From positions 5,568,501 through 5,632,500 of the forward strand of contig CP126199.1 of NCBI GenBank assembly GCA_030272155.1: a stretch of 64,000 nucleotides of DNA, in the 5' to 3' direction. The DNA comes from Tetradesmus obliquus (lineage: Eukaryota; Chlorophyta; Chlorophyceae; Sphaeropleales; Scenedesmaceae). The notes below the pieces were generated by a model. The model searched no databases. It was given only the letters and a program-made list of their open reading frames with translations, and was not told the origin of the DNA. A program made the translations under genes and the position numbers. Shown in pieces: positions 1-64,000 of this stretch (the first letter of the stretch is position 1; each line of letters opens with the position of its first letter).

Positions 1-142
1 AACGTTCAGCAGATCCCAGCTCATGCCTGACGTCAACCCCCTGCAGCTGTGCACCTGCCCCGCGGCACGCCCCTGCTGGCTAGCTGTGCTAGGTGTGACT
101 GCTGCTGCTGCTGCTGCTGCTGCTGGCAACTCAAACCCTCAC

Positions 143-175
143 CGATGGCGTGCCTGAAGTGCTCCATGAGCACCT
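143..175 (-). pseudogene. Partial duplicate of RUVBL1 exon 2 end
   Basis: This segment reads [12 protein letters not shown] followed by GTGAGG. It repeats the last 12 residues and the 5' splice site of the upstream exon ([18 protein letters not shown]) with one amino-acid change. No clear acceptor of its own was found, so it is called an intronic exon fragment rather than an exon. Confidence 0.6.
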
Positions 176-177
176 CA

Positions 178-6031
<5,854 letters not shown>

Positions 6032-6068
6032 TCACACAAGCAGCCCCCTACAGCAACATGCATTTTTG

Positions 6069-7374
<1,306 letters not shown>

Positions 7375-7905
7375 GGTCGTGCCTAGTTTATATCTGAACT
7401 TTGAGCGCGCAAGGCGATGGCATTGCAAAGCGTCGAGGGGTCGGACAGTCCCCGAATACGTTGAAGCAGCCCATCAAAAATGCCTGAACTGGTTTAAAAC
7501 CGTACTTTGCAACAAGTGGGCAAATTACGACCCCTAGTTCTTCTTCTTCGACAGGTTCAATGGCCGAATTCGGCCACCCCTCCCAGCCCCTACGAGGCAC
7601 TTCATTACCTTTAGGTACATTGGAGAGTATCTTTTCGTGACGTGCTATCGGGAAACACCTGCCTGCAAACTCTGGCAAAGTCAAAACCCACAGCCCAAAA
7701 CACCAGAAGCCATTGACCCTGGCGAAGAGAGGCAGAACTGGACGTCGTAAGTTGCACCTTTGCTTCAGCACACTGCTGAATAGTTTACGCCGCAGCATAT
7801 ATGGCCTGATTCGACGTATTCAGCGAATGTTACTGCCCTTCGTCGCTCTGCAATGCCTGCGCCTCGCGCGCTCAAAGTTCAGCTACAAAACTGGTCAGGC
7901 CGTAT
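7375..7905. mobile_element. Foldback / MITE-like element with long inverted arms
   Basis: The sequence from about 7384 to 7570 is repeated in inverted orientation at about 7704-7895, with roughly 70 percent identity. The best-matched stretches are the CTGAACTTTGAGCGCGC block near each outer end and the TCAATGGC block near the inner ends. The unpaired centre is about 130 bp. No transposase frame or clear target-site duplication was found. The transcript of either strand would fold into a long imperfect hairpin. It could be a non-autonomous transposon or a hairpin RNA locus. Reading frames that cross it are a by-product of the palindrome. Confidence 0.55.
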
Positions 7906-8386
7906 ATTAAAAGGAGCTCCTGTGGGTTGGCGCAGCGTCTGTGAGCAATTGGAGTCGGAAGAGCCGGTGTAACACAAAACTTTTGTACTACTGTGTTACT
8001 TTAAAGTAACGCTGGCCGGAAGGCGACAGTCTCCGTCCTCATTCTATTCGTCCGGGTACACAAGCAAGGGAACCATCCGGGATACGGAGTTAAGACTCCT
8101 TTACTTAGGGGTGTAACAGTGATCGTGGCTGCAATGCAGAGGTGTCATGCCAGCAAAGAGTGAGGCAGTGAGGAAACGGCGAAGATGTGTGAGGACGACC
8201 CGTCACGGAATTGTAGCGTTCCTGCCTTCTGTTTGATGCCCTGTAACTAAATCGAGAGGTTCAAGTTTTTGTGTGCCTTGATTGTGGTGTTTGCTTCTGC
8301 AATTCGCCCCGCGCATCCAACCAACTCCGTCAGCAACCCGCCCCTTGCCCTCATGAACCTCCTCTGAACGGAGCTCAACCACAAAA
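7906..8386. other. Upstream region of the sulfatase gene
   Basis: This non-coding stretch precedes the sulfatase start codon and probably holds its promoter and 5' UTR. A perfect 16-bp palindrome, GTTACTTTAAAGTAAC, lies at 7995-8010. No TATA box could be assigned with confidence. Confidence 0.4.
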
Positions 8387-8631
8387 ATGAACTATTTAAC
8401 GTGCTTGGTGGTAACTATCGCGGCGATTGCAGCTGTCAGAGGTGCGTCGCAAATGATGACAATGAGCAGCAGTACACCGCTCCCGGCCCAGTTGTTAGCG
8501 GCCGATCTGGGTCCTTGGCAGCTACTTTTGGAAATCTTGATATCATTGAGATTGATTCAAGCACAGAATGCAGAGCGGTGTGAACTACTGCCTTGTGCAA
8601 GCAGCAGGGCAGGCAGTACTATTCTTCACAT

Positions 8632-8663
<32 letters not shown>

Positions 8664-10232
8664 CGGCCATCAACAGCTCCACTCCCACCACCACAAACGC
8701 CGTTGCTGTGTTTATACCAACAACGTGGCAGCATCAGCAGCAGCATGAACGCCTGCACACTATGCTGTCATGCTGCACGCCCTTCAGCAACAGCACAAAC
8801 AAACACCCTGTTCTCTGCCGCAGCCTGTGGCCTGGCCATGTGCTCATCACTGCCCACTGTCGCTGCATGTCCTTTCCTACTGCAGCTGCGCCCGCCCCTA
8901 AGCAGCTGCCCCGCGTGCCCATCCCTGCACTGCCAGCTGGCCAGCAGCCCAACTTCATTGTCATCCTGACAGATGACCAGGGATGGGACGACATCGGCCT
9001 GCACAACCCTAAATATGTCAACACACCCAACATCGACAAGTGCGTGCAGATGATGGCAGCTGCAGCAACAGCAGCAGCAGGGGGCAACAGCAAGGACTGC
9101 AGTGGTCAGCTGCTGCAACAGCGAAGGCAGCCTCCAACACTGCCCACGCAGCAGCAGCAGCAGCAGCAGCGCTGGAGCCACGCAGCATAATCACAATTGC
9201 TGGCCTGCACTCTGTCATCTGCCAAGGTGGCTGCTGCTGCTGCTGTCGCAGGTTCATCCGGGGCGGCACGCTGTTTGACAACTTCTACGTGACGCCGCAG
9301 TGCGCGCAGACGCGCGCGGAGCTGCTGACCGGGCGCAAGTACGCACGCACCGGCACCATGCTGGTGCACGGAGGTGGGCACAGCAGCAGCAGCAGCAGCA
9401 GCAGTAGCAGCAGCAACAGACGATGCTGGTGATGATGATGACGCGATGCTGCAGATGCTGAGCAATGGCTTACCATGTGCCCCATGTGCTGCCACAGGCA
9501 CCATGCATCACCTCACATGCCCTGTGCGGCTTGCACTGCCCTCGCTGCAGGCTGAAACTTCATCAGCGCTGCATTCACAATGATTCTTAACATATCATGT
9601 GTCACACTGCTTGGCAAGTGTTCTTAGCAGCATCATGTGTGTCCTCACATGCACTTTTGCTGCAGGCTACGACTTCATATCATGTGTCGCACGTGTTTTA
9701 ACGAGCACCAAGTATGATCTCACATGCGCTTTTGCTACAGGCTATGACTTCATCAACAGCGATGAGGCCACGGCAACAGCAGGCGCAGTGCTGTCACAAG
9801 CACCATGTGTCACATTGGCTTCCACAGATACCGTGCATGACCTCACATGCCCTGCACGGCTTGCACTGCCTCCCTTGCATGCAACTGCAGGCTATGACTT
9901 CATCAACAGTGAAGAGGCCACAGCAGGCGCAGTGATGTCGGCAGCAGGCTACCGCACCGCGCAGTACGGCAAGTGGCACAACTGTGACGTGCTGGGCTAC
10001 GAGCCATGGAATGTGGGCTTTGACCAGGGGGCCTGCCTGGGCCTGGCCGCCACGTCAGCACCTGACGCTAGCAGGCTGATGCGGTGAGCTGAAGCCAGCA
10101 GCAGCAGCAGCAGCAGCGGTCCTGACAAGCTTGGGTAGCCTGCCAAAACAGCGCTATGCGTCAGCAAGCCGATGCCGTGCTACGACCTCAAAGCAGCAGG
10201 AGCATGAGCAGGCTATATCACTTCGTGTTACT

Positions 10233-10267
<35 letters not shown>

Positions 10268-12089
10268 ACTGCTGGTGCTGCTGCTGCTGCTGTGCAGTGT
10301 CAACGGGCAGTACACTCCCGGCAAAGAGTACTTTGAGGATGGCCTGGCGGGGCGCGCCATCAACTTCGCCAACTACAGCGCAACAGTGAAAAAGCAGCCC
10401 TTCTTCATCCTGCAGACGCCACACGCCATCCACGTGTGAGTGTGATCAAACACTAGTTTCAAACTCATGTTTGAAGCTAGTAGCAGCTACAGGAGTGACG
10501 TCACACACCACCACGTGTGAGGGGGCAGGCGGCTGTGGCGCCAGTGCATCTTGCACATTATGCTGCATAGTGGTGGTGGTCTCACTTGCATGTTGCAGTA
10601 CGGTCAGTGCTGGTTGCTGCATGCGCTGACGCTGCATATTCAAGCAACATTGTGCCCGGCTGGTGCTGCATGTTCTCTGCAAAAACTATGCAGGTCGTTT
10701 GCACGGGGTGCTGACGGCAAGCCTCTCAACAAGCGCTTCTCGCCGGCTGAGATCAAGGCCAAGTACACCGGCAACCCAAAGTATGCCGGCGTCTCAGATC
10801 AAACCCTGGACGTGAGTGGCGCCAGCTGAGATCTGCACAGCTTGATCAGGCCTGATCTGTTCCTTAGTTTTGATTGCAGCATGCCAGCCAGGAAGGCGGC
10901 GCCTGCAGCGAATCAACCAGTCTGATCGCTCATTGTATGCAGCTGTGATGCAGTTGACAGGTCTCGCTGATCAGGGTGTTGTTCATGTCACATGAATCAT
11001 GTGTCACACGATTGTGCTGTGCTGCTGGCGTGGGCTCGCTGGAGTACCTGGATGGTGCTGTGCAAATGAATAAGACCCTTGCTTGCTGCTGCTGCTGCTG
11101 TTGTTGTTCATTGTCATAATGCACTCCCCAGGCGTGGGCTGCGCTGGAGTACCTGGATGGTGCTGTGGGCAAGGTCTTTGACTTCCTACGCAGCAGCGGC
11201 CTGGCCAAGAGCACCTACGTGATGCTGCTCAGCGACAACGGCTCAGCACTGCTGCGGGGGGAGAGCAAGAAGGTGAGCAGGCGGCGCTGCTGCTGCTGCT
11301 GCTGCTGGGAAGAGGGGTCTGAGGGAGAGCAAGAAGGTGAGCAGGCGGCGCTGCTGCTGCTGCTGCAGCAGTGTGGTGAAGGCTGCTGTGGTTGGGGGGG
11401 GGGGGGGGGGCGAAGGGGGTGGGAGCAAGAAGCTGAGCGGGCAGCGCTGCTGCTGCTGCAGCGGTGTGGTGGGGGCTGCTGCGGCTGGGGGAGGGGGTGA
11501 GGGGGGAGAGAGCAAGAAGGTGGGTGGGCGGCGCTGCTGCTGCTGCGGCTGCTGCTGCAGTGTGGGGCTGCCGCGGATTGGCTGGGCTGCGCCTCATGCA
11601 GGTGTGACTTTGTGCCTTTGACACTGTTGTAATTGAACATACTTGCGCTCAGTAACATCTGCCTGCCTGCTGCTGCTGCTTCTGCTGCTGCCGGTGCTGC
11701 TGTGTGCCGCAGCTGCGCATGCCCTCCAACATGAAGGGGGAGAAGAGCTCCATCTGGGAGGGAGGCGTTCGGTGAGCGGCAGCAGCAGCAGTGACGGCAG
11801 CAATGATGACGGCAGCAGCAGTGACAGCAGCAGCTGTACTGCACGTGTTGGTGAAGCATATGCTGCACACTACACGGGTACAGCGATTTGACATCGTCCA
11901 TATTACTCATGCAACAAAGCCTTCTGCCAGCACTTGCTGTCAACCGTCATATTTTCCATCTGGATATAAGATCGCGGCTGCTGCCGCTGCGTCGCTGTAC
12001 AGCTTAGATTGCATCCAGTGTCATTCCTGCTGAGTGCCACATCCATAGCTCAGGCAACCCAACAACCCGGCTGCCTGTGCTGCTGGTGG

Positions 12090-12142
<53 letters not shown>

Positions 12143-12854
12143 GCAGGAACTTCATGGCAGTGCAGGGCCCAGGCGTACAAGCCGGCGTGGTTGACAGCAC
12201 CCTGCTGGATGTGACAGACATCCTGCCCACTATGGCAGACTTTGCTCGCGCACCAGCCAATGCAGCAAACCATCTGCCCTGGGATGGCCTCAGCTTTAGG
12301 AATCTGCTGGTTCCCAGTGCCGCAGCAGCAGCAGCAGTGGCGGCAAAGGGCAGTGGCAACAGCAGGGGTAGTCTGCTGGCGAATAAGCGGCAGCAGGACA
12401 GGTATATCTTCATGCTAGGGCCCAACTGCTGGAGCGCGGACGCTGTGCCAGGGCTGCAGCGCAACAGGTGCGAGCGTGCGCGTAGGCCACGCAGCAACAG
12501 GTTTTGAGACACGTAGGATAACAGGCTGCAGCAGCCTTGCTGAAATGGTTGTGCCAGGGCTGCAGCGCAACAGGTGCGAGTGTGCTAGCTCACGGGAGAG
12601 CAGGGTTCTGAGACACGTATGATGGCAGGCTGCAACAGCCGTTCTGTGTGTAGGCAGTCCATGCCTGTTTGATATTGCTGTTGCAGGTGCAGCAGCAGTC
12701 GCTCGCACCTGCAGTGCGAGCATGGCTCTGTGCAAGATCTTTGCCAGATCAGCAGCAGCAGCGTTGCCTTTGTCTGGCGGTGACATGGCACAAACGTACA
12801 ACCAGGAACCAACGTTGCATTAGCTACGCGTCTGCATCTGCTGCTGTATATCAG

Positions 12855-12898
<44 letters not shown>

Positions 12899-14994
12899 AG
12901 GGGTGTGGAGAAGCCTCAGAAGCTGCTGAGCTACGCCGTTGGAGGCCTGCCCTATTCAAAGGCCGGCAATGTCAACGAGGCAGGCCAGCAGCAGCAGCAG
13001 CAGCGGCCGGCGGGCTTCCAGTCGTGCATGGCGGTGCGCTTCAGGAACATGAAATGGATTGGGGACACAGGCAAGGTGTATAGGTGGGTGTGGGGCTGTG
13101 TTACGTGGCACTGTCCTGCAAGATAACAATGTCGAGGACTCTGGTGTGCAGCCACTATGTGACGCAGTACACATGACATGCTGTCCTCTCATATAGGCCT
13201 TCTTCCCTGCTTACTTTGCATGCGTGTGCATCCCTCGACATGTGCATTCATGCCGCTGCAGTCTCCAGCAGCCATCTTTCCCTCTCTGTTCAAGTTCACT
13301 CCCCAACACCCCGAAGGAGCCTGCAACATAGCTGCTGCCGTGTGTGCATGCTCCCATCCCTGCTGTTGATTATTTATTTAATATAATTGTTTATCTATTT
13401 GATTATTTATGATTTATTTATTTGTTTAAATTGCCGCAGGTTCCCTGAGGGCGCAGGAGACCACCTGGAGATCCCTCAAAATGAGGTGCCGCAGCCGCAG
13501 GCAGCCGCCATTGCTGCCAACCTGTCAGCAGCCGCACAAGCCTGGTGGACATCAGTGATCAGAGAGCCAGGCAGCTTCTCCAAGCCTACTTTTTATTTAG
13601 GGTTGGCAAATTGGACCGTTAGTAACGTGCTGGCGGCTGGCGCGCATGACAGGACGCCCGGGCGGGTGCGGCTGCTGATGATGGGCGCGGCGGGCTTTGA
13701 GCGCACGGGCGACTACATGTGCTTCAAGCTGCAGGTGCGCCGCTGCGTGATTATATGTAATGTCTATTGTAATTGTTGTGGTGTGATGTGATGTAATATA
13801 AAAGTGCAATTGACCGTGCCATGCAAGCATTCACGTGTTGCGCAATGCATGCTTAGGTGGTCCATGCTCACAATAATCCAGGTGGTGTGCACCTGTGCAA
13901 GAAGATCCTGACAGGGTTTGATGCAGATTATGTTGCTGCCGCTGAAGGCATTAGCTCAAGGTGTGCTGCTGCTGCAGATGCGTACAATAATGTGTACATT
14001 TGTGGTGTGGCAATCACGCCACAATATCTCTTACGCTGGCTGTAAACACTGACAATGCATCACGATGTCTGCTTTTCTTGTGCTTCGTCTGCCTGTGTGT
14101 CCACCCCGCCAGGTGCTCAAGCCAGGCACATATGAGGTGGTGCCCATCTACACCTCTGATGTGCCGGGCGCCTTCATGTGGTCCGTGGGCACCTACAATG
14201 CGATCATGCAGAACAAGGCACCCTCCATCACAGCACGGCTGCCAGTCCAGGTGCGCACTGGTTGAATGATATGCGCTGCTTGCAGAACTTGGGCACCAAG
14301 TTGTGCCGATCGCCAGCGTAGCAGCAGCACTGTGTTCTGGACGCTTGTGCAATCATTCGCATCATCACTGTGTGCAACATGGCAACGTTTCATGTGGTAC
14401 ATGCAGTCATGCAGCGGCTGCAGGCCAAGCCTCAAGTGGCTAGGTGCCACTGTGCTAGGCACTAGCTGCTAAGATTGTGCGCCTGCAAGGGCGGCCACTT
14501 TCGCGCTGCCTGCCTTAGCTTCTGCTGCTGCTGCCTGCGCCGCACTCTTTTCACAAACATCTGTGCTTGTTTACTTGCTTATTTTGCACCAGAGTGTGAT
14601 GAAGGGCATGTCCATGGGCAAGCTGGTGCTGCCAGCTACGCCCCCAGGCCAGAAGACTGAAGCCTGCCTCACCCTGGTGTCCAGCAGCAGCAGCAACAGC
14701 AGGCCGGTGTTCAACAACCTCGCAGACATCCAGATAATCCGGCATGAGCCCGGCAGCAGCAGCGCAGCCGCAAGCGTCGCGTCGCTGCCTGCTGTTGCCA
14801 CTGGCGCTACAATGGATGCGGTGGCTGGGGCCGGTGGCGTGCCTGATGCTGTTCCTGCAAGGAGTTTGAATGTGTCGGAGCAGCTGCGCTTGCAGCATGG
14901 CTGGGTGCAGGGGCAGGGCAGCATGGAGAGCTTGTTTGCTCCGTATGATGCTGAGGACATTGGAGAGTGCGCTGAGTGCCTTGTGGCAATCTAG
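8387..14994 (+). CDS. Sulfatase-family (arylsulfatase-like) protein, secreted
   Basis: Thirteen exons: 8387-8441, 8886-9039, 9252-9373, 9891-10083, 10298-10435, 10694-10811, 11132-11272, 11713-11771, 12147-12467, 12901-13083, 13440-13734, 14113-14250 and 14593-14994. Together they encode 772 aa with consistent phases. Residues 1-19 form a signal peptide with a hydrophobic LVVTIAAIAAV core. Family motifs are LTDDQGWDD (metal-binding Asp48/Asp49), the active-site region CAQTRAELLTGR with Cys87, the second signature GYRTAQYGKWH (130-140) and LSDNG (293-297). Sulfatases hydrolyse sulfate esters using a formylglycine made from the active-site Cys. Here the usual CxPxR is CxQxR, so activity is uncertain. 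The last three exons form a C-terminal domain not assigned to a known family. Introns carry several decayed copies of adjacent exon ends. Chlamydomonas secretes periplasmic arylsulfatases under sulfur limitation; whether this gene responds likewise is not visible. Confidence 0.88.
9490..9890 (+). repeat. Tandem copies of the sulfatase exon 4 acceptor region
   Basis: The intron before exon 4 holds repeated blocks ending in CAGGCT(A/G)(T/C)GACTTCAT near 9670 and 9745, and a more decayed one near 9550. They mirror the true exon start at 9891. The copy near 9745 also matches the next ~45 bases of exon 4. Block spacing varies between about 75 and 150 bp. Confidence 0.75.
11262..11530 (+). repeat. 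Four copies of the sulfatase exon 7 donor region
   Basis: The block GAGCAAGAAGGTGAGCAGGC with a following CTG run occurs at the real exon 7 end (donor 11273). It recurs near 11330, 11427 (donor decayed to CTGAGC) and 11510 (GTGGGT). Confidence 0.8.
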
Positions 14995-15836
14995 CCTGAA
15001 ATGGTCAACAGATTTGAATGTTGCGCCTTGCAGCTCGATCAAATTGACAGGGTGGGTGCTCATTGGCAACCTGGGCTGTTGATGGGCACAGGATGACAGC
15101 AGTAGAGACTCATTCAGTCCAAGCAGTTCATGTGTGGCTCAGTCAACAGCGCATTGATTCCTTGTTTGTCATGGTAATCATGTTGATGCAGCAGCTGTTG
15201 GGCAAGTGCTCGAAGCTTGCAAGCGTCGCTCCTTCAAGTGTAGTTCATGTGCGGTGGTACAACATCGCTTCCAGGCTGGAAGTCCCAGCAACCCTGGGCA
15301 ATGTAGCTCAGGCAAGCTGATTAAATCGTGAATTTTTAAAAAACAACATTAGCATTGATATTTATGTGTTTAGTTTGGTGGATGCAGCAGCCCAGAATAT
15401 TTGCACGCCGGCTGGCAGCAACGTAACAAAGTGGCCACAGTGGCGGTGCTTGTCCCACCAGCTAGCAGGTGCCACCTGTGGACTGCATGCTCGCAGCTTC
15501 ACTCCATCACCTGCACAATGTTACTGGACAGCTAAAGGTATGTGATCCTGGTGCTTGGCGTCCACAACGAGAGCTATAGCAACTGCTGCTGGGCTGGGAC
15601 ACCTGTGACATAACCCTCAGCTGAGCTGCAGCTAGGCCGGGCCCAGGGTGTACTTGAGTGTTCCTGTCTACGTGTGTAAATCAGCCAAAACATACCTCGG
15701 TTATACTTGAAACTATTGTCATTGAATTTACCACGAGAAACGCAGCTTGCTGGCGGGACTCGGAAAAGCTTCGTTCAGTCGATACGAATGCATCTGCTCG
15801 TGATTCTATGAGCCTACAGGGCTCATCGCAGCGCCG
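14995..15836. other. Sulfatase 3' region and MBO2 upstream region
   Basis: No exon recognised. This should hold the sulfatase 3' UTR and the promoter of the next gene. Both genes are on the plus strand, so the arrangement is head to tail. Confidence 0.5.
15675..15679 (+). terminator. Possible TGTAA polyadenylation signal of the sulfatase gene
   Basis: TGTAA is the usual polyadenylation signal of volvocine algae. This copy lies about 680 bases after the sulfatase stop codon. The assignment rests on the pentamer alone. Confidence 0.25.
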
Positions 15837-18800
15837 ATGATACCTCTAGAAGACGAGTGCATCCCTACAAGCCTCCAGGATGTTACCAGCTGCGAGGCCT
15901 ACAAGGCAAGCACTTGCCTAGCTGATTGACCAGCAGCAGCACAGCAGAGGAGCGTAGCTAGCTCTGCCTGCAGCTGAGTCTACCGAGAACGAAAAAGAAA
16001 CGTGTTTGAAGTCATGTAGAAATGGCAGCAACAGCTGCAACGTCCGGCAGCTGCAGGCCTGACAGAGCCTGGCAGTGACGTACTGCCAGGTTGCCCACAT
16101 GCTGCTGTACTGCATCTGCACAGCGCCTTTGGCACCTGCGGCATTCATAGCATGCATCAGAGACACAACAGCAGAGCAAGCAATGGAAGGCTGAAAGCAG
16201 TCTTGTACTATGTACCAGCATGCCGTGTCTTGCTGTGCATCGCCTGCTGTCCTGCAAGCGACCAGCTGCATGCAAACCGCGCCCTGCATGCAAACCGCGC
16301 CCTGCAGGTCGTTGACACTCTCATCGAGATTGGTCACATCAGCGGAGAGCACGGGCAGCATGCCAAGCAGCTGTATGAGCGGCTACACAGCGCCCTGGTG
16401 GGCGCCATGCAGCAAGAGAAGAGCCTGCTGGAGCAGGCGCGGCAGCTGGCAAAGGAAGCCCAGGTGAGCCAGCTCAGCCACGCCTGCTAACTTCGGAACT
16501 ATCAGAAGTTAGGGACTGAATCCTGCAGTGATGGATGTGTAAAGCCAAGTGTCGAGAGGCAGCAGCGGAGGCCCGTGCAGGGTGTGCATGCAGCAGCAGG
16601 AGCTGTTGATGGCTTGTTCAACAGTAGCGCAGGCATATTAGCCTGCATGTTGCGGGCTGGAGCGCAACTGCATGGTGCACAGCGATGCAGTTCTGTTGCC
16701 GTCACCCCTGACTCTTTTTAAAACGCCTGCAGCAACAACAGCAGCAGCAGCAGCAGCTGCTGCTGCTGCTGCATCAGGCGCTGCCTGCAGCAGAGAAACA
16801 GCCCTGCACACCAGTGGCTTAGCTTCTGAACCAGCATCAGAAGGTCCAATTGCAGAGTTTGCACAGCTATTGTGCGAACATGGCTGGGCCAAGCAGAGGC
16901 TGCAGGATACCTAAGACAAAGTACCTGCTTTCTTGCCTTTGCTGTTGCAGGCCAGCGAGGCAGCAGCTCAGGAGGCGGAGCGCAAAGCAGCAGCGTTTGA
17001 GGGCATCAGCATAGAGGTGGGAGGCACTGCGCAGCACCAGCAGCAGATGCGGGGGCAGCAGTGCAACAGCAACTGCCGAGGACTTGAAGCAGGGTAATCC
17101 GGCAGTTTGGTGCAATAGCTGTTGCCATGTCAAGCCCAGCAGCGTTGACTGGCGTCGCTAAGACAGTTTTTGGTGACAGCATCTTTCGCAGCTTTACCAC
17201 GGCCTGGCAACACACACTACAATATGCTGCAGTGTCTTGCTCCCCTCCCACCTGGCCCATTGCACTGCCGTGCAACTGCCCTGTGTCACTTTCTGCCAGG
17301 TGCTGCGTGAGGATGTGGAGGCTGCGCTGGCTGAGGCCAGCCTGGCAACAAGCACTGCAAAAGCCTGCAGCGCCTTGCCCCCGTCTCACGTGGCCAACCA
17401 CTGCTGCCACCCATGTAACTTTCCTTGTAGGTGCTGCGTGAGGATGTAGAGGCTGCGCTGGCTGAGGCCAGCCTGGCGCAGGAGCGCGCAGCGCTGCTGG
17501 GCTTGGAGCAGGACGAGCTGCAGCAGCAGCGGGACCAGCTCGCAGGTGCGGCAGCGTGCAGCTGTGCAATTGTTGGGGCGGCTGGCTGGCTTGCTGGCTG
17601 GCGGGTTGCAATTAGCGTAGTAATCAGCGGAGCAGGTTACCGGCACCCAGGGGTTGGTTGCGTACAGCAGCAGCGCATGAAGTTGCCAGCCAGCAGCCAG
17701 TTGACTGCAGCTGCAGTCATTGCCAGTCTCTCTTTTCCTGCACCTAAAAGCGGTCTGTAATGGTTTCCACCAACCTGCCTCCCTGCGCGGCGTGCTGGGC
17801 GTTCCTGCTGCTCCTGCAGAGCACCTGGACAGTGTCGCGGAGCAACATGCAGCCGCGCTTGCGCCCGTGATTGCGGGGCTGCAGGGTGAGGTGTCTGGGC
17901 TCAAGTCTGACCTGGAGCAGCAGCGGCTGGCGGCAGCAGTGGCGCAGCAGGAGCTGGAGGGGGCCAGGGGACGGCTGGCAGAGGTGCGCTGCTGAGCAGA
18001 GGAGGCTGTCACGGTGGCAGGATCCGAAGAGGCGGTGAAAACCTGAAACTAGTCATCCTTTTAAAAGACTTCACGCGTGTAAAGGCTTTACTTATACTGC
18101 TGCCTGGGTCGCTGGCAACAACTTGCTTGTTTACTCTTGGCACTGTGCTGTGTTGCTGGCAGCCAGGCAGTAGTGCTGGCGCTGGGAATGCTGCCTGCCG
18201 CTGTTGAGTGAGGTAGTAGTTCAAGTTTTACTGCATGTAAGCAGGCTACAGCTGACCGATAGTCTTGCAGGAAACAGCTGACGTCGCAGAGCGTGTGCAG
18301 ACAGCAAGTTGAAGATGCGTGGTGAGCTCACTCTGCCTGTGAGCTCACTCTGCCTGCAGGCCGACGCGGAGCTGTCTAAGCTGCAGCAGGAGGCCAAGGC
18401 AGAGGCCAACAGGCTCACTGCAGTGTCGGCAGCACCAGAAAAGGCGCGGCGGCAGGCAGACATGGCGGTGGCTGAGCTGCAGGGCGCGCAGGGGCTGCTG
18501 GCGGCAGCCGACAGCGCGCTGCTGGAGGCAGAGGCGGCGCTGCGCGCTGCGCATGACAAGGAGCGCCAGAAGCAGGTGCGCAGAAGTTGTGCAGGGCTGT
18601 ATCTGGACAGGACATCAGTCAGCCTTTGCCTGTACCTGAATACAAGCATGCAGCAGTTGTGCCGTTTCTGACTTACAAGTTGAGTAGCGCAGCATGTGCC
18701 CCCTGCGCTGTCGCTTGTTGTGTGCAGCTGGAGTATGCGTCGTTGCTGGCTGCGCTGGAGCGCGGCCGCATCATGACTGAGACCAAGGACCGGCACGTGG

Positions 18801-20390
18801 ACGATGTGGCGCATGACGTGGAGCTGGCAGGTGGGACTCATGGCATGGCTGGCTGGCTGCATGCATGCCTCTGCTGCCCTGAGCACACATGCAGCCAGTC
18901 TTGGTGTCATGTCAGTTGTTATTTGAACAGACACATTTGCTGCTCCCTCATTGTGAGCATACGTGATTCTTGTAGAGCTGCAAGCAATGTCTGCACAGCT
19001 GCCTACACTGTACAACGCTGGCCGTGTTGCTGCCTTGTCATGCTGCAGGCATTGAGCGGGAAAAGATCCTATCAGATCAAGTGGATCTGGACTTGCGCAT
19101 GCAGGTGGGTGATTAATATGGGCATGCATGCTGGCAAGGCGTTGCTTGCTGCCTGCGTAGAGCTGCTTGCGCTGCATGCCGTGAGCTGCTACAGCCAAGT
19201 GCTTCATACATCCAGCTCACAGCTTCAAGCCTGCTGCTGTCGCTGCTGCCAGGCGCTTGCCAGCGAGCTGCGCTCCCAACATGAGCTGCTGTCCAATGCT
19301 CAGCACGACAAGCTAGTGGCGCTGCGCGCATACAAGGCAGCAGAGGTGGCGCTGGCGGAGGCACAGGAGACGCTGCCGCCCCTCAAAATAGCCCGGTGTG
19401 TGAACTGGCAGGCTGGTAGGGCATGTATCTGGGACCAATCACTTGCATACGACATACAGTGGGAGTCTGCTGTACTAAGCATCAACTGCACTGCTCGCTC
19501 CATGTTTGACGCTAGTTTAAGAGGTGCTGCGTCTGCTGCTGCTGCTGCTGCTGCTACTGCAGGGACCTGACCACCAAGGACAAGGCTGCTGCTGAGGCGG
19601 AGCTGGTGGCTGCTGCTGGGCAGATTGAGGAGCTGAAGAAGGAGGTGGACGTGCGCATTGCAGCCTTCCTCAAGGAGGAGGCAATCGGGCAGGACAAGGT
19701 GGCGCTGTTCAACGTGCTGCAGCAGGAGGTGGGCGCGGCTGGCATGAGTGTACATGGGCACGAAGACGTGTGTGTGTTCAAATGCTTGTGCTGCGCCTGG
19801 CATGCAGTGGAACAATGTGGCACATCTAGCCTGGCCGCGTCATGCTCCGAAGCAAACTCCTACGCTTTGGACGTGCAACAGCAACAGCGCCAGCACCAGC
19901 CATGGTGCAGTGCGGATGCTGACCGTTTGCCCTGCTGCTGCTGCTGCTGCTGCCGCTCCAGGTGGTGCTGCTGGAAGGCGAGCTTGCTGCCATCAAGGAG
20001 GAGGACAGGCAGCGCACACGGCTGCTGGGGGACATGGCGGCACAGCGCGACAGGTGGGGGCAGGGGAGCCGGCTGCACAAGAGCTGCGATACGCTCGCTC
20101 AGCTGCGGTTGCCTGCAGCTACCCCCGCGCTCCTGCAACCCTGCACGTGCTGGCATGCACACGGCTGGTCCGGGAGTGGCTCCCAAGACCAACCTGCTCA
20201 CATGCATGCTGCTGTTGCATGTGTCGCGTGCTGCTGCAGGGCTGCGCGCCACGCCGCGTCGGTGCGCGCCAAGGTGACGCAGGCGCAGTCGGCCGCCAAG
20301 CTGCGGGCGCGGCAGGAGTCCGACCTGCAGCTGCAGGTGGCGGAGGTGGCGCGGCGGCGGCGGGACTTTGAGAAGCTGTACGACCTGGTG

Positions 20391-20426
<36 letters not shown>

Positions 20427-23400
20427 GTTGTAACATACTACTCGGTGGTGGTAGTATGGTTAAGGGGGCGATTTAGTTGAAGCTGAGACACCCAGTTGCT
20501 CTGTGGAGGGGTGACCACTGCTTACCGGGGGTTAGCAAGGCAACAGCTGTCACTTCTGAAAGTCGCTTGCCGCTTCACCCCCCTCCCTGTGCTGGACTGT
20601 CACTGACCGTTCAGTTTGCTGACTGGCAGTGACCACCTTGCTTACCGCTGACCCCCCCTCAAAGCGCATCACAGCCATACCTCGCTTGTCGCTTACCCCC
20701 CTACAAAGCATCTTGTTTTTAGCTTCAACTAAAACGCCCCCTAAGATGAGCCCGTCACGCATCCGTGTTTCCCTTTGCTTATCGTAATACTTGGTAGCTT
20801 AGTATGTTACTTCGGAGCTGGGAAATGGCACTGCTGCAGCTGCAGGGTGGCAGGCATGGCATTGTAATGCCTGCTGTTACCTTGCTGCTTTTGTGCAAGT
20901 GTGCTCCACAAAACAGTAAGCGTGGTGCGCGTACTAGCCAATGCCACCCGTGCTGCTGCTGCTGCTGCTGCTGCTGCCGCCAGGTGCGCAACCAGCGCAA
21001 CAAGTTTGTGGCACTGATCGCCGCAGCCGGGCAGGCGTCTGTTGAGATGGGTGACCGCCTGAAGCTGCTGGCCAGCGAGCAGGACATCCTGGCAGCAAAC
21101 CTGGCGGCAAAGGCCAAGCTGCTGGCCAAGGTGGGCACAGACAGGGGCGTGGGCAGATTGACGGTAGATTGGTAGCGGGCACGGGCAGTGTTTCGATATA
21201 TTTGTAGCGGGCGCGGGCAGTGTGATGGTAGATTTGTAGCAGGCAGCTGCTGTCAGTATGGCTTACCATTGCTGCTGGTATGGTGCATGTCGTCGCTGCT
21301 GGCAGCTGTGAACGGGGCAGGCATGTTGCAATGTCAGCTGCTTGGACAGTGCTGCAACTGACTCTCCAAGTGTCAAAGTAGCAGCTGCAGCCGCCACCTG
21401 ACAGCCTAGCCGACTGTCTGTTGCTGCCATGCACGTGATGATGTGCAGGCCCGCACCGCCTGCAGTGCCTCAGTGAAGGAGCGTGATGCGCTGTACACTG
21501 AGCTGCACTCGCTGGGGGCGACGTTCAGGGCTAAGCACGACAAGCTGCAGGAGCAGGTGGGGCGCGGCAGGCCTGGATGGGTTCTGGGTGGCAGCGGCAG
21601 GTGCTCTGTCTACAAGCAGTCGTGGTAGCGGCATGCGGCAGGAGCGGCCTCACCGCAGTGGAAGCTGAACATAGTACGATCAACTGATGCATGCAATGCA
21701 CATGAGCTGTCATGCAGTGCAGTGTTGATGTGTCATGCGGCTACAAGGCAGAGTATCAGCCCACACAGTAGCCTGCAACCGCCCACACTGTCACTTGGTT
21801 CTCTGCTGCTCCTGCTGCTGCTTCTGCTGCTCTAAGATGGAGTCGATAGAAGCATTGAGCAACCTGATCAACAGAGCAGAGGGGGCAATGGTGTCCAGCA
21901 GGAAGACATATGAAGCAGCCATTGCAGCACGCAACAACACCGGTGAGCTGGTGGCTGGATTGCACCCTTGACTTATTGGCAGGGCCCTGCTTTGCACCTG
22001 TCATAGCTAGTCATAGCAGCAGCTCCTTTTGTGTGTGAGGACCTCAGCTAAAGCCCCAAACCACACACCCATTGGCCCACCAAGGGCCCACCAAGGAGCA
22101 GCAGCGCCGCACTGACGTGGCCGCAGAGGTGTCTGCCATCACTGTTGGCCAGGCACGGCACGCAAGCCAACCCTAAAAGCCTCTCGTTGGCTCCTGTTTG
22201 GGGAATCCCACTCCTTTATGGAGTGGAGCATGCAGCGTATGTGACGTAGCGTAGCCAAGGCTGTGCTGCGTGCCACTGCCGCTGCTGCGCTGCAGGTGTG
22301 ATGCTGATCGACCGCAACGATGAGCTGGCGGTGCTGCACGAGAAGGCGCACCTGCAGGAGGCGCAGATCGCTGCAGGCAACCTGGACATGGGGCTGCGCG
22401 AGAATGAGGTGCGGTGCTGGGGCAGCTCGCTTGTACAGCAAGGGGCTGTGAATGAAATAAACGGCCTGGGGCGAAGCTTGCATGACTTGGGGGCTGGGTT
22501 TGATAAGCATGCTCTGGGCCAGCACTTGGGGAACAGAGCGGCGCGCTGTCAGCGTCAGCGGTTGCAGTTGCTTGTGGTGGGCATGTTGTATGTTGCTGTG
22601 TATCCGAGGGTGTGTGTGCCGCAGCAGCCGCAGGCAACCTTGCAAGGGCTGATGTCTCTTGAGCTCTGCTGCTGATGCCTGCAACTCTCCAGCCTCCTCA
22701 CTCCTGCTGATGCTGATGCCTGCTTGCTGCCTTGTTGCTGGCTGCTGCTGCCCCTGCAGACGCGCGTGCTGCGGCTGCAGGTGGCTGAGCTGGAGCGCTC
22801 CATCCACGCACTCAACACGGCCATGCCAGACCTGCCGGCCATTGACAGGGACATTGCAGCACTCAAGGCAGACCTGCTCAAGGTGAGGCCCAGGGTGGGA
22901 TATGTGGCAGTGAGGGGATGGGTTTGGCTGTGCGCAAGGGCCTGGGGCCATGTACGCGAGCAGCAGCATAGAGGGTGGGGTGTGGGAGGCAGCGCGCGTC
23001 AAGGCAGCTGACATTCAGCCGCAGCATACGCCGCCATCTTGACGGACTGACACCGCTGCCTGCTGCTGCTGCTGCTTCTGCTGCTGCCTGCTGCTGCCGC
23101 AGGCGCGCCAGTCGTCTGCTGTGCTGGGTGACGCGCTAGAGGACCCCAGCCACCCCGCCACTGCCAGCCGTGTGCGGCTGCTGGGCGGGCGCGTCCCTGA
23201 GAAGGACGAGCTGGTGGCCAAGCTGCAGGTGCGTGTTGACAGGGAGTTTGCAGAGCTCTTAGCGTGTAAAGCAGATGGAAGCATTCGACCAAAGTGGGTC
23301 TCAAAAATCTCTGTGTGTTGGAGGGGTGAAACCCGGGGCGCTGGCCTGTAAGAGGGAATGGTGAGAGCTATTGGGCGCAGTTTGTGGTGTCCATCACCCT

Positions 23401-24506
23401 CCCCCCTCGGGCCCCTGGGCAGTGGTGCTGAAGGGAGGGAGCCCAGGAGCATTGAGGAGCATGCCGTGATGAGCAGCTGCCGCACCGGCAGCATTGCCTT
23501 GCGCGTTTCCTGCTGGTTGCCCTGGCTATGCTGATGCTCCTCATCCTGCAGCCGCCTCATCCTGCTGCTGCTGCCGCCTCATCCTGCTGATGCTGCTGCC
23601 AGAGCCTGGAGGAGCGGCTGAGCATGACGCAGGATGGCCTGGGGGAGAAGGCGCTGGTGCTGGGCGAGGTCACGCACCTCACGGAGGGCCTGCGCGGCAC
23701 GGCGGCTGAGGGCCGCGCCACGGGCGCGCAGCTGGCGGCTGCTGCGAATGCGTACCAGGGCAAGCTGCGCTCTGTGACGCGGCGCATGATGGCCACCATC
23801 AGCGAGCTCAGCCTGTACCAGGTGCGCGTGAATAGACGATATCTTACAGTAAGGTACAGCGCGTGTGCATGTATGTGGGCTGAGCAGGTTGAAGTGGGCT
23901 TGATGGCCACCCTCATTGTTGACGCGGCGCATGATGGCCACCATCAGCGAGCTCAGCCTGTACCAGGTGCGCGTGAATAGACGATTACAGAGAGTAAGGT
24001 AAGTGCGTGTGCGTGTATGTGGGCTGAGCTCGCTGAAGTGGGCAGGATGGCCACGCTCAACTTGAGGATTCGTAAACATGGCCAATGTGACGAAGCGTAT
24101 GAGGCCCCATCAGCGAGCTCAGCCTGCACCAGGTGCGAGTGCGTGGAGTATGCGCAAGCTGTGGCCGATGCGGCGGGAGTTGATGGCAGAACTGACAGTG
24201 GCAGGGGCTGGGCTGCTATCGCCGCTAGCGCAGTTGATGCCCTCTTATACGCGCAGCTACCCGAAGCCGGCAGCCGGCAGTACGACACATGTGCTCCGTG
24301 CTGCTGCTGCTGCTGCTGCTGTGCAGGCCACGGCGCTGAATCTGCACGCCAGCAAGGTGCAGTTGCAGCAGCTGCTGGCGACGGCGCAGCAGCGGCTGGA
24401 GGCGGGGCAGCCACCCACTGAGGAGGCTGAGATGGAGTGGGCGGCGCTGGCCAGGCAGCAGGCCACACTGGATGACCTGGCGCAGCAGCGCGAGGAGGTG
24501 AGACGC

Positions 24507-24537
<31 letters not shown>

Positions 24538-24671
24538 TGTGTGTTGCAGGCAGCAAAATTACAGTAGAATGGCTGCTAGACAATGTAACAGCTGGACTTT
24601 GCTTGAACCTGGCGCTGGGGCAGGTAATGCTGCTTACACTTCTGTCTGTCGTGCTGCCCTGGCTTTTGGTT

Positions 24672-24711
<40 letters not shown>

Positions 24712-24902
24712 AGGTGGCGGCCATCCTGGACCAGAAGGGCGCGCTGCAGTACACCACCGCTGAGCCGCGGCCCAACGCCTACATCCCTGATGAGCTGGGC
24801 ATCCCCAAGCCGTATGGGGCCTTCTCGCCGTTCAAGCCCAGCGCGCCAGGCACCACCATGCGCCACGTGCGCAAGCCAGCGCCACGCGAGATCGTGATCT
24901 AG
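15837..24902 (+). CDS. MBO2: MBO2 / CCDC146-type coiled-coil protein (flagellar/centriolar)
   Basis: Twenty-one exons: 15837-15905, 16308-16463, 16951-17016, 17431-17545, 17820-17983, 18360-18575, 18728-18830, 19049-19104, 19253-19395, 19563-19728, 19962-20053, 20240-20387, 20984-21130, 21449-21556, 21837-21942, 22296-22408, 22760-22882, 23103-23228, 23603-23821, 24327-24497 and 24714-24902. They encode 931 aa with all phases agreeing; human CCDC146 is of similar length. The chain is almost entirely heptad-rich coiled coil. Family landmarks are [29 protein letters not shown], the [12 protein letters not shown] region and the C-terminal [27 protein letters not shown](V)RKP tail. From family knowledge, MBO2 is a Chlamydomonas flagellar axoneme protein needed for the normal forward waveform, and CCDC146 is a centriolar/axonemal protein. 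Exon 1 is least certain: it depends on a GC-AG intron (AAG then GCAAGC). Confidence 0.82.
16737..16773. repeat. CAG/CTG inverted repeat in MBO2 intron 2
   Basis: A run of CAG units turns directly into a run of CTG units, so the two halves can pair as a short hairpin. It lies between exons 2 and 3. Confidence 0.7.
17205..17475 (+). repeat. Tandem duplication across the MBO2 exon 4 acceptor
   Basis: A block of about 130 bp containing intron end and exon start (GTGCTGCGTGAGGATGT...) is present twice. The first junction is at about 17301 and the second, in-use junction is at 17431. The exon reading [16 protein letters not shown] is intact in both, but only the second continues into the rest of the exon. 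Confidence 0.85.
20464..20741. mobile_element. MITE-like insertion with 21-bp TIRs and TAA duplication
   Basis: Terminal inverted repeats GGGGGCGATTTAGTTGAAGCT (20464-20484) and its complement (20721-20741) match at 20 of 21 positions. They are flanked by direct TAA repeats at 20461-20463 and 20742-20744. A 3-bp TAA/TTA target site is typical of PIF/Harbinger elements. The 278-bp element carries no coding capacity and sits inside intron 12 of the MBO2 gene. Confidence 0.75.
23776..24135 (+). repeat. Three tandem copies of the MBO2 exon 19 donor region
   Basis: The block ending in ATCAGCGAGCTCAGCCTG(T/C)ACCAG plus a GTGCG donor occurs at the true exon end (donor 23822). It recurs at about 23969 and 24132, roughly a 150-bp period. 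The second copy is nearly identical over the exon end and donor; the third is diverged. Confidence 0.85.
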
Positions 24903-25408
24903 GCAGGGGTTGGCAGATGGGCTGGATCGCAATTGTAGTGTGTGTACGTGTGTGGAAGGGGTTGGCAGGATTTGTTGTCGTGTTGAAGAGGTGTCAGCTG
25001 AGACACACCACTGAATTCCTGCCCCGATGGTATAGTTAGGACCAGATAGTTCAGAGTGTGGCTGTGAGAGTTCGTGGCTTCTTGTTGCACTGACCTGAGG
25101 TTGACAGCCCTATTAGACTACAATGGGAATGTGTTCAGCACATGTGCTGTTCTTGTCAGTGATGTGACAAGTGACTGTCCAACGGTTCAGCTGGCCTTGA
25201 TCAGAACAGTGTGTTGCGTGCCTGATTGAGGAGGTGAGGGTGTGCATCGAACAGGTTCAACAGTTGTTGACTGTGCTCACGCACAACCCCCAAGTGGCTT
25301 CGTTGTTCACAGCTGCTCTGCAAAAAGCCCTTGTTATCAGAGAGCACGATCTTGGTCGATGGACTCGTTCTCCATGTATTAAAGCACCTGTTACTGATGA
25401 TTACGGCC
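24903..25408. other. Intergenic region between MBO2 and the pherophorin-like gene
   Basis: No exon seen. Expected to hold the MBO2 3' UTR and the promoter of the next plus-strand gene. Confidence 0.5.
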
Positions 25409-27792
25409 ATGGAACGGCGAGTAGTTGCCCTGTGCGGTCTGTTGTGCGCGGCACTTCTCACCGTGCAAGTATCGTCGGGTGAGCACGCCTGCTCGTCACC
25501 GATCACTGCCGAGAGATGATCCTACCAAAAGATCCGCGTGTTCTTGAGCTTACACAGCGCTGTACTCTCCATTGCTCGCAGCCCGAAACCCTTACGATGC
25601 AGCAGCTGCAGCATCTGCTGCAGTACAGGGCCCACATGGTGATCAGCAGCAATGCTTCGAGGAGGATTGCCGCTCCTCCCCGTTCATGATGCACGCCTCA
25701 AGTACCAGCAATGGCAGCGAGCCAGACACTGTTGTTAGCTGCTTCCAGTTTGTGGCGATTGGCTGCTATGCAGCACCCAAGGGCTGCTGCCCGATGGTGG
25801 CGCGGCGCTTCACTGGCATGGAGTTTGACATAAGTGAGTGGAAGCGTTAGTTAACTTATTTCAAAGTGCTGACCAGCTGGGCTAGCAAGCCAGTCGCCCC
25901 ACCCTGACAGCAAGGTGGAGCAGTTGTTCGCAGCCATATCTTTATGGGAAAGTGCGCCTCGTGCCAGCAGTATGGCAGCAGGACTGCCCTGCTGGCCGAC
26001 ATGTATCCCAGACTGCGCTGCTGATATGTCTGCTGCTGCTGCTGCTGCTGTCGTGCGCTGCACCCATTGCCACCCCCCAGATGAGGGCTGCGGCGGAGCA
26101 GTCACAGCAGTCACCCTCAACCGCATCCCGCTGCGCTCCTGGACCGTCACAGACAGCAGCAGCAGCAAAAGAAACACCAGCCTCACCACTACCCCAAAGC
26201 TGACCATCCAGCACCTAGGGCTTGACTTTTTTGACGTGGGTGATGCCACGCTGTGTGTGCACCTGAGCACAACTAGTGCCTGCCCCTACTGGGGTGCATT
26301 CTGCCACTATGATGGTGGGAAGTGCAACTACAGGATTATTGGGGGAGGCGGGAGGGCAGCCAGGGCTGGCCGCAGCTGCTGCATGTCCTGTGAGCTGTAT
26401 GGAGGAGGGGGCAAGCCGGGAAGTGGAGGGGACGACCCCAGCGGCGGCGGCGGCGGGGGCGGCGGTGGCGGTGAGTAGTGCTGCTGCTGCTGGTGCTGCT
26501 GGTGATCATGATGATGAAATGGTTGCTGTTCGTATTCCAGGCACGGCGGAGTTCCAGCCAGCGCGAATGTATCATCAGCTGCAGCACTTGCTGGGTGACG
26601 GATGCCGCCTGCACAGCGACTCATTGACGCGCTGCTGCTTTTGCAGGAGGCGGCGGCGGTGGTGATGATGGCGGCGGTGGCGGCGGCGGCGGCGGTGAGG
26701 AGTTGTGTGAGGCTGCGTGCGCAGGGATGTGCAGCAGGGCCCTTGCCCTATGCTGTCTGTGACAGAAGGCAAATTGCATCCAGCCCTGTTGTAGAGCTGC
26801 TGGGGAATGGGAGGAGGGGGAGGGGGGGGGGGGGGGGGGGGCTGCTACTGCAGTGACCAGCACAGCAGCGCTGCGCGCTTGCATAGCGTGCCTGCAATGC
26901 CGCTGATGAGCACGCTGTGTGGTCACAGCTGCGCGTCTGCACTGCCCAGGCTGTGGTGGCACCCATCCATCAGGTGCTCTCTGATGTGCAGCACGGACAG
27001 GAGCCCTTCTGCTTGTTCTTCTTGGCTGGGCACCAAGAGCCTGCCTGCTGGTGGTGCCACATAGAAAGTTCATCAGTTGCATGCATGCAGGCTATTGAAC
27101 CACCCAAGGAATTTGAGTAACAATTGTTTTGATGAGATTAGGTTGCTGTGTGTGTGCTGCTGCATGCCTTTGGCTGCAGGTGGAGGTGGCGGAGGGCCGG
27201 GCGGCGGCGGAGGTGAGGCGCTGCTCGACAGGGAGCAACTGAGCGTCGACTGTATGCAACTGAGTGTTGACTGTATGCAACTGAGCGTTGACTGTATGCA
27301 ATTGAGCATTATTGACTATATGCGATGTCCAGGCTCGTTGAGCGCCGTGTTGTTGCGCGGTGGGAGGGAGTGGACAGCTGTGTGCTGCAGCCAGCGTGTG
27401 TTTGGCTGTGTTGTTTGCATCGGAACCCTGGAACCATGCGACGGCTTGTTTTATTGCGTGACAACGCCCGCGCCGGCCCCTGCAACATGCCATGTGTCGG
27501 CCGTACGCCTTCCGCCGCTGCTGACGTCAGCTCTGACACTGCTCGGCATGCTTGTTTCACTCCCTCTTTACCTTCGCCAGGTGGTGGGGGTGGCGGCGGT
27601 GGCGGCGGCGGTGGCGGCAAGATGGTCAGCATCCGCAGGACGCGCCGCTGGAGGGCCTCCAATGGAGCTGTGTATGAAGAGGAGGAGGAGCTGGTGCACA
27701 TGAATGCAGGCAGCGGCGGCAACAGCAGCAGCAGCAGCAGCAAGGTGGTGCCGCTGCAGCGCAGCATGCGGCTTGGTGGCCTGCAGGGTGAT

Positions 27793-27832
<40 letters not shown>

Positions 27833-27936
27833 GTGTGGGAGGTGAGCAGCAGCAGGGTGGTGGTGGCAGTGGCGGGTCGATGTTTTGGCACAGGGGTGGT
27901 GGCGGGTTCAGCTGGAGCTGGAGGAGGAGGCAGTAG
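25409..27936 (+). CDS. Pherophorin-like extracellular matrix protein with Gly-rich linker
   Basis: Six exons: 25409-25478, 25582-25833, 26081-26470, 26647-26694, 27180-27212 and 27581-27936. They encode 382 aa in consistent phase. Residues 1-23 are a signal peptide (MERRVVALCGLLCAALLTVQ). Exons 2 and 3 form one Cys-rich pherophorin-type domain: C-x-SSPF, CFQFVAIGCYA, a GCCPMVARRFTGMEFDI block, AVTAVTLNRIP, KLTIQHLGLDF, then GDATLCVHL and a CPYW..FC end. Pherophorins are secreted cell-wall/ECM glycoproteins, usually with a hydroxyproline-rich rod. Here the rod position holds poly-Gly spread over four exons whose introns all split a Gly codon after its first base. The last exon adds a basic-then-acidic segment (RRTRRW, EEEEE), poly-Ser, poly-Gln and a final Gly/Trp/Arg tail. 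Confidence is high for the domain and moderate for the tail. Confidence 0.75.
26816..26840. repeat. Poly-G tract in a pherophorin-like intron
   Basis: A near-uninterrupted run of about 20 G on the plus strand, between the two small Gly-rich exons. Confidence 0.85.
27237..27320 (+). repeat. 21-bp minisatellite, about four copies
   Basis: The unit ACTGAGCGTCGACTGTATGCA repeats about four times with a few substitutions. It begins about 25 bp after the exon 5 donor of the pherophorin-like gene. Confidence 0.85.
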
Positions 27937-28591
27937 CAGAAAATAACTGCTGGCGGCATGTACATGCAGTTGATGCACAGGCTTTTGTTTACTCAGTTAG
28001 TATTATGGGCGGAATGCATTGGCTGGACACGTGCACCAGCCTAAACGCGTGGGGCCCTGCTTTTGTTGGTGCGGTGGGAAGTCTGTTGGCATGCGGCGTA
28101 AAACATCCAGCCTGTTGGTGAGCATGCGTCGGCACAGTGTGGTGCTTAAACCTGTTAACCTGGAGTTCTCAGAGTTTTCAGCAGGCAGCCTGTGCGAGTG
28201 GCAGTGGTGAGCTGCAGCACACACTGGTGTGCTTCGGCATCCTGGCTTTGTCTAGAATTCGTCATTTTACACTGGTGTTGTGTGCTGACAGGCTTAGACC
28301 AAGCTGGGCTGCTGCATTGGTTGAGTCTAATAACCGGCAGCAGGCGCTTGGCAGCCATGCTGCTGCCCGGCAGCACACCAACTGACTGATTAGGCATGTT
28401 CTGGTGCTTGGTTTCACAACTTGATAGCATACAACTTGATTGAATCTGCTTTGTTGTTTTCATGAATCTTGCCGTAGCCTGGCGTGCACTGTGGCCAGCC
28501 ACTGGCAGCCACCTCACAATTTGTGTGTTACAAGACGGGGACACAGCCCGTTTTTGAGCCAATGACAGGCTCATTGGGCAACTACTACAGC
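27937..28591. other. 3' region of the pherophorin-like gene
   Basis: No exon recognised; short frames here look random. Confidence 0.4.
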
Positions 28592-29063
28592 AAATTTACA
28601 ACATGCCATACATGGCCACTAGGACAGTCAACTTTGAATGACAGTAGTACGAAACGGTAAAGCAGGCATACACATTCCCCCATTACATGCAATTTACACT
28701 ACTGCCACTCCTGCTTCTTGCGAGGAAAACTTCACCTTCAATCTGAGCTGCGGTGTCAACCAAGTGGCGTCACTGACAAGGTGTCACTACCCAGGCTACC
28801 AAGGACTACAAGAGGATGGAAGACTGTCAGTGCCGTTGCCCCCGAAGGGCATCGTGGCTCTTCGGGACGGCGCTGACCAGGTGTTGTTATGGTTGCAGGT
28901 AATACTAGACGACGTAGGAGCAGAAGCAGGAGCTGCACATGCTAATCTGAGGTTCAGCAGCCACGGTGGCCTTTCGGGGGACCACTCCTTGCCATGTGAG
29001 TGCGCATTATGTTGCATGATGCTGATGCTTGTAATGAATGCAATTCGGCAACTTTCCTTATAT
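28592..29063 (+). repeat. Triplicated unknown segment, copy 1 (472 bp)
   Basis: First of three ungapped direct copies. It matches 30683-31154 over 472 bp with two substitutions and 31368-31718 over its last ~351 bp. All three keep the same open frame, beginning at ATG 28638 in copies 1 and 2, with SCEENFTFNLSCGV and CHYPGYQGLQEDGRLSVP, but I do not recognise the peptide. Splice-like CAG/GTAATA and CATGTGAGT sites lie inside, so the unit could contain exons. Confidence 0.9.
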
Positions 29064-30682
29064 GGTACAAAGCGCTACACCTGTAAGTTTTCTGGTGGGC
29101 GCCCCGCAGCTTCGCAGTCCCTGCTGTGGCCTGAGGCTGTTTGTGGGGCAGTTTCTGTATGTGTGTTCCGAAGCCGTTACCGGTACTTGTCATTCGACAC
29201 GTAGCACGTATCCGTGACCGCGCAGTAGCACAGGCCTCCAGCAGCCCACCTCGGTGTCGGACTATTGCAGCGACTTCCCTTCAGGTAACATCAACAGCAG
29301 CTCGAAACAGATACTTTCAGTGACAGACACAGCAATGAGGTGCCTCCTGGGTCATACACACATGCACTTCCCCACATAGCTTCACCTCGCCTCGGCTTTG
29401 CTGCGACGTTATTTTAATTCGTTCGATCCTTACACCTTCATTTTACGGGTGCACATTATCCACAGCCTTGGCCAGCTTTATAGTCCCAACCCCAGAAGGC
29501 AGCTACCATCACCACAGCAGCAGCTGCAAGTACTACCCAGCGTATCACAGCAACGTTTTGGCGGCAGTTTCATGCACGATACTACAGTCACACATTAATA
29601 CAGTACGCTCAGCGTGGCTGGGCTGTCATCCAGGGTGTACAGCATCAGATACAGCAGCAGCTGTCTGCCAGCCCAAACAGGTTACAGCATGCACTTTCCG
29701 CTGTCAGCTCCAGCAGCAGCAGACAAACCACATGTCTGCCACACAGACAGCAGCGCACCTTGCTATCAGCATCACGCAGCAGTTAGCAGTTAGTGGCATG
29801 GGGACTGGATGTTGGGCCACCCATTGACATCTACAGTGACTAGAGCAGCCGGAGCACCTACATCGGCTGCCACACAGTCAGTATGCGGGCTTTCCAGAAC
29901 AACAGCATCTGCCTGCTATATGCAGTGGCGGCAGCAGCAGCAACAGCAACAACAACAGCAACAGCAGCGACAGCAGCGGCGATGTTGTTTGTGGTGGATT
30001 ATGTTTTGATGTTGTGTTATCGTGGTATGCGTCTGTTCTGGGGGAGGGTGACGGGCAGGTTGGGCGTGTGGTGTGGCCTGCTCTGAGAGGAGCAAACACC
30101 GGAAAGTGGGGCGTTCGAAGGTACACGTTGCTGGGCGATGCTTTTTTCATGAATGTTTTGTGCACACATACACAGCCTACATGTCGTCGCAGCATCGGGT
30201 TTGGGAGGAAGGGTTTGGAGACTAGCAGTGTTGGTGAAAACCAACACTGAGTGGTTCTGTGCAGTTTTTTGTTTTTTTTTTTGTTGGGGGGGGGGGGGGG
30301 GGGTTACGTGGATTTTGCTGTCTGGTGTACCTGGCACACCTGTTGGTGTAGCAGGTACTACGATTTTTGTAGTGCGTGAAAGAAATCCTGCAAGATGGTG
30401 CAGATACCAGGCGGCCCAGAGCAGCACAGGCTGCCCATACAATGTACGCGATATTTATTTCACACCTACACGTTACACCTGACTTTTTGCATGTACTGAC
30501 GCACTCATGAACTGGGAGTTACTGTTATATAATAAGGAACTAACACATGCCTATACTGTCAAGGGAAGAGTAGGTGCTCATACACCAAGGAGGTATCCTC
30601 AATGCATATAACACATCCCATACGATCACTCGCACGTGACGATGGGGAGCGCTGAGCGCCCGTCGTCTGATAAAGGACGACA
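29064..30682. other. Spacer between segment copies 1 and 2
   Basis: No gene recognised. The spacer contains an imperfect CAG/CAA run near 29930-29975 and a poly-T followed by poly-G run near 30265-30303. Confidence 0.5.
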
Positions 30683-31154
30683 AAATTTACAACATGCCAT
30701 ACATGGCCACTAGGACAGTCAACTTTGAATGACAGTAGTACGAAACGGTAAAGCAGGCATACACATTCCCCCATTACATGCAATTTACACTACTGCCACT
30801 CCTGCTTCTTGCGAGGAAAACTTCACCTTCAATCTGAGCTGCGGTGTCAACCAAGTGGCGTCACTGACAAGGTGTCACTACCCAGGCTACCAAGGACTAC
30901 AAGAGGATGGAAGACTGTCAGTGCCGTTGCCCCCGAAGGGCATCTTGGCTCTTCGGGACGGCGCTGACCAGGTGTTGTTATGGTTGCAGGTAATACTAGA
31001 CGACGTAGGAGCAGAAGCAGGAGCTGCACATGCTAATCTGAGGTTCAGCAGCCACGGTGGCCTTTCGGGGGACCACTTCTTGCCATGTGAGTGCGCATTA
31101 TGTTGCATGATGCTGATGCTTGTAATGAATGCAATTCGGCAACTTTCCTTATAT
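30683..31154 (+). repeat. Triplicated unknown segment, copy 2 (472 bp)
   Basis: Identical to copy 1 except for two bases. Both are in the shared frame and both change an amino acid (Val to Leu and Ser to Phe). Confidence 0.9.
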
Positions 31155-31367
31155 AGCAACCATCCTCACCAGCATCACCGTCATCATCATGCTGATCATC
31201 ACACATTGTGACAGCCCGAGCTCTGCATCAAGCCTTTTGACTGCACAGCTGAGATGTAACTGCCCTTGTCTGCTTCTTGTCGCTTGGGGTGATCAACAAA
31301 GCAGCCGATGTGCTGTACACAAGCGTTCCGCAGCTCGCAGTGCAGTGTGGGTTGGAGAGGGAGGGGG

Positions 31368-31718
31368 TGCTTCTTGCGAGGAAAACTTCACCTTCAATCT
31401 GAGCTACGGTGTCAACCAAGTGGCGTCACTGACAAGGTGTCACTACCCAGGCTACCAAGGACTACAAGAGGATGGAAGACTGTCAGTGCCGTTGCCCCCG
31501 AAGGGCATCGTGGCTCTTCGGGACGGCGCTGACCAGGTGTTGTTATGGTTGCAGGTAATACTAGACGACGTAGGAGCAGAAGCAGGAGCTGCACATGCTA
31601 ATCTGAGGTGCAGCAGCCACGGTGGCCTTTCGGGGGACCACTTCTTGCCATGTGAGTGCGCATTATGTTGCATGATGCTGATGCTTGTAATGAATGCAAT
31701 TCGGCAACTTTCCTTATA
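31368..31718 (+). repeat. Triplicated unknown segment, copy 3 (351 bp, 5' truncated)
   Basis: Lacks the first ~120 bp of copies 1 and 2. It shares the Phe-type change with copy 2 and adds two private substitutions (Cys to Tyr, Phe to Cys). Confidence 0.9.
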
Positions 31719-32945
31719 GGGGGTACAGGGGTTTCAACTCCCGTACCACCTGAGCATGCGATGAATGATTTCGACTACGATGTTCGTCGACATTTTGCAG
31801 CACAAAGCGTCCCTGTGTTGGCCTGCATGCCGACCAGCTGCTTGTCACTATCACTGCGAATTTCGATACCCTCCGAGATCAGCGTATTCCCTGCGAATAC
31901 GCAGCTGCATCAAAATCAATTACGAGTACTCATCAGTGCGTGTGCACGGCTATAAGCCTGATCTCGTCACCGTCACAGCCTTTAAGGCTTTAAGTTAAAG
32001 CACACAGGAACCAGGGGTTACACAGCCGTGCTGCTCATACTCATGCTCGACACGGTGTCATGCGTGGATTGATGCATCAGAACCGATCTAAAGTTTAGTT
32101 CAGCAGCGACGCGAGGCTCACGGCCGAGCACCTGCACAGTATGGCGCAGCTAGCAGCAGCCAGCACATGAGGACAATGTGTGCTGCTGGCAAACAAAAAT
32201 AGAACGCTGCAGCTTCTGTTAAAACCACATACAGCGGCGCTGGGCCACGCATCTACAGCACGCGCAGCGTCAGTAGCCAACAGGTAGAGATCAGCAGGTC
32301 GCCGGATTCAGCTCGCAGCTAATGCATACTACGTAGACAAATAGTGCATCTAGCATGAGGCAGCTGGTGTGGTGCAGGCCAACCCACGCGAACCTGTCCA
32401 CTGCTCGTGTGCTGCACGCTTGCCGTGTTGATTGCTGTGTGTATGTTGCTTTGCCAGTCTTGTGCTTTCAACGGACCATGCGTATCAGGCGCCGTTTGTT
32501 TCTTGGCCAGCACGCAGTTCTGAAGGAGTTTCATGCCTGGCAGGCGTTGGATGCAGACGCAGCGGCTGCGGCCCCTTCATCACAAAAAAAGTCCTGCGCA
32601 TGCACAAATCATGGCAGAGCTGCCGCTCTGGAGGCAGCGCCTAGCCAGATGCACGCCTGCACCAAATCTCCTGCAAGCATAATCCTTCCCACCAGCGCTG
32701 AATTCGTGCAACGTAACAAATTAATCGTGATGTCTTTGTTGCCCTCTGACTCGTGCAGGCGGCAGAGCACTTGCTGGGGGTGCCAGGCAGGACAATCCAG
32801 CACCAGCTCCAGTGCACCAACCCCTTGCCTGGGCACACCAGCTGTGGTGCTGCACCAAACATCACAGCATCTGTGCAACGCACACTGCTGTGACAGCTTC
32901 CAGGTGGCAGCAACCTAGAGTGCTAGAGCGCCTGCAGCAGGCACA
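31719..32945. other. Upstream region of the SBP gene, exons uncertain
   Basis: May hold 5' exons or the 5' UTR of the SBP gene. One possible exon lies at 32760-32902, between CAG acceptor and CAG/GTGGCA donor-like sites. It could not be joined in frame with confidence. Confidence 0.35.
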
Positions 32946-34847
32946 ATGCTGCCATGTGGGTTCCCAGCCCAGTACCAACAGCAGCAGCAGCAGCAGCACT
33001 TAGGCGTGGCACGTGCCTGCAGCAGCCAGCAGGAGAGCAGTGCAGCGCAGCTGGCAGCAAGAGGTGCACCTGACAACTGCAGCATGCTGTATGGCCAAAT
33101 GCAGCAGAGCCAGCAGCAGCTGCCGCACGAGTCAGCAGGCTGCATGCACGGCCACACGGAAGCCAGCGCAGCAACAGCAGCGATGCAGCCAGCTGGCAGC
33201 AGCAGCATGCGCGCATACGCCGCATCCTCAGGGGGCTTTGCAGGAGCCGCAGCAGCAGATGTGCGCGCCGCAACTGCTGTGGAAGCTGTAGCACCAGGCA
33301 GCACTGCCTGGGCAGCAGCCACTGAGCTCATCAAGCTTCAGGGCCAGGAGCCAACCATCCCACTAGTTACACTTGTGGCTGCACGGCTGCTGGCGCAGCA
33401 GCGGCAGCAGCAGGACGGCACGCTGGACCTGCTCGGCGGCAGCAGCAGCGGGCCAGCCGGCGTGTTTGGCGGCGGCGGCCGGCTGCTGCTGGGCGGTGCA
33501 GCAGCAGCAGCAGCAGGCGGCGGCCGCACTGCAGGCGGAACTATCACGAGGTTCTGCAAGCGCGGCAGTGTGTTCAATGCTAAGCCTGCTGCGCAGCGCG
33601 GCGTGCTTGGCAGCGCAGGACGGCCGTGGGATGCCGCTGCTGCTGCTGCTGAGGAGGCGCGGGCAGCTCAGCAGCAGCAGCAGGGCCGCATGAAGGGCCG
33701 CACCACATGCCAGGTGGCTGGCTGCCTGATGGATCTGCCGTCTGGCAAAGATACATACAACGGGCGCTACAGGGTGTGCGCGCAACACATGATGGTGAGC
33801 TTGGATGATTGGGGTGCGACTCGGGTTACTAAGTGGGCCACGCCAAAGGCCAAACTATCATTCCCGGTGCCCTGGCTGGCACAAGCTGCTGGCATGATTA
33901 GGCGACGACGCAACGTTTGTTCTGTGGGTGCTGACATCTGCATGTTCTGCTGCTGGATCAGGCTGGCATTTGGAGCCGCAGCAAATGCAAGTACAGTAGG
34001 GGGCAGTGGATGGAGGAGCAGTGGCAAGCGCTGTGACTCAAATCTGTGTAGGGTTGACTGGCGTTGCATGGCTCAGCATCAGCTGTGGTGTAACCAGCAT
34101 ATCAACCGCATGCCCTGCTCATTCAGCTCTAAGGTGTGCCTGCCCCTGCTTCTCTTTTTCGTGCCTGCAGGACCCTGCCGTGATGCTGTACGCGGACGCG
34201 CCGCAGCAACTGTTCCGCTTCTGCAACCAGTGCTTCAAGTTTGAGCCACTGCAGGCCTTCGACGGCCTCAAGCGGTAGGTGGGAGGGGGGGGGGGGCAGA
34301 AAGATCAGCTTGCAGCCAACCTGATGCAACAAGCACCTGATAATCTGTCTTGCTCGGGGAAACAACTGTCGCTTGCATGCATGTGTGCTGTGTGTGGCCT
34401 GCGACGGCCTCAAGCGGTGAGGCCACATCAGCAGCAGCAGCTTGCAGCAGAACAACAGCGTGCGTGCCGTGCTTGTTGACGTGCATTGCATGTGTGCATG
34501 TATTTGGCGGTGTGAGTGACACAACTCATGTATTTGGCGGTGTGAGTGACACAACGGATGTATTTGGCGGTGTGAGTGACGCAACGCATGTATTTGGCGG
34601 TGTGAGTGACACAACGGATGTATTTGGCGGTGTGAGTGACACAACGCATGTATGAGCCTGAGGATGCATGGGAGCAATGCAGGTGGCAAGGGGCTGCTGC
34701 AGACTGGTTTTGGGTGTTGTGCTGCCCCCATTCTGCAAGAAGCTGCCGCACTCCTTGCGGTTGCAGCCGCTGCAGCATATTGTCACTACATAACCCGCTC
34801 TCTGCCGGGGTCACCTGATGGGTGTGTTGTTGGTGGTTCTGCTTCGC

Positions 34848-34890
<43 letters not shown>

Positions 34891-37256
34891 TGCTGCTGTG
34901 CTGCAGGGGCTGCCGCATGGCGCTGGCCAGGCGGCGCGAGCGGCAGCGTGCCAAGAAGGCAGGCCAGCAGCTGCCAGCAGCAGCAGCAGCAGCAGCAGGC
35001 AGCAGCACTGGCAAGCGGCAGAAGAAGAAGAAGCCGCAGTATGACTCGGAGGATGATGAGGACTATGAGCTGGAAATGCAGCAGGACCAAGATGCGCCTG
35101 CAGAACCCCAGCAGCAGCAGCAGCAGCAGCAGCAGGAGGTTCAGTTGGCCATGCAGCAGCAGCAGCAGCAGCAGCAGAACAGTGGCCTGCTGGAGACGCT
35201 GCTGCAGTTGCAGCTGCAGCAGCAGCAGCAGTACGCACAGCAGGTGCAGATGCAGCAACACGCGCAGCAGCTGCAGCAGCAGCAGTATGGGCAGCAAGTG
35301 CAGCAGGCGCGCCAAATGCAGGCAAATGCCCCACCACAAGCAGCAGCAGCAGCAGCAGCACCTGCCCCGCTGGGGCCCCTGCAGTCGCTGCTCATGACCT
35401 CCGACTCCCTGCCAGCCAACACGCAGCTCAGCACGCCGGCCCACCAGCCAGCCCACCAGCCAGCCCACCAGCCAGCCCACCAGCCGGCTGTCTCGGGGCC
35501 CTGCCTGCCTGCAGGAAAGCTGCTGGCCGACTTCCCTGAGCTGATGGTCATGCCAAGCTTTGGGGAGGAGCAGCTGGTCAGCTCACTGCTGGAGGAGCTG
35601 CACGAGCCTGCTGCTGCTGCTGCTGCTGCTGCCCCTGCTGCTGCAGCTAGTGCTGGTGCTGATGCAGTGAGTGGTGCGCAGCAGGACCAGAGGCACCAGC
35701 CGCAGCAGCAGCTGCAGGGCGCAGGCCCAGATGGTGCTGGCAGCAGGGTCTTTGGTGTGCAGTCGGGCAGCATGGCGGCTGCACAGCAGCAGCAGCAGCT
35801 GAGCGCAGGTGGCTGCAATGCACTGCCAGTGATGGGACATGTGCCTCCAGCCTCCCTGCAGCAGCCCACGCTGCAGCAGCTGCAGGGCTGGCCCAACCCC
35901 AGCCAGCAGCAGCAGCAGCAGCAGTACAGCGGGCCACCTCAGGCAGCGCTTGATGCAACAGGCAACAGCCTTGCCCATGCAGCAGCAGCAGCAGTGTACG
36001 CGCCGCCGCAGCTGCAAGCAGAGGCGGCAGCAGCCGGTGCTGCTGCTGATGCTGCGTCACCGGCGTCTGCATCCACCACGTCGGCAGCAGACGGCAGCGG
36101 CGGCAGCAGCAGCGGGGGTGATTCGGAGGCTGAAGGTGATGGCAGTGACACTGGCACGCTGCATTCCGCTTGTGGCTCCTCCGCAACAGCAGCTGCCAGC
36201 GCAGCAGCACACCATCACAAAAGCAGCAGCAAGGCTGGCAGGAAGCAGCAGCAGCAGCAGCAGCACGGCCAGGGGCACCTGCAGCGCTCGCTGCGCAAGA
36301 AGAGCAGCAGCAACACACGGCACCAGGCTCAAGTGGTGGCAGCAGCAGCAGCAGCTGCGCAGCAGGACGTGGAGATGACGGCAGCAGCAGCAGCAGCAGC
36401 GCCCAGCAAGCACAGCATGAGCAGCGGCAGCTGCATGAAGAAGCACCGCCGCCGCGCACAGAGCGAGGAGCAGCAGCAGCAGCAGCAGGATAAGGAGCAG
36501 CAGGGTGCTGCACCCAACCTGTTGAGCCCGCTTTTGGATGCTGACATGACACCTGCAGCAGCAGCGGCAGCAGCAGCAGCAGCAGCAGCAACGGCAGCAG
36601 CGACGCCAGCCACACCCTCCGCACGCGATGCAGCAGCCACGCCCTGCAGCGGGCTGTTCCCAGGGCGCTCCTCAGCAGCAGCAGACATGGATTTTGAAAT
36701 GCAGGCGGTGCTGCAGCAGCTGATGGGTCAGGGCTCGCTGCCGCGCCAGGGGTCCCTGTTCAAACAGGGGTCGCTGTTCAAACACGGCTCGCTGTTTAAG
36801 CAGGGCTCGTTGTTTGGCCAGGGATCTCTGATGTGGAAACAGGGTTCACTGCTGAAGCAAACTTCCAACATGTCGCTGCTGATGCAGCAGACCAGCAACG
36901 TGTCTGCGCTGCTGAAGCAGAGCTCAAATATGTCTGCGCTACTGGGCAGGGCATGCAGCCCAGAGCCAATGCTGACTAGGACAGCCACAGATGACGGCTT
37001 TGAGGGTTTAGAAGATCTACTAGGAGGCTTCCCTAGGGCCTGCAGCGCCCCGCCAGGCCCTGCACAAGACCTAAACCTGGCAGAAACCATAAACCCGCCT
37101 GCTGGTGGTGAGGACGGCGGGGAGGGTTTAGGTTTAGGTATGAACCCTGCAGGGGGGCGCGAGGCGGGGCCACTGTCGCCGTGCTGGCCTGATAACACGC
37201 TGCTGAGTTGCCTGTCGCCGAGTGCTGTGCTGGTGGCTGGCAGTCCAGGCGGGGCC

Positions 37257-37288
<32 letters not shown>

Positions 37289-37471
37289 CACCAGCAGCGC
37301 AGCAGCAGCAGCAGCAGCAGCAGCTGGCCAGGGCCAGGGGTGTTTTAACAGGATGCAGAATCTACCCAACCCTGGGCTGCTGGCGACAGCTGCGTATGGC
37401 AGCGGCATGTATGGCGCTATGCTGCAGGAGCTGACAGCATGGTACACTGACACAGGGCCGGCAGATGAGCC

Positions 37472-37519
<48 letters not shown>

Positions 37520-37676
37520 CAGCCAGTTGCCTGCTGACGTGGTGCCTGCAGGGCCTGCTCCTGCCAGCTGTAGCATGTCTGTGCCAACTCTTGATGCAGC
37601 GTACGCTGCCGTGACAGCGCAGGCACAGCAGCTGCATCTGCAGCAGCAGCAGCAGTTGGTGCCTCTTCGGCAGCTT

Positions 37677-37715
<39 letters not shown>

Positions 37716-38139
37716 GCCAGAGACGGCAGTCTCATGTCCAGTCAGGCTTGGCCCCAGCAGCAGCAGCAGCAGCAGCTGCTACCGCAGCAGCCCCTGCAGC
37801 CAATGGCAGCAGCAGCTGCAGCCGGCTCATTTCAGCAGACTCCCTTCAGTGCCCAGCAGCAGATGCAGCCTGCCTGCTCAGTTGACACAGGCGCAGCAAC
37901 AGCAGGCGGCGTGGTGGGATCGACAGGGCACCCGGGCCTGATGATGGGGTCAGGTGATAGGTATGGAAGCACAGCACTCTCTGTGCCGTGCCCAACACCT
38001 ACTGCATCAGGGGCCTGCTCTGTTGCTATGCCTGTGACCCAGCAGCAGCAGCAGATGTCGCCGCACATGAGCGAGCCCCTCCCTGCTGGCTTTGGAGACG
38101 TCTGGATGCAGCTGCAAATGCAGCAGCAGCAGGCCAAGC

Positions 38140-38176
<37 letters not shown>

Positions 38177-38498
38177 TGTTGTGTCTGGCAGCTTGAGCGA
38201 GCCGCTGGCACCGCAATTGCAGCAGCAGCAGCAGCTCGGCGGCGATGTGCAGCAGCAGCAGCAGCAGCAGCGTCAAGCTCTATCGGAGCCCACCGATTGG
38301 GTCGCCACTGCAGCAGCTGTCAGCAGCGGCTGCCTGATCAGCGACACGACGGCTGCCGCTGCTGTGGCGGCTGCTGCCGCTGCTGCTGCGCGCAATGCGG
38401 CGCTTGAAGGCAAGCTTGCTGCGGTGCAGGAGCAGATGCGGGCGATGCAGCAGATGATCCTGAGCCTCAAGTCGCAGCAGGACCCGCAGCAGCAGTAA
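32946..38498 (+). CDS. SBP-box (SQUAMOSA promoter-binding-like) transcription factor
   Basis: Three exons: 32946-33794, 34171-34274 and 34907-38498, encoding 1514 aa if translation starts at the ATG at 32946; extra 5' exons are possible. The SBP DNA-binding domain spans about residues 253-335, split over all three exons. The first zinc site is Cys255, Cys260, Cys278 and His281. The second has Cys301, Cys304 and Cys320, but its usual His is Glu308 (CNQCFKFEPL). The basic RRRERQRAKK and KRQKKKK stretches fit the nuclear signal that follows the domain. The remaining ~1180 residues are disordered: many poly-Gln and poly-Ala runs, a short repeat array based on QGSLFK and TSNMSALL (about residues 925-1000), and an acidic patch DDGFEGLEDLL that could act in activation. 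SBP factors bind GTAC cores; Chlamydomonas CRR1 (copper/hypoxia) is one member. No ankyrin repeats like those of CRR1 are present, so the target pathway is unknown. Confidence 0.87.
34501..34650 (+). repeat. 30-bp minisatellite, five exact-length units
   Basis: Five units of TATTTGGCGGTGTGAGTGAC plus a variable 10-base tail (ACAACTCATG type). They lie in SBP intron 2. Each unit contains GTGAGT, the commonest donor form in this window. Confidence 0.95.
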
Positions 38499-39873
38499 CG
38501 ATGAGATGATCGAGGCAACTGAGACAGCGACAGCAACAGCGACGGCGACAGCTGGCCTTTTCCGCAGCATTGAGCATGTGAAAGTACTTGTGGTGGTTGC
38601 CCAGCCAGCCGTGATGCCTGAGCTACATGGCGGCACACGTGTGCCTGTGCGGCCCAGCTTGTTACCGGACGTGTTGCTTGTAGAACGTCCGACAGCAACA
38701 AACGCAAACCGAGGAGAACTGATGAAAGCCCGGGGGGTGATGATTTGCAATAGAAGCATTTGTGTGTGTGGGCTGTGTCAGTCTGAGGCAGGGGGCCAAT
38801 GTGGGCCCAAGGCAATACAGCATAATAGTTTCTTGAAAGCATAGGTTTTTTGGGAGGCTTGGAAGAGCACAAAAAAGCAGTGCGGCTGGAATGTTCCAGG
38901 GCTGCTTGTGTGCCTGTAGTTGCCAGAGTATGGCGGCTATATGCTGACAGCATGCGCTGGCTGTTTGCTGTCTGCTTTTTGAGGAGGTTTTGTGCACATG
39001 AGCCCAGCAGGGTTTTCAAGAAGCCTGCGATGCACTTAGCTGTGGGTTTAAGCGCCTGCTAAAACGCTCGGCACTGCACGACACGTGCACAGCAGCTGTG
39101 GTGTGCCACGTCTGCGTCTTATACTGTTGAAAAGGGGCGGTTTGTTTGTTGTCATTTGCACACTAGTCGCCCATCATGTAATTGCCTGGCTGTTACAGCA
39201 GCAGGCACTGCACTGTGGCTCCGGTGCTGCACATCAGCCGAGTGTGCATGCACCAGCCACTGTATCGCACTGCTAGATTTGCCTTGCACATATTTAGCTT
39301 GTTTGTGTAGTTCTACATATCTGTGTGTCAGTACTGCCGAGTTACCCTATGATCGCGCAAAAGCCCACACACTAAAAGGCTAAGCAACCTCTGCTGGCGC
39401 TCCATGCTGTGTTTGCGCTTGAGCTCTTGCCTGATGCTTTTTGTCAGTGCTGCATGCGTTGCAGCCAGCCCTAGCGTTGCAGTTTGCTATGTATCCTTGT
39501 TGTCAAAGTACCCCATGTGCAGCTGTTTGTGTGTGCAGCGCAGCTTGTGAACTGCTGCTGCCGCACGCTGCTGCTGCTGATGCTAGTATAATGAGTCAGA
39601 AGCGACTCACTGGGATGTGCTTTTGAAGTGCCGTTTTGCTGTGTGGGTTATGCTGTCACCTACCTGGTATGTTGTTTGCAGCGCTGCACTGAGGCCGCAC
39701 GTGTTCGGTGTGTGTGCAGGAGGTGGCCTCTGCGCGTGCAGTGTCTTTCCTGCAAATCTATATATAGTGTCGTGCTTGGTTTGACTTGTGGGCATGTGGC
39801 GGATGCAGGGACGGGGCATGTAGAGGCGGGGCGATCACATGTATGTATGTATGTACAGGAGCTGAGGCTATTC

Positions 39874-39905
<32 letters not shown>

Positions 39906-40730
39906 TGCGGGATTGGCCAGTTATGTTGTCCTGTGCAGGATGAGTCATGCGCTGATGCTAGTGCTACTTGCATATCGCACCACACTGTCAGCTGTTGCTG
40001 TCATTTGTTGGGATGGGGCAAGGCACACAGTTTGGTGCCTTGGCCCAGATTTTGGGAGCAGCAGCAGCAGCAGCAGCAGCAGTGACAGGAATTGGCAGCA
40101 CTTGGTGCTCGTTTGCCAGAGCTCGAAGGCAAAATTTGTAGCATTGCTGCTTCAGCAGTATGTTGTGGCGTCAGTGCCAGATGGCCGGCATGCCTCTCAC
40201 ACATGCTTACGCTTGTGCAGGGTGCTTTGCTAATGTTGGACGCAGTCATATGCTTTATCTATCTGCTATACTTATCTGCCGCTGATGGGTTGATTCTTCT
40301 GTCAGTATGGCCTCTGTTACCTCTGGGTGTTTGTTTGTTGCCTCAAGGGCGTATGGCTGGCAGGGCTGTCCCATCAAGGCAGGGCCTGACAGGGCCCTGC
40401 TCTAGCACCCGCGTACCGAGTAAATAAGGGTGCTGCGCGCTGCTGACGGCAATACTCTCAGGCATGCAAAGGTATGGACTATATGGCCTGCTGCTGCTGG
40501 CATCACGGGCAAATGCCAGCAGCAGCATGTTTGGGTACCGCGTTCTCTGGTGTGGCTTTTCTGTGGTTGGCGGCTGTCTGCGCCGAGCAAACACGTGGCT
40601 TTGAAAATGGGCTCAGCAGGAGTTGGAAGGGCAGATAGAGTGGCGGCAGGCGTGCTGTGTTGGCTGGACCTCCGCGGGATACCGCTGGTGGCGCTGCATG
40701 CAGGCTGGCAGCGCTGCCGTGCAACATGTG
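38499..40730. other. SBP 3' region and gene-poor stretch
   Basis: No coding exon recognised. Much of the plus strand is rich in T and G. Short CAG runs occur at 39880-39904 and 40060-40082. Confidence 0.4.
39177..39181 (+). terminator. Possible TGTAA polyadenylation signal of the SBP gene
   Basis: Algal-type TGTAA pentamer about 680 bases after the SBP stop codon. Weak, motif-only assignment. Confidence 0.25.
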
Positions 40731-41260
40731 CACCGCACTGCATGAGGTGTACCACTCTGCATGATGTGCACGTGTGTTGTATAGCACTGCTTGATGTGCA
40801 ACATGTGCACCGCACTGCATGATGTCCACCGCACCGTACTGCATGATGTGCACGAGTGTTGTACAGCACTGCTTGATGTGCAACATGTGCACCGCACTGC
40901 ATGATGTCCACCGCACCGTACTGCATGATGTGCACGAGTGTTGTACAGCACTGCTTGATGTGCAACATGTGCACCGCACTGCATGATGTCCACCGCACCG
41001 TACTGCATGATGTGCACGAGTGTTGTACAGCACTGCTTGATGTGCAACATGTGCACCGCACTGCATGATGTCCACCGCACCGTACTGCATGATGTGCACG
41101 AGTGTTGTACAGCACTGCTTGATGTGCAACATGTGCACCGCACTGCATGATGTCCACCGCACCGTACTGCATGATGTGCACGAGTGTTGTACAGCACTGC
41201 TTGATGTGCAACATGTGCACTGCACTGCATGATGTCCACCGCACCGCATGCCGTGCACTT
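40731..41260. repeat. 82-bp satellite array, about six copies
   Basis: The word GCATGATGTGCACGAGTGTT recurs at 40841, 40923, 41005, 41087 and 41169, exactly 82 bp apart, with near-identical intervening sequence. Diverged copies flank it on both sides (to about 41370). The unit is itself built from shorter GCACTGCATGATGT-like words. Because 82 is not a multiple of three, all three minus-strand frames stay open by cycling. The long frames here are an artefact. Confidence 0.95.
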
Positions 41261-41369
41261 GTGCTGTACAGCACTGCATGATGTGGCCCGCACCGCATGA
41301 CGTGCACCTCACTGGATGATGGGCACGCGTGCTGTACAGCACTGCATGATGTGCACTGCGCTGCATGAT

Positions 41370-42912
41370 GCGCACTGCGCTGCAATGATATTGGTCCCCA
41401 TCACTGGCGCAATGCAATCCATGCGTGCGTGCTTGCCCGCCACCATGCTCTGTTGCGACTGAGCTGTCTGCCACTGCAAGGGGGCGCATGCTGGGCAATT
41501 GTATGCTAAGCACGCGGTTGCAGCAGGCGCCAGCTCCCGCGCCTTGCGCCTGTGCAGCTCCACTTTGCTAAACAGCGGCATGTTGGTGCCGCGCGCCATC
41601 AACAATGCAATGATAGGTGTGTACTGCACTGGCATTTACGTGCATTGTTTTGCCCGTGTGCTGGCCAGCGCATGTGCATGTGAGTATGTGTGCATTCTCT
41701 TGCCTGTGTGCTGGCCTGCACATGAGCATGTGAATGTGAGTATGTGTGCATTGAGGGCCTCTCTGCTGGCCTGCGCACGTTTGTGTGAATGCCCGTGTGT
41801 GAACGAATGCGTGTGCGATGAGATGCACAGCCAGCGCCGGCATTGCTGCTGCAGGAGGCACGCACTGTCTGCTCCCTGCAGCAGCAGCGAGTGCATCAGC
41901 AGGTGCCCTGTCCAGACCAGATCTGGTGGTGAGGCCAGCACAGTACAATGTGGTGTCGTGATAGTGCGGCGTAATGCGTGTGCGGGTTGGCCTTCTGTCG
42001 TCGCTTTTCGTACCAAAACGTTGGAGGAGTTTAGGTGCTGACTGGGGTTGATTAGCTATGTGCTTGGGGTTGCTTGGTTGCTTTGCTTAGTTGCTGGCAT
42101 GCCCAATGAGCTCGAAGGCTCACCAGGGCCGCTGGGTATGCACTGCCTGAGCCCTGCACTGCACCCACTGCATGCAGGCAACGAACATTTGGTAGCTGGG
42201 GGCGGTTGCGGCTGTTGCGTCGGTTGTGGTTTTGGCTGGGCAGGTTTCGCTGAGTTTACTGCACCAAATTATATATGATATCGGTATTGAGGTCGTGGTG
42301 TGGCAACGCGGGGTGCTTTGTCTGGGTTGTACGGCATTTGGGTTCATTTTGCTGCTTGAAGCTTGTGTTGCGCGTGCGGAGTTAGTCAACACTGTGCAGG
42401 ACAAATACAATAGCGGCTGCTGTGCCAGCTGTTGGTGGTGGCTGTGTTGCGGCCTGCTGCGCTGCTGCTGACATGGCAACCTGTTGCTGCTTGGGGTGAC
42501 GTGGGAGGCAGCAGCGTTGTGTGCTTAGCCAGCTGCGCAGGTGCAGCTGCTGCTGCTGCTGCTGCTGCACACAGTGGGGCATATCTTGGCTGCATAGCCT
42601 TAAGGGGGCAGCCTTAGCATGGCTTGTGTACTGAATGTGGGTGTCTCCTTGCCTCCGACTGCTTGAATTACATACATGTGGGTTGTAGGCTGGCATGCAA
42701 CACCCCACGTCTGCACTCCGAGGATGCAGCAGCATGTTTTTTCTGGCGCTTTTGTGTTGGAAACGGTTGTGGGTGCTGTAGGCAACTGCATGCGCTGCGG
42801 CCTAACATGCATGCAGTGAGCATCAGGCTGAGTGGCGCAGTCGCGCTCGCGCTGTTGGTTGCGCAGCTGTGCTGCGTCAGACCAGCTGGCTGAGGCTGTC
42901 AAAAGCCTCGGC

Positions 42913-42958
<46 letters not shown>

Positions 42959-45319
42959 GTGCTGCGGCCGCATCATGCTGCAGCTGCTGCTGCAGCAGTG
43001 CATGTTTGACTGTGTAGAAGCATATGCAAAGCATGTGCAATACATGTCAGATCACGGCATGAGGCTCGGGCCAACCCAGCAAGGCATGCCTCTGCTGTTT
43101 TGTTGCATGGGCACACACTGTACCATTGCACTTGCCAGTGTGTCATGGCTTTGCATGCGTGTGTTGTTGTGTGATTGTGCTGCGAAAGGCATGGTGCATC
43201 AGAGTTTGCTGGGGTTGGAATCTGTCGCAACGCACAGCAGACCTGAAGCGGAGCGACTGACAGAATAAAAGCTGCTGGCTGTGAGGAGCTGTTGAGCGGG
43301 CCTCGCATCTGCAGGCAGCAGACATGCAGATACATTGTCACTCGTGCAGGCTGTGGTGCCAAAGGCAACAGCTGGCCGTAGCCGCCTTAGCAAGGGTGGC
43401 AGCATACGGTGCTGTTGATGTGTGCTTGCGCAAGCCGGGAAATTGCCAGCTCGCACAACAGCAGCTGCCTGGTGCCTTGGCAGCACAATGAAGGCGGGGA
43501 TGCTGTTAGGGTTGTTATGTTATTTTTCCAGGTCAGACTCTGGCCCTGAGCTTACTCAGGGTTTTGCTATGCAATGTGTTCAGCGTTTGCGAGGTCGCTT
43601 GGGATGGCACAGATCAAACCACATTTTGCGCCGCACTCTGTGTTACGGCGGGGTCCAGCTGTTTGCTGACTGTCTGCCGTCCAGTGTGGCGGCATATGCA
43701 CTGCATGAACTGGTACTTACAAACACTTGCTGTTGGTTGTCGACCACAAATTGGCAAACCCTTTTTGGTATGGAAGTCAAGGCAGTGTGTTTTGCTTTGC
43801 ATGCGCATTTCTGGCGCGGCCACAGCATTGGCCTGCTTTTGCAAGCAGCAGGCGCGGGTGCTGGTGCTGATGACAAAAATTATGGTCCCTAGGGGCGCCC
43901 ATCTCTTGTCAGGGTCAGCGTTGTCGGAACTGCGGTGCTGTAGCTGGAACTGTAGCGTCACTTTCACGGTGTGTATTGTAAAATGATGAATTCTACACAA
44001 AGTGCTACAGTCCCTCTGACGTGCTGGCAGCTACGACCTCAGGCCCCGGCAATGCAATGGTTGCTGCCGCTGCAAATGCAGTCTGACTTTAGCAGCCACT
44101 GTCACTGCAAATGACAGCTGAGGGCAGCCGCAGCCTGACGCAGGCCGCGCGGCTGTCATTTGCAGCCTGAACGGTTCAGTCAAAACACCATCCAGCCAGC
44201 AGCTACAGCTGCAGCCAATGTTGAGCATGCGTCCCGCTGATAACCAAACATATAGATACGAACAGTTGCCTGCTTGAGGGTCTTCAAAAGTAGGTCTAGC
44301 TAGACCTAGTTGCCGCTGCTGCGCATGCACCACTAGCCACTGCCATCAAAGTTCCCAGCCGGAAGCCAGCAGCTGCCAGAACCGTCAGCTTAAGCACGAA
44401 CATGTATAAATCCTCATGGCAACTGTCATGAGCGGTTGGGCAGCGAACACGGCATTGACGCACCCTTCCTGGCGGTTCCGGTGCGGAGTCCCGCAGCGTG
44501 CGCAAACTTCAGAGATATCGTAGGATTCTCAAACTATGATGTTAACAAAATAACGGCCAATATTGCCACTTGAGCTACACTACCGTGGCTTCCGCAGTCG
44601 TTCTGTCCTGGTTCTGACAGTGTCACCCGGGAGATCGCTGCAACACATTTTCCGTCATCTGAGTTGTTTTTTATTGACGTTAGAGAAGCAATATCTGTTT
44701 TGTGTTTGGGACTAGCAGCCACGTGGAAGCTGAGCTCAGGTACACCGCATAGCTTCGCCTCTGTTCACCACTCCAATAGTCGAAGCAGAGTACAGGCAAA
44801 TGTTAAGCTCGAAGATAAGTTTAACGATCAGGTAAGGCCTGCCGTTGGGGAAAGCGATGTAGGCATGGTGACTCTTGTGGCAGCGGTGGGGGTTTCAACC
44901 TATCATGAACCGGCTGCACAGCCCGTCAAAGTTCCTTAAACACATATCCGAAAGCTTTTGCGAGGTTGCATACGCGTGCCGCTGTTCACGACCAACGAGT
45001 CGATGCGCACTGCGGACCGTGACGCGAGAGGCCATCGAGCAATCCAGGCTGCGGCATTTGTCCTATGTACTTCTATAAGCACCATGTGCGACCCGTGACG
45101 CTCTTCAGGGCCATGCATGTCAACTTCCTGCCTTGTCCTGCTGCTGCATGCATCTGCCACAGCAGGCCAGCCAACACCGTACAAGGCTCAAGGCGAAGAT
45201 GCCAATCCGTCCAGAACTCATCCCCTAGCTGATAACGCAGACTGCACCAGGCTCCTCCACCTGCAGCAGCCATCAGGCCAGAGTGACAGGTCCCCAGGCT
45301 AAAGAGAGAGGCTTGACAC
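41370..45319. other. Gene-poor stretch, no gene recognised
   Basis: I could not support any gene. A minus-strand frame at 41400-41635 has an ordinary amino-acid mix (MARGTNMPLFSKVELHRRK...) and may be an exon of an unknown gene. An imperfect tandem pair with a unit of about 53 bp lies at 41648-41752. A CTG run is at 42913-42958. A perfect 18-bp palindrome is at 44291-44308. Confidence 0.4.
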
Positions 45320-46858
45320 ATGAAGAGTGACGCCATCACTTGGGCACGCATGCAGCCACGGCAGCAGCAGCACCACCACCACCAACAGCAGCACAATCAG
45401 CAACAACAGCAGCAGCTTGTGTTTGCTGCTGCAGCTTGCGGGCTCCACAGCTCCCCAGGCTTGACCAGGCCTGCATTCAGCCCAGCAGCAATGCACATCC
45501 CTCCAGCCACCCCTGCAGGCAGCAGCACCCCCAGCTGCTCAGCTAACACTGCAGTGGAGCAGCCATGCAGCTCTGTAGCAGCAGCAGCAGCAGCAGCAGC
45601 AGCTTCTGCTGCAGGGATGAGGTTGAGGTCTCAGCAGCCCCAGCAGAGCTTGCCACGCCGGCCAGGGCAGCAGCAGCAGCAGCAGCAGCAGGGCGCAGCA
45701 CCCCTGGATGCATCAATGTTTGCTGTTGCTGCTGCTGGGCGGGAGCAGAGTGGGAGCCAGTTCAGCCACTGGGCTGCATCAGGGGACCTTGCACCAGCAA
45801 AACGCGCCAGGCTGGTCGCTGCTGCTGCTGGCGGCAGTGCTGCAGCCACAGCTACAGCAGTGCATGATGAGTTTGGATCTGTACAGGGTGAGCTGCTGCT
45901 GCTGCTGCTGCTGCTGTATGGCTGCCTGGCTGTCCAGCTGCCTGCATGTTGCCTGTCGCCTGCAACCCGGTTCACTTCAAGTACATTGCTGCAGTTTGAA
46001 CTGTGCAAAACTGCAGCTTTATCAAAGTCAGCAGCTCGCGCAACAAACATCTGCTGCCTCTGATGCTGTGCAAACACACAAAGCAAAACATGCTTGCACA
46101 CATGCCACACCACGCTGCAACTGGGCTGTCGGATCATCATCTGTCTCACCTCATCTTCTTCCATACTGCGTCGTCTCATTGATCCTGTGCTGCTGCCTCT
46201 GGCCCTGTCGCTGCCATCACGGCATGATGCAGAGCTGCGCAACGCCTCTGTCACCAGCAGCCTCAGGCACAGCCTGACCAGCTGGACCAGCGCCAGCGCA
46301 CTGCAGCAGCAGCAGCAGCTACAGCTGCAGCAGGCGCACTCCGAGCCGGCGCGGGCCCCAGCAGCAGCTACAGCACACCATGCTGCACCACAGCAGCCAG
46401 CCGCGCCTGCTGCTGCAGCAGACGCCTGCAGCAGCGGCGGCGGCGGCAGCAGCAGCTCCGGAGCAGCAGCAGCAGCAGCAGCAGCAGGCGCCAGCGGCAG
46501 CGAGGGCACGCCTCCAGCCGGCAAACTCACCAGCAGCAAGCGGCACAGTGCACTGGCTGCGAAGTTTGCGGGCATGTCCAGCAAGCACTTGTCTGAGCTG
46601 ATGCGCGGCATGGGTGTGAAGATCAGGAGGCAGCATGAGGCGCTGCTGGCTGCTGCCTGCCCCAGCAGTGCAGGCATGGCCCGGTATGCTGGCCTGCTCA
46701 AGCTAAAGGCGCAGCTGGCCAAGGAGCTGACACAGCGGGCAGCAGCAGCAGCAGCAGCAGGGAAAGGAGCAGGAGCTGCAGCAGCGCGGGAGGGAGGGCA
46801 GGAGGGGCAGGGCAGGGCAGCCACCACCTGCGAAATGCAGCAGGTGCAGCCGCCAAGC

Positions 46859-46890
<32 letters not shown>

Positions 46891-47200
46891 GGATCCTGCA
46901 GAGCTTGCTGCCCTGCCGGTGCCGCACCTGCTGCCACATGCAGCCGCGGGCGCAGCCAAGGCTGGCAGCAGCAGCGCTGCTTGCAGCAGCCGCAGCAGCA
47001 TTGCCGCCAGGACTGCCGGCACAGCAGTGCACTGCGCAGCTGCAGCTGCAGCTGGCATGCCTCAGCAGCAGCCATGCAGCAAGCGCAAAAAGCCGGACTG
47101 TGTGGCGGTGTGGGGTCAGTACAGCGGCCTTGCTGCTGCTGACATCCCTCCGGGGTGGCACCAGGAGGTGCTGGCTGGGCGGCAGCAGAGCCTATCTGAG

Positions 47201-47232
<32 letters not shown>

Positions 47233-47364
47233 AGACCCTGCGGCAGCAGCAGCAGCAGTGGCTAGGCCGTGGTGCTCTGCCCCTGCTGGCGGCTGCCTGT
47301 CTGCCATGGGCTTGGAGAATATGAGCAGCCGCCTAAGCAGCACTAACACCATGGTGGGCCGCGC

Positions 47365-47400
<36 letters not shown>

Positions 47401-48164
47401 ACGGCAGCGCAAGCCGGGGATGGCTGCGGCATCCGCGGCACGTGCATTCGCTGCCAACATATCAGCAGCAAACACCATGGCAGCCACATGCAACACAGGC
47501 AACACAGAGCCTGCCGCTACCAGTGATGATGTTGCAGGTGGTGGTGGCAGCATTAAGGCGCAGCAGCTGGCTGGCGTGAGCAGCATCGAGGTGTACGCTG
47601 AGATAGACAGCATGCTGAAGCAGCTCAACTCTCTGGGGGCCTTGGCAACCACCCCACCACAGGACAGCCACACTGCTGCTGCTGCTGCTGCCGCACCAGC
47701 TGCTGCAGCAGCTCCTGCAAATGCAGAAGTAGCCCCAGCAGCAGCGGCAATGCAGGAGGTGGCAAACAAGGATGACGTCATGCTGCACCACGGCACAGAG
47801 GCAGTGGAGGTCAAGCCCGCTGCCAACGACATGTGTGGCAGTGCCATGAAGCCTGGCAGCACAGCAGCAGTAGCAGCAGCAGCAACAGCAGGCATGGCAG
47901 ATAGCCAGCTGCTGTCACCCTTTGTCATCAGCCTGCGCCAGTCAGCATCGGCTGCAGCAGCCAGCAAGGGTGCCCAGCTGCAGCTGCCACGCACCATGCC
48001 TGCTGCTGCTGCTGCTGCTGCTGAAGCAGAACTTCACCCAAGCAAGCGGCAGCGGCCAAAGGTAGCGCAGCAGCACTCCTGGGCTGAGCAGCAGCAGCAG
48101 CAGCAGCAGCAGCTGGCCCCACTGCAGCTGGCAGGCCACAAGTCATGCCCACAGCCCCAGCCCC

Positions 48165-48203
<39 letters not shown>

Positions 48204-48448
48204 GTGCCGAGGTGGTGCACGACAACCTGTGGAAGCTCAGAATGTTGCTGCTGCAGCGGCAAGAGCAGGAGGTTGCTGCAGGGCAGCAGCAACAGCAGAG
48301 CACGCCTGATGCCGCAGCAACCAGCAACTGCAGGCTAGTTGCGGTGTCCCCTGGATCACAACCTGCAGGCGGCGCTGCAGCAGCAACACCAGTAGCAGCT
48401 GCAAAGGAGGCCACGCCTGCAGCTGCTGAGTGCGGCAGTGGTGGTGCC

Positions 48449-48492
<44 letters not shown>

Positions 48493-49108
48493 CAAGGCCC
48501 CCGAATGGCTGCAGCAGCAGTTGTCTGATGCATCACAGCTGGCTGCGCTGCTGCCGCAGCTGCCCCCTGTGCACCAGCACCCAGCTCAGCAGCAGCAGCA
48601 GCAGGCGAGCTGTGCTTCAGCTGCTTGGCAGGGTGCTGCAACAAAAAACCACAAGCCATTGCCAGCTAACCACCACCAGCAGCAACAACAGCAGCAGCAG
48701 CAGCTGCTGCTGCATGAGAGGCACCAGCTGCTGCTGGGGCGGCAGAGGCACCTGCAGGAGCGGCAGCGGCAGCGGCAGCTAGAGCAGCAGCGCAGGGCAT
48801 GCAAGCTGCTGCTGTCAGTCAAGCACCTGCCTAGTGCCGGCTCCTCTCGTTTTGCCAAGCTTCGTGCTGTGTGGGGTGCCATGCAGCGGGGGGGCCTCAC
48901 GCAGCAGCTGCCGCCACAGATCTGCAGCATCATGGCCAGGATGGAGCAGCAGGCACTGAAGCTGCAGCAGCAGCAGCAACAGCAGCAGGCGACCATGCGT
49001 CCTTTTTCAGCAGCAGCTGCTGCTGCAATCAGCTCCCAGCCGCAGGCTGATGCAGCAGCGCTGGCAGCAGCTGTGAGGCCGCCACCAGGCACTGTTGTCC
49101 CACAAGGC

Positions 49109-49143
<35 letters not shown>

Positions 49144-49636
49144 TGACCGCAGCCGGTCCACGCCTGACCGCATTGTGATTGAGCTCACCACCAGCATCAG
49201 CTTGACTGCAACTCAAGCCTTGGCTGCAGCACCCAGCTGTGCAGAAGCAGCGGGTGCCGGCAGCCGCATGCGCAGCACCTCTGCAGCCGGCCAGCACCAG
49301 GCGGCAGCCTGTTCCACTGCTGCTGGCGCTGACATGCTTGATGCATTGCTGCTGCGGGCCCATTCTCAGCCGCAAGCCAGCATGCAGGATGCGACTGCAG
49401 CCGCCGCGCCGGGCGGCAGCAGCAGCAGCAGCAGCGCAGCGCTGTGCATGCAGCAGCAGTGGGAGGCGCTGACGTCAGCAATGGATGCTGAGCTGTCAGC
49501 ATTAGCTGACATTTGGGAGGAGGCTGAGTTGCCGGCCGATCAGATGCTGGGCTCCGAGCTGTGTGCTGGTCCTGCTGCGTCGCTGGCTGCGGACTGCCTG
49601 TCTGGCTTGGATGACTGCGAGGCGCTGTGCTTGTGA
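45320..49636 (+). CDS. Large Ala/Gln-rich low-complexity protein, unknown function
   Basis: Two exons, 45320-45887 and 46233-49636, encoding 1323 aa. The join is G plus AG CTG, reading VQELRNASV; the intron begins with a GTGAGC donor and a CTG run. The stop codon is TGA. The sequence is dense in poly-Ala, poly-Gln and some poly-Ser/Gly runs, all from sense-strand CAG repeats. Ordinary-looking islands are KRHSALAAKFAGMSSKHLSEL (in two adjoining pieces), KIRRQHEALL, a Lys/Leu-rich LLKLKAQLAKELTQR helix, EVYAEIDSMLKQLNSL, LLLSVKHLPSAGSSRFAKL, and an acidic C-terminal end with ALTSAMDAELSALADIWEE. I recognise no family. The composition resembles nuclear co-activator or RNA-regulatory proteins, but this is inference only. 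The start is the first ATG of an open frame, and upstream exons are possible. Confidence 0.6.
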
Positions 49637-49739
49637 TGGGTGAGGCGGCGTTTTGCCTGGCATGATGAGGCGCTGTGCTTGTGGACGCTTTGTGGAGGGG
49701 GGTCTGGATGTGTGTGGATGCGTGTGGACGCCTCTGGAT

Positions 49740-49850
49740 GCATGTGGATGCTTTGTGGATGCATGTGGACGCTTTGTGGATGCATGTGGACGCTTTGTGG
49801 ATGCATGTGGACGCTTGTGGGCGCTTTGTGGATGCTTGTGGATGCTTGCA
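49740..49850 (+). repeat. 21-bp minisatellite after the stop codon
   Basis: About five copies of GATGCATGTGGACGCTTTGTG with small changes. They lie within about 220 bp downstream of the stop of the Ala/Gln-rich gene, likely in its 3' UTR. Confidence 0.9.
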
Positions 49851-52148
49851 GTACTTGTGGACGTCTGTGGTGGTTGGTGTTCGCTGCAGGTGGTTGGTGA
49901 ACACTGCAGGTGGCAGCTGGCGGCTGACATACAGCGCAGCCAGCAGCAGGGATGGCGTACGCAATTATGACATGGCAGCAAAGTGGGGTACAAGTGACAG
50001 TGGTGCTTGCCCCGCATGGATATTTTAAGGATTTTTGCTGCTTATAGGCAGCTGCAGCATTGTTGGCAGCACTCGGCAGCACTCATATATGTTGCGGCTG
50101 GCAGGAGTCGGTGCTGTTATTCAAGCACACGACGTTGGTGCAGCTGCGCAAGCTACTTTGGGGATACAATGACAACAGTGCACAGCGTGACAGTGTTGCA
50201 ACAGCGGCTGCGCAGTGGCAGCTGGGCTTCCCTGTATCTACTACTTACCAAACGCCTTTCTGTACGGCACGCATGACCATTACATCAGCGCTGGCTGTAG
50301 TGCACTGCAGCAGATAACAGCAGATACTATGTCGGGCGACATAACACTGGGCGACCAGGCACCCTGTGTGCAGCTGCGGCGATGCAGCAGGGTTTGCGGT
50401 GTGTGCTTTGCATTGCGCATACGGCAGGCTATAACCCTCTCCTTTGCCATACTTGGCACTGCGGATTTCAGTATGATACGTACAGTATGGTATACCAAGG
50501 GGGCAGACAATGCATTCATGTCAATGTACTGTTTGCATGGAATGTACTGCAGCGAGAGCTGAGAATGATGGCAAGGAATGGGGTGTGGATACGCAGAACT
50601 CAACCAGAAGAGCACGATCTTCTGCTGATACATGGGATATAACATAAGATGTGCATGTGTTCATGCTGCTGCTGTGCTTTCTGCAGCTGCAGCCAAGTCA
50701 CACGTGCATTGGGTGCAGCAGCGCAGTTGCCCACCAGCAGACAGCTCCTAGAGTGCCGCCAGAACATGCTGGCAGCTGCTGAGTTGTGTCAAAGGTGCGC
50801 TTTGCATGACTCCGTGTCTTCAAGGACGACTGAAGTTCACATGAGTACAGCGCTGCAGCAATGCCATTTCAGGGCGGCGGTGTGTGTTGTGTGTATGCTG
50901 CGTTGTGTGTGCTTGTCTTGTTTCAACAACGGACGGTGTTGATGATGCCGGCTGACGCCAGGGACTGGCAAGATGCTGTGTTGCTTGACAGACTGTGTTT
51001 GCATGTGAGCTTCACACGGCGGACTTGTGGTGCTATGATGTGCTGCAGTGCGCGGGGCACAGTTGCCGGGACTCCACTGCCCGCATTATGCATTGCGCAG
51101 TGTGTGGCAGAAGGCTCGCCACATGCCTAGTGGGTTGAAAGGCGGCTGCCGCTGCGGCAGCGCTCTTGTTTGTCACGAGCTGCCGAATCTCGACTCAGGG
51201 TTCAGGTCTGCTCCACGTTGACTACCGGTGGCATCATGCCCATGTCATCAGTCTGCGCGCTTAGATCGTTACAGCCGCTTATGACTACAACCTGCAACGG
51301 CCAAACAGTTTTGCCATCCATTGTGGCGGAAGAAGACAAACATACCGCATCGTACAACAGGATGACCGGTACCGCTGTTATTGCCAGTATCTGGCCATGC
51401 GTCAGCGCTTCATAAAGATTTGCAGAGCAGACAACACATTCTGCAATAGCTGCATGGCGAGCGTGCAAACCCTTGACCATGACGCTGTAAAACCCTGTAC
51501 AGCTTGTAGACAGATTCGTTTTATGAGTTGCAGTAAGACCCGTGCACACCCAATGCAATCCTGGCGGCTACCAGGGACTCTCATAGCTGTAGGCCCTCAT
51601 CAACATGAAAATGAGCAGGAGAACCCACCTGCTAGCCTTGTCCTGCACGAAACACTTAGAGCTGCCAAAATGCAGTCAACCTGCCAACCCACGACACACC
51701 ATCGACAGCAAAGACACCTGACAACCAAACTGCAGCTGTGAACCATATGCAGCAAGCACCACACAACATGTCCTGACACAACTGTTAACATGGGTTGCGG
51801 CTGGATACTCCTGTCGTCTGACCGCCTACATACATTGAGCTTCTGACACCCTAACAATGCATGCCTCCTATCAACTGTGTACAACAAGCTGTGCATGGGT
51901 AAACGGCCAGCAGTACAACCTGCTCGGTGGGTTCAGCAGCACCAGCGCTCGGCCGCGCTAGATGCAGCATCAACCACTGCTTCTACTCAGCCTCATCTTG
52001 ACTAGCAGACACTTTCCCACAACTTTGCTGCTCTGCAAGCCTCTCACACTGCAGGCATCCCGATGGTTTGCCTCGTGCTGGCCGCACTTCAGCGCAGAGT
52101 CAGCCTCATTGCATCAGATACAGGCACTGCAGCTGCAGCAGCTGCTGC
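49851..52148. other. Gene-poor stretch between convergent genes
   Basis: This lies between the 3' ends of the plus-strand Ala/Gln-rich gene and the minus-strand ABC1K gene. No coding exon, RNA gene or repeat array recognised. Confidence 0.45.
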
Positions 52149-52665
52149 TCAGTTTGACAGCCCAGGGCCATCAGGAGGGGCCAGCACTGCATCAGCCTCC
52201 ACCACCAGCAGCACACCCTCACCACCAGCACCACCAGCAGCAGCAGCAGCAGCAGCCCCTGCTGACAGCATAGCGCCAGACTGCTGCTGCTCAGCCAGCA
52301 GCAGCTGCCGCTGCCTGTTTGACCCACTGCTACTGCTGCTGCTGCTGCCATTCTGAAGTCTGCCGTTACCAGCATCAGGGCTAGCGCCAGCAGCCACTGC
52401 CTGCTTTCCATTCGGTTTGACACCCCTCACAGGTGCTGCGCCACTGCCGTTGCCGCCATTACTGCCGCTGCGGCCAGCAGCAGCAGCAGCAGCAGCGTTG
52501 GAGCTGCGCACAGTGGCAGCCAGCAGCCCGCCAGCAGGCGTGCTGGGGGCTGGTGGCATGCCCAGCGCCCGCTGCTGCTCCTGCTGCTGCTGCTCAGGCA
52601 TGTAGCTCAGCAGCCGCTGCGCGGGCTGCTTGGGACGGGCCTGCCCAGCCACCCGCTGCCTGTAC

Positions 52666-52698
<33 letters not shown>

Positions 52699-55600
52699 GT
52701 ATCCGGAGCTGCTGTGCCATTGCTGCTGGGTTTGCTGCTGGGAATGGTACTGCTGCTGCTGCTAGTGCCATCATCAGCCCAGCTGCTGCTGCTGCTGCTG
52801 CTGCTAATCACCCGCTGCTGACCAGCAGCACCCAATGCAGCTTGCCGAGCATAGCTGCTGCTACTGCTACTGCTGCTGCTGCCGGCAGCACCCGGCGACA
52901 CTGGCCGCGGGTTCAGCACCGCCCTTACTGCCCTGGCTGCCAGGCGGCTCGCCAGCTTTGAGCTAATATTAAGTGGGATGGACAGCGCCTCTCGCCGGGC
53001 CTCAGGGCTCAGCAGCTGAACCTCGGACAGCAGCCACTGCAGCACCGCCACGGTCTGCTGCAGCTGCTGCTGCTGCTGCTGCTGCTGTTGACTGCCGGCG
53101 CCTGCCTGCAGTGCCTGCTGCTGCTGCATGTGCTGCTGCTGCTGCTTGCTAGCTGTGCTGAATGCAGCCAGCTGTGTAGCTAGCCGGCTCAGGCCATCCA
53201 CCTGAGCTTGATCTCCTGCATCAGCAAGCTTTGGCACAGCCATCATAGCCTCAAGCAGCGCAGCCCGGCCATCCGCCGCACTGCTGCTGCTGCTGCTGCT
53301 GCTGGCTTCGGCCGGCTGCCCGCTCAGCCATGGCGGCAGCAGCGCCGCCGGCAGCGGCAGCGGCAGCGCAGCCACCACTCCCTCCAGCTGCTGGCTTGCT
53401 GCTGCCAGGCTGTCGTCCACTGCCAGCCGCCACGCAGCATCCAGGCCCTTGGCCAGCTCGTCTTCAAGGATGCCCCTGCATTGCAGCAGCAAGGGTAAGA
53501 CAGAGATGCCTGAGCAATAAGAAGAAGTTGGGAGACACTGTATGAGAGCACGCCACCAGCAGCCTCCAGCTCATTTCCACCCACCTGATGTAACGCCCCT
53601 CAGGGCTCAGCACCAGCGCCAGCGGGCCGCCCGCTGCCGCTGCCTCACTGCCGCGCCCGCTCACACGCTGCTGCTGCTGCTGCTGCTGCTGCCCAGTGAT
53701 GCCACTCAGGCCAGGCAGGAAGCTGCCTAGCAGCTGCCCTGCAGGGCCAGCCACTGCACTGGCAGGACCCCACACGCTGCCAAACAACCCACCAGACCCC
53801 GCTGCTGCTGCTGCTGCTGCTGCTGGTACTGGCTCTAGGCTTGTCCCGGTGCTACTGCTGCTGTCTCTGGCAGCAGCAGCAGCAGTAGCAGCAGCGCGCG
53901 AGCTGACTGCTGCCTTGGCGGCCTGCTCCAGCAGCGACTCCAGCCGGTCAAACTGGAAATGACCGGACTTGTCATATAACAGGTTGTTGAGCGTCGCGTG
54001 CAGCTCCGGGGAGTCCTGCGTCAGCAGCCGCCGGCTGACCCAGGGGTAGGCCGCACCCAGCACCTGGCGCAACAGCAGCAGCAGCAGCGGATTCAGTTTG
54101 CTACACAAGCCAACGTGATGGACCTTTTCAGACACATGTGCAACCGCCTTGGTGGGCCCCATTCAAAGCCAAGCGCCCTCAGGGGCATCCACCCATCTTG
54201 TAGCCCGGGTCTCTGGCCTGCGTGATGCCCTCCAGCACAGCTGCAAATGACACAAACACATACATAGGCACTGATGCATCACAGCCGTACATACACCTTG
54301 TAGGCCTAGATCACTGACCAGCGCGATGCCCTCCAGCACTGTTGCAACTCTTTAAAAAGTGAACCACACAACGCCACACAGTCAAACACACTGCCCACCT
54401 TGTACCCCGGGTCGCTGGCCAGCGCGATGCCCTCCAGCACGCTCAGGCTGCGCACCAGCAGCGTGTAGTAGGGCGGCAGCCGGAAGCTGAAGCGGTACAT
54501 GGTGCGGCCCAGGTCGGCTGAGAGCGTGCCGAAGCTGAGGTTGCTCACGCCGCCTGCCAGGGCCGCCTGGAACACGCCTGCAGTAGGCAGCAGCAGCAGC
54601 AGCAGCAGACAGATCTGAACAAGTCAGCGATAAGGTGGCAAGGCTCTGTTTGCTCACGTCGCCTGCAAGGGCTGCCTGAAACACGCCTGCAGGACAGCAG
54701 CAAGGTAACAGTGTGTGTACACACAGCATGTAAAAGCTGAAGCAGTACATGGTGCGGCCCAGGTCGGCTGAGAGCGTGCCGAAGCTGAGGTTGCTCAAGC
54801 CGCCAGCCAGGGCGGCCTGGAACACGCCTGCAGCAGCAGCAGCAGCGGCACATAATCATTAGGTCGGCTGAGAGCGTGCCAAAGCTCAAGTTGCTCACGC
54901 CGCCTGCCAGGGCCGCCTGGAACACGCCTGCAGTAAGTAGCAGCAGCAGCAGCATAACATAATCATTAGGTCGGCTGAGAGCGTGCCGAAGCTGAGGTTG
55001 CTCACGCCGCCTGCAAGGGCTGCTTTGAACACGCCTGCAGCAGCAGCAGCAGCAGCAAGTTAGATTCAAGAACACACAGTAAATCCACAATCAAACAGCA
55101 CTGGAATCGCACGCAACGGCCAGCAAACCACAAGGCCGCGCCCTTGGGCAGCATGTCGCAGGTGGTGTGCGTCTCCTGACGGTGCAGCAACGGCTTTCAG
55201 ACCCGGTGCGTCATAATTCAAAGTCAAGGTCATGCTGCTGCCTTTGCACTCACCTGTGAGTGCGGGCAGCACGTCGCTGGTGTCTGTGCCTGACGGCAGC
55301 AGCCCCAGCGTGACAAAACCAACAGTACCAACAGTATGAAAACCCTCTGAGAAAAGAATACAAGGCGCACCTGTAAGCGCGGGCAGCACGTCGCTGGTGT
55401 CTGTGCCTGGCGGCAGCAGCCCCAGCGTGAAAACCAGCGCTATGTAGACAATGGTTTATTCAAGTACATGTGCATTTCAACCCACCTGTGAGCGCGGGCA
55501 GCACGTCGCTGGTGTCTGTGCCTGGCGGCAGCAGCCCCAGCGTGACAAAACCAACAGTACCAACAGTATGAAAACCCTCTGAGAAAAGAATACAAGGCGC

Positions 55601-56368
55601 ACCTGTGAGCGCGGGCAGCACGTCGCTGGTGTCTGTGCCTGGCGGCAGCAGCCCCAGCGTACAAATCAGCGCTATGTAGACAATGGTTTATTCAAGTACA
55701 TGTGCATTTCAACCCACCTGTGAGCGCGGGCAGCACGTCGCTGGTGTCTGTGCCTGGCGGCAGCAGCCCCAGCGTGACAAAGTCCTCGGCCAGTCGCTCG
55801 TACTCGCGGTTGACCAGGTGCAGCGTGGCGCGGATGAGGCCTTGCCGCACCGCTGGCTCCACCTCGCCCATCATGCCTGCAGGGAGGACGCGGTGCACAG
55901 CAGGGGACACATGAGCACACAGCAGCACTCAGCACAGCGTTGGATGATCCCCTGGCGCACAGCAGGCTCCACCCCGCTTATCGTGCCTGCGGAGTCAGAG
56001 GCAGCACACAGCAATAAACAGCAGTACACAGCACAGTGTTAGATGAGCTGCTGATCAGCAGGCAATTCCTGTCGCGTAAGCAGTTCAAGCGAGTTGGTAG
56101 AAGGTGTGCGTGGTCCATGCGGCAGCAGCGCAAGGCAGAAGGCAGCCCGCAGGTGATCGCTGCAGGCTGGTGTGACGCAGGCCGGCGCGGCTGCAGTTTG
56201 CCCTGTTTGGCCGCACCCAGCTGCCGCTGATGCAGCTCATGAGTGCAGGCGCAGCACCAAACATGCCTCTCTGCCTCACGCAAAACGGCCGCTGCTCACC
56301 AAAGTCCAGGTAGGCGAGGCGGCCGTCTTTGGTCTTGAGCAGGTTCCCGGGGTGAGGGTCTGGCAACG

Positions 56369-56401
<33 letters not shown>

Positions 56402-57059
56402 GCGGCGGCAGCCTGGTGTTATCACAAGGCTGCACACCATGACGGGATTACATCGCAGCGGTGGACGATTGTTGAAGGCACGCGGTACAGCCGATCACAC
56501 CACACAGAGCATGCCCTGCAAGGATAAAGGATGTGGGATCCGTTGATAAGGTTTTAAGCCAGAGTCCCAGCTCATCCGCGCAGTAGAAGCCCTCCTCCAG
56601 CATCTGCTCCAGCAAACAACACACCACACACACCCTGATGGTCTCGCCAAACGCACCAACATCCAAACATCAACACTGTTTGCTCACCCGCGTGGTAGAA
56701 GCCCTCCTCCAGCATCTGCTCCAGCCAACACAAATAAATCTGATGCTCCCGCCCCACAACATCAACCCGTGATGGTCTCGGCCAACACACCAATATCCAA
56801 ATATCAACAGCATGTGCTCGCTCAAAAATACAGCAGCAATCCAGCATCTGCTCCAGCAGACACCAAATGAGCCATGATGGTCTGAGGCAGTAAAAAGCAA
56901 AATGTATGTATCAAGTATATAGATATGATTGAGATTATTCACCCGCGTGGTAGAAGCCCTCCTCCAGCATCTGCTCCAGGCTGCAGCGCACACCAATCTC
57001 AACCAGCCGAAGGTCCTCAGCCACACGAGCAGCATCCGCTGCAGCCAACACCCTGCTGC

Positions 57060-57095
<36 letters not shown>

Positions 57096-60000
57096 CAACC
57101 CCAGCCAAGCCTGCGGCCCCAGGGGCCTGGCTGCTGGCGCTGCGCAGGCGCTCGCCCTCGATCCACTGCATGACCAGCACGCGCGGCGTGGTCAGCTGGC
57201 TGTACATGGTGGGGACAACCACCTCGGGCATGAAGGCAAAGAGCTGCGCAAAGCGCGTCGCGTTGGCGGCCTCCCTGCAGTGCGGCAGGAACAGCAGCAG
57301 CAGCGAAGACATGGTCAGCTGGCTGTACATGGCAGGCACCACGACCTCGGGCATGAAGGCAAAGAGCTGCGCAAAGCGCGTCGCGTTGGCGGCCTCCCTG
57401 CATGACGGCAGCAACAGCAGCAGCAGCAGCAGCGGCGGCAGCGAAGAAGTGGTCAGCTGGCTGTACATGGTGGTGCGAACACGACCTCGGGCATGAAGGC
57501 AAACAGCTGCGCAAAGCGCGTCGCGTTGGCGGCCTCCCTGCATGACGGCAGCAACAGCAGCAGCAGCAGCGGCGGCAGCGAGGAAGTGGTCAGCTGGCTG
57601 TACATGGTGGTGCGAACACGACCTCGGGCATGAAGGCAAAGAGCTGCGCAAAGCGCGTCGCATTGGCGGCCTCCCTGCAATACGGCAGCAACAGCAGCAG
57701 CAGCGGCGGCAGCAGCAGCAGCAGCAGCGAGGAAGTGATCAGCACACACCTGGCCAGACCACCCTTGCAGCAAATGCTGCAACAACTGCTGCAACAACCG
57801 GTCACCTGCCATGGTTGCAAGAACAGGGATCGTGTTGGGCTCCCTGCAGCTGTCGCATATAAACCGGCACATGGTGCTTGCAGCCACACAGCGCCATAGC
57901 GTTGTATCCCTGTACAACGCTTGTACAACACGTGGTGCTGCAAACAGACAAATAAATCCAACCCCGCACCTCCTGTAGTCCAGCTCCTTGAACGGTCTGA
58001 CAGCCCACTCACAGACACATTTGCTCCCTATATCAGCTGTACAACACAACATAGATTTGACAAAGGTGCACCTCCTGTGATCCTGCTTTTTGAACAGGCT
58101 GGCAGCCCACGCATCAACGAGCGCCGGCAGGTCGGTGTTGAGCTTCAGCTGGCGCCGCGCCACGCCCGCCAGGTGCCGCAGGATCCGTGGTTTGTACCGC
58201 ACGAACACACAAGCGACAAGCAACACAGCCCACCTCCTTGAACGCCCTGGCAGCCCAAATCATCAACACGTTCGGTCCCTTCATCGATCGTACAACCATA
58301 CATCGATTTAAACAAAGCCGTACCTCCTGTAATCCAGCTCCTTGAACAGGCTGGCCGCCCACTCGTCAACCAGCGCCGGCAGGTCTGTGTTGAACTTGAG
58401 TTGCTTGCGGGCCACGGCCGCCAGGTTGCGCAGGATGAACGTGTCGCGCCCAATGGCCTCCACCACGCCCGGGCGCTGCACCTGCACATGGGAATGGAAA
58501 CATCAGTTGCAGCAGCATCGACAGATGATATATGTCTATGGCCTAGCCTGCAGTAGCACTGGATGGCCTCCACCACGCCCGGGCGCTGCACCTGCACATG
58601 GTGGAAGCAGCAGCATCGGCAGCAGGCCATGTGCTGCTATATCTGTAGTAACGCCGCACCCACAGTAGCACTGAGTGGCCTCCACCACGCCAGGCGCTGC
58701 ACCTGCAAGGGTGATGTTGACAGCAACACACAGCATTGTAATGCATGCAGCGGCCACATACGAACAGGCTGTGGACAGCCTCCACTACGCCCAGGCGCTG
58801 CACCTGCACAAGGGAAAGGGGACATCAGTTGCAGCAGCATTCGAAGGTAATGCTGCAGCATATGATGTACCCTTTCCCTTGAAAAGGTAATGTCCCACTA
58901 CTATACATGTCTATAGCCTCGCCTGCAGTAGCACTGGATGGCCTCCACCACGCCCGGGCGCTGCACCTGCAAGGGTGATGTTGTGATGTTGACAACGATG
59001 CAATGCTCTAATGGCATGCAGCGGCAACATAATAACAAGCAGCATATGGCCTCCCACAGGACCCGGGGCGCCACTGCTGCAGATGGAAGCAGCAGCGGCA
59101 GCAGCAGCTCCATGTCAGTTTCCAGCTCTGTGTCAACGCCTGACCTGCAGCACAAACAAGCACTGTGCCGCCTCCACTACCACACCAAAACACCGCACCT
59201 ACATAAAGAGCAACAGTGGCAGCAGCATGCAAAGCAGCAGCTGGCGCCAGCTGCCTCAAGTCCAGTGCACCCACCTTGACTGCTACTTCCGCTCCATTGC
59301 TGGCCAGGGTGCCCTTGTAGACCTGGCCCAGCTACCACCAGCAGCAAGACTTCAGTTGTCAAAGCCACCAACCACGCAACACCTTCAACCGCACCATGAC
59401 TGCCACCTCAGCCACGTCGCTGGTCAGTATGCCGTTGTAGACCTGGCCCAGGCTGCCACCCTGCAGCACCTGCCCCTAAGCTCCCCTGCCTGATAAACAC
59501 GCCCCCAACGCACCTTGACTGCCACCTCAGCCCCGTTGCTGGCCAGGGTGCCCTTGTAGACCTGGCCCAGCCAGCCACCCTGCAGCAGCAGATCCTCCAC
59601 TGCCAGCACCACCAACCATGTGGCCAGCCACCCACCTTGACTGCCACTTCTGCCCCGTTGCTGGCCAGGGTGCCTTTGTAGACCTGGCCGAGGCTGCCCT
59701 GCAGCACCTGCCACCTAAGCTCCCCTGCCTTGTCAACACACCCCCAACGCACCTTGACTGGCACCCCTGCTCCATAATTAGCAAGTCTCCCCTTTCAGAC
59801 CTGGCCCAGCCAGCCACCATGCAGCAGCAAGATATGTATCTGCCCCTCTCCCTCCCCAAAAACACACCCCTAGCGCACCTTGACCGCCACCACTGCCCCG
59901 TTGCTGGCCAGGCTGCCCTTGTAGACCTGGCCCAGGCAGCCACCCTGCAGCAGCAGCTCCTCCACTGCCAGCACCACCAACCATGTGGCCAGCCACCCAC

Positions 60001-60372
60001 CTTGACTGCTACTTCTGCCCGTTGCTGGCCAGGCTGCCCTTGTAGACCTGGCCCAGCCAGCCACCCTGCAGCAGCAGATCCTCCACTGCCAGCACCACCA
60101 ACCATGTGGCCAGCCACCCACCTTGACTGCTACTTCTGCCCCATTACTAGCTAGTGTGTCCTTGTAGACCTGGCCCAGGCTGCCCTGCAGCACCTGCCCC
60201 CTAAGCTGGCCTGCCTAACAAACACGCCCCCAGCGCACCTTGACCGCCACTTCTGCCCCATTACTAGCCAGGGTCCCCTTGTAGACCTGGCCCAGGCTGG
60301 CTGCCGCCACGGGGGAGGCGCTGAGGGAGGAGAACACCGCACCCCACGGCAGACCCAGCTCAGCCTCAATGA

Positions 60373-60412
<40 letters not shown>

Positions 60413-62915
60413 GGTGTGTGGAGCGGGAAAGCGTCTGTAGCAATGGCCCCGCAGCAGAAGCAACATCAGAGTACCTGCAGATGCAAGCACATGTGCACCT
60501 ACACACGTGTGTTTGTGCAGGGTGATAGGCACCAACTGGCATCCTGTGCGCCCAGCAAGCATGCACATAACAAGGTTACGATGTAACAATGTAACAAGCC
60601 CCACATGAAGTGCCTCCGCATCAGAAGAGGGTGGGATCCTGTCCTGGTCCTGCAGCAGCTCCAGCTCGGCCAGGTAGGCAGGGCAGATGTACAACAACAA
60701 AAGTGTAAGATGCAAAATGTAGCATGTGACAATGCAACAAAGTAACAAGCGTGCAGCGCCTCTGCATCAGAAGAGGGTGGGATCCCGTACTGCAGCAGCT
60801 CCAGCTTGGCCAGACGCCCAGGAACATGTACAAATACATAACTGTACAGTGTGTCAACACAGTGAAATGAGTTAAACATGTGACAATAACATGTGACAAT
60901 AACAATGTAACAAGCCCCACCTGCAGCGCATCTGCATCAGAGAAGGGTGGGATCCTGTCCTGCAGCAGCTCCAGCTCGGCCAGGTAGGCAGGGGGCAGCA
61001 CGTCAGGCCGCGACGACAGCGCCTGCCCAATCTTGACAAAGGCAGGACCCAGGTCAACCAGCACCTGAGGCAGTACACATGCAGTACGTGGCAGTACAAG
61101 CAGCCAAATCAGTACTTCACGCACACATGTCGGGCTGCTGGCAGCAGAGGGCAGGGCCCAGGTCAACCAGCAGCTGCGGCATACGACACAGGGCGCTGCT
61201 AGCAGCTGCTGTCAGCGCTGTGACGCAGCGTATGCCACCCAGATGCACGCCGCTGTGCGGCTTCTGCTGCTGCTCTCCACACCGCCAGCATCATCATGTG
61301 TGTGTAAGCTGGCATTCTGCCAGCCTTGCATGCTAACGGGCAGCTGCTGCACCCGGCGGGCTGCCAAGCGCTGTCGGGTGCCTCTGCAGGGCCACACAGC
61401 TGGCGCGGCTGCTGGCAACCCCTCCCCCTCCCTGCCTCGCACCCCCTGCGCCCTGCTGCTGGCACCTCCCTCCCCTTCCCTGCCTGGCCCCATCACCACC
61501 CGCAAGCACTACCCTGGGCACCGCACTGCCACGCCGCCTTGCTTGATCTGCTGCTGGTGTTGCTGCTGCTTCTGCTGGTGGTGTTGCTGCTGCTGTTGCT
61601 GTGCACACACTCCCCTGGCCTCCAACCTTCAGCTCCAAAGCACGCACCTTGCGCATGTCTGCTGCCGCGCGCCGCTCATCCTTGTGCAGCTGCGAGCGCA
61701 GCCACCACCTGCAGCAGCAGCATGCGGCACATATGTTTGTTACAGCAGCACCACATGACACACGCATTGACAGCAGCAGCAGCAGCAGCAGCAGCAGCAC
61801 ACCTGGCCGTCGAGGTGAAGCTGAGCCCCCTGCGGCGCTAATGAGCAGCCAAGGCCCCACAACTGACGCTAGCGCTGCATCTCGTGCATTCACCACAACC
61901 TGAGTCGGCGCAAGCATGCAAGCATGCATAGATGGCCGCAGGACGTCCCGCAAAATGCATGCATGCGCAAGCAGCAGCAATCCAAGTCGTGTGTCCGTCT
62001 GCTGATGCCTGAAACACCACACTGTGCTCACAACTGCACCAAGCACACACAGCTAGTATTGAATCTGCGTCAACTGCTCTGCCCGTGAAAACATGGCCAT
62101 GCACTATAGCTGCTATTGCTTCTGCCGCAATCAAGCAGCGCTCTGCAGCAGCAGGGACATGAACACTGAAAAACCCCTGTGTGCTCACAACTGCTACTAA
62201 GCATGCACAGCTGCACCTGAGCCTGTGTCAACTGCTCTGCGCATGCACAGAAGCCATGCTGCTGCTCCTGCTGTTGCTACTGCTGCTGCCGCCAGTGAAC
62301 CCTAAAACAGCACAGCCTGCTGCCTCCGCCCGCCACCCACCAGCCGAACGCCACGCCGATTTCACACAGCCGAGCCACCACAGGCACAGGCCGCCGATTC
62401 CAGGTGTCAGCTGTGTCAGCAGCGCTGTACGCCACAGCAGCGGCAGACGCAGCAGCAGCAGCAGTCGGCGGAGGCCCCGGGCCCGCTGCTGCTGTCGCTG
62501 CTGCCGCAGCTGCGATTCTGTCAGCGCCGTTTGCGGCAGGGGGTGCTGCTGTGCTGCTGAATTGCTGGCGCGTGGCCTTAGCTTGCAGGACAACTGCAGA
62601 ACCCTCTCCTCTACTGTAAAAACGCGGCGTGCTTGCAGGAAACCGCCGTCGTACCGCAGGTGCTCCTGCAGCAGCCGAATACTTGAGGCTGCCAGCAAGC
62701 AGTGCATGCGGTGCAGCTGGTGTGGCATTTGCAGTGCACAGGGTGCGCCTGGTCAGCCTGGTGGTGCTGCGGCTGTGATGCCTTCGCTGCCGCTGGCCTG
62801 GCACAGGGGGCCGCTGCAGCTGCCGCGTGCTGATGCTGTTACAGGGGCGGGTCTGCATGTCGGCTGCTGCTGGTCGCATGGCAACTGTGCTACAGCACTG
62901 CGATGGCACCTGCAC
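52149..62915 (-). CDS. ABC1K: ABC1/UbiB-family atypical kinase (ABC1K/ADCK type), organelle-targeted
   Basis: Eleven exons on the minus strand, in transcript order: 62341-62915, 61648-61708, 60921-61064, 60239-60373, 58324-58481, 56943-57274, 56300-56359, 55718-55876, 54399-54577, 53585-54063 and 52149-53475. They encode 1202 aa, all phases consistent. Residues 1-150 are Arg/Ser/Ala-rich and look like an organelle transit peptide. Then come the YSAADTADTWNRRP..VVARLCEIG start of the ABC1 fold, the KxGQ motif (KIGQ, 223-226), the Ala-rich loop PVAAASLGQVY, VAVK with Lys305, HADPHPGNLL (467-476) and DFG (487-489). Residues 543-650 (SFRLPPYYTLLVRSLSVLEG, YPWVSRRLL) match the C-terminal part of plant chloroplast ABC1Ks. 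The family acts in prenylquinone metabolism: plastoglobule ABC1K1/K3 in plants, COQ8/ADCK3 in mitochondria. A Ser/Gln/Ala-rich tail of about 400 aa is unusual. Introns are filled with tandem copies of exon ends. Confidence 0.88.
54190..55045 (-). repeat. Exon-fragment arrays around ABC1K exon 9
   Basis: The start of exon 9 (VFQAALAGGVSNLSFGTLSADL) with its upstream CAG acceptor recurs at about 54655-54690, 54770-54832, 54863-54932 and 54968-55037, besides the true start at 54577. Downstream in the gene, the end of exon 9 (LEGIALASDPGYK) is echoed at about 54195-54240 and 54300-54345. Confidence 0.85.
55250..55780 (-). repeat. Five copies of the ABC1K exon 8 end
   Basis: The segment coding LGLLP(P/S)GTDTSDVLPALTG with its GTG donor appears about five times at roughly 120-bp spacing. 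The copy nearest 55718 is the in-use one. Several copies carry identical flanks, so recent unequal exchange is likely. Confidence 0.9.
56570..56975 (-). repeat. Copies of the ABC1K exon 6 end
   Basis: The words for LEQMLEEGFYHAG plus donor recur at about 56575-56605, 56690-56725 and, partly, 56835-56855, in addition to the exon end at 56943. The 56690 copy has a GTGAGC donor, stronger-looking than the GTGAAT of the modelled exon. Confidence 0.8.
57220..57690 (-). repeat. Four copies of the ABC1K exon 6 start
   Basis: The sequence for EAANATRFAQLFAFMPEVV with its upstream CAG acceptor is present at the true start (57274) and at about 57400, 57540 and 57680. Spacing is about 120-140 bp. Several copies continue into MYSQLTT. 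Confidence 0.9.
57960..58205 (-). pseudogene. Diverged copy of ABC1K exon 5
   Basis: A segment coding RILRHLAGVARRQLKLNTDL and ALVDAWAASLFKKQDHRR parallels exon 5 (FILRNLAAVARKQLKFNTDL, WAASLFKELDYRR) over about 40 residues. It lacks the VQRPGVVEAI start and an obvious acceptor. Shorter echoes of the exon end lie near 57965-58005 and 58215-58245. Confidence 0.7.
58555..58975 (-). repeat. Four further copies of the ABC1K exon 5 start
   Basis: The acceptor plus VQRPGVVEAI-coding block of exon 5 (true start 58481) recurs at about 58560-58602, 58677-58710, 58780-58810 and 58937-58970. More decayed echoes lie near 59050 and 59165. Confidence 0.85.
59270..60300 (-). repeat. Nine-copy 120-bp array of the ABC1K exon 4 end
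   Basis: The exon end coding LGQVYKGTLASNGAEVAVK and its donor begins (plus-strand coordinate of the donor side) at about 59273, 59393, 59513, 59633, 59753, 59877, 59998, 60118 and 60238. The last is the modelled exon. Most copies have a CTGCAG acceptor-like site about 63-66 bp upstream and GTCAAG before GTGCG or GTGGG. Each could therefore behave as a phase-0 mini-exon of 21-22 codons. The copy at 59998 has a one-base deletion, and the one at 59753 is badly decayed. Confidence 0.92.
60590..60900 (-). repeat. Copies of the ABC1K exon 3 end
   Basis: Two diverged copies of the AYLAELELLQDRIPPFSDADAL-coding end of exon 3 lie at about 60600-60680 and 60745-60820. A fragment of the exon start is echoed near 61150-61180. 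Confidence 0.8.
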
Positions 62916-63170
62916 TGGAGGTTGATGTATGTTTGCATATGTTTGCAGATGTGAAGCCAGGGCAAGTCACGGCGAAGACTGTCAGAGACTACAACATCAC
63001 ATAAGTTGAGCAATGATCAATGCAGCTGCCTGAAGCAACAGAGACGGTGTGAAGAATCGGTACGGGTGCTGCTGCTGCTACTGCGGTCCATGCTGCACCT
63101 GCCCCTGGTGCTGCTGTCCTTGCTGCTACGCTTTTGCATCCGGTGATGCCATTTAACCAGATGTTTTGTA
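62916..63170. promoter_or_regulatory. Short divergent intergenic region
   Basis: About 250 bp separates the ABC1K start codon (minus strand) from the reading frames of the plus-strand gene at the right edge. If both assignments hold, this is a shared or back-to-back promoter. No specific element was identified. Confidence 0.35.
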
Positions 63171-63429
63171 AGCTATGAAGTGTCCTACGGCGTTGCTCAC
63201 CCCTGCTTAGAGGCAGAGATACATTCCAAGACCCAGGCCTATGGCCAGGGAAGCCTCGTCAAGGAGGTGTCAGGACCAGCACGACTCCGCAACGTGCTAC
63301 ACGCTGACTTCTTTGCAACTGAGGTGTCTATAAGTGCAAATGAAGCAACTCAGCACCAGCGGTATCAGGCAGTGGTCGCCTATGTGGTGGTGACCTCACC
63401 CAAGCAGCAGCACAAAGCGGGCCTACACA

Positions 63430-64000
63430 GACGTGATCTTCTTTTAGGGTCGATACAGTCGGTTGTACTGCTTCATTGCGCTCAAGCTTGCGCTGGTCAT
63501 CGCTTTGGCGTGCACTGCTGTGCTGGGAGACATACAGCAGGCATCACATGTAACAGGGTTGCAGTTTGCAGACCAAGCATTTCCTACCACACAGACGGCT
63601 TTCACAATCACGTGCCCGGTAGGTGTCTTTGTCACAGTGCTTTTGCGTTGTGTTTGTCGCGCAACAGCACCATTTTCCCCTGGTACAACACATGCAGCTG
63701 CAGCTCTACACTGCATGGCCAGCGCCTGGGCTACAGGCTGGTGAAACCTGTTTGTGAATTGGCTGTGTCAAAGAGATGCTGGGCAATCTGCTGTAGCAAC
63801 AATAGCTACCACAGCAAGCACGCAGTCATCTACGAGGGCAAGCACACATTGGACCACAGGCTATGGCTGTGCCACAGGCTGTACAGCTGCGTGTCTTTTC
63901 AACATCCTGATCGTATACAGCGTGCTGCCCAGCCATGTGCCACCCAGCGTCGTCATGATTGTGCCATGTTACAAGCAAGCCGATAGCCAACATTATCAAC
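63430..64000 (+). CDS. Membrane protein with glycosyltransferase-2-like start, partial
   Basis: Two likely exons of a gene running off the right edge. The first follows a TTTTAG acceptor at about 63447 and codes RYSRLYCFIALKLALVIALA, a membrane-spanning segment, ending TITCP before GTAGGT at about 63618. The second, open to the edge, codes a hydrophobic AACLFNILIVYSVLP segment followed by PPSVVMIVPCYKQAD. The VVMIVPCYxxAD pattern after a membrane segment is typical of the start of the GT-A domain in family-2 processive glycosyltransferases (chitin, hyaluronan or cellulose synthase-like). The catalytic DxD and QxxRW motifs would lie beyond the window. Exon limits and gene start are not established. 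Confidence 0.4.

What the first reader, a model, noticed from the sequence alone, without database searches (positions are those of the whole stretch)
59270..60300. Nine tandem mini-exon cassettes of the kinase nucleotide-binding segment
The exon piece coding GQVYKG..EVAVK, which carries the nucleotide-binding loop end and Lys305 of ABC1K, is repeated nine times at almost exactly 120 bp. Most copies have an AG upstream and a GT downstream. The included piece is 63-66 nt in phase 0, so insertion or exchange would keep the frame. This could be a splice-variant generator or a row of decaying pseudo-exons. Intact frames in most copies argue for more than random decay; a one-base deletion in one copy argues against all being used.
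Basis: partly seen in the sequence, partly recalled or inferred. Interest (0 to 1): 0.85.

Follow-up and report, generated by a model that had tools for sequence, protein, structure and literature searches.

The report
Exon-edge copies filling algal introns
In this green alga's ABC1 kinase gene, the introns hold one to eight copies of the edges of their neighbouring exons, mostly 100-140 bases apart; the nine-copy row reported is the longest, and similar rows occur in other genes of the genome.

Summary
In detail: nine copies of a 57-nt exon piece (LGQVYKGTLASNGAEVAVK) at 117-126 bp spacing, 59268-60300, minus strand. It is one of many. All eight introns identified in this ABC1 atypical-kinase gene carry junction-spanning copies of an adjacent exon edge (11 junctions, about 33 copies; intron 1 has only one 32-nt match); 67% of intron length is repeat-covered. 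Direct repeats of this spacing occur in 28 of 54 sampled ABC1, AAA and kinesin gene blocks (256 direct, 8 inverted pairs; 2 and 3 after shuffling). E1 alone completes the exon; the other copies lack its first half and cannot simply replace it. A relative's sequence lacks the exon-5 copies, so arrays turn over. Best reading: recurrent tandem duplication across exon-intron junctions, hidden by splicing, reshuffled inside arrays. It is not pure decay: array-averaged exon-copy pN/pS is 0.28-0.31, below the 0.5 expected if copies drift from birth; E6, E7, E9 differ from E1 only synonymously, while E3, E5, E8 are broken or decayed. Whether any copy is spliced in is untested (no RNA). New variant of a known kind (internal tandem duplication, intron gain), unusual in scale.

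The parts
60239..60373 (-). Exon 3 of the ABC1 kinase gene (VIEAELG...EVAVK), complete; its last 57 nt (60239-60295) are copy E1
   Evidence: tblastn and exact placement; Pfam ABC1 match of the joined exons
60122..60178 (-). E2: copy with one residue change, TGCAG acceptor, GTGGGT donor, 63-nt in-phase cassette
60001..60056 (-). E3: copy with one-base deletion, out of phase (65 nt)
59879..59935 (-). E4: copy with two residue changes, in-phase 66-nt cassette
59753..59809 (-). E5: decayed copy with TGA, acceptor lost
59636..59692 (-). E6: copy with unchanged protein sequence, 63-nt in-phase cassette
59514..59570 (-). E7: copy with unchanged protein sequence, 66-nt in-phase cassette
59395..59451 (-). 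E8: decayed copy (6 nonsynonymous differences from E1), splice dinucleotides kept
59275..59331 (-). E9: copy with unchanged protein sequence, 7 synonymous differences from E1, TAG acceptor, 57 nt
58482..60238 (-). Intron 3 (1757 nt), 1536 nt covered by local direct repeats: eight donor-side exon-3 copies, then four acceptor-side exon-4 copies
58563..58971 (-). Four acceptor-side copies of the start of exon 4 (VQRPGVVEAI), AG kept in all four
60584..60813 (-). Two donor-side copies of the end of exon 2 (LAELELLQ..ALQ); donor GT kept in one (60584-60683), lost in the other (read by eye)
61150..61181 (-). One short (32-nt) acceptor-side match to the start of exon 2, the only copy in intron 1
57959..58184 (-). 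Two donor-side copies of the end of exon 4
57312..57705 (-). Three acceptor-side copies of the start of exon 5 (REAANATRF...), absent from the relative P0241
56572..56724 (-). Two donor-side copies of the end of exon 5 (LEQMLEEGFYHA), donor GT kept in one; a further 17-nt fragment at 56840-56856
55942..55990 (-). One acceptor-side copy of the start of exon 7
55239..55665 (-). Four donor-side copies of the end of exon 7 (TLGLLPPGTD..ALTG), with two alternating unrelated linkers
54635..55057 (-). Four acceptor-side copies of the start of exon 8 (GVFQAALAGG..SADL)
54192..54339 (-). Two donor-side copies of the end of exon 8 (VLEGIALASDPGYK), donor GT kept in one
53911..61704 (-). ABC1 atypical-kinase gene (nine exons identified from homology; 5' and 3' ends not defined)

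Best explanation
The row is an exon-edge array. Segments of about 100-140 bp that straddle an exon-intron junction (here the last 57 nt of exon 3, its donor and about 60 nt of intron) were duplicated in tandem again and again, so that copies of the exon edge now lie inside the intron. Such duplications are tolerated because the outermost, original junction still works: E1 is continuous with the rest of exon 3 and splicing from its donor removes all other copies with the intron. Later unequal exchange inside the conserved exon blocks changed copy number and mixed linkers. The same process left copies in every identified intron of this gene and in many sampled genes. Shown: the arrays, junctions, spacing, occurrence in other genes, decay of some copies, absence of one array in a relative. 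Inferred: the splicing outcome and the duplication and exchange process. Copies are a mixture: some look neutral or broken, others (E6, E7, E9 here) carry a purifying-selection signature, so some are probably spliced into part of the transcripts.
For: Nine units of 117-126 bp. All eight identified introns hold junction-spanning copies, at 11 junctions, two of them single copies; spacing mostly 99-140 bp. 67% of intron length is repeat-covered; 42 of 43 local direct matches overlap exon or exon-copy sequence. Splice dinucleotides are kept in 30 of 33 copies (17 of 20 donors, 13 of 13 acceptors; 32, one read by eye). Survey: direct repeats 60-300 bp apart in 9 of 14 ABC1, 14 of 18 AAA, 5 of 22 kinesin gene blocks; 29 of the fetched exon matches outside this gene have a nearby DNA copy of the exon piece itself; 256 direct and 8 inverted pairs against 2 and 3 after shuffling; spacing peaks at 100-140 and 200-260 in the ABC1 and AAA blocks. 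Mixed linkers around one exon block in the exon-3 and exon-7 arrays suggest exchange within the block. P0241, an unnamed relative, runs from the same intron-4 sequence into a single exon 5. Constraint: pN/pS 0.28-0.31, bootstrap 95% ranges within 0.22-0.41, 36 arrays, 90 copies.
Against: Simple tandem duplication would copy the linker with the exon piece, yet in the exon-7 array the first copy is identical to the exon over 58 nt while the linkers are unrelated; exchange is needed to explain it and was not demonstrated directly. A size near 120 bp has no explanation in this model. The pN/pS below 0.5 does not fit inert copies, and it is lowest, not highest, in the least diverged pairs (0.15 below 6% divergence, 0.31 above 14%), so 'young copies drift, old ones are kept' is not what the data show. 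Kinesin genes are much poorer in arrays (5 of 22). No RNA evidence shows which junctions are used.
Confidence: 0.62

Rival explanations
1. All extra copies are inert and decay neutrally from birth; the intact ones are merely young.
For: E3, E5, E8 are broken or decayed; some copies show more nonsynonymous than synonymous changes (L009 1:4, L028 2:5, L043 1:4 and 2:3, L050 1:4 and 2:4, L006 2:3; synonymous first). One array is absent in a relative.
Against: Even if the exon changes only at synonymous sites, exon-copy pN/pS should be at least 0.5 for copies that drift; observed 0.28-0.31, with none (no transition bias) or 0.04% of bootstraps reaching 0.5. The least diverged pairs have the lowest ratio (0.15), the opposite of 'young and neutral'. 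L041 upstream copy 17.7 synonymous to 4.3 nonsynonymous; L010 9:0; E6, E7, E9 7:0 each. Mismatch positions between repeats follow a three-base period beyond 2000 shuffles. The bound assumes one coding exon per haplotype and equal synonymous rates.
Confidence: 0.2
2. Splice-variant generator: copies are in-phase cassette exons that add 19-22 residues after VAVK, or swap in.
For: Six of eight extra copies have both an AG and a GT and a length divisible by three; protein sequence unchanged in three of eight.
Against: Copies lack the first 78 nt of exon 3, so a swap at the exon ends is impossible; insertion would double a core kinase strand (inferred). Other arrays in the gene do not offer native-frame cassettes, e.g. 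exon-7 copies have no AG next to them (read by eye). None of the five related proteins I read in full (P0001, P0009, P0017, P0018, P0077) shows a doubled segment there; all are other species.
Confidence: 0.08
3. Seamless exchange: where the duplicated exon piece contains AG|GT, the spliceosome can leave at AG|GT of one copy and enter at AG|GT of another without changing the protein, so any copy can serve and all stay under weak selection.
For: Arrays whose exon piece holds an internal AGGT have lower pN/pS (0.17 against 0.33; one-sided label permutation 0.021; 9 and 31 array entries); in pairs that share the AGGT the side that would be used has 0.10, the other 0.28. L030 (GAG|GTGGGC) has seven copies with 13 synonymous and 0 nonsynonymous differences in total. 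[quoted passage not shown] PMC3443670).
Against: In the nine-copy row the internal site is CAG|GTCTAC, unlike the GTG and GTA donors of this gene. The junction-proximal part is better kept also in arrays without AGGT (0.29 against 0.39). Several constrained arrays have no internal AGGT in the aligned piece (L010, L039, L053). The used/unused contrast was not tested for significance, and the hypothesis was formed on these data.
Confidence: 0.1
4. Assembly artefact or collapsed haplotypes.
For: None found; tandem arrays are where assemblers err.
Against: The nine exon pieces differ pairwise by about 7-32% and linkers differ; the pattern recurs in many gene blocks on a 17-contig, 104.66 Mb assembly.
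Confidence: 0.02

Closest known systems
[quoted passage not shown] PMC4974935, passages seen)
   Different: One duplication in one gene there, with a new intron reported; here up to eight extra copies, on donor and acceptor sides, in every identified intron of a gene and in many sampled genes; no transcript evidence.
AGGT model of intron gain by exonic tandem duplication (Rogers 1989; Hellsten 2011; fission-yeast cases), as described in passages of PMC4974935 and PMC3443670
   Same: Tandem copies of coding sequence with splice sites end up as intron and the protein stays the same.
   Different: There the duplicated segment is exonic; here the unit includes intron and the existing junction, and an existing intron grows rather than a new one arising.
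Internal gene duplication across eukaryotes (Gao and Lynch 2009; cited in PMC4974935 and PMC3443670, paper itself not held)
   Same: Duplication of pieces inside genes, also including introns.
   Different: Multi-copy exon-edge arrays and the narrow 100-140 bp spacing are not in the passages I saw.
Mutually exclusive tandem exons (recalled; e.g. Dscam-type clusters)
   Same: Row of similar exon sequences with own splice sites.
   Different: Copies here are exon fragments that cannot replace the exon; several are broken.
Introner elements (mentioned in a passage of PMC3443670)
   Same: Intron sequence multiplying in a green alga.
   Different: Introners are one family spread over many genes (recalled and passage); here each array comes from its own exon (the array DNA finds only itself in the genome).

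Membership tests
ABC1 atypical kinase (UbiB/ADCK/COQ8), PF03109 | Match to the ABC1 domain over its length | tested here: met
   244 bits, profile 2-242 of 244; solved relatives 7cy2, 5yjz, COQ8A/B; named plant relatives of At1g71810
Intron growth by junction-spanning tandem duplication | Head-to-tail copies containing exon edge plus junction plus intron | tested here: met
   in several copies homology ends 3-5 nt past the junction because the linkers are unrelated
Intron growth by junction-spanning tandem duplication | Original junction still spliced, copies removed with the intron | not testable with these tools
   No transcripts of this species were available
Intron growth by junction-spanning tandem duplication | Array absent in a relative (derived state or loss) | tested here: met
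   Exon-5 array only: protein P0241 shows intron-4 sequence followed by one exon; not tested for the nine-copy row
Mutually exclusive exon cluster | Each copy is a full alternative exon of the same length and phase | tested here: not met
   57-nt fragments of a 135-nt exon
Rogers AGGT intron gain | Duplicated segment purely exonic with AGGT giving both splice sites | tested here: not met
   Units hold about 60 nt of intron-like linker and the existing donor
Introner / transposable element | Same element at many loci | tested here: not met
   1051 bp of the array match one place only in 104.66 Mb (the tool skips very common words)

The most novel reading that the evidence does not exclude
Exon-edge arrays are a working, genome-wide feature of this alga: redundant exon edges that the spliceosome can use interchangeably (by seamless AG|GT joining or in-phase cassettes), kept by selection in part of the genes, with tandem duplication at junctions as the main engine of intron growth. 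It would be a class of intron built from its own flanking exons.
Probability: 0.2. Interest if true: 0.88.

Novelty: new variant of a known kind. Interest (0 to 1): 0.64.

Why it matters
Tandem duplication is called the only mechanism of intron gain shown in vivo (a passage of PMC3443670). Here one genome shows dozens of duplications of differing divergence at exon-intron junctions, so duplication rate, size preference, decay and splice-site use could be measured directly. It may also offer a reason for long introns in this group: Tetradesmus obliquus, possibly a relative (reported 108 Mb and 57% GC; here 104.66 Mb, and 58.4% GC in the window), has mean introns of 462 bp against 230-302 bp in the four other algae of the same table (PMC5966456 passages); that link is my inference. 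Automatic gene models for such genomes are likely to be wrong at these exons.

Tried and rejected
Searching for a second, diverged gene copy (hybrid or homeolog) that could explain synonymous-only differences: the array DNA finds only itself. Gene conversion as a cause of low pN/pS: reasoned through, not simulated; with one coding exon per haplotype it cannot push exon-copy pN/pS below 0.5. Correlates of having arrays, uncorrected tests: GC3 no difference (p 0.82), GC p 0.08, CAG density p 0.05, longest exon match shorter in array blocks (207 against 295.5 nt, p 0.009). The idea that young copies drift and only old ones are kept: not borne out by the divergence bins (pN/pS 0.15, 0.24, 0.24, 0.31 from least to most diverged; pooled over copies, not array-averaged); I withdrew it and lowered the pure-decay rival from 0.22 to 0.20. 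Random 10-kb sampling of the genome was not possible. Literature: the listings of ten searches (three of them empty or nearly so, showing 20 of 3,060) showed no report of exon-edge arrays in green algae; only open-licence PMC papers were searched, and I saw listings, and passages of three papers (PMC4974935, PMC5966456, PMC3443670).

Caveats on counts. Loci fetched: 30 of 50 ABC1 matches, 30 of 30 AAA matches (19 of 178 AAA candidates were scored), 30 of 135 kinesin matches. The 28 of 54 blocks are blocks with local direct repeats, not each shown to be exon copies; exon copies as such are those, where two of 29 (L035, L068) are doubtful. In one search minus-strand loci were translated on the wrong strand, so its 30 of 60 (same strand) and 2 of 60 (opposite strand) are similarity counts only; strands were set right. 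One search includes redundant and paralogous pairs (80 rows); one search dropped L011, L026, L029, L058, L060 as mirror images, L018 and L024 as replaced by the window exons, pairs under 75% identity, under 30 nt or beyond 1400 bp (1500 bp for the window exons), and did not use exons 1, 6 and 9. The splice-site retention test (30 of 33, tail 0.04) assumes 88% neutral identity and is weak. Permutation p 0.021 is one of several contrasts looked at. In one search intron 1 scored 0 exon-homologous bases at the stricter cut-off, so its single copy rests on the 32-nt match.

Full report
Observation. The nine copies exist as described. On the gene (minus) strand each unit is a 57-nt piece coding LGQVYKGTLASNGAEVAVK or a variant, followed by a donor-like GTG and a linker of about 60 nt; spacing is 117-126 bp. 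The joined exons are an ABC1 atypical kinase (PF03109, 244 bits), with named plant relatives of At1g71810 among the best hits. Exon 3 is 135 nt (60373-60239); copy E1 is its last 57 nt, and E2-E9 follow inside intron 3. The copies do not contain the first 78 nt of the exon, so none can replace it.

Anatomy of the row. All eight extra copies keep GT at the donor position. Seven of eight have an AG within 12 nt upstream; six of eight would be in-phase cassettes of 57, 63 or 66 nt; E3 is 65 nt because of the one-base deletion and E5 has lost the AG and carries TGA. Linkers come in two main unrelated types that do not follow the exon-piece types: E1, E4, E5, E7 have one, E2, E3, E6 the other (read from the alignment). 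The exon pieces split into two groups by linked third-position variants (E1, E2, E5 against the rest). So pieces and linkers have been reshuffled, most simply by unequal exchange inside the exon block; this is inferred.

The same thing in the whole gene. Using each exon with flanks as query, all eight introns between the nine identified exons hold at least one copy of an adjacent exon edge: donor side of exons 2, 3, 4, 5, 7, 8 and acceptor side of exons 2, 4, 5, 7, 8, eleven junctions and about 33 copies, mostly 99-140 bp apart (some first copies at 170 or about two units). Two junctions have a single copy; that of intron 1 is a 32-nt match and does not reach the stricter cut-off. The junction dinucleotide is kept in 30 of 33 copies: 32 judged from the alignments (two lost), one by eye (lost). 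Of 6414 intron bases 4318 (67%) are covered by local direct repeats and 1923 (30%) match exon sequence; of 43 local direct matches one does not touch exon or exon-copy sequence. Intron 3 holds eight copies of the end of exon 3 followed by four copies of the start of exon 4.

The same thing in the genome. The genome is one assembly of 104,662,953 bases in 17 contigs. I took loci of 1.5 kb either side of exon matches to three families: ABC1 (30 of 50 matches fetched), AAA (30 of 30) and kinesin (30 of 135), which merge into 54 gene blocks. Direct repeats 60-300 bp apart occur in 9 of 14 ABC1, 14 of 18 AAA and 5 of 22 kinesin blocks; ABC1 plus AAA against kinesin, Fisher p 0.0007. Outside this gene 29 exon matches have a nearby DNA copy of the exon piece itself (two of them doubtful). 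In all blocks 256 direct and 8 inverted pairs are found, and 2 and 3 after shuffling in 12-nt chunks. Nearest spacings in the ABC1 and AAA blocks cluster at 100-140 with a second group at 200-260 bp. Mismatches between repeats follow a three-base period: mean share of the commonest phase 0.543 against 0.501 (sd 0.008), none of 2000 shuffles as high. In the window outside this gene, repeats at 9472-9939, 17202-17477 and 23773-24141 lie in coding-looking sequence; frames beside the first score as sulfatase, below Pfam's cut-off.

Turnover. P0241, a 194-residue prediction from an unnamed 869-base public contig (ENA), aligns to intron 4 of the window running into the first copy (57910-57617, 75.5% identity) and to the functional exon 5 (57309-56941, 87%), in one continuous frame with a single REAANATRF exon where the window has four. 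So the three exon-5 copies were gained in this lineage or lost in the other. This is one array and a protein prediction, not DNA.

Selection. Within the row pooled pN/pS over the 36 pairs is 0.22 (pairs are not independent). E1, E6, E7, E9 code the same peptide and differ by 4-7 synonymous changes; E7 to E8 is 1 synonymous to 6 nonsynonymous. A copy that drifts while the real exon is held should show exon-copy pN/pS of at least 0.5. Averaged over 36 arrays (90 copies) the value is 0.28 without and 0.31 with a transition bias estimated from four-fold sites; bootstrap ranges 0.22-0.37 and 0.24-0.41, with none and 0.04% of bootstraps reaching 0.5. Six of 90 copies have an in-frame stop in the aligned codons. 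Individual copies differ widely (from 9:0 to 1:4 synonymous to nonsynonymous). Pooled by divergence the ratio is 0.15, 0.24, 0.24 and 0.31 from the least to the most diverged pairs, so the constraint is not confined to old copies. The bound assumes one coding exon per haplotype and the same synonymous rate in exon and copy; very deep allelic divergence could weaken it.

How a kept copy might be used. Exchange at exon ends is impossible for donor-side copies. Two routes remain: in-phase insertion, or seamless splicing between AG|GT sites inside the repeated piece, as in the AGGT model of intron gain (passages of PMC4974935 and PMC3443670). Arrays whose exon piece contains AGGT have lower pN/pS (0.17 against 0.33, one-sided permutation 0.021), but the junction-proximal side is better kept in arrays without AGGT too, and in the nine-copy row the internal site is unlike the gene's donors. 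I treat this as a lead.

What it is. The closest known event is the potato RdRp case, a single tandem duplication across an intron-exon boundary (PMC4974935, passages seen). Here such duplications form arrays on both sides of introns, gene-wide and in many sampled genes, with a narrow size range. The listings of ten searches of the open-licence library showed no report of this.

Open points. The 100-140 bp size, the gene-class difference and the identical exon pieces next to unrelated linkers (exon 7) are not explained by simple tandem duplication alone.

Noticed in passing
window 9472-9939 (+): Repeats at 85-330 bp coding GYDFINSEEATAGAV-like pieces in a gene whose neighbouring frames match sulfatase weakly (below Pfam cut-off); looks like exon-edge copies.
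   Followed up: partly
window 17202-17477 and 23773-24141 (+): Repeats at 138 and 145 bp in coding-looking sequence, probably exon-edge arrays of two more genes; frames tried there had no Pfam match.
   Followed up: partly
54 gene blocks, L002-L091: Kinesin genes are poor in such repeats (5 of 22) while ABC1 and AAA genes are rich (23 of 32); coding GC3 does not differ; cause unknown.
   Followed up: partly
window 28592-31721: Copies of 350-470 bp, about 99% identical, 0.6-2.7 kb apart, with an open frame starting MTVVRNGKAGIHIPPLHAIYTT and no Pfam match.
   Followed up: no
window 40719-41285 and 34496-34653: Minisatellites of 82 bp (7 copies, 95% matches) and 30 bp (5.3 copies, 93%), sizes outside the exon-edge range.
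   Followed up: no
window 58802-58888: 40-nt inverted repeat (83% complementary) with a 7-nt loop inside intron 3, overlapping an exon-4 copy (I1).
   Followed up: no
L008/L011 (G000 C13:3772208-3772639): A 54-residue ABC1 exon piece present twice in full, both open, 13 synonymous to 5 nonsynonymous differences; a candidate for true alternative exons.
   Followed up: partly
window 32919-34241 (+): 441-residue open frame with a weak SBP-domain match, below Pfam cut-off.
   Followed up: no
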